Below are positions 1-40,678 of a DNA stretch of 40,678 nucleotides, piece by piece (positions within the stretch are counted from its first letter, which is position 1; every line of letters starts with the position of its first letter). Both the position numbers and the translations under genes were made by a program. Origin of the DNA: a virus. The stretch spans positions 1-40,678 of the IMG/VR virus record IMGVR_UViG_3300048580_000535. One strand, written 5' to 3'. The notes under the pieces are model-generated. The model had not been told where the DNA came from. It was given only the letters and a program-made list of their open reading frames with translations, and made no database searches.

Positions 1-126
1 GGATTACCTGTTATGACAAACTCAAACGCATTGTCAGGTAGAACTATGGGTGAATTTAATAAAAAATATCAAGGTAAGGCTGATTCAAAAATAGTTTCAG
101 AAATCATAAAAAAAGTTGTTGGGTAA
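1..126 (+). CDS. C-terminal end of a GatB/YqeY-like protein (partial)
   Basis: Only the last 41 residues are in the window; the gene starts upstream. The tail reads LPVMTNSNALSGRTMGEFNKKYQ and then GKADSKIVSEIIKKVVG. This fits the end of GatB/YqeY domains, where a 'GxxMGxxxKKxxGKADxKxVxxxxKxxL' pattern closes the last helical bundle. That domain contacts tRNA in GatB, and YqeY is a stand-alone relative of uncertain function. It reads in frame from base 1 to a TAA stop and is followed by a tRNA-like RNA about 45 bases downstream. The match rests on a short segment, so the family call is moderate and the full function cannot be judged. Confidence 0.5.
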   Translation, partial: GLPVMTNSNALSGRTMGEFNKKYQGKADSKIVSEIIKKVVG

Positions 127-170
127 TTTGACTTTAAAATAATAATAAACTATAATTAAAAAACAAAAAA

Positions 171-284
171 GGGGGAGAAATTCTTTTAGTGGTGTGAAAA
201 TAGCACTTAGAATAATCCTAAACAATACAGGTTAAAAATCTGATTAAAAATCAGACTAAATTGGTTCGAATCCAATCTCCCCCT
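171..284 (+). ncRNA. tRNA-like RNA with extra hairpins (aberrant tRNA or Y-RNA-like)
   Basis: A perfect 7-bp acceptor stem (GGGGGAG 171-177 with CTCCCCC 277-283) and a perfect T arm (ATTGG, TTCGAAT, CCAAT at 260-276) mark a tRNA-type fold. The span is 114 nt instead of about 75-90. Between the ends I can draw three hairpins: an ATTCT/AGAAT arm with an inner AGTG/CACT stem, a CCT/AGG arm extended by TAA/TTA, and a perfect TCTGA-TTAAAAA-TCAGA arm at 239-255. Read as a type II tRNA the last would be the variable arm; read as an anticodon arm it would give AAA. The sequence around 186-220 also resembles a Leu D arm followed by a possible UAA anticodon lacking U33. Identity is unresolved. It lies 31 bases upstream of the TROVE/DUF2828-like gene, which raises the alternative of a Y-RNA-type tRNA mimic. 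Confidence 0.55.
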
Positions 285-315
285 CAATTTATAACAATAT
301 TAAATATAAGTATAT

Positions 316-2145
316 ATGACAGAATTAGTAAAAGAAACAATGAAATTATCTAACACATTAGATACTTTGCAGTTTTTAAGAACGGCTAAGAATGCTTCAG
401 ATAAAGAAATTCATTCTACCCTTGATAAGGCCTATGCTGAAGTTTCTTTGAATGGAATTCAAGAAATGTTATTTAGACTTATGTTTCATATTGGAGATGT
501 GTCAAGAAAACATAATATTTTTAATGAATTTGATATTACATCTAATTCAGGTGGGGCTCAAGAAAGAAAGATATTCAGATCTTGTGTAAGATGGATGCAA
601 AAGAATACTCCGGAATTTTTACATTTAAATTTAAAGTTAATCGTTGAATTTACTTCATATGAAACTTTAATGTATTACCAAGTAAATACAAATAGATATT
701 TGGGTAATGTTATGAGTATTGAAAAATTATTCATAGATAATGAATATTTATTCCCATTCTTAAAATCTGAAATTGAATCAGGTGTAAACTTGAATTTAAT
801 TGCTAGACATTTACCTAAATATACTACAGGTAAACAAAGAACAACTAAGAAAGAATTAGTTGGTAAAAGGGGTAGAACCGAATTTACTTGGACATTACCA
901 AAAGGTAAGTCATGGGTTAAAATTAATGGAAAACTTGTAACTGGTGAAAAAATTAATGTGAAGGATGGTGATATTGCTGAATATCCAAGAGAAAAGAAAT
1001 CTGAAACTTTAACAAGACAATCATTTCTTAATAAATGGATTAAAGATTTCTGTGATTTCATGGGTTGGACTATTATCGATTACAAACAATTTAAGGGTAA
1101 GCAAAATACTGCTGAACAAAAAATGTCAAGTTTATCGGTAATGAACATGACTGAAGATGAATTTAATGGTTTCTTAGATTCTTTAACTTCTGGACAAAGA
1201 AAACGTGTTGTTAAATCTTTAATTAAACCTAAGTGGGGACATCTTTCAACGTGGTATAAGGCTTGGGAGGATGAACAATCTTCTTTAGCTGAAAAAATTA
1301 GAACAGCGTCAACTCCAGCTGAAAAAGCTGATTTGATGAAAGATTTTAAAGTTAAAACGACTGGTGATCAAACAATTGATTTGTTAGCGGAATTACTTGG
1401 AAAGGGTTTGAATGCTCAACAAGTAAACAACAACTACCAATCAATGATTGAAAGAATGAATATCAAACATTCAGTATTCCCAATTATTGATGGTTCTGGT
1501 TCAATGGATAGTAGTTTTACCCATAATGGAGTAAATATTACTAACAGACAAGTGGCATATGCAATGGCAATTGCATTTACTACTACAAATCCTAACCCAA
1601 GATTTAGAAATACTTATGGTTGGTTTTCAGAGGATTTTAAGGTTTTTGGTAGGTCTGAATTTGGTGATACTTATATTTCTATGTTTAAAAATGTAGATAA
1701 GTATGTAAGTTATACAAAAACATTTACTGAGAATTATAGATTACTTATGGAAACTGACCCTAAAGAAGTATCGTCAACAGATATGTTTGCTTCGGTTGAA
1801 TATTTTGTGGATTTAGTTAGAAATGGAAGATGTACTGTGGAAGAATTACCTGAAACGTTATTATATATCACGGATAATGAATATAATGAAGGTAAAACGC
1901 CAAAAGAAGCTGTTTCATTTGCTAATTCAATTGGGTGGAAACCTAAATTAATCTTTTGGGGTGTTACCACGATGAGTCATTCAATAAAAGAAGATTTGAA
2001 ATACACTCCAAATGGTTTATTCATTGGTGGATTCAACGAAAGTTGTTTATCACAAATCTTGGATGGAATCAATAAAGATTCAATAAATCCTGAAGATGAG
2101 TTATGGTCAATTTATAATGATATTCGTTATAGTATCATTAATTAA
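316..2145 (+). CDS. vWA-domain protein of TROVE/DUF2828 (Ro60-like) architecture
   Basis: 609 residues. The N-terminal part is helical; around residues 25-110 the stretch 'AYAEVSLNGIQEMLFRLMFHIGD ... GAQERKIFRSCVRWM' resembles the repeat region of DUF2828/TROVE proteins, where a 'llfyiRD..GG.GER' pattern is usual. The C-terminal part (about 385-600) is a von Willebrand A domain with an intact metal site: D392-G-S-G-S-M397, T488-D489 and 'LLYITDNE' with D520. Ro60, the type TROVE protein, is a ring that binds misfolded RNA and Y RNA; DUF2828 proteins share the layout but are less understood. RNA binding here is inferred from architecture and from the tRNA-like RNA just upstream. There is no SD; the start follows an AT-rich leader. 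The gene ends inside a strong terminator. Confidence 0.7.
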   Translation: MTELVKETMKLSNTLDTLQFLRTAKNASDKEIHSTLDKAYAEVSLNGIQEMLFRLMFHIGDVSRKHNIFNEFDITSNSGGAQERKIFRSCVRWMQKNTPEFLHLNLKLIVEFTSYETLMYYQVNTNRYLGNVMSIEKLFIDNEYLFPFLKSEIESGVNLNLIARHLPKYTTGKQRTTKKELVGKRGRTEFTWTLPKGKSWVKINGKLVTGEKINVKDGDIAEYPREKKSETLTRQSFLNKWIKDFCDFMGWTIIDYKQFKGKQNTAEQKMSSLSVMNMTEDEFNGFLDSLTSGQRKRVVKSLIKPKWGHLSTWYKAWEDEQSSLAEKIRTASTPAEKADLMKDFKVKTTGDQTIDLLAELLGKGLNAQQVNNNYQSMIERMNIKHSVFPIIDGSGSMDSSFTHNGVNITNRQVAYAMAIAFTTTNPNPRFRNTYGWFSEDFKVFGRSEFGDTYISMFKNVDKYVSYTKTFTENYRLLMETDPKEVSSTDMFASVEYFVDLVRNGRCTVEELPETLLYITDNEYNEGKTPKEAVSFANSIGWKPKLIFWGVTTMSHSIKEDLKYTPNGLFIGGFNESCLSQILDGINKDSINPEDELWSIYNDIRYSIIN

Positions 2146-2169
2146 AAAGTGGGGAAACCCACTTTTTTT
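2144..2169 (+). terminator. Rho-independent terminator after the vWA gene
   Basis: A 10-bp stem (AAAAAGTGGG with CCCACTTTTT), GAAA loop, then a T run. The stem begins inside the TAA stop codon of the vWA gene. The T/A symmetry means it could also end the small minus-strand gene that stops at 2168. Confidence 0.85.
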
Positions 2170-2359
2170 ATGCTGGTTTAACAATAAAACTTGATAAAAC
2201 AGGGGTTACTGTAAATTTAATACCATATTTGTTTTCAAATCTAATTCTAATTGTTTTAGGGTTAGATTTATTAGATACTATGACTTTACCTTCAGGGTAG
2301 TCAATATAGAATTGATTAGATTTTATTTCTTTAAGAATTTTTTTAATAATATTTTTCAT
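2168..2359 (-). CDS. Small basic protein, unknown (63 aa)
   Basis: The likely start is the ATG at 2357-2359, giving MKNIIKKILKEIKSNQFYIDYPEGK and ending ...TVTPVLSSFIVKPA. A longer reading frame to 2452 has a Cys-rich, AT-encoded extension and would overlap the next gene's start, so I prefer the shorter form. A motif ATATTTATT lies a few bases upstream of this ATG, as for several other genes here. The N-terminus MKNIIKKILKE is close to MRDLIKQILKEE of the gene at 10540. No domain is recognised. It fills the gap between two plus-strand genes and is convergent with the vWA gene. Confidence 0.5.
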   Translation of the reverse strand: MKNIIKKILKEIKSNQFYIDYPEGKVIVSNKSNPKTIRIRFENKYGIKFTVTPVLSSFIVKPA

Positions 2360-2419
2360 AACAATAAATATTTGTTTTAGTGAAAATAAAATACTATATT
2401 CGTATAAATTTAAATATAT

Positions 2420-3097
2420 ATGACAGATTTTAATAAATTCGCAACAAAACACATGGGTATTTCATCTATGTATCTTCACGATTTCCAATCGTCTATGACA
2501 CCTCACATTTTGGAGGAAAGACCAACAAGAGCAAATCTTATGTCGGTATTTGATAGATTGATGCAAGATAGGATTATTTGGTTGGCTGGTCCGGTTGATG
2601 AGGGTATGTGTCAAGTTATTCAAGCACAATTAATGTATTTAGCTAATACTGAACCTAAAAAAGAGATATCTCTTTTTTGTGACACCCCTGGTGGGAGTGT
2701 GAAATCGGGACTTTCAATCGTAGATGTTATGGATTATATTCCTTGCGATGTAAGAACTGTTAATACCGGTATGTGTGCATCTATGGGGTCAGTTATTTTA
2801 GGTGCTGGAACTAAGGGAAAAAGACAGTCGTTAAGGTTCTCAAGGACGATGCTACATCAAAGCTCTGGTGGGACTGGTAATGTAAACATTCAAGATGCTG
2901 AGATATCTATGAAAGAATGGAGAAAAATTAACGATATTTTATTTGAACTATTGGGTAGTTATTGTGGAAAAACCGCTAAACAGGTTAAAAAAGAATCTGA
3001 AAGGGACTTATGGTTAAATTCCGAAGAAACATTAGCTTATGGTTTAATTGATGAAATTATTAAACCGAAAGAAGTTAAAACTGAAGTAATTAAGTAA
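2420..3097 (+). CDS. ClpP-like serine protease (S14 family)
   Basis: 225 residues, close to the usual ClpP length. The triad is visible: S121 in GMCASMGSVILGAG, H146 in TMLHQSSGG, D196 in SERDLWLNSEE. The spacing (25 and 50) matches E. coli ClpP (25 and 49). Other ClpP signatures are 'IIWLAGPVDEGMCQVIQAQLMYL', 'SLFCDTPGGSV' and 'EETLAYGLIDEII'. ClpP forms a double-heptamer chamber that degrades unfolded proteins delivered by Clp ATPases. In phages such proteins either mature the prohead or act with host chaperones; with no capsid genes next to it, I cannot choose. No Clp ATPase is seen nearby. The start sits in a TTTAAATATATATGAC context nearly identical to that of the vWA gene. Confidence 0.9.
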   Translation: MTDFNKFATKHMGISSMYLHDFQSSMTPHILEERPTRANLMSVFDRLMQDRIIWLAGPVDEGMCQVIQAQLMYLANTEPKKEISLFCDTPGGSVKSGLSIVDVMDYIPCDVRTVNTGMCASMGSVILGAGTKGKRQSLRFSRTMLHQSSGGTGNVNIQDAEISMKEWRKINDILFELLGSYCGKTAKQVKKESERDLWLNSEETLAYGLIDEIIKPKEVKTEVIK

Positions 3098-3102
3098 TTT
3101 CA

Positions 3103-3996
3103 TTAACTTCTTCTATTAAAAATTGAATCCCATGAGGTCCAACCTTTATTTTTATAATAAATGTTTGGGTTTGATGGGATTTTTTCATTTATTTTTCTAA
3201 TATCCTTTCTTTTTTCGTTAAATTCATACCCACTTTTTATATTTAACGAATTAATGGTTTCTTTAAATTCATCATAAGTCATAAACTCTTTATTTTGGTT
3301 CGCAACTCTATTTGTCCCTAAGAAATCACCCCACCCTAACCAACCACGATTTTTATAATATCTTTCAGGTCTATTGGGTATATTGTCCGGTATACACCCT
3401 TTTTTCACTTGGGATTTATAATCAATTATATTATTCAAATTATACCCTCTAACAATTAATTTTGAATTGTCATAACTTAAATAATTAACATTATTATCAT
3501 AAGTATTATTTGTCTGTAAAAAATCAATCCAACTAACCCATCCGCGATTTTTATAAACCTCAACTGGGTTTCTAGATATATTGTCAGGTAAGATATTATT
3601 TTTTGTTTTTTCATACCAATCCGATTTCGATTTTATATTTAAATTTTTTTTAACCCATTTTTTTGTTTCTTCGTATGTTAAAGTATATATAATACCCGCA
3701 CCACCAATACCACCATTTGATGTATTTGTTAAATTTTCATGTTGGGATATCCAATATTTTTCTTTATCCTGCCAAACATTATTATCACATTCTTCTAATA
3801 TTGAATAACCTATATTAAAATTATTTTTAATAATCCAATTTTCTTTATGGGTGAGTTTTTTATTTATTTTAATATTACGTTTAACTTCTCTAATATGTCT
3901 AATTAATCTATCTTTGGGGTTGTCTGCCTTACCTATATACCTTATTTCTTCCGGATTATCGTTACAAAAAAGTCCGTATATAAATGTTGTTTTCAT
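3103..3996 (-). CDS. GIY-YIG homing endonuclease with three integrase-type repeats
   Basis: 297 residues. The first ~90 are a GIY-YIG nuclease: IYGLF (residues 6-10), RYIGKA about ten residues later, a conserved R in 'NPKDRLIRH', and an E in 'DKEKYWISQ'. From about 118 to the end there are three copies of a ~55-residue unit with the pattern 'N.P..YYKN(R/K)GW.(S/G)W.DFLGTN', which matches the phage-integrase repeat (INT_rpt) and is probably DNA-binding. The units are preceded by 'Y-(D)-E-x-K' helices. It is a free-standing mobile gene inserted convergently five bases after clpP. It may target a neighbouring phage locus; the target is not evident. Confidence 0.88.
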   Translation of the reverse strand: MKTTFIYGLFCNDNPEEIRYIGKADNPKDRLIRHIREVKRNIKINKKLTHKENWIIKNNFNIGYSILEECDNNVWQDKEKYWISQHENLTNTSNGGIGGAGIIYTLTYEETKKWVKKNLNIKSKSDWYEKTKNNILPDNISRNPVEVYKNRGWVSWIDFLQTNNTYDNNVNYLSYDNSKLIVRGYNLNNIIDYKSQVKKGCIPDNIPNRPERYYKNRGWLGWGDFLGTNRVANQNKEFMTYDEFKETINSLNIKSGYEFNEKRKDIRKINEKIPSNPNIYYKNKGWTSWDSIFNRRS

Positions 3997-4022
3997 ATTA
4001 TATTAATAGGTAGTTTTAAGAA

Positions 4023-4066
4023 AAAATCAAGTTATAATCTCGGTGGTTTAGTAATAACTTGATTTT
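4023..4066. repeat. 13-bp perfect inverted repeat between divergent genes
   Basis: AAAATCAAGTTAT (4023-4035) and ATAACTTGATTTT (4054-4066) are exact reverse complements around an 18-base centre. The site lies between the minus-strand GIY-YIG gene and the plus-strand gene at 4094, and its right arm contains the CTTG that serves as the -33 element of that gene's promoter. The position suits an operator. A hairpin in RNA is also possible, but no gene ends here, so termination is unlikely. Confidence 0.6.
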
Positions 4067-4089
4067 AAAAGTAAATTGGGTTATATTTG
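4059..4089 (+). promoter_or_regulatory. Bacteroidetes-type promoter, probably leaderless
   Basis: TTG at 4059-4061, a 20-base spacer, then TATATTTG at 4082-4089, an exact TAnnTTTG -7 box. The ATG at 4094 lies four bases downstream, so transcription would begin at or within the start codon. The -33 element overlaps the right arm of the inverted repeat. Confidence 0.65.
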
Positions 4090-4093
4090 TTTC

Positions 4094-4549
4094 ATGATAG
4101 ATATAAACTTAAAAATAATTACTGAATTATTATCCTCAATAGAACATTATGATACATTATCAAACTATTTCACTCAGTTGGACCCTAAACAATATGAAAA
4201 CTTAAATGAATATCATCTGATAATGTTAAAAAATTCTCGTGATGGTAAATATATTGATGAGCGTTATGTGAGGTATTGGAAAGATATTAACTTACATTTA
4301 ATTAAACAAATGTGGAGTAATACTTCTTGTGGGTATGAATCTATTGGTGGTTCAGCTTTTACTGCTTCATATACTACAATAATTGAAAATCATCATGGTG
4401 GTGCTATTTTTGTTTATTATAATGGTAAATTAGTTTATGTTGCTAAAATTAATGATAAATTAAAACCATTTAAAGACAACGAATATAGTGATTTACCTGG
4501 TATAAATTCAGCTAAAAAGAAATTAGATTTAATTTATTTTCTAAAATAA
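4094..4549 (+). CDS. Unknown protein (151 aa)
   Basis: I place the start at the ATG at 4094 (MIDINLKIITELLSS) rather than an upstream TTG at 4076, because the -7 promoter box lies between them. The protein is soluble-looking, with an N-terminal helical half (HYDTLSNYFTQLDPKQYENLNEY), a central 'DERYVRYWKDINLHLIKQMWSNTSCGYESIGG' and a C-terminal beta-rich half 'GGAIFVYYNGKLVYVAKIND'. No family recognised. It has its own promoter and a possible operator, which suggests early or separately controlled expression. Confidence 0.75.
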   Translation: MIDINLKIITELLSSIEHYDTLSNYFTQLDPKQYENLNEYHLIMLKNSRDGKYIDERYVRYWKDINLHLIKQMWSNTSCGYESIGGSAFTASYTTIIENHHGGAIFVYYNGKLVYVAKINDKLKPFKDNEYSDLPGINSAKKKLDLIYFLK

Positions 4550-4580
4550 TTTGTTTTTTAGAAAATTTTTATTACCTTTG
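4550..4580 (+). promoter_or_regulatory. Bacteroidetes-type promoter P1
   Basis: TTTG at 4550-4553, 19-base spacer, TACCTTTG at 4573-4580: both elements match the Bacteroidetes sigma-A consensus (TTTG, 19-21 bases, TAnnTTTG). It reads toward the small ORF at 4697 and the tRNA cluster. Confidence 0.7.
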
Positions 4581-4623
4581 TAGTGTTGAATAAGTATAAC
4601 CATTTTTAATAAAATAAAAAAGT

Positions 4624-4654
4624 TTTGATATTTTAAAAAAAAGTTGTATATTTG
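4624..4654 (+). promoter_or_regulatory. Bacteroidetes-type promoter P2
   Basis: TTTG at 4624-4627, 19-base spacer, TATATTTG at 4647-4654: again an exact consensus, 74 bases downstream of P1. The predicted start near 4661 leaves a leader of about 35 bases before the ATG at 4697. Confidence 0.75.
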
Positions 4655-4696
4655 TATCACAAAATAAAAAAACAGACTATTTAATATAAATAAGAA

Positions 4697-4831
4697 ATGA
4701 AAACATTAATTAACATAACATTAACACTTTTAAGTTTATCGCAATCGGTACTAAGCTATTGTAGTTCGGTATTACCGTTACACCAGTATTGGTTAGCGTT
4801 AGGATTTAGTGTGGGGAATATGTTAAGTTAA
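4697..4831 (+). CDS. Small secreted or membrane peptide (44 aa)
   Basis: Reads MKTLINITLTLLSLSQSVLS, then YCSSVLPLHQYWLALGFSVGNMLS. The N-terminus is a short positive start and a hydrophobic core, like a signal peptide or a single membrane anchor. It has two consensus promoters just upstream and a strong terminator just downstream, so it is a small independent transcription unit. The first 14 bases of coding sequence match those of the small gene at 25530. No known family; a lysis or superinfection role is possible but unsupported. Confidence 0.6.
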   Translation: MKTLINITLTLLSLSQSVLSYCSSVLPLHQYWLALGFSVGNMLS

Positions 4832-4852
4832 AGATTAAATATATTCTAATAG

Positions 4853-4896
4853 AAACCCTCTAAATCCAATTTAAACGTGATTTAGGGGGTTTTTTG
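4853..4896 (+). terminator. Strong rho-independent terminator
   Basis: A 14-bp stem (4853-4866 with 4879-4892, one G-T pair), 12-base loop, then a T-rich run. It ends the small-peptide unit and would separate it from the tRNA cluster, unless it is partly read through. Confidence 0.88.
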
Positions 4897-4926
4897 TTTT
4901 AGTTATTTGACGTATTGGTAAAATAT

Positions 4927-5001
4927 AAGGTGGTTTGGGAGCGGTCACCCAGCTACATTTGGATTGTAGAAAACTCGTGAGTTCGAATCTCACCCACCTT
5001 A
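4927..5001 (+). tRNA. tRNA-Pro (anticodon UGG)
   Basis: Acceptor AAGGTGG/CCACCTT, D arm TGGG/CCCA, anticodon arm CTACA-TTTGGAT-TGTAG with UGG, T arm GTGAG-TTCGAAT-CTCAC, discriminator A. All arms pair normally. First gene of the main cluster. Confidence 0.93.
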
Positions 5002-5064
5002 CAATATTTTTAGCTCAACTCAATCATTTAAGATTTTTGTAAGTATTTATATTAAAAGTTTAAT

Positions 5065-5919
5065 ATGAATGACAATTATAAAAAATTAGATAAATGTGTT
5101 AGTATGAGTGAAGCTCAAAGGGTGTTTGGGTTTCACGCTAATGGGGGTGGTGCTATAAAGATAAGAAAATTAGCGTTAGAATGTGGATTTGATTTAAATA
5201 TTTATAAATTACGTAAAAAAAAATATTGTTTAAATTGTAATAAACAATTACATCGTGGTCAATATAAATTTTGTTCTAATAGTTGTTCGGCAATTTTAAA
5301 TAATAAAAATAGAAATATAACAGATGAAACAAAAAATAAAATATCTAAAAAATTAAAACATTTTTTTACGTTAAAATATCCTGAAAATGTAATAACCCCG
5401 ACACATAAAGAATGTGTGATATGTAATAAATCTTTTAGTGTTGTTAAATGTAAAAGTGGGCGTTACTCTAGAAGTAAAACTTGCTCAAGTGAGTGTAATA
5501 TTGAACTAAGAAGAATGAATGGTAAGGATTCTATGGGTAAGGTTATAAAGGAAGGTAGACATATTGGATGGACAAGTCGAAATATTGTTAGTTACCCTGA
5601 AAAATTTTTTATGGGGGTTTTAGAAAAACATAATATAAAATATCAACATAATTATCCAATATTAAAGAGACATTTAGGTGTTGATGAACCTTATGGTTAT
5701 TTTTTAGATTTTTTTATTGAAGAAAAAAAAATTGATTTAGAGATAGATGGTAAACAACATTTTAGTAGGAAAGAACACGATAAAATAAGGGATGAAATTT
5801 TAAAAAATAATAATTTTAATGTATATAGGATTGATTGGAAAAATATTAACACTAAAAAAGGTAAAAAATATATGGAATTAGAGATTAGTAAATTTTTACA
5901 TTTTTATAATATGTGTTGA
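5065..5919 (+). CDS. EDxHD (Vsr-like) homing endonuclease with zinc motifs
   Basis: 284 residues. The N-terminal half has two zinc-binding-like motifs (CLNCNKQL...FCSNSC around 56-75, and CVICNKSF...CSSEC around 118-144). The C-terminal half is a PD-(D/E)XK/Vsr-type nuclease: SYPE with E179, 'GYFLDFFI' with D215, 'LEIDGKQHF' with E226, D228 and H232, and HDKIRDE with D239. This matches the EDxHD family, for which I-Bth0305I is the type. It lies within the tRNA cluster, and only 10 bases after its TGA stop comes an orphan 3' tRNA half. The likely reading is that it inserted into, and destroyed, a tRNA gene. Its codons are very A-rich even for this phage. Confidence 0.85.
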   Translation: MNDNYKKLDKCVSMSEAQRVFGFHANGGGAIKIRKLALECGFDLNIYKLRKKKYCLNCNKQLHRGQYKFCSNSCSAILNNKNRNITDETKNKISKKLKHFFTLKYPENVITPTHKECVICNKSFSVVKCKSGRYSRSKTCSSECNIELRRMNGKDSMGKVIKEGRHIGWTSRNIVSYPEKFFMGVLEKHNIKYQHNYPILKRHLGVDEPYGYFLDFFIEEKKIDLEIDGKQHFSRKEHDKIRDEILKNNNFNVYRIDWKNINTKKGKKYMELEISKFLHFYNMC

Positions 5920-5929
5920 TAAAGAGGTT

Positions 5930-5956
5930 GTAAGTTCGAGTCTTACCATCCTGACA
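5930..5956 (+). pseudogene. Orphan 3' half of a tRNA
   Basis: A perfect T arm (GTAAG 5930-5934, TTCGAGT, CTTAC 5942-5946) is followed by an acceptor 3' strand CATCCTG, A, and CA. The matching CAGGATG is not found upstream at a usual distance, where the endonuclease gene lies, nor in the 60 bases before that gene. It appears to be a tRNA remnant truncated by the endonuclease insertion. A weak alternative uses TAGGATT at 5824 inside the gene, which would make an implausible 130-nt RNA. Confidence 0.65.
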
Positions 5957-5963
5957 ATTAAAC

Positions 5964-6035
5964 TTTCGGGTCGTCTAATGGGAGGATAAGGTGCTTTGAA
6001 CACCTTGATGATTGGTTCGAATCCATCCCCGAAAA
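5964..6035 (+). tRNA. tRNA-Gln (anticodon UUG)
   Basis: Acceptor TTTCGGG/CCCGAAA, anticodon arm AGGTG-CTTTGAA-CACCT with UUG. The D stem uses G-T pairs and the T stem has a bulged base (GAT-TGG with CCA-TC), so the fold is slightly degraded. Confidence 0.85.
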
Positions 6036-6086
6036 CAGGTTTGGGTTTTACACTTTTAAACTTACAAGATAAGGAAAAAGTGAATT

Positions 6087-6160
6087 TGGGACGATGCCCG
6101 GGGTAGGTCAGACGGTCTGTAAAACCGAACTGCATAGTGATCGTGACACTTCCGTCCCAC
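6087..6160 (+). tRNA. tRNA-Tyr (anticodon GUA), divergent
   Basis: Acceptor TGGGACG/CGTCCCA, anticodon arm CGGT-CTGTAAA-ACCG with GUA. The T loop is not the usual TTCGA form: the best stem is AGTG-ATCGTGA-CACT with one extra base before the acceptor. The anticodon arm is clear, the rest is unusual, so the gene may be decayed or the T arm remodelled. Confidence 0.65.
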
Positions 6161-6173
6161 GACAAAAAAAAAT

Positions 6174-6244
6174 GTAGATGACAGGCTTGGTGTCGGTGGG
6201 ATCTCCAAAATCTTCACGAGTTGTTTCGATTACAACCATCTATG
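6174..6244 (+). tRNA. tRNA-Trp (anticodon CCA)
   Basis: Acceptor GTAGATG/CATCTAT (first pair G-T), anticodon arm GGGAT-CTCCAAA-ATCTT with CCA, T arm GTTGT-TTCGATT-ACAAC, discriminator G. It has a short variable loop, as expected for Trp. Confidence 0.85.
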
Positions 6245-6251
6245 CCAATAT

Positions 6252-6346
6252 ATAAGTGTGGGGGAATGGTTTAACCCAAGAGTCTCCAAAGCTCTGATCG
6301 GCGATAACTTCAAGATTGATTACAGGTTCGAATCCTGTCACTTATG
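6252..6346 (+). tRNA. Type II tRNA with CCA anticodon (identity unclear)
   Basis: Acceptor ATAAGTG/CACTTAT, D arm GGGG/CCCA, anticodon arm AGAGT-CTCCAAA-GCTCT, T arm ACAGG-TTCGAAT-CCTGT, discriminator G. All stems pair. The loop sequence equals that of the Trp tRNA just upstream, giving CCA, but a ~26-nt variable arm (GATC...GATT) marks it as type II, a class normally limited to Leu, Ser and Tyr. Either a Trp tRNA with an expanded variable loop or a Ser/Leu-type tRNA with a changed anticodon. Confidence 0.75.
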
Positions 6347-6353
6347 CAAATAT

Positions 6354-6435
6354 GGATGGCGTCCGAATGGACGAGGACACCGCCTTGAAAGCGGCTGGCT
6401 GTAATGGCTTGGGGGTTCGATTCCCTCGTCATCCG
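6354..6435 (+). tRNA. tRNA-Ser (anticodon UGA)
   Basis: Acceptor GGATGGC/GTCATCC, anticodon arm CCGC-CTTGAAA-GCGG with UGA, long variable arm, T arm GGGGG-TTCGATT-CCCTC, discriminator G, as expected for Ser. Confidence 0.9.
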
Positions 6436-6441
6436 CAAAAT

Positions 6442-6577
6442 GGTTCTATAACAGATTAATCTGTGAAATTGGGTGAATGATGATTTAATGATTTAACACT
6501 ACAAATACTAGTTGGTAGTTAAAGGTTATGGATTAAATACGTAATTTACATTATTGGTTCGATTCCAATTAGAACTA
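6442..6577 (+). ncRNA. Oversized tRNA-like RNA (136 nt)
   Basis: Acceptor GGTTCTA (6442-6448) pairs with TAGAACT (6570-6576) and a perfect T arm ATTGG-TTCGATT-CCAAT lies at 6553-6569, but the middle is about 50 nt too long. It can fold as ACAGA-TTAA-TCTGT, then a 9-bp arm TTTA-(AC)-ACTAC/GTAGTTAAA with a 12-base loop, then an ATG/CAT plus TAAAT/ATTTA arm. No convincing anticodon loop with U33 is visible. Its T arm is nearly identical to that of the tRNA-like RNA at 171-284, which also has three interior hairpins. It may be an inserted or decayed tRNA, or a distinct RNA class. Confidence 0.5.
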
Positions 6578-6584
6578 CTAAAAA

Positions 6585-6615
6585 TTTGTTATTTGAAATA
6601 ATTTTATTATCTTTA
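6585..6615 (+). promoter_or_regulatory. Near-consensus Bacteroidetes promoter
   Basis: TTTG at 6585-6588, 19-base spacer, TATCTTTA at 6608-6615 (one mismatch from TAnnTTTG). It would drive the small gene at 6663 and the downstream tRNAs. Confidence 0.5.
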
Positions 6616-6638
6616 TATTATGAAAAAAGAAAAAGACT

Positions 6639-6661
6639 TCCTTTAGATTAATCTAAAAGGA
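6639..6661 (+). repeat. Inverted repeat just before the small gene at 6663
   Basis: CCTTTAGATT and AATCTAAAAGG form a near-perfect palindrome that ends two bases before the ATG. The start codon would be next to the hairpin in the mRNA, or the DNA site could bind a protein, possibly the basic product itself. Confidence 0.5.
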
Positions 6662-6662
6662 T

Positions 6663-6884
6663 ATGTCAAAAAACAGAAACAGAGCTAAACTGAATAAAGC
6701 ACAGAATGGTAGGGAATACCATCAAATAGGTATGAATGAAGTTTATCCTATGTATTGGGATGAAGGAATAATATATTACCCTATATATAGAAGAGGATTT
6801 AAAAATCCAAACAAAGTATTACAACGTTATAAACAGAGAGAATTTAGGAGTTGGAAATATAACAGAAAAACACAATGGAAGTAA
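6663..6884 (+). CDS. Small very basic protein in the tRNA cluster (73 aa)
   Basis: Reads MSKNRNRAKLNKAQNGREYHQ, then an aromatic centre (VYPMYWDEGIIYYPIYRR) and a basic end (QRYKQREFRSWKYNRKTQWK). High Lys/Arg/Asn suggests nucleic-acid binding, but no family is recognised. It sits between two tRNA groups with its own likely promoter and a palindrome at the start. Its codon use is ordinary for the window. Confidence 0.65.
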   Translation: MSKNRNRAKLNKAQNGREYHQIGMNEVYPMYWDEGIIYYPIYRRGFKNPNKVLQRYKQREFRSWKYNRKTQWK

Positions 6885-6967
6885 TGGTTTTAAAATCCTA
6901 AGAGTTTCCTCATCATAATAACTCTGGATAAAATCCTCTAACAGGAAATTGGGATAGGTATAACACG

Positions 6968-7041
6968 GTGTCTATGTTGTCAATGGTTGAGCATCTATGC
7001 TTGTGGCGCATAAGGTTTGGGTTCGAATCCCAATAGACACA
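6968..7041 (+). tRNA. tRNA-His (anticodon GUG)
   Basis: Acceptor GTGTCTA/TAGACAC with a G immediately 5' (possible G-1), anticodon arm TATGC-TTGTGGC-GCATA with GUG, T arm TTGGG-TTCGAAT-CCCAA. The discriminator is A rather than the usual bacterial C. Confidence 0.9.
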
Positions 7042-7060
7042 CAAAAAAGTAAGGAATTAG

Positions 7061-7091
7061 GTTATTATATGTAGGCTCCGAATATAATAAC
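7061..7091 (+). repeat. 10-bp perfect hairpin between tRNA-His and tRNA-Ser
   Basis: GTTATTATAT (7061-7070) and ATATAATAAC (7082-7091) around an 11-base loop. It is not followed by a T run, so it is not a standard terminator. Confidence 0.7.
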
Positions 7092-7125
7092 TAAAATTTA
7101 GACCCTTATGAATTTCGGTCCGAAA

Positions 7126-7210
7126 GGAGAGTTGACAGAGTGGTAATGTATCGGATTGCTAATCCGTAGTCTATGTAACAGTAGCGGGGGCTCGAATCCC
7201 TCACTCTCCG
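7126..7210 (+). tRNA. tRNA-Ser (anticodon GCU)
   Basis: Acceptor GGAGAGT/ACTCTCC, anticodon arm CGGA-TTGCTAA-TCCG with GCU, long variable arm, T arm GGGGG-CTCGAAT-CCCTC, discriminator G. The next bases are CCA, so this gene appears to encode its 3' CCA, unlike its neighbours. Confidence 0.92.
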
Positions 7211-7222
7211 CCAAAAATATAT

Positions 7223-7311
7223 ACTTCTGTGGCGAAATTGGTAGAACGCGACAGACTTAAAATCTGTTGGGAAATAATAGTACCGTGTCGGTTCGAGTCC
7301 GACCAGAAGTA
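7223..7311 (+). tRNA. tRNA-Leu (anticodon UAA)
   Basis: Acceptor ACTTCTG/CAGAAGT, Leu-type D arm (TGGCGAAATTGGTAGA), anticodon arm ACAGA-CTTAAAA-TCTGT with UAA, long variable arm, T arm GTCGG-TTCGAGT-CCGAC, discriminator A. Fully canonical. Confidence 0.95.
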
Positions 7312-7364
7312 CACCAGACTGTTATTAATTCATAGAAACGTGTTGTTTGCATAGAATTAAAAAT

Positions 7365-7445
7365 ACCCTAATGGCGAAATGGGAGCCGCGCTATCTTTAG
7401 AAGTTAGTGTCGAAAGACGTGTAGGTTCGAGTCCTACTTGGGGTA
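7365..7445 (+). tRNA. tRNA-Leu (anticodon UAG)
   Basis: Acceptor ACCCTAA/TTGGGGT, anticodon arm CTATC-TTTAGAA-GTTAG with UAG (one mismatch in the stem), variable arm GTC-GAAA-GAC, T arm GTAGG-TTCGAGT-CCTAC, discriminator A. Confidence 0.92.
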
Positions 7446-7544
7446 CAAATGAGTGACAAGACGTTTCAGAGATGGTTGACAGGCATTTTTGGATGCTAAT
7501 AAACATTTTTTAACATGAAGTACAAGTGTTAAATAGCTCAATAC

Positions 7545-7627
7545 GCTCTAATGATGGAATGGGAGACATGAGGGTTTAAGAAGCCCTTGTTAGGAATAAC
7601 GTGTAGGTTCGAGTCCTACTTAGAGTA
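7545..7627 (+). tRNA. tRNA-Leu (anticodon AAG)
   Basis: Acceptor GCTCTAA/TTAGAGT, anticodon arm AGGGT-TTAAGAA-GCCCT with AAG, variable arm GTTA-GGAA-TAAC, T arm identical to that of tRNA-Leu(UAG). The 3' parts of the two Leu genes are very similar, so they probably arose by duplication. The A at position 34 is unusual for a bacterial Leu tRNA. Confidence 0.88.
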
Positions 7628-7653
7628 CAAATAAGAAGTAAAAGACATTAACT

Positions 7654-7729
7654 GGGAATGTGGTGTGAGTGGTTGAAACCGATGATTCGCAAAGTCATTT
7701 TATCGTCAGTTCGAATCTGACCATTCCCT
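7654..7729 (+). tRNA. tRNA-Cys (anticodon GCA)
   Basis: Acceptor GGGAATG/CATTCCC, D stem GGT/ACC, anticodon arm ATGAT-TCGCAAA-GTCAT with GCA, T arm GTCAG-TTCGAAT-CTGAC. The discriminator is T (U73), a Cys identity element. Position 33 is C instead of the near-universal U. Confidence 0.85.
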
Positions 7730-7738
7730 CAATTACAT

Positions 7739-7811
7739 AGCCCCATAGTTCAACGGAGTAGAATACTTGACTACGGATCAGGAGATGAGAGTTCGAATCT
7801 TTCTGGGGTTA
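7739..7811 (+). tRNA. tRNA-Arg (anticodon ACG)
   Basis: Acceptor AGCCCCA/TGGGGTT, D arm GTTC/GAAT, anticodon arm CTTGA-CTACGGA-TCAGG with ACG, T arm GAGAG-TTCGAAT-CTTTC, discriminator A. The ACG anticodon needs conversion to inosine by TadA to read the full CGN family. Last gene of the cluster. Confidence 0.93.
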
Positions 7812-7818
7812 CAAAAAG

Positions 7819-7844
7819 AAAACCATTTTTATATGGTTTTTTTT
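7819..7844 (+). terminator. Terminator closing the tRNA cluster
   Basis: Stem AAAACCAT/ATGGTTTT, 6-base loop, T run, eight bases after tRNA-Arg. Confidence 0.85.
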
Positions 7845-7867
7845 ATGCCATTACATATTTATTAGAT

Positions 7868-10543
7868 ATGATTATTATTGAAGGAAAATTAGAGGATTTA
7901 TCTAAAAAATATATACCACAATTTAATAGGGATGCGTTTACTGAAGGATTAACCCCTGAATCTGTCATTGAACATTTATATGTGTCAGATCCGTCACCCA
8001 CAAAGAAATATTTTGAGTGGATGATTAAAGAGTGTTTGGGACTTATAAAAAACAATTACATTATTAACAATGAAAAAGTTGCTCGAATTGTTATGGACAT
8101 CATAGAGTTTGATAGGAATATTGATAAACTTAGTGAAGATTTTTTAGAGTATAATGAAGAAGAAATTGGTGAAATCACTTATAAATTTTTAAAGGATAAA
8201 CCTTTAAAAGATATTAACACTTATAATTTTGATATTTTAAGAAAAATAATACCAACATTAATAAAACATAAAACTGAAAGTCAAAGAAGGGTTTTGGCTA
8301 AAGAAGGTGCTAAACTTGTATACCAAAACGATAAGTATAAAGTGTATGAAATAGATACCTATGACGCATCTTGTTTTTATGGTTCAGGAAGTAAATGGTG
8401 TACAACTAATAAGTCAAGTGACAATCATTTTAGATCATACGGAACTGGTGATAAAAAATTATTATACGTTATCAGTAAAACTAAGACAAAAGAAACTGAT
8501 CCACGATTCTATAAGATTGCTATAAATGTGAGGTATGGTGAGGAATACATTACATTTTGGGACGCTCCTGATGACTCTTTTAATGGTTGGAATTATTTTA
8601 GGGGACAAGATCCGAATATTTTAACTTTTTTGATTGACTATATTAAAGAAAAGTCACCTGAAAACTATTTTAAAATGATACCTGATGAATACATTTACAT
8701 ACTTAAACAAGAAAGTGAAGGGTTAAGTGACATTGAAATGATGTTATTAATAGATATACATAGAAATAGTAGGTGGTTATCGTATAAATATAATACTTCA
8801 ATGGAAAAAGCTTTTATTAAAAAATTAGATTTATTGCAAGGTAATGTTAATGGTTATTTTGGTGATTATTTTAGTGATGATGAGAAAAGATATTTCCTTA
8901 ATAATATTGATGATATTTTAACCCCTAGGGGTTTAACATGGAAAGATTTTTATAAAACCTACCACGAAATGGCTATTAGTTTGGATAACTACCCACCTAG
9001 TGTTTTTATTGATAAATTTTTAGATGGTGATAAGAACAAATTATTGGTTGGTGGTCGTAATGATTTAACAATAGCCTATTGGGTTGCTAAGGGTGGTAAT
9101 GCGTTAAGGGATTTAGGTGTTGTATATGGAGCTGAAAGATTATTAAAATACTTTATTAAGAATAAGATTAATAGTGGTTATGGTTTAACAAGGCTTTTAG
9201 GAGGTACATTATCTAATGAGACTCCGAAAAAAAGAAGAGAGTTATATGAAATTGTCTATAAGTATGAAAAGGGTTGGGATATTAGTGACTTACCTGAATA
9301 TTTATTTAGAAATTTACCAAGAGAAACATTTATAGCTTCATTTAATAATAGTGATGATCGTGAAATTGAACCTGATTCATATAGGAGAGCGTTTTTATAC
9401 CTTAAAAATAACAGTCCTAATTTAATTAGTGATGTATTTGGTGTGGAAGATATTGTTAAGATATTTAAAACAGAAGAAAAGTCTTTTACTTATTTTTTAA
9501 AGAATTACGATGAGTTTAGTGGTAATGATTTAAATATTAGTAATTTAACTGAAATGTTTGTTGTTGAAGTTCCTGATAGTATATTTGGTAGGTATATGAG
9601 TACTTGGGAAAAAACTCGTGTTATTACTAAGTATAAAACAAAAGAAGGTGCTAAAAAACTATTTGATTTTGTTCTTAAAAAATTTTCATTTAAGAAATTG
9701 GCTGATATTGTTGGATATGATGAAGTATTTCAATTATTCTCTATTGTTGGTTTTAAAAAGGGTATAAACTATATGATTGAAAATAAAATTGGTGACATTA
9801 GAATTGACGATATTAAGATTGTGAACGGCGAACCAATATTAATGGTTGTAAATAGGGAAGATTATGCGTTTTTATTTAAAGATAATAACATGGCTAATTC
9901 TATTTTATCAGGTGAAATGGATTGGGAACCGTATAGTGATGTTGTATATAATTGGATTAATCAAGTATGGGATTGCGTTGAACCTAAATCTATGGAAGTT
10001 ATTAAAGCTTGGATTAAGGAAAATATTGTTGATTATGAAAATTTTCTCGGTGAAACCATTGAAGTAAATGACACATATTTGAATGAAATTTCAGATGATG
10101 AGTTGGGTGATATAATAGATGATAATGGTTATTTTGAAGATTTGAAAAATGAAATGACGTGGGCTTATGAACAGGGTTATAATAATGGGGTTCGAAATAA
10201 ATTGTATGAAAATGTTACTGATCAACTTGAAACATATTTAGGTAAATATATTGGTTATGAACCATATATTATTAAGAAAAAATTTTATAATAAAGAAAAA
10301 GGTGGAATCGATTCTAAAGAAGAAACTGAATATCGTTATCTTTTTAAGGTAGGTGGTGATTTTTATGAAACATTATACAATTATTCTTTAAGTAATTGGG
10401 GTTATCCAGTAGATTATAATACGTATTTTAGCACCCTATTAAGTGATTTGGATCTTGATAAGTTATATATTGAAACTGAAGTATATCCAGATGATAAAGA
10501 AGTTTGTGAATATTTTAATGAAGATTTACCTGGTAGAATATGA
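7868..10543 (+). CDS. Large KWC-domain protein, unknown function
   Basis: 891 residues. A conserved module spans about 150-250: 'KLVYQNDKYKVYEIDTYDAS', the signature G172-S-G-S-K-W-C178, then 'LLYVISKTK...FYKIAINV...ITFWDAPDDS'. The same order (Y.D..Y.V, T.EA, YG.GSKWC, hydrophobic strand, KxxIQ, WD..D) recurs in the proteins at 10540 and 25698. The rest is acidic and helical, with many short repeats of Leu/Lys/Asp-rich helices ('LSDLPEYLFRNLP', 'KKLADIVGYDEVFQLF'), and ends in an acidic tail. There are no membrane segments. It forms a unit with the next gene (ATGA overlap). The motif ATATTTATT sits five bases before the ATG. I do not recognise a function. Confidence 0.8.
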   Translation: MIIIEGKLEDLSKKYIPQFNRDAFTEGLTPESVIEHLYVSDPSPTKKYFEWMIKECLGLIKNNYIINNEKVARIVMDIIEFDRNIDKLSEDFLEYNEEEIGEITYKFLKDKPLKDINTYNFDILRKIIPTLIKHKTESQRRVLAKEGAKLVYQNDKYKVYEIDTYDASCFYGSGSKWCTTNKSSDNHFRSYGTGDKKLLYVISKTKTKETDPRFYKIAINVRYGEEYITFWDAPDDSFNGWNYFRGQDPNILTFLIDYIKEKSPENYFKMIPDEYIYILKQESEGLSDIEMMLLIDIHRNSRWLSYKYNTSMEKAFIKKLDLLQGNVNGYFGDYFSDDEKRYFLNNIDDILTPRGLTWKDFYKTYHEMAISLDNYPPSVFIDKFLDGDKNKLLVGGRNDLTIAYWVAKGGNALRDLGVVYGAERLLKYFIKNKINSGYGLTRLLGGTLSNETPKKRRELYEIVYKYEKGWDISDLPEYLFRNLPRETFIASFNNSDDREIEPDSYRRAFLYLKNNSPNLISDVFGVEDIVKIFKTEEKSFTYFLKNYDEFSGNDLNISNLTEMFVVEVPDSIFGRYMSTWEKTRVITKYKTKEGAKKLFDFVLKKFSFKKLADIVGYDEVFQLFSIVGFKKGINYMIENKIGDIRIDDIKIVNGEPILMVVNREDYAFLFKDNNMANSILSGEMDWEPYSDVVYNWINQVWDCVEPKSMEVIKAWIKENIVDYENFLGETIEVNDTYLNEISDDELGDIIDDNGYFEDLKNEMTWAYEQGYNNGVRNKLYENVTDQLETYLGKYIGYEPYIIKKKFYNKEKGGIDSKEETEYRYLFKVGGDFYETLYNYSLSNWGYPVDYNTYFSTLLSDLDLDKLYIETEVYPDDKEVCEYFNEDLPGRI

Positions 10544-11457
10544 GAGATTTAATTAAACAAATATTAAAGGAAGAAACTAATAATCCACAAACACCTTATG
10601 ATATTGTAATGAAATCAAATGTGGGTGATATTATACCTGAAAGTGATGTATATCAGTATGTTCAAAAAATACATAATAATTATGATGATTTTATTGATGG
10701 TAATTTAGGTGAAAGAATTGAAAGATTTCCAAAATACCAAGTAGCTTTAATTGATATTGATAAAATAGTAACGGATGAATATTATTTAGATGATGATATG
10801 ATGGATGATTATGTTAATGAATATAAAAATAATAAGTCATACCCTCCAATTGTTTTAGGGTATTATGATAATAGATGGGGTTATGATATTATTGATGGTA
10901 ATCATAGAGCTAATGCTTTAAAATCAATCGGGGTTAAGAAAATAAAATCTTTGGTTGGATTAAATGATTATCAAAAAACCATAACTGAAAGTCGCGTTAA
11001 AAAAAGTGATAGGATTGACATTTATAGGGATGAAAATATAGTGGTTGTTGCTCCTTTAACCCACGAAGCATTAAAGAAATATGCTAGTGAATGTACTTGG
11101 TGTATTAATAGTAATAAATATGAATGGGAAGATTATCATCAGGGTAATATCGCTATTATAATTCAAAGAAAACCTAAAAAGAATAAAATAGGTGATACAG
11201 GTCAAGAAACTCCGGAAGAGATTTATGACTTTACACACAATGGTTTTGATTCACCTGAAGAAGAGGATTATTATTACGATGACTTACTTGGTAGTATATT
11301 TAACTTTGATACTAATATTGTTTATTATAACCCACAGTCGGATATTATTTATGATAAAGGTGATAATTGTTTAACCTCATTCGGATACTCAATTCACGAT
11401 ATTCCACATATGACTGAAGAAATCATAAAGAAAATAAGGACAACTTTAATGAATTAA
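10540..11457 (+). CDS. ParB/sulfiredoxin-like domain fused to a KWC-type domain
   Basis: 305 residues, overlapping the previous gene by ATGA. Residues about 55-140 look like a ParB/Srx-type domain: 'YQVALIDIDKIV', 'YPPIVLGYYDNRWGYDIIDGNHRANALKSIGVKKIKSLVGL', with D119-G-N-H-R123 at the expected place of the nucleotide-binding motif. Residues about 155-250 are a diverged KWC module: 'DIYRDENIVVVAPLTHEALKKYASECTWC' with W187-C188. The tail is very acidic. The N-terminus MRDLIKQILKEE resembles the small gene at 2359. ParB-like domains act as CTPases or nucleases in various families; which applies here is unknown. The stop overlaps the stop of the convergent next gene. Confidence 0.75.
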   Translation: MRDLIKQILKEETNNPQTPYDIVMKSNVGDIIPESDVYQYVQKIHNNYDDFIDGNLGERIERFPKYQVALIDIDKIVTDEYYLDDDMMDDYVNEYKNNKSYPPIVLGYYDNRWGYDIIDGNHRANALKSIGVKKIKSLVGLNDYQKTITESRVKKSDRIDIYRDENIVVVAPLTHEALKKYASECTWCINSNKYEWEDYHQGNIAIIIQRKPKKNKIGDTGQETPEEIYDFTHNGFDSPEEEDYYYDDLLGSIFNFDTNIVYYNPQSDIIYDKGDNCLTSFGYSIHDIPHMTEEIIKKIRTTLMN

Positions 11458-11981
11458 AATCCGCGAAATTCGGTAATGTCAACCGAAACACACGTAATTT
11501 TATTATAATAAGTTTTATACCCACCACGAGTTTTTTCGGTTTCAGCGTCAATCCTATTAGGATCTACAACTTTATAATATTTAACATTTGTTTCACTATC
11601 CGCATATCCAACAAAATCACCTAACTCTATATCACATTTCTTTTCTTCCAATTGCTTTTTATACACATAAAATGTGAGATTTCCGTAATCTTCATAAAAT
11701 AAAGTTCCGTTAGGGTTATATGATTTTGGACCATTATCTTCAATAGTTACCAATACTTTAAGTTCGATTGGTGGTTTAAATCTGATTTCATCTTGAAGTG
11801 TTTCCCCATATATATCATCATAATTTGTTTTTTGTCTATCAATTTGATATAATGCAACGGTAAAGTTATTATCATCTTCTAAGTATTCTCTGCCCATCTC
11901 GATGTCGAGCGAAAAATCTACATCGTCATACCATTTTGATAGTCGAGTAATTGGTATTTTTTTATTATTTAATGGATTCAT
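11454..11981 (-). CDS. Unknown protein, possibly virion-associated (175 aa)
   Basis: Starts MNPLNNKKIPITRLSKWYDDV. The body is beta-rich and acidic ('FTVALYQIDRQKTNYDDIYGE', 'IELKVLVTIEDNG', 'NLTFYVYKKQLEEKKCDIELGDFVGYADSETNVKYYKVVDPNRI'). The 'GDFVGY....KYYKVVDPN' segment reminds me of head-tail connector and neck proteins of T4-like phages, but that is an impression and no family is assigned. The gene is single, minus-strand, convergent with the preceding gene (stop codons share four bases), and has the ATATTTATTA motif just before its ATG. Confidence 0.7.
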   Translation of the reverse strand: MNPLNNKKIPITRLSKWYDDVDFSLDIEMGREYLEDDNNFTVALYQIDRQKTNYDDIYGETLQDEIRFKPPIELKVLVTIEDNGPKSYNPNGTLFYEDYGNLTFYVYKKQLEEKKCDIELGDFVGYADSETNVKYYKVVDPNRIDAETEKTRGGYKTYYNKITCVSVDITEFRGF

Positions 11982-12041
11982 ATATAATAAATATTTGTTT
12001 TTTATTATTTTAATGTATATTATTTTGATAATAATAAAATT

Positions 12042-12524
12042 ATGAAATTTGAAGTGCCGAAAAAAATGTCTATGGTGGATGCCAAAAACATTAGAGATAT
12101 TAAATTATATATTAGTGATTATATAAATACTAATGGTAGTGTGAAATTATATATTGGTTGTGATTCAAAACAATCAGGGGATTTTACAACCTATGCGGTA
12201 TCTGCTGTTCTTTATAAAAAGGGATTAGGTGGGCATGTAGTTTATTTTACAGATAAAGTCCCAAGAATTAGGGATATGTTTTCTAAATTATGGGGTGAAG
12301 TAGAAAGAACAAAAGAGTTTTTAGAATACTTAGGTGAGGATATGAAACCTTTTATTGAAGAAGTTCATTTAGACCTTAATTCAGTACCATCCCCTAAAAA
12401 TAAATCAAATATGGTTCATGATTCCGGTGTTGGATTAATAGGTTCAATGGGTTATAAATCAATTGGAAAACCTGATAGTTGGGCAGCTACTTATTGTGCG
12501 GATAGAATATTAAAAAATAAATAA
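12042..12524 (+). CDS. RNase H-fold protein of the YkuK/DUF458 family
   Basis: 160 residues. The core 'VKLYIGCDSKQSGDFTTYAVSAVLYKKGLGGHVVYF' matches the first strands and acidic site of YkuK-type proteins (pattern 'IG.DS...G..t.fv.av......g.GG..fy'), followed by the 'EVHLDLNSVPSPKNKSNMVHDSGVGLIGSMGYKSIGKPDSWAATYCADRI' end typical of the family. This family has a predicted RNase H-like nuclease fold but no settled function. It starts one cluster that reads on through the methylase and phosphatase with two- and seven-base gaps. Confidence 0.8.
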   Translation: MKFEVPKKMSMVDAKNIRDIKLYISDYINTNGSVKLYIGCDSKQSGDFTTYAVSAVLYKKGLGGHVVYFTDKVPRIRDMFSKLWGEVERTKEFLEYLGEDMKPFIEEVHLDLNSVPSPKNKSNMVHDSGVGLIGSMGYKSIGKPDSWAATYCADRILKNK

Positions 12525-12525
12525 T

Positions 12526-13350
12526 ATGTTGGAATTTAATATTTTAGAACCACCTACAAACTATACAGGGAGTAAACACAAATTAATACCTCAATTAATT
12601 AAACATTTTCCAAAGGATGTTGATATATTTTACGATGTGTTTTGTGGTGGTCTTTCGGTTACTATAAACACAAATTATAATAGGTATGTATCGAATGATA
12701 TTATAACACCCCTGATAGGGTTTTATTTAATGTTATATTCAGCATCTAAAGAAGATAGGATTGATGCTGAGATTTCTAAAATTTTGGAGTTTAAAATACC
12801 TAAAGATAGTCAAGATATTTATAATAAATTGAGGTCGGATTTTAATGTCGATAAAGACCCGTATAAATTATTTAGCTTAATGTGTTCTTGTACTAATAAT
12901 CTAATGAGGTTTAATAAGAAATTGGGGTTTAATCAGACGTGGGGAAAAAGGAATATATCGGATAAAACTGTTAATAAATTACGGTTATATATGGATAGGT
13001 TAAAAGATAAGGATGTGGTATTCACAAACTATTCATTTGAGGAATTGTTTAAAGATAGAGTCCCGACAAAAAATGATTTTGTATATTGTGATATACCATA
13101 TGAAGGTACTGATTGTGGGTATGGTGTTTTTAGTAGAGAAACTCAAAAGCTTTTTTTTGAAAATATCGATGACTTAAATTCTAAAGGTATTAGATTCGCT
13201 ATTTCAAACGTATCTATTCATAAAGGTATAATAAACCCAAATATGGGATTTTATAATAAGTATAATGTTGTGGAGTTGGAACATGATTATGAAAAAGTTG
13301 CGAAAATGAAGGGTGGTGTGACAAAAGAAATTTTAATAACTAATTATTAA
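12526..13350 (+). CDS. D12-class adenine-N6 DNA methyltransferase (variant DIPY motif)
   Basis: 274 residues. 'NYTGSKHKL' (12-20) is the SAM-binding and N-terminal signature of D12/Dam-type enzymes, followed by 'DVFCGGLSVTIN' (motif I). The catalytic motif reads C188-D-I-P-Y192 instead of DPPY; an Ile in place of the first Pro is unusual, though D, second P and Y remain. The rest ('FSRETQKLFFENIDDLNSKGIRFAISN') fits the family end. It would methylate adenine in phage DNA, probably to resist host restriction. A second, more canonical D12 enzyme lies 500 bases downstream on the other strand. Confidence 0.85.
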   Translation: MLEFNILEPPTNYTGSKHKLIPQLIKHFPKDVDIFYDVFCGGLSVTINTNYNRYVSNDIITPLIGFYLMLYSASKEDRIDAEISKILEFKIPKDSQDIYNKLRSDFNVDKDPYKLFSLMCSCTNNLMRFNKKLGFNQTWGKRNISDKTVNKLRLYMDRLKDKDVVFTNYSFEELFKDRVPTKNDFVYCDIPYEGTDCGYGVFSRETQKLFFENIDDLNSKGIRFAISNVSIHKGIINPNMGFYNKYNVVELEHDYEKVAKMKGGVTKEILITNY

Positions 13351-13357
13351 GGATAAA

Positions 13358-13852
13358 ATGATGATTAAAATATTACCAAGAATTTTATTTTGGGGTATGT
13401 TGAAGAAACAAGGGATTACCGATTCTAATGTTGAGAATCAGGATGATACATATTTCATATCAATTAATTCAACTGAAGGTAATGATATGGAACCTTATTT
13501 TAAGGAAAAACATTCAAACGTATTGACATTATATTTTGATGATTGTAATGAATATAAAAAACATCCCATTATTGGTTGTTCTGGTGAGTTCTACGAGCAA
13601 ATACCTATGAGTGAGGAACAGGCGTTAGAGGTGGTTAATTTCGTTGAAAAAATGAATGATACTTCTAAGGTATATGTTCATTGTACTGCTGGTGTATCAA
13701 GAAGTGGTGCGGTTGGTGCTTTTATAAATGATTATTTTGGTAGGAGTTGGGATAAGTTTAAATTTGATAATCCACAAGTGATACCAAATTCACATATATC
13801 GTCATTGTTAAAAAAAATATATTATGGGAAATATCCTGATATATATAAATAA
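13358..13852 (+). CDS. Dual-specificity/tyrosine phosphatase
   Basis: 164 residues. The active-site loop is H108-C-T-A-G-V-S-R-S116, the HCxxGxxRS signature, with C109 as nucleophile and R115 binding phosphate. Upstream 'NVLTLYFDDCNE' supplies the usual acidic region. T4-like and other large phages often carry such small phosphatases; the substrate may be protein, RNA 5' ends or nucleotides, and the sequence does not tell. An AAGGA lies six bases before the ATG, one of few SD-like sites in the window. The alternative start is the next ATG. Confidence 0.85.
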   Translation: MMIKILPRILFWGMLKKQGITDSNVENQDDTYFISINSTEGNDMEPYFKEKHSNVLTLYFDDCNEYKKHPIIGCSGEFYEQIPMSEEQALEVVNFVEKMNDTSKVYVHCTAGVSRSGAVGAFINDYFGRSWDKFKFDNPQVIPNSHISSLLKKIYYGKYPDIYK

Positions 13853-13877
13853 AAAAGGGGTTATATAACCCCTTTTT
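13851..13877. terminator. Bidirectional terminator between convergent genes
   Basis: A nearly perfect palindrome: AAAAAAGGGGTTA and TAACCCCTTTTTT around a TA centre, with T runs on both strands. It serves the phosphatase gene and the minus-strand methylase gene. Confidence 0.9.
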
Positions 13878-14763
13878 TTACGATTAAAATTTCGTGTGAA
13901 TCTTTAACTATTTTACTTTCGTTTAATTCAAACCTATTTTTACCAATTCTTTTCTCACCATTAGACATTGAATAATTCCACTCTGGAAAATAAAAATCAA
14001 AACCTTTATAATATTCTCTTATGGTTTCACAATTATTATATGAAAGAACAAAATCTCCTTTATGTTCCAATAATAAATCTCTTAATAATTCGTGATTGAA
14101 ACCTGAATGATGAACATCTATATTTTTCATTGGATACATTCCTTTATGCATTTTATTGTCACTATCTTTATCTAAATAATATGGTGGATCTAAATATAAG
14201 AAATCCTCTTTATGGTTTTTTAAGGTAACATCAAAAGTTTGTTGATTAACGGTTAAATTAGGACATTTAAAGTATTTAACATTTTTAATCATATCACCCC
14301 ATTTTTTATCTGTTAAATAAACACTACTACCCCAACCAAGATAACCAGGTCCATATGAACAATTATGGTTGAAATAATAATAAGTGGCTAACGTAATATC
14401 ATCTAAGGTAATAACATCATCTCTTTTATAGTAGTCGGTATTCCAATTTTTAAGTAATTCTTGTGTTTTGTCACATTTAATAAGAATATCTTTTATTCTC
14501 GTATATTCATCATTTGTCGGATTTATTTCACTCATTTTATCGGATAATTCATTTGGTTTGTTTAATAGAACATTCCAAAAGTTAGTTAAAACATCAAATA
14601 CGTCATAACCAATAACTGTCTTATTTAAATTACCTGACCAATGAACTTCTAATGAACCACCACCGATAAATGGTGACACTATTTTATCATAGTTAATGAT
14701 AAATGGTGTTATATGTTTAATTGCTCTGGATTTACCACCAGCGTATCTAATAATTGTTTTCAT
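13861..14763 (-). CDS. D12-class adenine-N6 DNA methyltransferase
   Basis: 300 residues. 'RYAGGKSRAIKHI' (6-18) and 'VSPFIGGGSLEVH' are the SAM-binding signature; the catalytic motif D192-P-P-Y195 is canonical in 'FLYLDPPYYLDKDSD'. The middle 'YYYFNHNCSYGPGYLGWG' and the end 'SHEILIVKKG' fit T4 Dam-like enzymes. The product is N6-methyladenine; the target is not predictable. It is only distantly similar to the methylase at 12526, so they are likely different specificities rather than a recent duplication. Confidence 0.9.
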   Translation of the reverse strand: MKTIIRYAGGKSRAIKHITPFIINYDKIVSPFIGGGSLEVHWSGNLNKTVIGYDVFDVLTNFWNVLLNKPNELSDKMSEINPTNDEYTRIKDILIKCDKTQELLKNWNTDYYKRDDVITLDDITLATYYYFNHNCSYGPGYLGWGSSVYLTDKKWGDMIKNVKYFKCPNLTVNQQTFDVTLKNHKEDFLYLDPPYYLDKDSDNKMHKGMYPMKNIDVHHSGFNHELLRDLLLEHKGDFVLSYNNCETIREYYKGFDFYFPEWNYSMSNGEKRIGKNRFELNESKIVKDSHEILIVKKGVI

Positions 14764-14846
14764 ATTAAAAATATATGGTTTGGTGATATAAAAACATAGA
14801 TATAGTTAATATTTATTTTTACTAACCTTATACTTATATATGTGGT

Positions 14847-16049
14847 ATGAGTAAAATTAAAATGTTAGTTACGACAATCGACTCGGCCGGCGTAGGTTTT
14901 TTCCGTATGAAAGCCCCCCATATACATTTACAAGAAATGTTTCAAGACGATATCCATATAGATATTATAGAAATATCTGACTTTACAGATATTACAAAAT
15001 ATAAAGATTATAATATTATATTTTGTCATAGAAGTTTAACCCCTGATATTGGTGCAACTCCAGAGATATATAAAAGATTAAAACAACAAAACCCAAATCA
15101 AATTATTATTGGTGATATTGACGATCATTGGTTGGTTGATCCATCACACGGATTATATCAAATCATCAAGTTTCAACAAATAGATAAAAAAATAGTTGAG
15201 AACTTAAAGATTTTTGATTATGTTACAACAACGAATGAATATTTTGCTTCTAAGATAAGACAATATAATAAGAATGTGGTAATATTCCCTAACGCTATTA
15301 ATCCAAGAGATAGACAATTTATTCCAAATAGAGAAGAGAATGATAGGATTGGTGTGGGATATTTAGGTGGTTCATCGCATCTGAAGGATTTACAATTATT
15401 ACACGGTGTAACTAATGTTTTATCAGGTGATAATAATGTAATAAGTAAAATACAATTTGTGTTATGTGGTTTTGATTTAAGGGGGACAAAAACAACGATA
15501 AATGCTCAAACAGGTGAACAAATGCAAGAACCAATTAAACCACACGAAACTGTATGGTATGATTATGAAAAGATTGTAACGGATAATTATAATATAATTT
15601 CACCACAATATAAGAATTACTTAGAAAGATTTACTCAAGGTAATTTTGATGACAAAAATGAATCATATAGGAGAAGATGGACGTTACCGATTAACAAATA
15701 CGCTACAAATTATAATTATTTTGACGTATCATTAGCTCCATTAGTAGAAACTGAGTTTAATAGGGTTAAATCGTCATTGAAGGTAATGGAAGCAGGTTTC
15801 CATAAGAAAGCTTTAATTGCGTCACATATTGAACCATATTCAGAAGATATTATTGATGGTAAGAATGGGTTTTTAATTGAACAAAAAAGAAGTCATAAAG
15901 ATTGGCATAAAACAATTAAGAAATTGGTTAATAACCCAGAACAAATTAAAGATATGGGTGAAGCGTTATATGAAACTGTAAAAGAAAAATATAACTTAGA
16001 TTTTGTATCTAAAAACAGAATGGAGTTTTATAAATCAGTATTGAAATGA
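14847..16049 (+). CDS. GT-B fold glycosyltransferase
   Basis: 400 residues with two Rossmann-like halves. The donor-side half starts near 169 with 'VGYLGGSSHLKDLQLL'; the family nucleotide-sugar signature is 'FDVSLAPLVETEFNRVKSSLKVMEAGFHKKALIASHIEPYSEDIIDGKNGFLI' at about 295-345 (E-x7-E type). This is the GT4-like clan of retaining enzymes. The acceptor is unknown; T4-like phages use glycosyltransferases to modify their DNA or virion glycoproteins, or to alter host surface sugars. The start follows a long AT leader with ATATTTATTTTT about 30 bases upstream. It overlaps the next gene by ATGA. Confidence 0.85.
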   Translation: MSKIKMLVTTIDSAGVGFFRMKAPHIHLQEMFQDDIHIDIIEISDFTDITKYKDYNIIFCHRSLTPDIGATPEIYKRLKQQNPNQIIIGDIDDHWLVDPSHGLYQIIKFQQIDKKIVENLKIFDYVTTTNEYFASKIRQYNKNVVIFPNAINPRDRQFIPNREENDRIGVGYLGGSSHLKDLQLLHGVTNVLSGDNNVISKIQFVLCGFDLRGTKTTINAQTGEQMQEPIKPHETVWYDYEKIVTDNYNIISPQYKNYLERFTQGNFDDKNESYRRRWTLPINKYATNYNYFDVSLAPLVETEFNRVKSSLKVMEAGFHKKALIASHIEPYSEDIIDGKNGFLIEQKRSHKDWHKTIKKLVNNPEQIKDMGEALYETVKEKYNLDFVSKNRMEFYKSVLK

Positions 16050-16390
16050 GAACTATAAAAAAATATGTTGAGGATAATAAGAATAAGTTTAATGTTACAT
16101 CTGTAAATGTTAATGTTGGTACTCGACCAATTAGAGCGATTTGGACTCGTGAAATGGTTCAAGATATTTCTGCGTTTCATAATATAGATGCTGAAGCTGA
16201 ATTCACTAGAGTTTTAACGGAAGAGATTGATAGAGTAATTTTAAATGATTTAATGGGTAATAATTTTTTACACCAATTAGAACCTGTGATAGTAAACAAT
16301 CCATTAATTGGTGTAAGTAGTAGATATGCGTCCGTTCAAGTTAATCAAAATTTTTACGGTGAAATTAATTTAAGTGGTTTAAATGAATAA
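16046..16390 (+). CDS. Short protein resembling a slice of T4 gp23 major capsid protein
   Basis: 114 residues. 'RPIRAIWTREMVQDISAFHNIDAEAEFTRVLTEEIDRVILNDL' (about 28-70) resembles the T4 major capsid segment of the form 'lkA.WT.E.aQDlkaiHGLDAEaEl..iL.tEI..ei'. The rest of the capsid protein is absent: the gene starts cleanly and stops at 114. It overlaps the glycosyltransferase by ATGA and is followed six bases later by a small virion-like gene, so the two are co-transcribed. It may be a capsid decoration, assembly or vertex-related protein, or a remnant in use for something else. I judged the similarity by eye. Confidence 0.55.
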   Translation: MRTIKKYVEDNKNKFNVTSVNVNVGTRPIRAIWTREMVQDISAFHNIDAEAEFTRVLTEEIDRVILNDLMGNNFLHQLEPVIVNNPLIGVSSRYASVQVNQNFYGEINLSGLNE

Positions 16391-16396
16391 GTTAGT

Positions 16397-16627
16397 ATGA
16401 GAAGTTTAAAAAATTTAATAAACCCAAAAAAAGTAGTAGTTGATAGGAATACAGGTGATATTAATTTACTTTACCCTGGTAACTTATCTATTAATGATTT
16501 TAATATAATTAATAGTGTTATAATTACGAATGGTGGGATTGTATTTAATAATTTACCTATCAGTCCAATAGGATTAACAGAGGGTAGTGTGTGGAGAGAT
16601 GGTGAAGGTATTTTAAGAATTGTTTGA
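16397..16627 (+). CDS. Small phage protein with a C-terminal 'GLxxGSVWRDGxxLRIV' motif
   Basis: 76 residues, six bases after the capsid-like gene. The second half 'ITNGGIVFNNLPISPIGLTEGSVWRDGEGILRIV' matches a short motif ('LP..P.GL..G.vW.d.G.L.iv') common to small virion-associated or tail-fibre-region proteins of many phages; it is probably a small beta structure. No signal or membrane segment. The function is unknown. Confidence 0.65.
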   Translation: MRSLKNLINPKKVVVDRNTGDINLLYPGNLSINDFNIINSVIITNGGIVFNNLPISPIGLTEGSVWRDGEGILRIV

Positions 16628-16658
16628 TTTTATAGACATTTTTTAGTAATATTAAGTA

Positions 16659-17675
16659 ATGATTAAAACATTAATAATAGATGGTAATTATCTATTAAAA
16701 CGAGGTAGTAAAGGGGCTAAGAATGTTATATTTAATGGTGATAAAATAGGTGGGTTATACCAATTTATTATTACCGTTAAGATGATGATAAATAAAGTAT
16801 TCCCTGATAAGGTTATAATTTTTTGGGATGGTGAAAATTCAAAAGATTATAGACGGAAATTTTATCCTGAGTATAAAATACAACGAGAACAAATTAATAA
16901 TGAATCTGATACCCATTATCAGTTTAACATTCAAAAAATTAAATCACAATATTATTGCGAAGAATTATATTTAAGACAGTTTGAAGATGAAGGTTCTGAG
17001 GCTGATGACGGTATTGCGTATTATTGTTTAAATACTCCTAATGAATATAAATATGTTTATACTAATGATAGGGATATATTACAAACAATTAGTGATAATA
17101 CTGAAGTATATTTAACCGATAAACGAGATTTTATAAATAAAAAAAATTGGGTTAAGTATTTAGATTATCATTATAAAAATATATGTTTAGTAAAAGTTTT
17201 AACAGGTTGTAATTCGGATAATATTGCCGGTATATATGGTATGGGTGAGCCGACATTATTTAAATTATTTCCTGAATTAAAAAATGAAGAAAAGGATTTG
17301 GATTGGGTAATTGAAAGAGGTAAACAACTACTACCTGAAAGTAGAGGTAGGGATGCGTCAGTTTTAAGGAATTTAATTAACGGTAAATCAAAACATGGTG
17401 TATTAGGTGAAAATTTATTTATAACAAATAAGAAAATTATTGATTTAAAAAATCCATTGATAAGTGATGATGTTAAAGAAAGAATTAATGATGAATTAAT
17501 TAATGGGGTTTTAAATCCTGAAGGTAGGGATTATAAAGTATTAATGAAACAAATGATAAATGATGGTGTGTATTCATATATGCCAAAATCGGATTCAGGG
17601 TTTATTGATTTTTTCAGACCATTTTACATTATTATGGAAAAAGAAAAAAAATTATACAAAAAAGCAATTTTATGA
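16659..17675 (+). CDS. 5'-3' exonuclease / FEN-type nuclease (T4 RNase H-like)
   Basis: 338 residues. Acidic metal-site motifs in order: 'IDGNYLL' (residues 6-12), 'VIIFWDGENSKDYRRKFYPEYKIQR' (about 47-71), 'FEDEGSEADDGIAYY', 'YTNDRDIL', and 'LTGCNSDNIAGIYGMGEPTLFKLF', the helix-hairpin site. This is the FEN family that includes T4 RNase H and the 5' nuclease part of Pol I. It removes RNA primers and flaps at the lagging strand. It overlaps the next small gene (ATGA) and leads into dUTPase and helicase genes, so it belongs to a replication operon. Confidence 0.9.
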   Translation: MIKTLIIDGNYLLKRGSKGAKNVIFNGDKIGGLYQFIITVKMMINKVFPDKVIIFWDGENSKDYRRKFYPEYKIQREQINNESDTHYQFNIQKIKSQYYCEELYLRQFEDEGSEADDGIAYYCLNTPNEYKYVYTNDRDILQTISDNTEVYLTDKRDFINKKNWVKYLDYHYKNICLVKVLTGCNSDNIAGIYGMGEPTLFKLFPELKNEEKDLDWVIERGKQLLPESRGRDASVLRNLINGKSKHGVLGENLFITNKKIIDLKNPLISDDVKERINDELINGVLNPEGRDYKVLMKQMINDGVYSYMPKSDSGFIDFFRPFYIIMEKEKKLYKKAIL

Positions 17676-17869
17676 GAGTGAAGATAGGTGATAAGATTAC
17701 AGATGCTAACGATGAACCAATTATGTTAGTTTTTAAAAATGATGATGAGTTATTAAGTGTTATTAATAATTTAGTTAATATGGGTAAAAATGAAGGTAAG
17801 GTTAGGAAATATGTCACATATCCTGATGATATGGATAGAGATGTTGTAAAACAATTTATGAATATATAA
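17672..17869 (+). CDS. Small unknown protein in the replication operon (65 aa)
   Basis: Reads MRVKIGDKITDANDEPIMLVF and ends VTYPDDMDRDVVKQFMNI. It overlaps the nuclease stop (ATGA) and ends two bases before dut, so it is translated as part of the chain. No family recognised. Confidence 0.75.
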   Translation: MRVKIGDKITDANDEPIMLVFKNDDELLSVINNLVNMGKNEGKVRKYVTYPDDMDRDVVKQFMNI

Positions 17870-17870
17870 T

Positions 17871-18293
17871 ATGAAAGTAAGATTTAAAAAATTAAGTGAA
17901 AAGGCTGTAACTCCACAATATGCTAAACCAGGTGATGCTGGTATGGATTTAGTTGCGACTTCACTGGTGGAGGGTGAGGTTTTTTATGAGTATGGAACTG
18001 ATATTGCTGTTGAAATACCTGAAGGTTATGTGGGGTTATTATTTCCAAGATCGTCAATTAGTAAGACAAAACAAATTTTAGCGAATCACGTTGGAGTTAT
18101 AGATTCCGGTTATCGAGGTGAATTAAAGGTTCGGTTTAAAACATTAAATTGGGATTGTGGTGAAATCTATCGAATTGGTGATAGAGTGTGTCAATTAATT
18201 ATTATACCTCATCCTTCTATTGAATTAGAAGAGGTTAGTGAGTTAAGTGAAACCCATAGAAGTGATAGTGGGTTTGGTTCAAGTGGAAACTAA
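17871..18293 (+). CDS. dut: dUTP diphosphatase
   Basis: 140 residues, usual trimeric dUTPase length. All five motifs: DAGMDL, PRSSISK, GVIDSGYRGEL (catalytic D), YRIGDRVCQLIII, and RSDSGFGSSG at the C-terminus. It hydrolyses dUTP to dUMP and pyrophosphate, keeping uracil out of phage DNA and feeding dTMP synthesis. Two-base gap to the upstream small gene; 27-base gap to the next. Confidence 0.97.
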   Translation: MKVRFKKLSEKAVTPQYAKPGDAGMDLVATSLVEGEVFYEYGTDIAVEIPEGYVGLLFPRSSISKTKQILANHVGVIDSGYRGELKVRFKTLNWDCGEIYRIGDRVCQLIIIPHPSIELEEVSELSETHRSDSGFGSSGN

Positions 18294-18320
18294 GTGTTTA
18301 ACAATTAAAATAAAAAAAAT

Positions 18321-18806
18321 ATGAGTATCGGAAACGAAAAATTCAAGACACGATTTGAGTTCGTGTTAAAACTGAACAAAGACATTATTGTTCAAAGATT
18401 CTTTAACGTAAGAAAATTTAATGATAATTCAACTAGAAGTTTGTCTATGAAAGACACGACTGATGATGTTGTTAATATCGTTAAAAAAGGTATTATGAAG
18501 AAAAGTGTGGAGCATCTTTGGAATAATTATGACCCGTATGGGTTTTATTATGATGAGGAAGGTGAAATAGTAATTAAGGATATTCCTAGATATAACCTTA
18601 ATGACATTAAAGATAATTTTACTTTCACGGTAAAAGTAGATGGTAGGTCAGTATCGGAAACTATGTTTTCAGGTTATGGGTTATGTATACCTATATTTTT
18701 TGATGGTGGACAAAAAATAAGATATATTGTAGATATTAAAGATTCTATATCCACAATAATATCAAAGTTACAAACAGCTTTACAATATACAGAAGGAACG
18801 GAATAA
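18321..18806 (+). CDS. Conserved-looking unknown protein next to the helicase (161 aa)
   Basis: Reads MSIGNEKFKTRFEFVLKLNKD; alternating beta segments and a 'SVEHLWNNYDPYGFYYDEEGEIVIKD' centre. The gene ends one base before the helicase start. In T4 the helicase is near its loader gp59 and UvsX, but this protein shows no feature I can tie to either. Unknown. Confidence 0.75.
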   Translation: MSIGNEKFKTRFEFVLKLNKDIIVQRFFNVRKFNDNSTRSLSMKDTTDDVVNIVKKGIMKKSVEHLWNNYDPYGFYYDEEGEIVIKDIPRYNLNDIKDNFTFTVKVDGRSVSETMFSGYGLCIPIFFDGGQKIRYIVDIKDSISTIISKLQTALQYTEGTE

Positions 18807-18807
18807 T

Positions 18808-20196
18808 ATGATAGAAAAAGAAAATTTTGGGTATTTAGGCGATATCTTCCAATCGAAAGTTCTTGCTCAGATTTTTACTGATAGAACTTTTGGTGAGAAT
18901 TACATTAACATTATCGATCCAAAATATTTTGATAATCAATATTTCAGGGTTATTACTCAATACATTAAAGAGTATTATGTTAAATATGATAGTATTCCTA
19001 CATTGGATGCTATTGAAAATATTATTAATTCAGAAGCTTCTTCTGAGGTAACCAGAAGAGTTCTTGTAGATGAGCTTGATGGTATTAGAACTGTCGAATT
19101 AGCTGATAGTAAATTCGTTCAACACAAAGTAATAAATTTTTGTAAACAACAAGAATTAAAGAAAGCCATTCAAAAAGTTCAAAAAATACTTGAAAAAGGT
19201 GATTTTGAATCATATGATAAGTGTGAAGATATAATTAAAAGAGCTATTAACATATCTGAAGATAAAGATAACGGTGAAGATGCTTTAGATAATATTGAAA
19301 ATGTATTGGATAACGATGAAAGAAAACCATTACCATTTGGTATTGGTGGGTTTGATAGAGCTACTAAAGGTGGATTAGGTTCCGGTGAAGTTAGTTTAGG
19401 TATTGCACCATTAGGTGTTGGAAAAAGCACCTGTGCTACTAAGATCGCTAATACTAATTATAATCTAGGTAAAACGGTATTACATATCTTCTTTGAAGAT
19501 AAGGTGAGGGATATTAAACGTAAGCATTACGCTTGTTGGACAGGTATTCCGATAAATGATTTAAAAGAAAATAAATCCGCCGTAATTGAAATAATTGAAG
19601 GTATTAAAGGTAAAGGTAAACTTGTCCTAAAAAAGTTTCCTTCGTATGGAACAACATTTGAAAAAATTCGTAACTGGGTTAAAAAACAAAGACAAAATAA
19701 TATAATACCCGATATGATTGTCGTAGATTACTTAGATTGTATTCAATTAGAAGAAGAAAGTTGGACGGCTGAAGGTGTATTAGTTAGACAATTTGAAACA
19801 CTCGCGGAAGAAATTAAAATACCTATTCATTTATTTACTCAAGGTGGTAGACAATCAATCGGTCAAGAAATTGTTACTTCGGATATGGGTGGTGGTTCTA
19901 TTAAAAAATCACAATTTGCTCACTTTTTATATTCTATTGGTAGAACAATGGAACAACAAGAAAGCGGTAGAGCGAATATGTCAATATTAAAAAATAGATT
20001 TGGACCTGCAGGTGTTGTATTTGAGAATGTATTATTCGATAATGGTTCAGTGCAAATTGATACTGACAATAGCACTGAAGAACTCACTTTTTTAGGTGTT
20101 GAGAACAAAAAAGAAGAGAAAAAAAGAAATAGGATTAACGATATTTTACAAAAAAAACAGAAAGAAAAAGTAGTGGGAGATGAAGAATCTCTTTAA
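18808..20196 (+). CDS. DnaB-like replicative helicase (T4 gp41-type)
   Basis: 462 residues. An N-terminal helical domain (1-150) is followed by a RecA-type core: Walker A 'APLGVGKST' (G203-V-G-K-S-T208), 'VLHIFFED', 'KIRNWVKK', Walker B 'DMIVVDYLD' (302-310), and 'QGGRQSIGQEIVTSDMGGGSIKKSQFAHFLYSIGRT' with the sensor glutamine and arginine-finger region. DnaB family 5'-3' helicase that unwinds DNA at the phage fork as a hexamer. The C-terminus is highly charged ('ENKKEEKKRNRINDILQKKQKEK'). No intein is present here, though gp41-type helicases of related marine phages often carry one. Confidence 0.92.
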   Translation: MIEKENFGYLGDIFQSKVLAQIFTDRTFGENYINIIDPKYFDNQYFRVITQYIKEYYVKYDSIPTLDAIENIINSEASSEVTRRVLVDELDGIRTVELADSKFVQHKVINFCKQQELKKAIQKVQKILEKGDFESYDKCEDIIKRAINISEDKDNGEDALDNIENVLDNDERKPLPFGIGGFDRATKGGLGSGEVSLGIAPLGVGKSTCATKIANTNYNLGKTVLHIFFEDKVRDIKRKHYACWTGIPINDLKENKSAVIEIIEGIKGKGKLVLKKFPSYGTTFEKIRNWVKKQRQNNIIPDMIVVDYLDCIQLEEESWTAEGVLVRQFETLAEEIKIPIHLFTQGGRQSIGQEIVTSDMGGGSIKKSQFAHFLYSIGRTMEQQESGRANMSILKNRFGPAGVVFENVLFDNGSVQIDTDNSTEELTFLGVENKKEEKKRNRINDILQKKQKEKVVGDEESL

Positions 20197-20230
20197 GGGG
20201 GAAAACATTTTCCTCTGATTAATTATAAAT

Positions 20231-20259
20231 ACCTAATATTGATTTTATTAGGTTTTTAT
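20231..20259 (+). terminator. Terminator after the helicase gene
   Basis: ACCTAAT (20231-20237) and ATTAGGT (20247-20253) stem, 9-base loop, T run. A second weaker GGGGAAA/TTTCCTC hairpin at 20198-20215 precedes it. Confidence 0.75.
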
Positions 20260-20357
20260 TAAAAAATAATTGGGGGATTTTTTGTTTTCCTTTTGATTTT
20301 TTCTAAAAAATAACATATTTATAAAAACAATAAAATAATTAAAAAAAGATATAAGAG

Positions 20358-23129
20358 ATGAGTAAGAATGGACTTCAATTAGCGAGTGATTTAAAGTATT
20401 ATTTAGATTATTCAAGATGGATTGACGATGAAAATAGAACTGAGACTTGGGAAGATTCGGTTAATAGGGTTATGAATATGCACAGAGAAAAGTATTCACA
20501 ATTTTTATCAAACCCAAGATTTGTGGAATTATTCGAAAAGGCTGAAAATGCCTATAAAGAAAGGTTGGTATTAGGTTCTCAAAGAGCTTTACAGTTTGGG
20601 GGTGAACCAATTATTAGACATAATGCCAGATTGTATAATTGTACGGCGACTTATGTAAATAGAGTTAGAAGCTTCCAAGAGATAATGTATTTGTTATTGT
20701 GTGGATGTGGTGTTGGATTTTCGGTTCAATATAAACATATTAATAAATTACCTAATTTAGTTAAAAGAACTAAAGGTACGAAAACATTTGTGGTACCTGA
20801 TTCAATTGAAGGGTGGAGTGATGCTTTTGGTATTTTAGTATCTTCATATGTTGAAGAAGGGAAAGAAACGCCATTTACCGAGTATCAAGGATATGAAATT
20901 AGATTTGATTTGAGTTTAATTAGACCTGAAGGTGCTATGATTAGTGGTGGATTTAAAGCTCCCGGTCCTGAGGGGTTGAGAAAATCATTATTAAAGGGTG
21001 AGGAATTGATTGAAAGAAATTTAAATCAAGGTGTTAACGTAATGAAACCTATTATGGCTTATGACTTTATTATGTATATGGCGGATGCGGTATTATCTGG
21101 TGGTGTTAGAAGAAGTGCTACTATCTGTTTATTCTCACCGGAAGATAATGAGATGATAAATGCTAAGGTTGGTAATTGGTATTATGAAAATCCGCAAAGA
21201 GGTAGGTCTAATAATTCAGCTGTTATTAATAGAAACACTACAACTAAAGAACAATTTAATAGTATTTTCACATCAATTAAAGATTTTGGTGAGCCAGGTT
21301 TTTATTTTGTAGATGATGAAGATCAAGTAACTAATCCATGTGTGACAAAAGACACTACGGTTATGACGAATGAAGGTGTTTTTACGGTTGAGGATTTAAT
21401 TGGTGTTAAGAAAAAAATTGTTGTAAATGGTGAAGAACATGATATGATGTCTGATGGTTTTTGGAAAACAGGTGAAAAAGATGTTTATAAACTTACAACT
21501 AATAAAGGATATCAGTTAAGATTAACTGAAAATCATAAAGTTTTAACCGTTAATAGTTTAAATGTTGAAACTTGGAAGGAGTTGAAAGATATTAATATTG
21601 GTGATAAAGTTAAATTAAATAAGAATATTGGTTATGTTTGGGGTAATCAAGATAATAGTGAATTTGAAAAAGGTTGGTTATTAGGTAATTTAATAGGTGA
21701 CGGAACTTTCGATAAAGAATCTGCGTTATTAAAATACTGGAATGAAAGTAATGTGAAAGAAATTGCTAAGACTTATTTGAATAATAATTTTAAAACTTAC
21801 CAAGAGTTTTCAGCGGAAGAAAATAATGACGGTATTGTTTCCATTGGAAGTGTTAAATTAAAAGAATTTGCTGATCAATTTGGTGTTAGAAATAATGATA
21901 AATTACCTAATAAAAAATTAGAACAACAATCTTCAAAATTTTATGAAGGATTTATTTCAGGGTTAATTGATGCTGATGGGACAATACATAATGATACTAA
22001 TAAAGGTGATTATAATATTAGATTAAACCAATCAAATGTTGAATTACTTAATATAGTTCAAAGAATGTTATTAAGGTTAGGTATTGTTTCTACACTTTAT
22101 AAAAATAGACGTAAAGAAGGGTTTAGACAATTACCTGACGGTAATGGTGGGTTAAAAGAATATTATTGTAAATCAAATCACGATCTACAAATTAGTAAGA
22201 CTAACGTAAGAGAGTTTAATCAAAGAATTAAATTAAATTCTAAAAAACAATCATTGGTTATTGAAATGTTAGATAAATATAAACCATATTCTGAGTATTT
22301 TAATGATGTTGTTAGTTCTATCGAATATGATGGTTTTGAAGATGTTTACGATGTTAATGTTGAAGATGTTCATAGATTTGATGCTAATGGTATTATTGTT
22401 CATAATTGTGTTGAAATCGGATTATACCCTCAAATTGAAATTAATGATGAAACTGAATATGGGTTTCAAGGATGTAATTTAACTGAGGGTAATGGTGGTA
22501 TGTGTACAACAGAAGATAAGTTTTATGATGCGTGTGAATCTTTAGCTATCTTAGGTACATTGCAAGCGGGTTATGCTGATTTCCCATATTTAGGTGAGGT
22601 AACAGAATCAATTTTCAGGAAAGAGGCATTATTAGGTTGTTCATTTACAGGTTGGATGGCTAACCCACATATTATGATGAATCCTGAAATTCAAAGAAAA
22701 GGTGCTGAAATCGTTAAAAAAGTAAATCAGGAGTTGGCTGAAATTATAGGTATTAATCCAGCGTCGAGAACAACTTGTGTTAAACCTTCTGGAAATGCTT
22801 GTACGACTTTTGATACGAAGATTAAAACTAATATGGGTGATATGACGTTAAATGAAATATTTAATTATTGTTTAGGTGTACAAATAAACCCTAAAACTTT
22901 AATACCTAATAGTTTTACAGAGCCAAATATACCATTACAGGTTTATGATGAAAATAACGACTTAAAGGATATTACTGCGTTATTTTTTAACGGAACTTGT
23001 CAAGTTTTTGAAATTGAGTTTGAGGATGGTAATAGTTATAAATTCACAGAAAACCACAAATTAAAAACAAAGGATGGTTGGAAGTTAGTAAAAGATTTAA
23101 CTGAAAACGATGAAATAATCTCATTTTAA
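20358..23129 (+). CDS. nrdJ: Class II ribonucleotide reductase NrdJ, N part, with cis intein and N half of a split intein
   Basis: 923-residue precursor. N-extein 1-327 has the RTPR-type start and 'GSQRALQFGGEPIIRHNARLYNC95' (active-site Cys). Intein 1 is 328-683 (nt 21339-22406): starts CVTKDTTVM, ends GIIVHN, +1 residue C684; splicing yields QVTNP-CVEIGLYP, the class II motif NPCxEI. Middle extein 684-814 includes 'GFQGCNL' (C706). Intein 2 N half is 815-923 (CTTFDTKIKTNM ... TENHKLKTKDGWKLVKDL ... NDEIISF), then a TAA. The rest is in the gene at 24022. The assembled protein would be 754 residues, close to the 739 of the L. leichmannii enzyme. It makes dNTPs with adenosylcobalamin. Both splicing events are needed for activity. 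Confidence 0.93.
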   Translation: MSKNGLQLASDLKYYLDYSRWIDDENRTETWEDSVNRVMNMHREKYSQFLSNPRFVELFEKAENAYKERLVLGSQRALQFGGEPIIRHNARLYNCTATYVNRVRSFQEIMYLLLCGCGVGFSVQYKHINKLPNLVKRTKGTKTFVVPDSIEGWSDAFGILVSSYVEEGKETPFTEYQGYEIRFDLSLIRPEGAMISGGFKAPGPEGLRKSLLKGEELIERNLNQGVNVMKPIMAYDFIMYMADAVLSGGVRRSATICLFSPEDNEMINAKVGNWYYENPQRGRSNNSAVINRNTTTKEQFNSIFTSIKDFGEPGFYFVDDEDQVTNPCVTKDTTVMTNEGVFTVEDLIGVKKKIVVNGEEHDMMSDGFWKTGEKDVYKLTTNKGYQLRLTENHKVLTVNSLNVETWKELKDINIGDKVKLNKNIGYVWGNQDNSEFEKGWLLGNLIGDGTFDKESALLKYWNESNVKEIAKTYLNNNFKTYQEFSAEENNDGIVSIGSVKLKEFADQFGVRNNDKLPNKKLEQQSSKFYEGFISGLIDADGTIHNDTNKGDYNIRLNQSNVELLNIVQRMLLRLGIVSTLYKNRRKEGFRQLPDGNGGLKEYYCKSNHDLQISKTNVREFNQRIKLNSKKQSLVIEMLDKYKPYSEYFNDVVSSIEYDGFEDVYDVNVEDVHRFDANGIIVHNCVEIGLYPQIEINDETEYGFQGCNLTEGNGGMCTTEDKFYDACESLAILGTLQAGYADFPYLGEVTESIFRKEALLGCSFTGWMANPHIMMNPEIQRKGAEIVKKVNQELAEIIGINPASRTTCVKPSGNACTTFDTKIKTNMGDMTLNEIFNYCLGVQINPKTLIPNSFTEPNIPLQVYDENNDLKDITALFFNGTCQVFEIEFEDGNSYKFTENHKLKTKDGWKLVKDLTENDEIISF
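21339..22406 (+). mobile_element. Cis-splicing intein with LAGLIDADG endonuclease in NrdJ
   Basis: 356 residues. Splicing motifs: N-terminal Cys, 'GYQLRLTENHKVLT' (block B), 'GFEDVYDVNVEDVHRFDANGIIVHN' (blocks F and G), followed by +1 Cys. Homing part: 'GWLLGNLIGDGTF' (D448) and 'GFISGLIDADGTIH' (D538, D540), the two LAGLIDADG repeats, so it is a full-length, mobile-type intein. Insertion is exactly before the catalytic Cys of NPCxEI, a strongly conserved site. Confidence 0.95.
22800..23126 (+). mobile_element. N half of split intein 2 (109 aa)
   Basis: Starts at C815 directly after PSGNA; block B 'NSYKFTENHKLKT'; ends near ELTENDEIISF at the classic split point and is stopped by TAA. The C half begins 900 bases downstream at 24022. 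Confidence 0.9.
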
Positions 23130-23164
23130 TCGAGCTTTTTTGTTAAACCATCATATTTATATTT

Positions 23165-24010
23165 ATGGATGGTTTAACAAAAAATATACCTTATGTATAT
23201 ATCATTAAAAATAAGAGTACTGGTTTGAAATATATCGGTGCTAAATATTCTAAAAATTCTAACCCAAATAATTTTTGGGTTAATTATTTTACATCATCAA
23301 AACTAATCCATAAATTAATTGAGTTTTATGGTGTTAATGATTTTGAATTTAAAATAATAAAAACATTTAATAGTGTGTTTGATACATTACAATATGAACG
23401 TAAATTAATATCTTTATCATTATTAAAAGATGATTATTTAAATCTACATTCTAATTTTGTTGTTGAATCGGAAGAAGAATATGAGTTTAACCAAATTAAA
23501 ATGAAAAAAGTTAGAAGTTTTTATGGTAATTTATCGTATTTAATGAAATTAGGTTTTCACGGTTTTACTGATGAGATTAGATATAAAGTTTGTAGTGATG
23601 GTGGTAAAATGGCTGCGATTGTAAATAAATTAAATAAAAAGGGTCTTTTTAATAAGGAAAATATTACTAATATACATAAAAAATTAAAAGAAAAACAATT
23701 GAGTGCGTATTACGATCCATCATTACGATTTGATATATGTAGTAAGGGTGGTAAGAATGGGTTTTTTAGTGATAATTATAGGGTGAAAAATAACTTAACT
23801 GAGGACGAAATGAGGGGGAGACAAAGTGATAGGGGTAAAAAAGGTGGTGTTAAGAATAAGGGATTTAAATGGTATAATGATGGTGTAAATGTCTACAAAT
23901 ACATGCCAGAACAAATAAAAGAACTTCCATTTGATGAATTTTTAAAACAAAATAATCAATTTAAAAGAGGTCCTGGAAAACTCTTAAAGAGTATAAAATT
24001 AAAAAAATAA
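23165..24010 (+). CDS. Free-standing GIY-YIG homing endonuclease between split-intein halves
   Basis: 281 residues. GIY-YIG signature 'VYIIKNKSTGLKYIGAKYSKN' (about 12-33), a conserved E in 'LQYERKLISL'. The C-terminus 'RGKKGGVKNKGFKWYNDGVNVYKYMPEQI' is the type of DNA-binding tail seen in homing nucleases. It has its own start, with ATATTTATATTT directly before the ATG, and its stop lies 11 bases before the C half of the intein. It probably spreads the intein by cutting intein-free nrdJ. Not related to the GIY-YIG gene at 3103 beyond the nuclease core. Confidence 0.88.
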   Translation: MDGLTKNIPYVYIIKNKSTGLKYIGAKYSKNSNPNNFWVNYFTSSKLIHKLIEFYGVNDFEFKIIKTFNSVFDTLQYERKLISLSLLKDDYLNLHSNFVVESEEEYEFNQIKMKKVRSFYGNLSYLMKLGFHGFTDEIRYKVCSDGGKMAAIVNKLNKKGLFNKENITNIHKKLKEKQLSAYYDPSLRFDICSKGGKNGFFSDNYRVKNNLTEDEMRGRQSDRGKKGGVKNKGFKWYNDGVNVYKYMPEQIKELPFDEFLKQNNQFKRGPGKLLKSIKLKK

Positions 24011-24021
24011 AGAATAAAAAA

Positions 24022-25020
24022 ATGAAAATTAAAAAAATAAGAAAGACTGATGAATATTTCCAAACAGGTGATTTGGAGGTTAAAGATACCCATTCATATC
24101 AATTAGATAATGGGGTTGTTTCACATAATTCTGTACTATTAAAATCACCTTCTGGTTGTCACGGAGACCATGCTCCAAGATACTTTAGGGTAATGCAAAT
24201 TAATAAACAATCTGAAATTGGTAAGTATTTGAATGAAGAACATTCGTATTTGATTGAAGAATCTGTATGGAGTTCTAATAAAACAGATTATGTGGCATAT
24301 ATTCCGGTAATGGCTAATAAGAATGCTAAATTTAAAAAAGATTTAGTTGGTATGAATCAATTAGAAGTGGTTAAAACAATTCAAAACAATTGGGTTGAAT
24401 ATGGGACAAATCACGAAAGAAATGTTCAACCATATTTAAGACATTCAGTTTCTAATACTGTTGAATTGGATTATTCTGATTACGATATGGTAGAAGATTA
24501 TTTATTTAATAATAGATATGATTTCGCGGCGGTATCATTCTTACCTTTAACAGGTGATAAAGATTTCAACCAAGCACCATTCACGTCAGTATTGTCAGGT
24601 GAAGAATTATACGATAAGTATGATGATGCAGCTTTCTTCGCTTCAGGTTTAATTGTTGATGGGTTACATGCTTTCGATGGTAACTTATGGGAAGCTTGTG
24701 ATTATGTAAATAAAAGAGATTTGAAATTACAAGGAACAAGGGTTGAAGGTTTAATTAAGAAAGATTGGATTAGAAGAGCTAAACAATTCGCTAAGAGATT
24801 CTTTAAGGGGGATATTAAAGAAATGATATTATGTCTTAAAGATTTACATTTATATCACAAATGGGTTAGAATAAATCGTGAATTAAAACAAAGGGATTTT
24901 GATTTTAATACGGCAATTAAACAACCCGAATATGTTAATATGGATACTATGGGAGCTCAAGCCTGTGCTGCGGGTAGTTGTGAATTACCTGAGTATATGT
25001 TAGAAGCTATGAAAGGATAA
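24022..25020 (+). CDS. nrdJ: NrdJ C part with C half of split intein
   Basis: 332 residues. Residues 1-36 (MKIKKIRKTDEYFQTGDLEV...GVVSHN) are the intein C half, ending in HN, followed by S37. Trans-splicing with the 23126 half joins PSGNA to SVLLKSPSGCHGDHAPRYF, the phosphate-binding 'PSGNAS.L..SSG.H' motif of class II RNR. The C-terminus carries 'QACAAGSCELPEYM', a C-x4-C pair like the C731/C736 redox pair of RTPR, which re-reduces the active site. So this gene is inactive alone; the complete enzyme needs both polypeptides to join. Confidence 0.93.
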   Translation: MKIKKIRKTDEYFQTGDLEVKDTHSYQLDNGVVSHNSVLLKSPSGCHGDHAPRYFRVMQINKQSEIGKYLNEEHSYLIEESVWSSNKTDYVAYIPVMANKNAKFKKDLVGMNQLEVVKTIQNNWVEYGTNHERNVQPYLRHSVSNTVELDYSDYDMVEDYLFNNRYDFAAVSFLPLTGDKDFNQAPFTSVLSGEELYDKYDDAAFFASGLIVDGLHAFDGNLWEACDYVNKRDLKLQGTRVEGLIKKDWIRRAKQFAKRFFKGDIKEMILCLKDLHLYHKWVRINRELKQRDFDFNTAIKQPEYVNMDTMGAQACAAGSCELPEYMLEAMKG

Positions 25021-25049
25021 AAAAAAGGTGGTATTAACCACCTTTTTTT
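25021..25049. terminator. Bidirectional terminator after nrdJ
   Basis: 12-bp stem AAAAAAGGTGGT/ACCACCTTTTTT with ATTA loop and T runs both ways; shared by nrdJ C part and the convergent DUF6011 gene. Confidence 0.9.
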
Positions 25050-25458
25050 ATTTAACCATATTCGAACATTCAGGTCCAAGACCTCTTTTAATTGATTCGG
25101 GTGTTGTTAATTTTCTACCGCAACGTCCACATTTACCTTCATGTAAAACGTCTATAATTGCCGGAATACTATCGATATAGTGGAAAAACCAATTAAAGGC
25201 TTTAAATGATACGGAATCAATTGAAATTCTTGATTTTTTACTATGAAAAAACTTATTATTTTTAATAAAACCAATGAATGTATAATTAGATACATTATCA
25301 GAACCGGTTAAAACCGACACAAAAAAGATATCATTTTCTTTAGATTTTCTAACCTTATATGTGAATCGATTTTTTGTTAAGGTGTTAACTAACGTAAATG
25401 TGGCGTTACCTGCGAATATGAAATTTTTTATATCCGAATTTTTTAATTGATTTTCCAT
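25048..25458 (-). CDS. DUF6011-type zinc-ribbon protein (136 aa)
   Basis: Starts at the ATG at 25456-25458 (MENQLKNSDIKNFIFAGNATFTLVN); an upstream TTG would extend it by two residues, but lies in the promoter box. 'FTLVNTLTKNRFTYKV', 'YTFIGFI' and the C-terminal 'HEGKCGRCGRKLTTPESIKRGLGPEC' match the DUF6011 family, with four Cys that probably bind zinc. Function unknown. Common in bacteriophages and their hosts. Confidence 0.85.
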   Translation of the reverse strand: MENQLKNSDIKNFIFAGNATFTLVNTLTKNRFTYKVRKSKENDIFFVSVLTGSDNVSNYTFIGFIKNNKFFHSKKSRISIDSVSFKAFNWFFHYIDSIPAIIDVLHEGKCGRCGRKLTTPESIKRGLGPECSNMVK

Positions 25459-25461
25459 ATA

Positions 25462-25469
25462 CAAATATA
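25462..25469 (-). promoter_or_regulatory. Bacteroidetes-type -7 box for the DUF6011 gene
   Basis: On the minus strand the sequence is TATATTTG, exact TAnnTTTG, ending three bases before the ATG at 25458, so the mRNA would be leaderless. No clear TTTG sits at the -33 position, only a T-rich stretch. Confidence 0.5.
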
Positions 25470-25529
25470 ATCAATTTGTCAATAATAAAAAAACTTTTTT
25501 TATTATTTTTTTTTTAGTATATTTTTTAT

Positions 25530-25694
25530 ATGAAAACATTAATAATAACATCAGTCTTATTTTTTATCATCCAATCTAAGGAAAATTGTGGTGATTACTA
25601 CAAATTTAGGGTTTGTAAAGACACTATCGAATACACGGTATTTTCAACCACACCGTATAATGTGGGTGATTCTATAAACATAAAAAATAATTAA
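25530..25694 (+). CDS. Small secreted or membrane peptide (54 aa)
   Basis: Reads MKTLIITSVLFFIIQSKENC, then GDYYKFRVCKDTIEYTVFSTTPYNVGDSINIKNN. A signal-like hydrophobic start is followed by a compact, polar part with two Cys (C20, C29). The start shares 'MKTLI' and the first 14 coding bases with the small gene at 4697. It lies three bases upstream of the KWC-NTase gene, so they may be co-transcribed. No family recognised. Confidence 0.6.
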   Translation: MKTLIITSVLFFIIQSKENCGDYYKFRVCKDTIEYTVFSTTPYNVGDSINIKNN

Positions 25695-25697
25695 AAT

Positions 25698-26900
25698 ATG
25701 GATATACTTAGTTTAGAAATTGAGCCAAAATATAAAAAATGGTTAAAAACGGTTTACGATGGTGGTGATTTACACCCATCATTAGCTTACATGTGTCAAA
25801 AACACAGTAAAATGATTAATGTAATCCCTATCGATTTTAGGGATATATATTTTTTTAAAAATGTAAATGATTTTATTTCATATGTTGACACTTTAGAATC
25901 TGAAACGGATATTGAAAATAATATTAAAAATAATGATTCTAGATTAATATATGAGGATGAAAATTACCGAGTAAGAAGGATCTACACTAAAGAAGCTATG
26001 ACTATTTACGGTAAAGGTAGTAAGTGGTGTATTTCGGCGGATAGTCTTAATATGTGGGATAAATACGAAATTCGAGGTGATGTTTTTTTTATAGTATTTT
26101 CTAAAAAAATATCGTATAATAGTCAATTCAATAAATTTATAGTACAAATGTGTAGTAATCGTGAGTTACATATTTGGGATAGAAGTGATATTAATTATAA
26201 TGGTAATGTATTAGATTTAATTAGTTTAGAAAAAGGAATCTTTACTAAACATATTGATGATATATTAATCACAGATTTAAATTCTTTTATTGATAAAAGA
26301 ATATTAGGTATCTTTTATGAAACAAAGGCTATTGTTGCCGGTGGTGCGTTAACATCCTTAGTAAGGGGAGAAAAGATTAATGATATTGATATATGGTTCT
26401 CAAAAAAAGATGATTACGAAGAAGCGATTAGGTTAATTGATGTGTATTTTAGGGAAGTCAGAAGGAAAAATTATAATTACGATGCGGATGTTTTTGGTGA
26501 TAATGTGTTGGGTAGTAATGTGTTGGGTAGTAATTCCAAACGTGAAAGTAAAAATGCTATAACTTTTAATATAAATGATCAGAAATATCAATTCATTAAC
26601 CCTGATAAATATGAAATGGGTAATGTCGATAAAATAATCAATCAGTTTGATTTTAATTGTGTTATGTGTGGTATTGATTATAAAGAACAAAGAGTTTCGT
26701 ACTCAACTAGGTTTTATACTGAATCTAAAAATGGTAAAATCACTATAAACCCAACATTAAGATCTCCAGCTAATTTATTAAATAGAATCATCAAGTATAG
26801 CAATAAAGGTTTTAGAATTTCGACGAATGAGCAAAAAATAGCGTTAACGTATCTATCTAAAATAAGTGATGAAGAAATTGAAAATACGTCATTATATTAA
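25698..26900 (+). CDS. KWC-domain protein fused to a nucleotidyltransferase
   Basis: 400 residues. KWC module at about 80-185: 'RLIYEDENYRVRRIYTKEAMTIYGKGSKWC' (G105...W110-C111), 'VFFIVFSKK', 'FIVQMCSNRELHIWDRSD'. From about 205 an NTase of the pol-beta type: 'AIVAGGALTSLVRGEKINDIDIWF' with G215-G216, D229 and D231 (GG-x12-DxD), then 'ITFNINDQKYQFINPD'. Such NTases transfer a nucleotide to RNA, protein or a small molecule. The substrate is unknown. A DNVLGSNVLGSN tandem repeat sits at ~270-280. The gene ends one base before the convergent gp6 gene. Related in its first half to the proteins at 7868 and 10540. Confidence 0.8.
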   Translation: MDILSLEIEPKYKKWLKTVYDGGDLHPSLAYMCQKHSKMINVIPIDFRDIYFFKNVNDFISYVDTLESETDIENNIKNNDSRLIYEDENYRVRRIYTKEAMTIYGKGSKWCISADSLNMWDKYEIRGDVFFIVFSKKISYNSQFNKFIVQMCSNRELHIWDRSDINYNGNVLDLISLEKGIFTKHIDDILITDLNSFIDKRILGIFYETKAIVAGGALTSLVRGEKINDIDIWFSKKDDYEEAIRLIDVYFREVRRKNYNYDADVFGDNVLGSNVLGSNSKRESKNAITFNINDQKYQFINPDKYEMGNVDKIINQFDFNCVMCGIDYKEQRVSYSTRFYTESKNGKITINPTLRSPANLLNRIIKYSNKGFRISTNEQKIALTYLSKISDEEIENTSLY

Positions 26901-28703
26901 TTATTTTAATCTAACTAATATATCAATAGAGGGGTTTAATATTTGCAGTATTTGATTATCGTCTGCAAGTATTATCTCTTCTGTTATTTGTATTTCACCG
27001 TCAGGAAGTACTGTTTGAACGGATGTGTTTTGTGAGTAAATACCACCCACTTTATTATAAACTTTAAGTGATGTTAAGTTTAATACACCAGGTGTATTCA
27101 TGATAGCATTTTTAACGGTACCTAAATAAACGTCATCACCTAACGCAAGGTTAGATTTATCAAAAATATTTGAAATATTTGTTACAATCGCTGACGATAA
27201 ATCAGTTGGTGGGTATTGTTTATTATATTGAACATCTAATACAACACCAATATTAACTACTTGAGCTGGTTGAACAACCACATAGTCATTTATCATTCTA
27301 TATTGTGATAAGTAAGTTGCTATATTATTCGCTATATTAGAATTTATATTACTAGTTAAATTACCATTTGCGTCGGTAGTTAGTATATTTACATTAATCT
27401 TATTACCTGATTTAGTAACACTAACTTTAGATGGGGCTCCAAACTTACCCGGCATTTTAAATATTTGTGATTCGTAATCTTCAAGGGTAACACACCTTTC
27501 TTGTGATGCGAAATTAAAACCAATATAATTCCTTGCTTCTTCTATTGTGGGTTGATTTGATCCACCTAATGAAGAAGTAACATTCGTTGTTCTCAATGAA
27601 TTAATAACTGCTGTGTTTATAGTTGAGTTTGGACCATTAACAATTAGATTAGATGATGTAATCCTTGTAAGTGTGTTAGGGTTAAGGATTGATTGTTGTC
27701 CCCCACCAACCCTATATTTAACGAATATTGTTGTATTAGCTTTTGGTGTTAAACCTAAAACAGGGTTATTTGTCAATTCATTGTAATCAATATTAAACTC
27801 GTTTAATGTGAATTGTGTGATTGCATCGTTATCGGTTTCAGATCCACCAAAAGTAATAACCATAAAGTTTTCTGGTGTATATTCTGTAATAAACTTTTTA
27901 TTGGTTTTAGTCCATTTACCTTGTCTGATTCCATCTACAACAGGTAAGTTAGGGTCTTCAATATAAACTCTTTGTTGGGCTAAAGCATCTACTTCAAACC
28001 ACCTCTGATTATCGTCAAAAAATACTGAATCTTCCGGAATTGTGGTAATTGCGGTTCCATCTTGAACCACAATTGAACTAATAGAAAGGACATTTCTTTC
28101 TGGTAGAATAATTTGATAGAATGGTTTAACGTTATTCGTATTAACAATTTGTCTAAGTGTTCTTGTTTCACCGTTAACAACTATTTCGGTTTTAATAATT
28201 TGGTATGAAACTACTTTATTATTAGCGTCAAAAACCGGTAATTTTAATCTATTTTGATAACCATTTGAGTTAATTGTTGAAGAAAAATCAATATCATTAA
28301 TTGTTTCAAATATTTGCCCACCACCACTAATTTTAGTTCCGGCTTTAAGAACACCTAGATAATTTACATCTTCTTTATCACCATCAACAGGTACGTTAAT
28401 ACTGAATTGACATACCGCAACTGAAGGTCTATTTCCTGGAATTTTTAAACCATAAGTCCTTGCGATATTATATATGGAGTTGGTTTGTTGTGCGAATTGT
28501 AAGTAAGTTTCTTGAATACTTCTATCGATGTGGAAATTTAAATTATCGGCAACAGCTGCGTTGATATCGACTAATACTGAGAATAAACCAGCATCACCAA
28601 AGTTGGTAATTAAATCAGGGTAATAAGTTTGAACATAATTAATAAGTTCATTTCTTAAACCTGTAAATTCACGTTCTGCGTATGATATTTTTCTTTCTGC
28701 CAT
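26901..28703 (-). CDS. Baseplate wedge protein, T4 gp6-like (Baseplate_J)
   Basis: 600 residues. The start 'ISYAEREFTGLRNELINYVQTYYPDLITNFGDAGLFSVLVDINAAVADNLNFHIDRSIQETYLQFA' is the conserved gp6/J N-terminus. The central and C-terminal parts ('RCVTLEDYESQIFKMPGKFGAPSKVSVTK', 'NIGVVLDVQYNKQYPPTDLSSAIVTNI') fit Baseplate_J. gp6 dimers form the ring of wedges that open during sheath contraction. It is co-transcribed with gp25 (TAATG overlap) on the minus strand, opposite to the other virion genes. Confidence 0.92.
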   Translation of the reverse strand: MAERKISYAEREFTGLRNELINYVQTYYPDLITNFGDAGLFSVLVDINAAVADNLNFHIDRSIQETYLQFAQQTNSIYNIARTYGLKIPGNRPSVAVCQFSINVPVDGDKEDVNYLGVLKAGTKISGGGQIFETINDIDFSSTINSNGYQNRLKLPVFDANNKVVSYQIIKTEIVVNGETRTLRQIVNTNNVKPFYQIILPERNVLSISSIVVQDGTAITTIPEDSVFFDDNQRWFEVDALAQQRVYIEDPNLPVVDGIRQGKWTKTNKKFITEYTPENFMVITFGGSETDNDAITQFTLNEFNIDYNELTNNPVLGLTPKANTTIFVKYRVGGGQQSILNPNTLTRITSSNLIVNGPNSTINTAVINSLRTTNVTSSLGGSNQPTIEEARNYIGFNFASQERCVTLEDYESQIFKMPGKFGAPSKVSVTKSGNKINVNILTTDANGNLTSNINSNIANNIATYLSQYRMINDYVVVQPAQVVNIGVVLDVQYNKQYPPTDLSSAIVTNISNIFDKSNLALGDDVYLGTVKNAIMNTPGVLNLTSLKVYNKVGGIYSQNTSVQTVLPDGEIQITEEIILADDNQILQILNPSIDILVRLK

Positions 28704-29077
28704 TATATTGTTATATTAATTGTATCTTGCTTACCAAATATAGAAGCGTTATTTATATATTTAATTTGAAGATTTGCGCTTCTTTCGTTATTTGGGTCTG
28801 TGTTTATTATAATATCTGTTATTTGTAATTGTGGGAAGTATTTAGATACTGCGGTTTTTACTTCTTCTTTCATCGCTTCATAAGTCGTGTCATCATTTGG
28901 GTTAAATATAAAATTCCTAAGATTTGTTCCGAAATCTGGGTTATAATATCTTTCACCTTTATTAGTTAATAATAAATGCGTCAATGATGAACGTATTTCA
29001 TCATTAGTTGTTGTTGTTTGTTTAACAAATTCAGTATCACTCTCTGTGAATGGAAAAAATATACCAATACTAGCCAT
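28703..29077 (-). CDS. Baseplate wedge protein, T4 gp25-like
   Basis: 124 residues, as usual. 'FPFTESDTEFVKQTTTTNDEIRSSLTHLLLTNKGERYYNPDFGTNLRNFIFNPNDDTTYEAM' is the GPW/gp25 signature (the EIR and 'T..GER...P.fG..l..fiF' motifs). gp25 links the wedge to the sheath and starts sheath polymerisation. It is the first gene of the gp25-gp6 pair; stop and next start overlap by one base. ATATTTATTA lies upstream of the ATG. Confidence 0.93.
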   Translation of the reverse strand: MASIGIFFPFTESDTEFVKQTTTTNDEIRSSLTHLLLTNKGERYYNPDFGTNLRNFIFNPNDDTTYEAMKEEVKTAVSKYFPQLQITDIIINTDPNNERSANLQIKYINNASIFGKQDTINITI

Positions 29078-29132
29078 ATTTTAATAAATATATTACTTTA
29101 GAATTTTTGAAAATCATTTATTTATTATATAA

Positions 29133-31763
29133 ATGAATAAATATAGAATTAAAACTAAAATACTTCCTGAGCAAAATCAATACTTAAAAGTAAATATAAA
29201 ACAAGATTTTGATGTGCTAGATATTTTAACCTTAAGCATTTATGGTACGGATACATATCCTAACCCTTGTGGTGATTGGGGTGTTATTATGGGTAGGGTT
29301 GTTGATAGTAATAGTTTCCCAATGGAAAACGTTAAGGTTGGTTATGTGATACCATTAGATGAAGATGATTCTAATAATATAACTATAAATAATATATATA
29401 ATGATATTATGGGTAATAAATATCCTTTATTACCAAAATATAGTGTAAATAAAAATCATTATCCTGTTGGTGGATTTCCAAGTGAAGATGAAGTGATGGC
29501 TAATTCGGCTTTGGAATATGTATATAAGAAATATTTTAAATTCATTGCATCAACCAATCAAAATGGTGATTATGCTATTTTAGGTATTCCATTAGGTGGT
29601 GGTAAATTACTAATGAATTTTGATAGTACTGATGCTGGTTCTTTAAGTACAACACCAACTCAACAATTAGCCACCGGACAAAAGGAAGAGAAAAATTTTA
29701 AAAAGGATCAAAGACTAAATGGTTCGCCAATAAACGCTAATGGAGGTAATCCAGTCACAGGTAATACTGTCGGACAATCAATATCTATCGGTAATATAAC
29801 TGGTATAGGTGAAGGTGGGGTTGTGGTAACGGTTATAACCGGAGCAACCGCAACTAGTTTTGGTGGTAATGGTAATTTAAAAAATCAAGCTGGGGATACT
29901 ATATCTGTAATACAAAAACAAATCCCTAACGATGGTAATGATGTTGATAATAGTGCTGGTGTTTTAATATCGAGAACAACAGACGTTCAAGTTAAATCTT
30001 TTTTCGGTGATTTAGATCAGTGTGAAATTGGTGTTAATAGATATGATTTTCAATTGGATTATAAGTATCAACCATGTAATTATATTATTGGCTCATTTTA
30101 TGCTGATTATACGGTATTTAATTCGGCGATTCCAACCTATACAATAAATAATATGGCTTTAGCTTCTTCTAAACAGAATATGGGTGGTAAAGTAGCATTT
30201 CTGTTGGATGGATATGATGAAACAAATCCCGATATTTCGGCTGATGTGAATTCAGATGGGACATTTTATGCTGCAATACCTTGTAAATGGGATAGGTATA
30301 ATATCGATGAAGAAGGTAATTGGTATAAGACAAATGATGATTTCACTAAGAATCCAACAGGTATTTTTACAAGAACACCTTATTGTTTAATGATATATAT
30401 TAATAATAATGTTAGTGTAAATTTAAATGATAGTAAAACTTATTCAAGAGCTTCGGGTATAGGTTTTAACTTAAATAATAGTGCTGATTTTGTAGAACAA
30501 ATAGGTTATGATGGATCAACCGGCATAACGACAGTCAATAGATTCAATATTAAATATAATGCTCAATACTATCCGGCATCACCATTCCCTAATGGTTATT
30601 ATAACCCAATTAATACTAATTATTATCCATACCCAAAAGAAGATGTTGGGACAAAGTATAGGAATGGTGCTGAGTTAAATTGGGATTATACTAATAGGAG
30701 AAGTAATATTTATACAATAGCAAGTCAATGGACAAAGTATGGTTATTATTCGGCATTAAATGTTGAAAATAATGGTTTAAGTGGAACATATAGTGATATA
30801 TTAACAAAGGGTAGATATGCTCCAATGCCAAATTGTTATTCAACAAAACCATTATCAGGTAATACTGAATTAATAGTTAATTTAACGACTAAAGGTTTGG
30901 CTTTACCTGGTGAGCAATTACCATTAGATGATACAGTTTTACCGTATAATAATAATTGGTATCAATATAATACAGATACAGGTGAATATCCTACAGGAAC
31001 GATAGGAAACACTAGTAACCCAACATCAATACCAAGTGATAATAACCCTGATTTTAATTTTACAAATTTTAATCCGGATGTTGGTATTTGGTCAAATGAC
31101 GGTGGTAACACAAATAGTGTTTTTGATGTTGAATCGGCTGGTTATTATAAAATAGATGGTGTTTTTGATATGGTTGGGGATACTGACGTTGAAGATAATA
31201 GCCCTACAGAATTTTATTTTGACATTGTTAAATACTCTAACGGTCAAAACATTAAATTAAAGACGTATTATGAATGGATTAATTGGAATACGTCTTTAAA
31301 AAACATTAGGTATGGTCTTAATTTTAGATTCGATTTTAATGAGACATATTATTTACAAACAGGTGATTTAATTTATTTTAGACTATCGACTAAATTTTTA
31401 AAACAAAGAAAAAACATGCGTTTAGAAAATGTAGATATTAATTTTTATAAATTACCTTCAGGTAGCGTATTCCCCTTAATTGTTGGTAATATGTATTTAC
31501 CGACATTTGAAGCCGCTAAATACGATACTGTTTATTATCCTATTGGTGTTGGAAAAGATATTTTTGATACAAATAGTGGTGGATTTAACACACCTAAATT
31601 AACCGAAATGGATTTGATGCTTTACCCTATAACTGACGAAATGTTTAATATTGTTGAGCATAGTCAAGTTAATAATCCATATGAGAGGGGTACAATAAAT
31701 TATTATTTCTTCAGTAATCAATATTGGAAATTAAGAGATTTTATATATAACGAAATAAACTAA
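29133..31763 (+). CDS. Large baseplate or tail protein (876 aa)
   Basis: Begins MNKYRIKTKILPEQNQYLKVNI. Near 50-80, 'WGVIMGRVVDSNSFPMENVKVGYVIP', and near 145-165, 'KFIASTNQNGDYAILGIPLGGGKLLMNFDS', together look like a carboxypeptidase-regulatory-type beta sandwich (Gxv.D....l.gv.V...T...G.y...l). The rest is Asn/Gly/Tyr-rich beta structure. It is divergent from gp25 across a 55-base gap, and starts a row of abutting virion genes, so it is probably a Bacteroidetes-phage baseplate component. No close family recognised. Confidence 0.75.
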   Translation: MNKYRIKTKILPEQNQYLKVNIKQDFDVLDILTLSIYGTDTYPNPCGDWGVIMGRVVDSNSFPMENVKVGYVIPLDEDDSNNITINNIYNDIMGNKYPLLPKYSVNKNHYPVGGFPSEDEVMANSALEYVYKKYFKFIASTNQNGDYAILGIPLGGGKLLMNFDSTDAGSLSTTPTQQLATGQKEEKNFKKDQRLNGSPINANGGNPVTGNTVGQSISIGNITGIGEGGVVVTVITGATATSFGGNGNLKNQAGDTISVIQKQIPNDGNDVDNSAGVLISRTTDVQVKSFFGDLDQCEIGVNRYDFQLDYKYQPCNYIIGSFYADYTVFNSAIPTYTINNMALASSKQNMGGKVAFLLDGYDETNPDISADVNSDGTFYAAIPCKWDRYNIDEEGNWYKTNDDFTKNPTGIFTRTPYCLMIYINNNVSVNLNDSKTYSRASGIGFNLNNSADFVEQIGYDGSTGITTVNRFNIKYNAQYYPASPFPNGYYNPINTNYYPYPKEDVGTKYRNGAELNWDYTNRRSNIYTIASQWTKYGYYSALNVENNGLSGTYSDILTKGRYAPMPNCYSTKPLSGNTELIVNLTTKGLALPGEQLPLDDTVLPYNNNWYQYNTDTGEYPTGTIGNTSNPTSIPSDNNPDFNFTNFNPDVGIWSNDGGNTNSVFDVESAGYYKIDGVFDMVGDTDVEDNSPTEFYFDIVKYSNGQNIKLKTYYEWINWNTSLKNIRYGLNFRFDFNETYYLQTGDLIYFRLSTKFLKQRKNMRLENVDINFYKLPSGSVFPLIVGNMYLPTFEAAKYDTVYYPIGVGKDIFDTNSGGFNTPKLTEMDLMLYPITDEMFNIVEHSQVNNPYERGTINYYFFSNQYWKLRDFIYNEIN

Positions 31764-31764
31764 A

Positions 31765-34700
31765 ATGGAAAATAAGAAAATATTATTACCGAATAAAAAA
31801 TATATTGGAAGTCCGGATAAAGATATCCAAATTAAATTAAACCTTGAAAATGACTCAAAGAATTCAATTGAAGGTTTATATAATTATACGGTTAGTTCAG
31901 GTGAGCAATTTGTTGCTGAAAGACAAGATTCTGATTTATTTAGAACATATCTTAAAGTAGGTGGTATGTATTATAGCAATGCTTTAAATAGTCCGTTTAT
32001 AACTAATTATTTTAAGAATTATAATACTAATTACAATATTAATAGACAAGAAATTAGTAAACCGAACGATAAAAGAAATTTCATTGCTGGTGTTAATTTA
32101 ACATCTAATTATACAATGCCTGCATCATCAGAGACATTACAATTTGATAAAATAATTATTAACTCTAACCCACCTGGTTATGATGTAATAAATTTTGATT
32201 TTGAAATACAAAATACATCAAGTTATGTGTTGGGTTCTAATTTAAGGGTAGATCTGAAAAATACGGATTCATTACCGCGCAATTTTAATATTGATATTAA
32301 TTTTATTTTAAATGGTAGTACTATTTTATATACTAAAAATGTTTATAGTGGTAATATAAATGCAGGTGCCACTAGACCGATAACTGCCACATTATTAACG
32401 TCAGGTATTACTATAAATAATACTGATAAAATATCAATGCAGATTTTTGATAATGGTATTTTTTCTACGATGCTTGAATATACTTTATATGACGTATCGA
32501 CATTTTATATAACGGCTCAAGGTATTAGTTCTTTCGATAAAAATTTAAGTAATATTGATTTATTATATGATCCCGTAAAAGTAGTCACAAATACAAATGT
32601 ATTGGATAATGATCCTAAATCCACATCTTATAAAACTAAATCAGCTATTTTTAGTTTAACGGCGCCATATGATGATATTATTGTCACGAATATATCACCT
32701 TTAACTACGATTTCATCTGAACAAACTGTTGAATTATTAGATTATTGGTATTTACCGACTGATATTAAAAGAGATGGTTCATATACGACTACCAACTATA
32801 TTAATCCCGCTAATAGTCCAATAATTGTTAGTGCGTCAACAGGGTGGATAAACATTGGTAAGTTTTTAACAGGAACAACTGAAGTTGATTTTACCCAATC
32901 TAACGTATTAAGAACTAATCTATATACATTTAGGGGTAATATGAATGTTAAAATACCTAAATATCAAACATATTCATTCTTTGTCACCGCTAAAACTGGT
33001 GGTAATGGATTTTTAAAAACTAGTTATGCTTACGATTCAGTTGCCGGTTTTATGGGATTACCACAATCGATGGCTAATGGGGATATTTTAAATATTAAGG
33101 GGTATCAACAATATTGTTGGTTAAATATATGGCCTGATTCATATGAATTAACAGGATCAACACCTAATGTGAGTTATAGGGATTATTATGGTTGGACTAA
33201 TACATCGGCAACGGATGTATATAGATTTGAACCAACTACGGTTGTATCCGCATCAACAAACCAATATACATTTAAAGGTTTGGTAAACTATAAACTTGTT
33301 CAAAGAGAACCTTATCAATATAGAACTCAAAAATTATTATCGTATGATGATTATTATGATTCAGTTGTCCCATCTAAACAACATTTAGAATACTTAAATA
33401 GTAATACGGAAAATTGGGATTTATTTTCAATGTATTCAAATGATAAAGATAATACAACTCCATTGTATATTATTGAAAGTGGTTTAACAAATACATTTAC
33501 AATCGGTGATGGAATACCTGCTAAATATAATCCAGGTTTAACATTATTTGAAATAAGTGCTACAACAAATACTGTATTCAACTCATACTTTAATCATAAC
33601 CTTAAAATTGGTGATTATGTTAGTGTAAAACAAATATCAGGTACAACGTCAAATAATTTAGGGGTATTTCCTGTTGTGAGTGTTGGTTCTAAAAATAATG
33701 CGATAAGTGATAAATTATTTACAATTAAACTAAGTGGATTTACTGGAACATACATTCAGTTTAAAAGATATTTAACACCTACTGATAGTGGTAGTTTATC
33801 TCAATATTATATTAGAAAATATAAAGTAATTGAAAATAGTGATAACTATACATTAACAACACCTTTATCTAAGAATGGTTTTGGTAATAATAATTATTAT
33901 TTAACAAATACTAATCAAGTTGATGTTAGTGAGTTATATGATGAAAATGGTGTTCCTATAACTAGTATATCTTATTTCTTTAAGAAAAAGAATATAACGT
34001 CAACAACAACTCAAAAAATAACTAAACTTAAAAATAAGTTTTATGATGAGTATTATGGTACTAGGAATGGATTTATATCAAGGGAATTATATATGAATAA
34101 CACTAATTTCTTTTTAAGTGGGGTGTCTATACACAACACAGTTGATTATGGTTTAGGTTTAATGGTATCTGGTTTAACGAATACATATAGGAATGGTAGT
34201 ATAACTCCCGATGGAACTTATTTACTTGATGATACATTTGTATTTGATACAGATACAGAACTTGGTATTGGTACGTATATTGACTTTATAGACTCATACC
34301 CAACTTATGAAGGTATGACAGGTTTAACCAGATCTATTGTATATAGAAAAGGTGATGACTTTAATTACAATTCTAAGAGGTATTTTTCATTATTTAGCGA
34401 ATACTTAAAAAAACCAATTGGTGATGTGTCAGGTAATACATTATCATTATTAGGTATTAAACCCACCTTAACTAATTATGGTTCATCACAAATTGTTGGT
34501 AGTAGTTTATATCCTGGTAATTCTATGGTATTAATCGATAGACAATTGAGTGACTTCCCAATTGGAGGGACTCTTTATTTCGCAACCGGATCGACTGATA
34601 CTTTAACAAGTTCTACTATTTTAGGGTATGAATTAGGTGGGTTATACGCTGTAATTAATAATACAACCTATGGTAATTTACCAACAACAGGATATACGAA

Positions 34701-35328
34701 TCTTTATACTTTACAATATTATGGTGATTCATATAATGTAAAACTAAGTGATTTAATGTTTGAACATTTCGCTGTTTATTATTTAGGTGACTACGAAACA
34801 AAATTAAGTGTCGGTAATTCTATTAATATTGGTGATAGTGTTTATGGTGACATTGTTGAATATAATGAAAGGGAGTTACAAACTTACGTTTTACAAATGC
34901 CAAACTACTTATTTAAATTAAAAGATTTATATGGGTATTCTGGTTCATCTATATTTTCAGCTACAACATCAACATATGCTAAAACAGATTTATTACACCC
35001 TATTACGTTAAAATATTATACAAATACTATATATAGTAGTAATAATGTTGAAGATAAGAAAAGTTGGGCAATATTTAACGATAAGTTAAATATATGGCAA
35101 TGGAGAGATTTAATCCCGAATGGTGATATTGATGAATCAGGGAGAGGAACTAATTTTCCGTTCTTAAATGGTAGACATTACGTATATGGTGATTTTATAA
35201 TACCATTTAGGAGTAAGTATTGGAACCCAATTACCGGTAATAAAAGAAGTTTAAGTTATAATACCAACTATAATTTTAATAGTGGTTTTGGTACTTTACA
35301 AACAATAAATGATATAGATATTTGTTAA
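31765..35328 (+). CDS. Large virion protein, probably tail/baseplate (1187 aa)
   Basis: The longest gene here, one base after its neighbour and one base before the next. Repetitive Asn/Thr/Ser/Gly/Tyr beta-strand sequence (for example 'NFDFEIQNTSSYVLGSNLRVDLKNTD' and 'ITVTTTTNTVF'-like runs) with almost no Cys, typical of long virion proteins. 'ELDYWYLPTDIKRDGSYTTTNYINPANSPI' and 'WNPITGNKRSLSY' are local features but match no family I know. The context says structural. It may be a tail-fibre-like or baseplate hub protein. Confidence 0.7.
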   Translation: MENKKILLPNKKYIGSPDKDIQIKLNLENDSKNSIEGLYNYTVSSGEQFVAERQDSDLFRTYLKVGGMYYSNALNSPFITNYFKNYNTNYNINRQEISKPNDKRNFIAGVNLTSNYTMPASSETLQFDKIIINSNPPGYDVINFDFEIQNTSSYVLGSNLRVDLKNTDSLPRNFNIDINFILNGSTILYTKNVYSGNINAGATRPITATLLTSGITINNTDKISMQIFDNGIFSTMLEYTLYDVSTFYITAQGISSFDKNLSNIDLLYDPVKVVTNTNVLDNDPKSTSYKTKSAIFSLTAPYDDIIVTNISPLTTISSEQTVELLDYWYLPTDIKRDGSYTTTNYINPANSPIIVSASTGWINIGKFLTGTTEVDFTQSNVLRTNLYTFRGNMNVKIPKYQTYSFFVTAKTGGNGFLKTSYAYDSVAGFMGLPQSMANGDILNIKGYQQYCWLNIWPDSYELTGSTPNVSYRDYYGWTNTSATDVYRFEPTTVVSASTNQYTFKGLVNYKLVQREPYQYRTQKLLSYDDYYDSVVPSKQHLEYLNSNTENWDLFSMYSNDKDNTTPLYIIESGLTNTFTIGDGIPAKYNPGLTLFEISATTNTVFNSYFNHNLKIGDYVSVKQISGTTSNNLGVFPVVSVGSKNNAISDKLFTIKLSGFTGTYIQFKRYLTPTDSGSLSQYYIRKYKVIENSDNYTLTTPLSKNGFGNNNYYLTNTNQVDVSELYDENGVPITSISYFFKKKNITSTTTQKITKLKNKFYDEYYGTRNGFISRELYMNNTNFFLSGVSIHNTVDYGLGLMVSGLTNTYRNGSITPDGTYLLDDTFVFDTDTELGIGTYIDFIDSYPTYEGMTGLTRSIVYRKGDDFNYNSKRYFSLFSEYLKKPIGDVSGNTLSLLGIKPTLTNYGSSQIVGSSLYPGNSMVLIDRQLSDFPIGGTLYFATGSTDTLTSSTILGYELGGLYAVINNTTYGNLPTTGYTNLYTLQYYGDSYNVKLSDLMFEHFAVYYLGDYETKLSVGNSINIGDSVYGDIVEYNERELQTYVLQMPNYLFKLKDLYGYSGSSIFSATTSTYAKTDLLHPITLKYYTNTIYSSNNVEDKKSWAIFNDKLNIWQWRDLIPNGDIDESGRGTNFPFLNGRHYVYGDFIIPFRSKYWNPITGNKRSLSYNTNYNFNSGFGTLQTINDIDIC

Positions 35329-35329
35329 A

Positions 35330-36475
35330 ATGGAAATAAGGAATACGACTCAAATAAAAACATTAAATATACCGTTTACTTTAAACTTTGCGGATGATAA
35401 AGAAGATTTAATAAGGGGGTGGGTAAATACTGAAGGTTCAGGTAATATAAACCCTATTGTGGATTTTGAAATGGATTTATATCAATATGAAGGTGATAAT
35501 TTAAATTACCAATTTAATTTCTTTTGTTGTGGTGACGATAAGGGGGATGAAGGTACTAACCCTTTTTATCCTTATAATAAACAAAATGTTTTCACAAAAA
35601 GTAGTGGTTATTTTATAAATTCATACGCCAATACATTAAGAAATAATGAAAATTTACTACCAGCTGAAAACCAAATTATTGGGACTAATGTTGGTAATAC
35701 AAATGAATGGCGAATTGATGTTGGTGGTGGGAGTATTAAAAATATTAGGGAAGTGAATGTTGCTGGTATTAGTAACCAAGCAATGTCAAACGCTCAATTT
35801 ATATTTACGTATTTTAATAGTAATACGATTTCCAACCGAAAACAAGTTGATAGGATATTGGTGGGGGCTAAATCAACTACTACAGGTTATGATCAATTTT
35901 ACTATAATAAGTTAATATTTACAGGTGAAACAGGACAAACAGGTTTTAATTTAGTTGGGTATAACGCAATAAATTATTCATCTGTATTGAGTATATTCCC
36001 TAATTTTGCTAATTTCTATAACCCACCAAAGGGTGTAACATATGATTCGGTTAAAAAACCTAATTTAAATTTGGATAGATATAATAAAACTTTAGGTAAT
36101 AATATTTATTTACCTAAAAGTACTGACATAACTGAACTTTATTTACAAGTGGCTTTTTATAACCCAAAAACAGGGAAGTCAATTCAAATGATTACAAAAT
36201 CAGGATCTACAACAAGTAATATATTAGACCCAAATAAGGATGGAACAATATTTTTTAGAACACAATTTACCGATAATTATACGTATATAAAATTAAGTCT
36301 TAGTTCGTCAACAAAAACATATGGTATAAGATTATATAACCCAAATACTTTGAATTTTGATATAAATCCAGCCGTTAGTGGGACGACAATAATACCTATG
36401 TATGAAAAAATAATATCCGATATAAGGGTTACAAATCAATCATCGCCAAATATACCAATACCAACAACAGGATAA
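35330..36475 (+). CDS. Virion structural protein (381 aa)
   Basis: Starts MEIRNTTQIKTLNIPFTLNFADDKEDLIRGWVNTEGSGNINPIVDFEMDLYQYEGDN; a beta-rich, Asn-rich protein with no known domain seen. The gene is one base after the previous one and its TAA overlaps the next ATG, so it is translated in the tail operon. Confidence 0.7.
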   Translation: MEIRNTTQIKTLNIPFTLNFADDKEDLIRGWVNTEGSGNINPIVDFEMDLYQYEGDNLNYQFNFFCCGDDKGDEGTNPFYPYNKQNVFTKSSGYFINSYANTLRNNENLLPAENQIIGTNVGNTNEWRIDVGGGSIKNIREVNVAGISNQAMSNAQFIFTYFNSNTISNRKQVDRILVGAKSTTTGYDQFYYNKLIFTGETGQTGFNLVGYNAINYSSVLSIFPNFANFYNPPKGVTYDSVKKPNLNLDRYNKTLGNNIYLPKSTDITELYLQVAFYNPKTGKSIQMITKSGSTTSNILDPNKDGTIFFRTQFTDNYTYIKLSLSSSTKTYGIRLYNPNTLNFDINPAVSGTTIIPMYEKIISDIRVTNQSSPNIPIPTTG

Positions 36476-37665
36476 TGGAAAAAATAGAAATTAAAATAAG
36501 TACAAATCAATTTAGTAGTTTACAATTACCTGTGAGGGGTAATACACTAAATATTACTAATGGTATTATACAAATACCATTTATGTTAGATGTAGATGCA
36601 AGGGAAATTGGGGTTTATGATAATGTTGCTTGGGATGTTAAACAATTATTTGGTGATATAAATTTTGTTGCATATCCGAGCGGAACAACTGCTGTTAGTA
36701 TTGTGAATACATCAATAGCTCCGAGCTTTTCTTATTTTTGGGAGGTGCAAAATGTATTAACGGCATCAACTACAAATCCTCCAATATTATATTCAAGTGT
36801 TCCTACAGCGTATACTGTATGTTTAACCGCTACAAATACTGCTGGTTACACAAAAACTTGTCAGACGGTTCATATTGGAAATTACTTAACTGCTATTAAT
36901 TTAGGTTCAACATCTTCATTTGGTAGTCAATATTTTAATTTTTATTTAGATGTTTTTGATAGTAATAATACGTTTCTTAAACGTAATGAAGTGTTGGGGT
37001 ATAATAGAGGTGTTTCAGGTGTAGGTTCAAATATTGGTTTAAGTTGGGCATATCCTGGTTTTAGGTATGATTTATATATTTCAGGTAATAGTAGCTCCAA
37101 TATATATAAGACATCTTTATTTAATACGTCATATACGGTTGATAGTGCATATACTACATTAAGTACTTCTACAATACCTAATACGATTGATTATTACGCT
37201 AAACAAGTAACAGGGACAACAACGCAAGGTTTAACTGATAGTACGTTATTTGAGTTTATAACTTATGGTACGGGAAAGACGGTAAATGTGGGTTCCGTAT
37301 CGGCTGGTAAGGAAGTAATAAGTAAAAGTGGTTTAACTGATGGTTCTACATTATATATTATTAAACAATCAGGTAATACGGATTTATATTTTTATGAATA
37401 TTCGGCAACGACTGGTGTAACAACATATTATCAATACACACCTAATGGTATGGGTAGTAACGATTTAATTTTTACGGGTATAACTAAAAGGGATATATTG
37501 GTAGGTATAGTTGAAAAACCTAAGATAAATAATTATGCATTTATACAAAGGGGTGATAGTAATGTATTCGAACCGATAATGAAATTTTGTGACGTAAATA
37601 CTGTTGATGATATTAGTTCGTATAATAATAATTTCTTTAATGTAAAAAAAGAGCAAGAAAAATAA
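36475..37665 (+). CDS. Virion protein with PKD/Ig-like segment (396 aa)
   Basis: Overlaps the preceding stop (TAATGG). Residues about 60-140, 'VAYPSGTTAVSIVNTSIAPSFSYFWEVQNVLTAS...YTVCLTATNTAGYTKTCQTVHI', read like a PKD/Ig-like beta sandwich, the type often found on phage tails and fibres that touch carbohydrate. The rest is repeat-rich Ser/Thr/Asn. Probably exposed on the virion surface; receptor binding is only an inference. Confidence 0.7.
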   Translation: MEKIEIKISTNQFSSLQLPVRGNTLNITNGIIQIPFMLDVDAREIGVYDNVAWDVKQLFGDINFVAYPSGTTAVSIVNTSIAPSFSYFWEVQNVLTASTTNPPILYSSVPTAYTVCLTATNTAGYTKTCQTVHIGNYLTAINLGSTSSFGSQYFNFYLDVFDSNNTFLKRNEVLGYNRGVSGVGSNIGLSWAYPGFRYDLYISGNSSSNIYKTSLFNTSYTVDSAYTTLSTSTIPNTIDYYAKQVTGTTTQGLTDSTLFEFITYGTGKTVNVGSVSAGKEVISKSGLTDGSTLYIIKQSGNTDLYFYEYSATTGVTTYYQYTPNGMGSNDLIFTGITKRDILVGIVEKPKINNYAFIQRGDSNVFEPIMKFCDVNTVDDISSYNNNFFNVKKEQEK

Positions 37666-37686
37666 TATAATAAATATTTATAAGAT

Positions 37687-38580
37687 ATGAGTGTTTTTGG
37701 TACGACTAAACCGGCGAATGCGTCGCCTTCGGATATGGAGGTATTTTCAATTTATGTTCCAACAAGGGATTTTATTGGTTCGCCTACAATTGTGAAATTA
37801 AATGCAATTGATATAATAGCACCTGTTTATAATACGGCAGACACAGGTGGTAATACTAATGAAATATTGGGTGGTATGTATAACCTTACATTACCATCGG
37901 CAAATTTCAATCAAAAGGGTATATATAATTTATATATCAGACCTGCTGAAATTAGGACTAAAATATTAGATTGCGGTGTATTAAGTTCATCACCTGATGT
38001 TAGGGGTTTAGTATTTGATATCACACAAGCACCTGCCGAATACACAAATAAATTCATAAATGGTGGTTTAGTTGGTTATAAGGTGGAATACGTTAATTCG
38101 GATGGTAGTTTATTACAGAATTATTTTAAAGTGATTACATCTTCATTTTTATGTGAGCCTATTAGTCAAAACTTAACCGATAGTAGTCAGAAATCTATTA
38201 GATATAGATATAGTGATAGTGGTAATTTATTATTCTGTACTTTAACACCGACAGCGGCTCCAAGTGTTAAACCTAACGCAATTCCTTTTATTGGGCAACC
38301 AAACCAAATAGTTAAATTAACTAATTCGTTCTTTAATCCTGTAAATATTGAAATTGATTTGGTTGAATATGATGTTGAAACATTGGCTTATATGTTATAT
38401 GGTGAGCAAGTTAAAAATGTGGATGATGGTGTTTATACAGTATATGACTTTGATGGTAATATATATAAACAATATGATTTATATGAACAAAAAGTATCTC
38501 TTACTGATTCTAATTATGAAATTAGAAGATTAAGGGATAATATAGATTTTAATGATAGTAGAACTAATATTATAGGATAA
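37687..38580 (+). CDS. Virion structural protein (297 aa)
   Basis: Starts MSVFGTTKPANASPSDMEVFSIYVPTRD. A beta-rich protein with 'KGIYNLYIRPAEIRTKILDCGVLSSSPDVRGLVFDI', 'GLVGYKVEYVNSDGS' and a C-terminal 'YDFDGNIYKQYDLYEQ'. I do not recognise a family. A clear ATATTTATA motif precedes the ATG by about six bases, so it may start its own late transcript. Its stop overlaps the next start by one base. Confidence 0.7.
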   Translation: MSVFGTTKPANASPSDMEVFSIYVPTRDFIGSPTIVKLNAIDIIAPVYNTADTGGNTNEILGGMYNLTLPSANFNQKGIYNLYIRPAEIRTKILDCGVLSSSPDVRGLVFDITQAPAEYTNKFINGGLVGYKVEYVNSDGSLLQNYFKVITSSFLCEPISQNLTDSSQKSIRYRYSDSGNLLFCTLTPTAAPSVKPNAIPFIGQPNQIVKLTNSFFNPVNIEIDLVEYDVETLAYMLYGEQVKNVDDGVYTVYDFDGNIYKQYDLYEQKVSLTDSNYEIRRLRDNIDFNDSRTNIIG

Positions 38581-40678
38581 TGGCAATTAAACAATTTAGG
38601 AATGGTGCAGATACTTGGTCGGACAATCTTGTAGGTTTGCAATTTGCTTCTACAAATGGAACTCCATTATTTAGTTTTGGTGATTTTAGTATTACAACTA
38701 ATATAGCCACATCACAAGGTATGTTACCTATGGCAGGACATCCTTTGGTATATAACTATCAAACTAACGGATATAATACCAACTTAAACATATTCATAAA
38801 CTTCAACTATTCAGACATTACAAACTACGCTAATTATGGATCGTTGACTGAAAGATTAAGGTCTGCTGTTAATGGTATTATTACTGATTTCCCTGCCGGT
38901 ATTTATTACAATCAAATATTATATGGATTAACATATGATTCATTTACAAATATTACGCAATTTCAAATACCAATAGCGTTTATCTATAACCCATATAATA
39001 TTACTTTAACAAGTGATGGGTTATTAGAAACTAGTGTTAGTGGGGGTACTCTAAGAAATCTTGTTAAATATTATAATAAATTTGTATTGGATTATAATAA
39101 TGAAGAAACTCCATTAGTGAATTTAACATCGGATGATAATTATTTAACTATAAGTGTAAATGGTAATATATTCTCAGCAACAACTGCGAATTTTCTTATT
39201 AAACCAAATTATTTGGAAAGGGAAAATGTTTTTAAGGCTTTTGATGAAATACAACAATTCTTATTAAATAGGGATTCTACTCCATTATATACCGCAACGT
39301 TTAAATATCGTAGGTATTTGGATGATACGTTAGTAGATGATACAACATCTATAACTTGGGAAACATATTTTTATGGGTATAATCCAAATATTAATACGAA
39401 TTATTTGGAGCAATATATTAATACTTTAGTTGGTATTGGTAATGACATAGATGAAATTAAATCTAATTTAATTGCTAGATTTTATATATCTGATAGTATA
39501 ATAGATTTTGACACTCCAGATCAGAAAATACAAAAGATGTTACAGGTTTATGGTAGAAGTTTTGACGAAATCAAGAAATATATTGATGGGTTGGCCTTTG
39601 CTAATACTGTTACATATGATAAGAAAAATAATGCTGCGGATAATTTAATTAAAAACTTAGCCGAAACAATTGGTTGGAAAGCAGATACAATTTATAGTTC
39701 AGACGATTTATTAGTAAATGTATTTGGAACTAACACACCACAAGTTTTAACTAATACTAAGAATAAAACTCCATATGAACTAGATATAGAGTTTTGGAGA
39801 AGATTATTCTTAAATTCAGCGTATCTATTTAAATCAAAAGGTACTAGGAAGGCGTTAGAGTTTATATTAGAATATATCGGAGCACCTGAAAGTTTATATG
39901 AGATGAATGAGTATGTGTATTTAGCCGATGGTAAGATTAGTATTAATGAGTTAGAATCTGTGATTAGTTTAACTGAAGTACAAACAGGAACAATAATTGA
40001 TACTACAACAATACCTGTCGATACTGAAGGTTATCCATTCATATTAAATAATAGTGATACATTTTATTATCAGATGCCAACATACCAACAATACTTTGAG
40101 AAGTTTCCAGGTTTAAATTACGGATTTGAATTAACACAAGAGATAGATAATAAAAAAGTTTGGTTTGTATCGGGAGTGACAGATGTTGTAAGGGCTGATT
40201 ATGCGGATGAAAGTTATGCTAATTATGAAACAAATGATGAAAGGTTGATATTGAATAATAAGTTTATTGATTTAAACTTGAAATTAAGTAAGCCAATTGA
40301 GAATGATGTATATAATTATTATTATACAACTTTATCGGGTAATACTTGGTTTAGTCAATGGTTAAATCAAACTCCACAAGGGTTACAACATTTCTTAGAT
40401 GAAACTTATTCAAGACTTATAAATGTAAGAAATAGGAAAGGTATATCACAATATCCGACATTATATAAAGTATATGAGGAATATTTAAATGCTTCTGGAA
40501 CAACAGGTTTTAGATATATACACGTATTAAAGTATTTGGATAGTATAGGTAATTATTGGACAAATGTGATAAAACAATTCGTTCCTGCCACAACTATAGC
40601 ATTTGTTGGTGAAAAAATAACGAATACGAAGTTTCAAACTCAAAAATATGTTTATAAAAGAGGTATTGATGAGGGTAG
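38580..40678 (+). CDS. Baseplate/tail protein with a P2 gpI-like segment (partial, C-terminus outside)
   Basis: Starts MAIKQFRNGADTWSDNLVGLQF, overlaps the previous stop, and stays open to the window end (699 codons). A block near residues 320-450, 'FDTPDQKIQKMLQVYGRSFDEIKKYIDGLAFANTVTY', then 'ELDIEFWRRLFLNSAYLFKSKGTRKALEFILEYIGAPESLYEMNEYVY', has the 'W....l..s.ylfksKGT..al..il...G.p' pattern of tail protein I-like baseplate proteins. It is likely the outer baseplate component, linking wedge and fibres. Complete length unknown. Confidence 0.8.
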   Translation, partial: MAIKQFRNGADTWSDNLVGLQFASTNGTPLFSFGDFSITTNIATSQGMLPMAGHPLVYNYQTNGYNTNLNIFINFNYSDITNYANYGSLTERLRSAVNGIITDFPAGIYYNQILYGLTYDSFTNITQFQIPIAFIYNPYNITLTSDGLLETSVSGGTLRNLVKYYNKFVLDYNNEETPLVNLTSDDNYLTISVNGNIFSATTANFLIKPNYLERENVFKAFDEIQQFLLNRDSTPLYTATFKYRRYLDDTLVDDTTSITWETYFYGYNPNINTNYLEQYINTLVGIGNDIDEIKSNLIARFYISDSIIDFDTPDQKIQKMLQVYGRSFDEIKKYIDGLAFANTVTYDKKNNAADNLIKNLAETIGWKADTIYSSDDLLVNVFGTNTPQVLTNTKNKTPYELDIEFWRRLFLNSAYLFKSKGTRKALEFILEYIGAPESLYEMNEYVYLADGKISINELESVISLTEVQTGTIIDTTTIPVDTEGYPFILNNSDTFYYQMPTYQQYFEKFPGLNYGFELTQEIDNKKVWFVSGVTDVVRADYADESYANYETNDERLILNNKFIDLNLKLSKPIENDVYNYYYTTLSGNTWFSQWLNQTPQGLQHFLDETYSRLINVRNRKGISQYPTLYKVYEEYLNASGTTGFRYIHVLKYLDSIGNYWTNVIKQFVPATTIAFVGEKITNTKFQTQKYVYKRGIDEG

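Follow-up and report, generated by a model that had tools for sequence, protein, structure and literature searches.

The described systems closest to the locus reported here are the bacterial Y RNAs and the Ro60-type proteins that they accompany. Y RNAs gate Ro60/Rsr and tether Ro60/Rsr to PNPase, as set out in portions of PMC4726728 and PMC8394870; sections of the latter also describe YrlA as a tRNA mimic tethering PNPase and as an RNA whose 5' and 3' ends pair to form the stem bound by the Ro60 protein, and a section of PMC11472068 describes the tRNA part of YrlA as circularly permuted. Mentions of Ro60-type proteins of phages, and of phage YrlA, exist in print in parts of PMC7824862 and PMC7765460. 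The function of Ro60 and Y RNAs in bacteria and phages remains poorly known, and a phage that carries both parts in one unit, with ordinary tRNA ends on the RNA, would be a compact test of Y RNA tRNA mimicry. We analyzed a 40,678-base IMG/VR virus record, the whole of which is referred to below as the window, in which a tRNA-shaped RNA adjoins a Ro60-like gene. As in the case of YrlA and Rsr, the window RNA has D-, T-, and acceptor-like arms, lies beside a gene for a predicted Ro60-fold protein, and is likely a tethering or gating partner; the difference is that its ends make an acceptor stem as in tRNA and are unpermuted, and among the open PMC papers searched we found no account of a partner RNA whose tRNA ends are unpermuted, or of the window RNA itself.

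The window RNA is 114 nt long (171-284, plus strand), with a tRNA-like outline and unpermuted ends, and consists of the following elements.

171-177 with 277-283, plus strand: acceptor stem, GGGGGAG paired with CTCCCCC, 7 of 7 pairs
Between the acceptor 5' strand and the D-arm-like element: linker AAATTC
184-200, plus strand: D-arm-like element TTTT-AGTGGTGTG-AAAA, near-invariant across 4 relatives
201-238, plus strand: 38-nt insert of ambiguous fold, with conserved CACTTAGAATAA and CTAAA
239-255, plus strand: anticodon-arm-like hairpin TCTGA-TTAAAAA-TCAGA, 5 bp with a 7-nt loop
Between hairpin 239-255 and the T arm: variable region of 4 nt
260-276, plus strand: T arm ATTGG-TTCGAAT-CCAAT, stem 5 of 5 pairs, loop TTCGAAT
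284, plus strand: discriminator position, T in the window

The original prediction, made from the letters of the window, had described an RNA of this length with a perfect acceptor stem and T arm, and this description stands: both stems are fully paired, and the minimum free energy of -33.4 kcal/mol compares with a mean of -18.6 kcal/mol for shuffled sequences (z -5.4), with none of 200 shuffles equaling it. The middle of the RNA has two competing folds, neither of them with convincing covariation. In the first, 184-200 forms a D arm and a further arm, TACCA/TGGTA, is added around TTAG/CTAA; one pair is altered on both sides (C-G to G-U), which 123 of 500 shuffles match. In the second, 184-200 belongs to a long hairpin (180-213) in which AGTG/CACT runs on into ATTCT/AGAAT; ViennaRNA favors this fold by ∼5-12 kcal/mol, no pair is altered on both sides, and one pair is lost in the window. 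The inner sequence (TTTTAGTGG..TGAAAATA.CACTTAGAATAA) hardly changes among the four RNAs known from the window and its relatives.

The gene that follows the RNA encodes a protein with the following features.

316-2145, plus strand: Ro60-like (TROVE-vWA) protein, 609 aa, a remote relative of phage DUF2828 proteins
841-987 (residues 176-224), plus strand: beta-rich insert, missing from the phage DUF2828 profile
1465-2082, plus strand: vWA domain with the metal-site motif DGSGS (residues 392-396), fold match to residues 384-589

No curated Pfam cut-off was reached by this protein, the best match being vWA_Ro60 (18.1 bits against a cut-off of 27.7), and residues 1-383 had no DUF2828 match in Pfam; the Ro60 type therefore rests on the PHROG match, on HHalign, and on the fold. 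Single-sequence matches were confined to the vWA half, including that in PHROGs to phrog_850 ('RNA-binding protein', E 1.8e-13). When a profile of the window lineage was compared by HHalign with one of 11 phage DUF2828/Ro-like proteins, both halves aligned (residues 30-608 against 46-481; probability 99, E 9.5e-18), and the alignment took in the N-terminal GGAQERKIFR and LPKY. Further, Asp-392, Ser-394, Ser-396, Thr-488, and Asp-520, which we take to be the metal-site residues of the vWA domain, are invariant in an alignment of 47 sequences, composed of 43 from the 80 IMG/VR DUF2828 loci described below and the four of the window lineage. An AF2 model built from this alignment was of moderate confidence (pLDDT 67.4, pTM 0.60) and superseded one from 4 sequences that was too poor (pLDDT 46.9); it is not independent of the homologues, since DUF2828 homologues are in its alignment. 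Used as a query in Foldseek, the model returned Ro60 at all of ranks 1-9 (E 4.6e-6 to 6.7e-3), and the top ten rows of VIA-align were all Ro60/TROVE (Z 13.8 to 11.3), including the Ro60 of Thermus phage phiLo, with 384 residues aligned at 4.7 Å in the best case; sequence searches of the PDB with the protein gave nothing relevant. The beta-rich insert has high local pLDDT, is specific to the lineage, and has no Pfam match; it could be an added RNA-binding domain. Thus, the vWA protein of Ro60-type layout that was originally proposed is supported by profile comparison and by modeled fold, with Pfam itself below its cut-off. The phage DUF2828/Ro-like proteins of phrog_850 are full-length homologues of the window protein, and noncoding RNAs adjoin their genes too; the window differs in the length of its protein (609 aa), in the extra beta domain, in the scores below the Pfam cut-off, and in an RNA that lacks the ACAGCAA hairpin.

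With the protein as a query, 2.9 million viral contigs yielded three relatives, 85-86% identical, and the same RNA was present at the same place relative to the gene in 3/3 of these IMG/VR contigs (loci L001-L003), as one would look for from the pairing that had been proposed; the RNA thus adjoins the Ro60-like gene in 4/4 known genomes. Further scans of viral contigs by protein or by RNA returned these three contigs again, or in one case none of them, one scan of genome contigs found no relative of this protein lineage, and BLAST of the RNA against the phage collection gave chance-level matches only (E 0.7). L022 was considered as an extra relative and rejected, as tblastn found no relative there. 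We built a covariance model, R1, from two of the relatives, with the acceptor, anticodon-like, and T helices as its only helices. R1 recovered the third relative (118 bits) and the window RNA (81.6 bits, E 3e-16); the next-best score in 17 sources was 20.8 bits, and in 13 phage loci the best match (20.7 bits, E 0.055) overlapped an ordinary tRNA. With 80 other DUF2828 loci, R1 gave nothing convincing, the best match outside the lineage scoring 25.6 bits (E 0.019). According to R1, each genome has a single copy of the RNA (10 of 11 pieces of the three relatives); the eleventh piece, L045 (9 kb of G003), had no match in a shape-descriptor scan, and a shape search of the four records on both strands (231,724 bases) returned exactly these four RNAs.

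The 17 core pairs of the acceptor, anticodon-like, and T helices were paired in 68/68 cells across the four sequences. Seven of the 17 were altered on both sides, namely 2 of 7 in the acceptor stem, with pairing kept in all relatives, 1 in the anticodon-like hairpin, and 4 of 5 in the T stem, a level equaled by 1 of 500 shuffles in a set of only four sequences, two of them nearly identical, whose alignment was fitted to the same structure. Because the sequences are few and related, independent covariation events are few. The adjacency of RNA and gene might likewise reflect shared descent, because there are only four RNAs and the proteins are 85-86% identical. We note that L001 and L002 have a tRNA-Gly gene as the upstream neighbor, and L003 and the window a protein gene; the neighbor changes and the pair persists, and the linkage of RNA and gene therefore outlasts altered surroundings. 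That the RNA is a decaying tRNA gene caught in an intergenic spacer is hardly credible, given compensatory changes in three helices and a near-invariant inner sequence, even if tRNA models fail on it.

The original prediction had pointed to YrlA as the model for this RNA, and in this respect it was not borne out. The YrlA covariance model (RF02553) had no match at 171-284, its best score in the window being 8.3 bits at 4977-4993, and the YrlA topology was rejected, as the two ends of the RNA pair with each other in a 7-bp acceptor stem that is continuous with the T arm. The phage ACAGCAA hairpin was rejected for the window RNA as well, with no CAGC in any of the four RNAs; ACAGCAA occurs once in the 40.7 kb of the window, at 18004, against a chance mean of 2.4. 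We found no Ro60-site motif common to the window RNA and either YrlA or the ACAGCAA hairpins.

Relatives of a DUF2828 protein from a Campylobacter phage occur in 682 of 50,697 phage records. RNAs beside other phage DUF2828 genes were examined in 13 of these phage loci and in 80 IMG/VR loci, the latter being the best-scoring 80 of 582 confirmed. Hairpins of the ACAGCAA type lay on the strand of the gene in 53/80 IMG/VR loci and on the opposite strand in 19/80. YrlA matches, below the gathering score, were found in Enterococcus phage EfV12 and Mycobacterium phage Appletree2. Tandem ACAGCAA hairpins were seen near DUF2828 in L024, L025, L026, L028, L032, L033, and L011 and resemble a family of phage Y RNAs; Rfam searches of these seven loci named YrlA-like cases only, in two of the loci and below gathering. 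As a separate observation, 462-1013 of L026 (Listeria phage P100plus), near DUF2828, matches the ROOL RNA at 86 bits (cut-off 99.1), and an RtcB-type ligase is annotated downstream of the DUF2828 gene of this phage.

A shape search for unpermuted tRNA bodies of 98-150 nt in 97 loci (695,922 bases) found at least eight on the strand of the gene and none on the opposite strand, and ten shuffles of each of the 97 loci contained none of this shape. These counts are lower bounds because the descriptor is strict, recovering 2 of the 10 ordinary window tRNAs at ordinary length and missing the second RNA of Cronobacter phage LPCS28; its final form was set with knowledge of the window RNA and widened to include it, the first form having missed it. 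A candidate in L115 (5190-5298) was found with a looser D-loop rule and lost under the stricter one. The eight bodies are the four of the window lineage and those of Synechococcus phage B23, Cronobacter phage LPCS28, and the IMG/VR loci L091 and L099. Outside the window lineage, unpermuted bodies lie at the following positions.

L034 3880-4000 and 4010-4122: tandem unpermuted tRNA bodies of LPCS28, downstream of the DUF2828 gene
L029 3869-3978, L091 2358-2485, and L099 2224-2336: each a long unpermuted tRNA body in the vicinity of a DUF2828 gene

In these four phages, the acceptor, D, and T arms are complete and the insert lies in the anticodon region, where a hairpin is followed by TTCAGCA (LPCS28, twice), TTACAGC (L099), or AACTGCA (B23); the insert of L091 is ATGCAGCA, with a less clear hairpin. 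Both LPCS28 bodies, the second of which was found by Rfam, are followed by an encoded CCA and have the anticodon loop swapped for 52-55 nt with the common hairpin GCAAACTGAYAAGTTTGT and ATTCAGCA, and the B23 body is annotated as a tRNA of undetermined type. By eye, L034 ∼4130-4275 resembles a permuted, YrlA-type relative. The window RNA has the outline architecture in common with the bodies of these four phages; the D arms of those bodies are clearly of the tRNA type, and most of them have a hairpin and then a CAGC-like motif where the anticodon loop would be, whereas the window RNA lacks the CAGC-like motif, is AT-rich with no obvious sequence likeness to them, and has an extra hairpin of 5 bp with a 7-nt loop before the T arm.

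The RNA and the gene are bracketed by a promoter and a terminator in 4/4 genomes. In the window, these elements are as follows.

128-156, plus strand: sigma-70-type promoter TTGACT-17-TATAAT, 11 of 12 consensus positions, upstream of the RNA
2144-2169, plus strand: intrinsic terminator AAAAAGTGGG-GAAA-CCCACTTTTTTT, hairpin and T run after the stop codon

The promoter is the top promoter-like site within 1-8000, in a scan in which such sites were overall no commoner than in shuffles, and its hexamers and spacing are identical in L001-L003. The terminator was identified by eye and is absent from the list of the terminator scan; L001-L003 have a hairpin at the matching place with a different stem sequence. 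The RNA ends at 284 and the ATG is at 316, which confirms the 31-base gap noted at the outset, and no terminator-like element lies between the two. This arrangement also fits the strongest rival to a separate partner RNA, namely a cis-acting leader, in which the Ro60 mRNA would carry a tRNA-like operator in its 5' leader, used by the protein, or by a host tRNA-binding factor, to control expression of the protein, with no separate RNA being made: the promoter is common to both, the gap is short, and nothing terminates transcription in between. On the other hand, the acceptor and T stems covary as a whole tRNA top half, and RNAs linked to DUF2828 genes elsewhere lie either upstream or downstream of the gene; a trans-acting RNA therefore fits better, and we consider the leader unlikely.

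We also weighed whether the RNA is in fact a charged tRNA whose D/anticodon region is unusual, either type II Leu-like or intron-bearing. Its acceptor and T arms are shared with tRNA and perfectly paired, a D-loop-like AGTGG is present, and the 5-bp hairpin with its 7-nt loop has T at the U33 position. With an intron allowed, ARAGORN called tRNA-Leu(TAG) in L003 only. Lowering the score cut to 60% gave calls in all four: the RNAs of the window, L001, and L003 were then read as Leu(TAG) with a 15-17-nt intron, and that of L002 as Val(TAC). A TAG triplet is conserved when the RNA is read in the alternative fold. Default ARAGORN, however, made no call at the RNA in 4/4 genomes, and the Rfam tRNA model (cut-off 29) scored 18.7 bits in the window and 23.6 bits in G003, with neither G001 nor G002 matched at the RNA, so that a confident tRNA call, which would have spoken against a Y-RNA-like partner, is absent from all four. 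Further, the triplet in the anticodon-like loop is AAA in the window and AAT in the three relatives, and the discriminator base is T in the window and G in the three relatives. tRNA-Leu requires A at base 73. An ordinary tRNA-Leu(TAG) exists in all four genomes. The 3' CCA is unencoded in the window RNA, as it is in all but 1 of the 10 window tRNAs. tRNA-Sec was the top Rfam match in the stretch and was rejected at 23.6 bits, half of its cut-off of 47; the window RNA has the long cloverleaf in common with tRNA-Sec and type II tRNAs and differs from them in having neither a consistent anticodon nor a consistent discriminator. The earlier remark that no clean anticodon is evident needs qualifying in that an anticodon-arm-like hairpin, with a triplet that varies between relatives, does exist at 239-255. 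Overall, we conclude that the RNA is tRNA-shaped and yet probably not used as a tRNA, and regard a charged tRNA as improbable.

We also considered a decoy tRNA that acts independently of the protein, for example against a host anticodon nuclease, and owes its position to a common early promoter. The phages are rich in tRNAs (by ARAGORN, 10 in the window and 18-27 in the flanks of the relatives), and a nuclease-decoy role has been suggested for the tRNA domain of YrlA in a portion of PMC7790460. The tight and conserved pairing with a Ro60-type gene under a common terminator speaks against such independence, as do the linked RNAs that other DUF2828 genes carry of their own, and we give this explanation a low probability.

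The presence of a conserved tRNA-shaped RNA and a Ro60-type gene in one small transcription unit suggests that the RNA is a built-in partner of the protein. We therefore favor, with reasonable though far from complete confidence, a two-part phage Ro60 ribonucleoprotein in which the Y-RNA-like partner is an unpermuted tRNA mimic that would bind the protein. The best reading is that the unit works like a Ro60-Y RNA pair without the RNA being a YrlA member. The Y-RNA-like, non-tRNA partner of the original prediction thus survives as regards the linkage in 4/4 genomes, the single promoter and terminator, and the want of a confident tRNA call, and has to be amended in that the RNA is not YrlA and is without the ACAGCAA hairpin.

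In the mechanism that we propose, transcription from a single promoter would yield first an RNA that has ordinary tRNA ends and is enlarged in its D/anticodon region, and then the mRNA of the Ro60-fold ring. The RNA would then be the resident partner of the ring protein and do the job of a Y RNA, presumably sitting on the exterior of the ring and gating the entry of other RNAs into the ring hole. Its tRNA-like surface may make it a substrate for trimming and modification by tRNA enzymes, and may tether a nuclease, in the way that YrlA/DrY tether PNPase, or direct the ring toward damaged tRNAs in the course of infection. The unit may thereby serve in the handling of cut or misfolded tRNAs; RtcB and RNA_ligase (PF09414) genes were not found in the four contigs, all of which are fragments.

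More tentatively, the window RNA and the long bodies of the other phages might together make up an unpermuted class of Y RNA, having the ends of an ordinary tRNA and a Ro60-binding element in place of the anticodon or D region, that arose in several unrelated phage groups beside Ro60-type genes. The window RNA would be the most divergent member, maturation would be tRNA-like, the ring would sit at the anticodon end, and YrlA would be the permuted form; we hold this wider proposal to be possible rather than probable. If unpermuted forms are real, they would link YrlA to tRNAs via a simple permutation and would suggest that phage Ro60 rings manage or guard tRNAs, perhaps against host tRNA-cutting enzymes.

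Elsewhere in the window, the closest match of the baseplate protein is its counterpart in Flavobacterium phage immuto (27% identity). The ribonucleotide reductase gene (20358-25020) appears by eye to contain one full intein and one split intein, with a separate ORF (23165-24010) sitting between the halves of the split intein. Further, a tRNA-Trp call at 6252-6347 is 96 nt long, which is unusually long for Trp.

What the first reader, a model, noticed from the sequence alone, without database searches (positions are those of the whole stretch)
20358..25020. Doubly inteinised, fractured nrdJ with GIY-YIG endonuclease inside a split intein
One class II RNR is encoded as two polypeptides with three mobile parts: a LAGLIDADG cis intein at NPCxEI, and a split intein at PSGNA|S whose N and C halves flank a free-standing GIY-YIG gene. 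The reassembled enzyme is 754 residues with intact C-x4-C tail. Fractured genes with split inteins and inserted endonucleases are known from marine viral metagenomes (the NrdJ-1/gp41-1 type); a double arrangement, with a cis intein in the N part, is unusual.
Basis: partly seen in the sequence, partly recalled or inferred. Interest (0 to 1): 0.85.

Follow-up and report, generated by a model that had tools for sequence, protein, structure and literature searches.

The report
Phage enzyme gene broken by inteins
An uncultured phage carries one DNA-building-block enzyme (ribonucleotide reductase) whose gene is interrupted by two self-splicing protein elements, one of which breaks the gene in two around a DNA-cutting gene; related phages show every step of this invasion, up to one enzyme encoded in three separate pieces.

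Summary
nrdJ (20358-25020) consists of an N part with a 356-aa LAGLIDADG cis intein at NP|C and a 109-aa split-intein N half; a 281-aa GIY-YIG endonuclease gene; and a C part beginning with a 36-aa C half at PSGNA|S. The spliced product would be 754 aa. Viral contigs hold the whole allele series: uninterrupted nrdJ (~92-94% identical), cis intein only, split intein+GIY only, and both (window). A frameshift or assembly artefact is excluded. The cassettes look mobile: purifying selection, a co-conversion-like tract, intein identity decoupled from extein identity. The GIY gene sits behind a strong RNA hairpin that hides its start codon and holds a phage promoter-like motif, as in T4 I-TevI and Aeh1 mobE. 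The kind, "fractured genes", is known. Relatives go further: four inteins in one nrdJ (L028/L029), and nrdJ broken by two split inteins into three polypeptides (L107, L111, L116/L117, L097). I found no report of the three-piece state in the papers held, but the founding paper was not readable. Splicing is inferred, not shown.

The parts
20358..21338 (+). nrdJ N-extein, mature residues 1-327
   Evidence: tblastn alignment to uninterrupted alleles L002-L023; RTPR and PHROG 367 matches
21339..22406 (+). cis intein, 356 aa, at NP|C, with LAGLIDADG endonuclease (motifs at 21678 and 21951), block B TENHK at 21525, ends VHN|C
   Evidence: 88.8% identical intein at the same site in L017/L018; endonuclease region dN/dS 0.094
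22407..22799 (+). nrdJ middle extein, mature residues 328-458, ends KPSGNA
22800..23126 (+). split intein N half (IN), 109 aa, C1, block B TENHK at 23046, stop at 23127-23129
   Evidence: conserved in independent fractured loci; dN/dS 0.13 vs L015
23137..23183 (+). RNA hairpin (inverted repeat TTTTTTGTTAAACCATC/GATGGTTTAACAAAAAA); its 3' arm covers the GIY-YIG start codon
   Evidence: z -5.7 to -6.1 vs dinucleotide shuffles; also in L015, L028, L032, L045, L041
23154..23161 (+). TATTTATA, phage promoter-like motif in and next to the hairpin loop, 11 nt before the ATG
   Evidence: TATTTAT at 10-15 nt before ATG: window 6 vs 0.1 expected, G002 13 vs 0.37, G001 17 vs 0.37
23165..24010 (+). free-standing GIY-YIG (SegE-like) homing endonuclease gene, 281 aa, between the two intein halves
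   Evidence: Pfam PF19835 and PF01541 above cut-off; model matches I-TevI catalytic domain, prob 1.00; invariant residues in 9 homologues
24022..24129 (+). split intein C half (IC), 36 aa, ends SHN|S
   Evidence: TIGR01443
24130..25020 (+). nrdJ C-extein, mature residues 459-754 plus stop, with C-x4-C tail
   Evidence: 92-96% identical in most matched uninterrupted alleles

Best explanation
This is a phage class II ribonucleotide reductase gene invaded by two mobile inteins 393 bp apart (extein coordinates). The first is an ordinary bifunctional cis intein: it excises itself from the N polypeptide and its LAGLIDADG domain cuts empty nrdJ alleles at NP|C. The second is a split intein: its halves, at the end of the N polypeptide and the start of the C polypeptide, associate and trans-splice the two parts into one 754-residue enzyme, while the free-standing GIY-YIG endonuclease gene between them cuts empty alleles near PSGNA|S, so that the cassette IN-endonuclease-IC is copied by recombination. 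The endonuclease is probably held silent on read-through nrdJ mRNA by a hairpin that hides its start codon, and made from a later transcript starting at a promoter inside the hairpin. Shown by sequence: anatomy, splice points, natural empty and single alleles, recurrence, purifying selection, recombination signatures, hairpin. Inferred: splicing in cis and trans, endonuclease cutting, timing of expression.
For: Anatomy and families. Four natural allele states: empty at both sites, cis only (L017/L018), split+GIY only (L015), both (window), exact at the nucleotide level. Recurrence of the split intein at the same RNR loop in many contigs. Catalytic positions kept in all aligned IN and IC (C1, T..H, HN|S/T). 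dN/dS 0.05-0.33 in all parts. Co-conversion-like tract around the cis intein: window vs L017 85.3% inside, 96.6% outside, p 2.6e-10. Intein identity 47-65% while extein identity runs 20-85%. GIY-YIG fold like I-TevI. Hairpin in 6 fractured loci with the start codon in the stem and a genome-wide promoter-like motif in the loop. T4 and Aeh1 precedent for this control (PMC2988022).
Against: No experiment: neither splicing nor cutting has been seen for these sequences. The IC half alone scores only just above or below family cut-offs. The idea that the hairpin is also an operator mimicking the homing site failed a rank test (p 0.20-0.33). Expression timing rests on a motif, not on RNA data. The GIY subfamily's catalytic arginine was not mapped.
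Confidence: 0.82

Rival explanations
1. Sequencing or assembly artefact: one continuous intein with an internal endonuclease, broken by frameshifts.
For: Metagenome contigs can carry frameshifts; L033 does have a GIY gene broken over three frames.
Against: The stop after IN, separate start of the GIY gene and MKIKKI-like start of IC recur in unrelated contigs with different frame relations; matching loci occur in separate assemblies (L028/L029, L116/L117); the spacer carries a structured hairpin in six loci.
Confidence: 0.02
2. Fractured gene without trans-splicing: the two RNR parts associate non-covalently as in Aeh1 nrdA-a/nrdA-b, and the intein halves are relics.
For: Aeh1 NrdA works as two chains after mobE insertion (discussed in PMC3653736).
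Against: Both intein halves keep every splicing residue and low dN/dS; IN and IC are conserved together across lineages, including contiguous versions.
Confidence: 0.08
3. The split intein splices but the cassette is no longer mobile: the GIY-YIG gene is inactive and the element is inherited vertically.
For: Homing-cycle theory predicts decay after fixation; L033 has a broken GIY gene, L095 has no endonuclease.
Against: GIY dN/dS 0.32 between window and L015; most near relatives lack the cassette although exteins are 96-100% identical around the site, so it is not fixed.
Confidence: 0.15

Closest known systems
Fractured genes with split inteins and free-standing endonucleases (Dassa et al. 2009, doi 10.1093/nar/gkp095; not held, known from citations and memory)
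   Same: Conserved phage enzyme broken in two by a split intein with an endonuclease gene in between; RNR genes among the targets.
   Different: Here the endonuclease is GIY-YIG, a LAGLIDADG cis intein interrupts the same gene, and natural empty and single alleles are at hand.
Aeromonas phage PX29 gp17A/gp17B (GU396103)
   Same: Split intein with a SegE-like GIY-YIG endonuclease between the halves, annotated so in GenBank; GIY 41% identical over 113 aa.
   Different: Terminase gene, not RNR; endonuclease fused in frame to the C part; no second intein seen in the stretch.
NrdJ-1 split intein (PDB 8ubs)
   Same: Class 1 split intein in a class II RNR with Cys1 and Ser+1; half lengths 110/46 (PMC11766414) vs 109/36 here.
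   Different: Different insertion site and no detectable sequence match from the window's IN. Relatives L111 and L097 carry the NrdJ-1 kind in addition.
T4 I-TevI, segB and Aeh1 mobE expression hairpins (PMC2988022)
   Same: Late promoter inside a hairpin that hides the endonuclease's RBS or start on read-through mRNA.
   Different: Here it sits between split-intein halves; the motif is TATTTATA in this phage, TATAAATA in L028.
Multi-intein genes: haloarchaeal MCM (PMC10643990), Campylobacter phage IBB_35 nrdA (PMC3322345)
   Same: Several inteins at neighbouring sites of one essential gene.
   Different: Those are not described there as split inteins; here cis and split inteins combine.
Klebsiella phage phiKp_21 nrdA (LC768485)
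   Same: Isolated phage with an RNR gene fractured at the corresponding loop by a related split intein.
   Different: Class I RNR; HNH-like ORF between the halves; annotated only as nrdA plus two hypothetical proteins.

Membership tests
Fractured gene with split intein and free-standing endonuclease | One enzyme coding region broken in two polypeptides, exteins colinear with an intact homologue | tested here: met
   Uninterrupted alleles align through the junction
Fractured gene with split intein and free-standing endonuclease | Intein N half at the end of part 1 and C half at the start of part 2, with splicing residues | tested here: met
   C1, TENH, HN|S
Fractured gene with split intein and free-standing endonuclease | Separate endonuclease ORF between the halves | tested here: met
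   GIY-YIG ORF 23165-24010 in its own frame
Fractured gene with split intein and free-standing endonuclease | Trans-splicing takes place | not testable with these tools
   Needs expression
NrdJ-1 split intein | Sequence relationship of IN to NrdJ-1 | tested here: not met
   No NrdJ-1 hit for the window's IN or the 7-member profile; L111's other intein does hit 8ubs
NrdJ-1 split intein | Insertion at NPC|SEI | tested here: not met
   Window split site is PSGNA|S; the NPC|SEI site is taken from relatives L111/L097/L107 and, for NrdJ-1 itself, from memory
Class II (adenosylcobalamin) RNR, RTPR type | Match to RTPR family and structure | tested here: met
   TIGR02505 E 1.8e-32, though under the whole-protein cut-off because the gene is broken; uninterrupted allele hits 1L1L only, E 9.7e-20
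GIY-YIG homing endonuclease | GIY-YIG domain and fold | tested here: met
   PF19835 and PF01541 above cut-off; I-TevI 1mk0, prob 1.00, TMt 0.65
LAGLIDADG cis intein | Splicing domain with two LAGLIDADG motifs | tested here: met
   PF14890, PF14528; motifs at 21678 and 21951
I-TevI-like autorepression (operator resembles homing site) | Operator in the promoter hairpin matches the target site beyond chance | tested here: not met
   Rank test over six hairpin loci p 0.20 and 0.33; a shared AAACC core is seen but not significant

The most novel reading that the evidence does not exclude
Phage nrdJ is a hot spot where split and cis inteins pile up step by step. In some relatives (L107, L111, L116/L117, probably L097) two different split inteins, one at NPC|S/C (NrdJ-1-like in L111) and one of the window's kind at PSG|T, break a single enzyme into three polypeptides that must be rejoined in order by two trans-splicing reactions that do not cross-react; the window is an intermediate state (one cis, one split) of that series, with the endonuclease gene under hairpin control.
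Probability: 0.6. Interest if true: 0.78.

Novelty: new variant of a known kind. Interest (0 to 1): 0.62.

Why it matters
The phage population holds every state of the same gene (empty, cis only, split only, both), most of them at high extein identity. That makes the origin of split inteins, and the question of whether neighbouring inteins help or hinder each other's spread, directly testable with natural alleles. The relatives add contiguous versions of the split intein, endonuclease swaps (GIY-YIG to HNH) with a kept C-terminal region, four inteins in one gene and, most strikingly, a natural three-piece enzyme. Such pairs are also a natural source of split inteins that have had to be mutually orthogonal inside one cell.

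Tried and rejected
The single-protein scan with the GIY-YIG sequence found no relative in viral contigs; a two-row alignment did. Operator/homing-site mimicry: the hairpins share an AAACC-like core with the KPS codons upstream of the insertion, but shuffles and rank tests do not support it. NrdJ-1 membership was tested and rejected for the window's intein. The frameshift artefact was rejected. The Dassa 2009 paper was not held, so its list of endonuclease families and loci could not be checked. No PDB chain matches the GIY alignment by sequence. A T4-like TATAAATA late promoter was tested in the window and two relatives and is not the main enriched motif there; TATTTAT is. No paper on natural three-piece trans-splicing was found in the searches run, which is weak evidence of absence.
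Full report
Observation. Window 20358-25020 encodes one ribonucleotide reductase in two polypeptides. The N part (923 aa) is N-extein 1-327, a 356-aa cis intein (21339-22406), middle extein 328-458, and a 109-aa intein N half followed by a stop at 23127-23129. A 281-aa GIY-YIG ORF follows (23165-24010). The C part (332 aa) is a 36-aa intein C half (24022-24129) and C-extein 459-754. Joined exteins are 754 aa. Pfam, NCBIfam and PHROGs name each part as stated. The record is a 40,678-base virus fragment, G+C 29%, with baseplate, dUTPase, replicative helicase and head-protease genes.

The splice points are exact. Viral contigs hold uninterrupted nrdJ about 92-94% identical to the mature 754 aa (L002, L003, L004, L007, L008, L010, L011, L013, L014, L019-L023; L016 as two overlapping matches in different frames). 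L017 and L018 carry the cis intein only (88.8% identical, same site). L015 carries the split intein and GIY gene only (IN 62%, GIY 57%, IC 72%). The window carries both. At the nucleotide level ...GGAAATGCT|TCNGT... runs straight through, with no insertion at the split site in 15 aligned alleles. The first eight bases after the split site in the window (TCTGTACT) differ from its nearest empty relatives (TCAGTTTT) and equal those of the fractured L028, as short co-conversion would leave.

Evidence of mobility. Window and L017 are 96.6% identical over the exteins but 85.3% over the 218 aligned bases around the cis intein site (p 2.6e-10), and the intein itself is 88.0% identical: intein plus flanks have another history than the rest of the gene. 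dN/dS is 0.09 in the LAGLIDADG region (vs L017), 0.13 in IN and 0.32 in the GIY gene (vs L015). Over 19 loci the intein identity to the window stays at 47-65% while the C-extein identity ranges from 20 to 85%, so the intein appears to move between distant RNRs.

Control of the endonuclease. Between the IN stop and the GIY gene lies a hairpin (z about -6) whose 3' arm contains the start codon. Similar hairpins with other sequences lie at the same place in L015, L028, L032, L045 and L041, not in L031, L033 or L046. The loop region holds TATTTATA. TATTTAT stands 10-15 nt before ATG far more often than expected in the window (6 vs 0.10) and in two 98-109 kb relatives (17 and 13 vs 0.37), so it is probably this phage group's promoter element. 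This is the layout described for I-TevI, I-TevII, I-TevIII, segB and mobE (PMC2988022). The further idea that the hairpin is also a binding site copied from the target was tested and not supported.

Endonuclease. The model of the GIY protein (pLDDT 75.5) finds the I-TevI catalytic domain (prob 1.00, TMt 0.65, E 5e-3). In L053 and, by Pfam or motif, L091, L097, L107, L109, L111, L113 and L075 the same place is held by an HNH-type protein with a related C-terminal region: nuclease exchange with a kept DNA-binding part is the likely reading. L030 has a 56% identical GIY gene standing free behind an intact nrdJ of another type.

Relatives. The split intein's site comes in two versions 6 nt apart: PSGNA|S (window, L015, L028/L029, L031, L032, L033, L045, L047, L106) and PSG|T (L034-L038, L041, L046, L053 from a Flavobacteriales MAG, L091, L095, L103, L107-L111 and others). 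Contiguous versions of the same intein in one ORF occur in L093, L104 and L114/L115; L095 is split without an endonuclease. A second intein in the same gene is found in L028/L029, L033, L045, L075 and L106. L028/L029 hold four: a 299-aa LAGLIDADG intein at LYN|C, a 136-aa mini-intein at LL|C, a 325-aa HNH intein at NP|C, and the split one. L107, L111 and L116/L117 have split inteins at both NPC|S/C and PSG|T, so that one nrdJ is encoded by three polypeptides with one or two endonuclease genes; L097 adds a cis intein at QF|C and an intein ending at LL|C that is cut by the contig end. The NPC|S intein of L111 matches NrdJ-1 (8ubs, E 2e-16). IN halves of the two split inteins in one gene are 22-35% identical, compatible with non-cross-reacting pairs. 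L114/L115 are the reverse of the window: split at NPC|S, contiguous at PSG|T.

Known or new. The kind is known: fractured genes (Dassa 2009, cited in PMC3653736, PMC3229294 and PMC11766414; not readable here). A GIY-YIG endonuclease between split-intein halves is annotated in Aeromonas phage PX29 gene 17. An RNR fractured at the corresponding loop occurs, unannotated, in the isolated Klebsiella phage phiKp_21. Several inteins in one gene are known in haloarchaeal MCM (PMC10643990) and in phage IBB_35 nrdA (PMC3322345). From memory, Trichodesmium dnaE combines cis and split inteins. The window is therefore a new variant of a known kind. The three-piece genes among its relatives are the part I could not find described.

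Mechanism. Shown: anatomy, junctions, allele series, conservation, recombination marks, hairpin. Inferred: cis splicing of the LAGLIDADG intein (the +1 Cys is, by the NPCxEI motif and established knowledge of RTPR, the catalytic thiyl cysteine, so splicing should be needed for activity), trans-splicing of the split intein, homing by both endonucleases, late expression of the GIY gene.

Noticed in passing
L111:756-5112, L107:1599-5112, L116/L117:356-5139, L097:3-5025: nrdJ broken by two different split inteins into three polypeptides, with one or two endonuclease genes (HNH, DUF1064-like or MTES_1575-like nucleases).
   Followed up: partly
L028/L029:945-6021: One nrdJ with four inteins: LAGLIDADG cis, mini cis, HNH cis, and split with GIY-YIG.
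   Followed up: yes
L033:4246 and L106:2625: NP|C inteins in two separate contigs end in Arg (TARR|C, VVAR|C) instead of HN|C; how or whether they splice is unexplained.
   Followed up: no
window and L057-L067 (G001, G002): TATTTAT stands 10-15 nt before start codons tens of times more often than expected; the spacing would give nearly leaderless transcripts if it is a -10 element.
   Followed up: partly
L030:4953-6029: Close relative of the GIY-YIG gene standing free, directly behind an intact 885-aa nrdJ of another type.
   Followed up: no
L054 (LC768485.1 Klebsiella phage phiKp_21): nrdA fractured by a related split intein with an HNH-like ORF between the halves; annotated as nrdA plus two hypothetical proteins.
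   Followed up: partly
window 24930-25020 vs L017:6590-6690: The last ~90 nt of nrdJ fall to 76-78% identity among otherwise near-identical alleles; the redox tail is C-x4-C in the window and C-x5-C (CSGPNGC) in L017.
   Followed up: no
L095:4047-4608: Split intein in nrdJ with only 127 nt and no endonuclease ORF between the halves.
   Followed up: no
L055 (NC_031909.1 Campylobacter phage PC14): nrdA fragment with a contiguous mini-intein at the corresponding loop (APTA|TSG), between annotated homing endonuclease genes.
   Followed up: no
window 5065-5919: Another ORF with an HNH endonuclease match (phrog_1271, E 5e-8).
   Followed up: no
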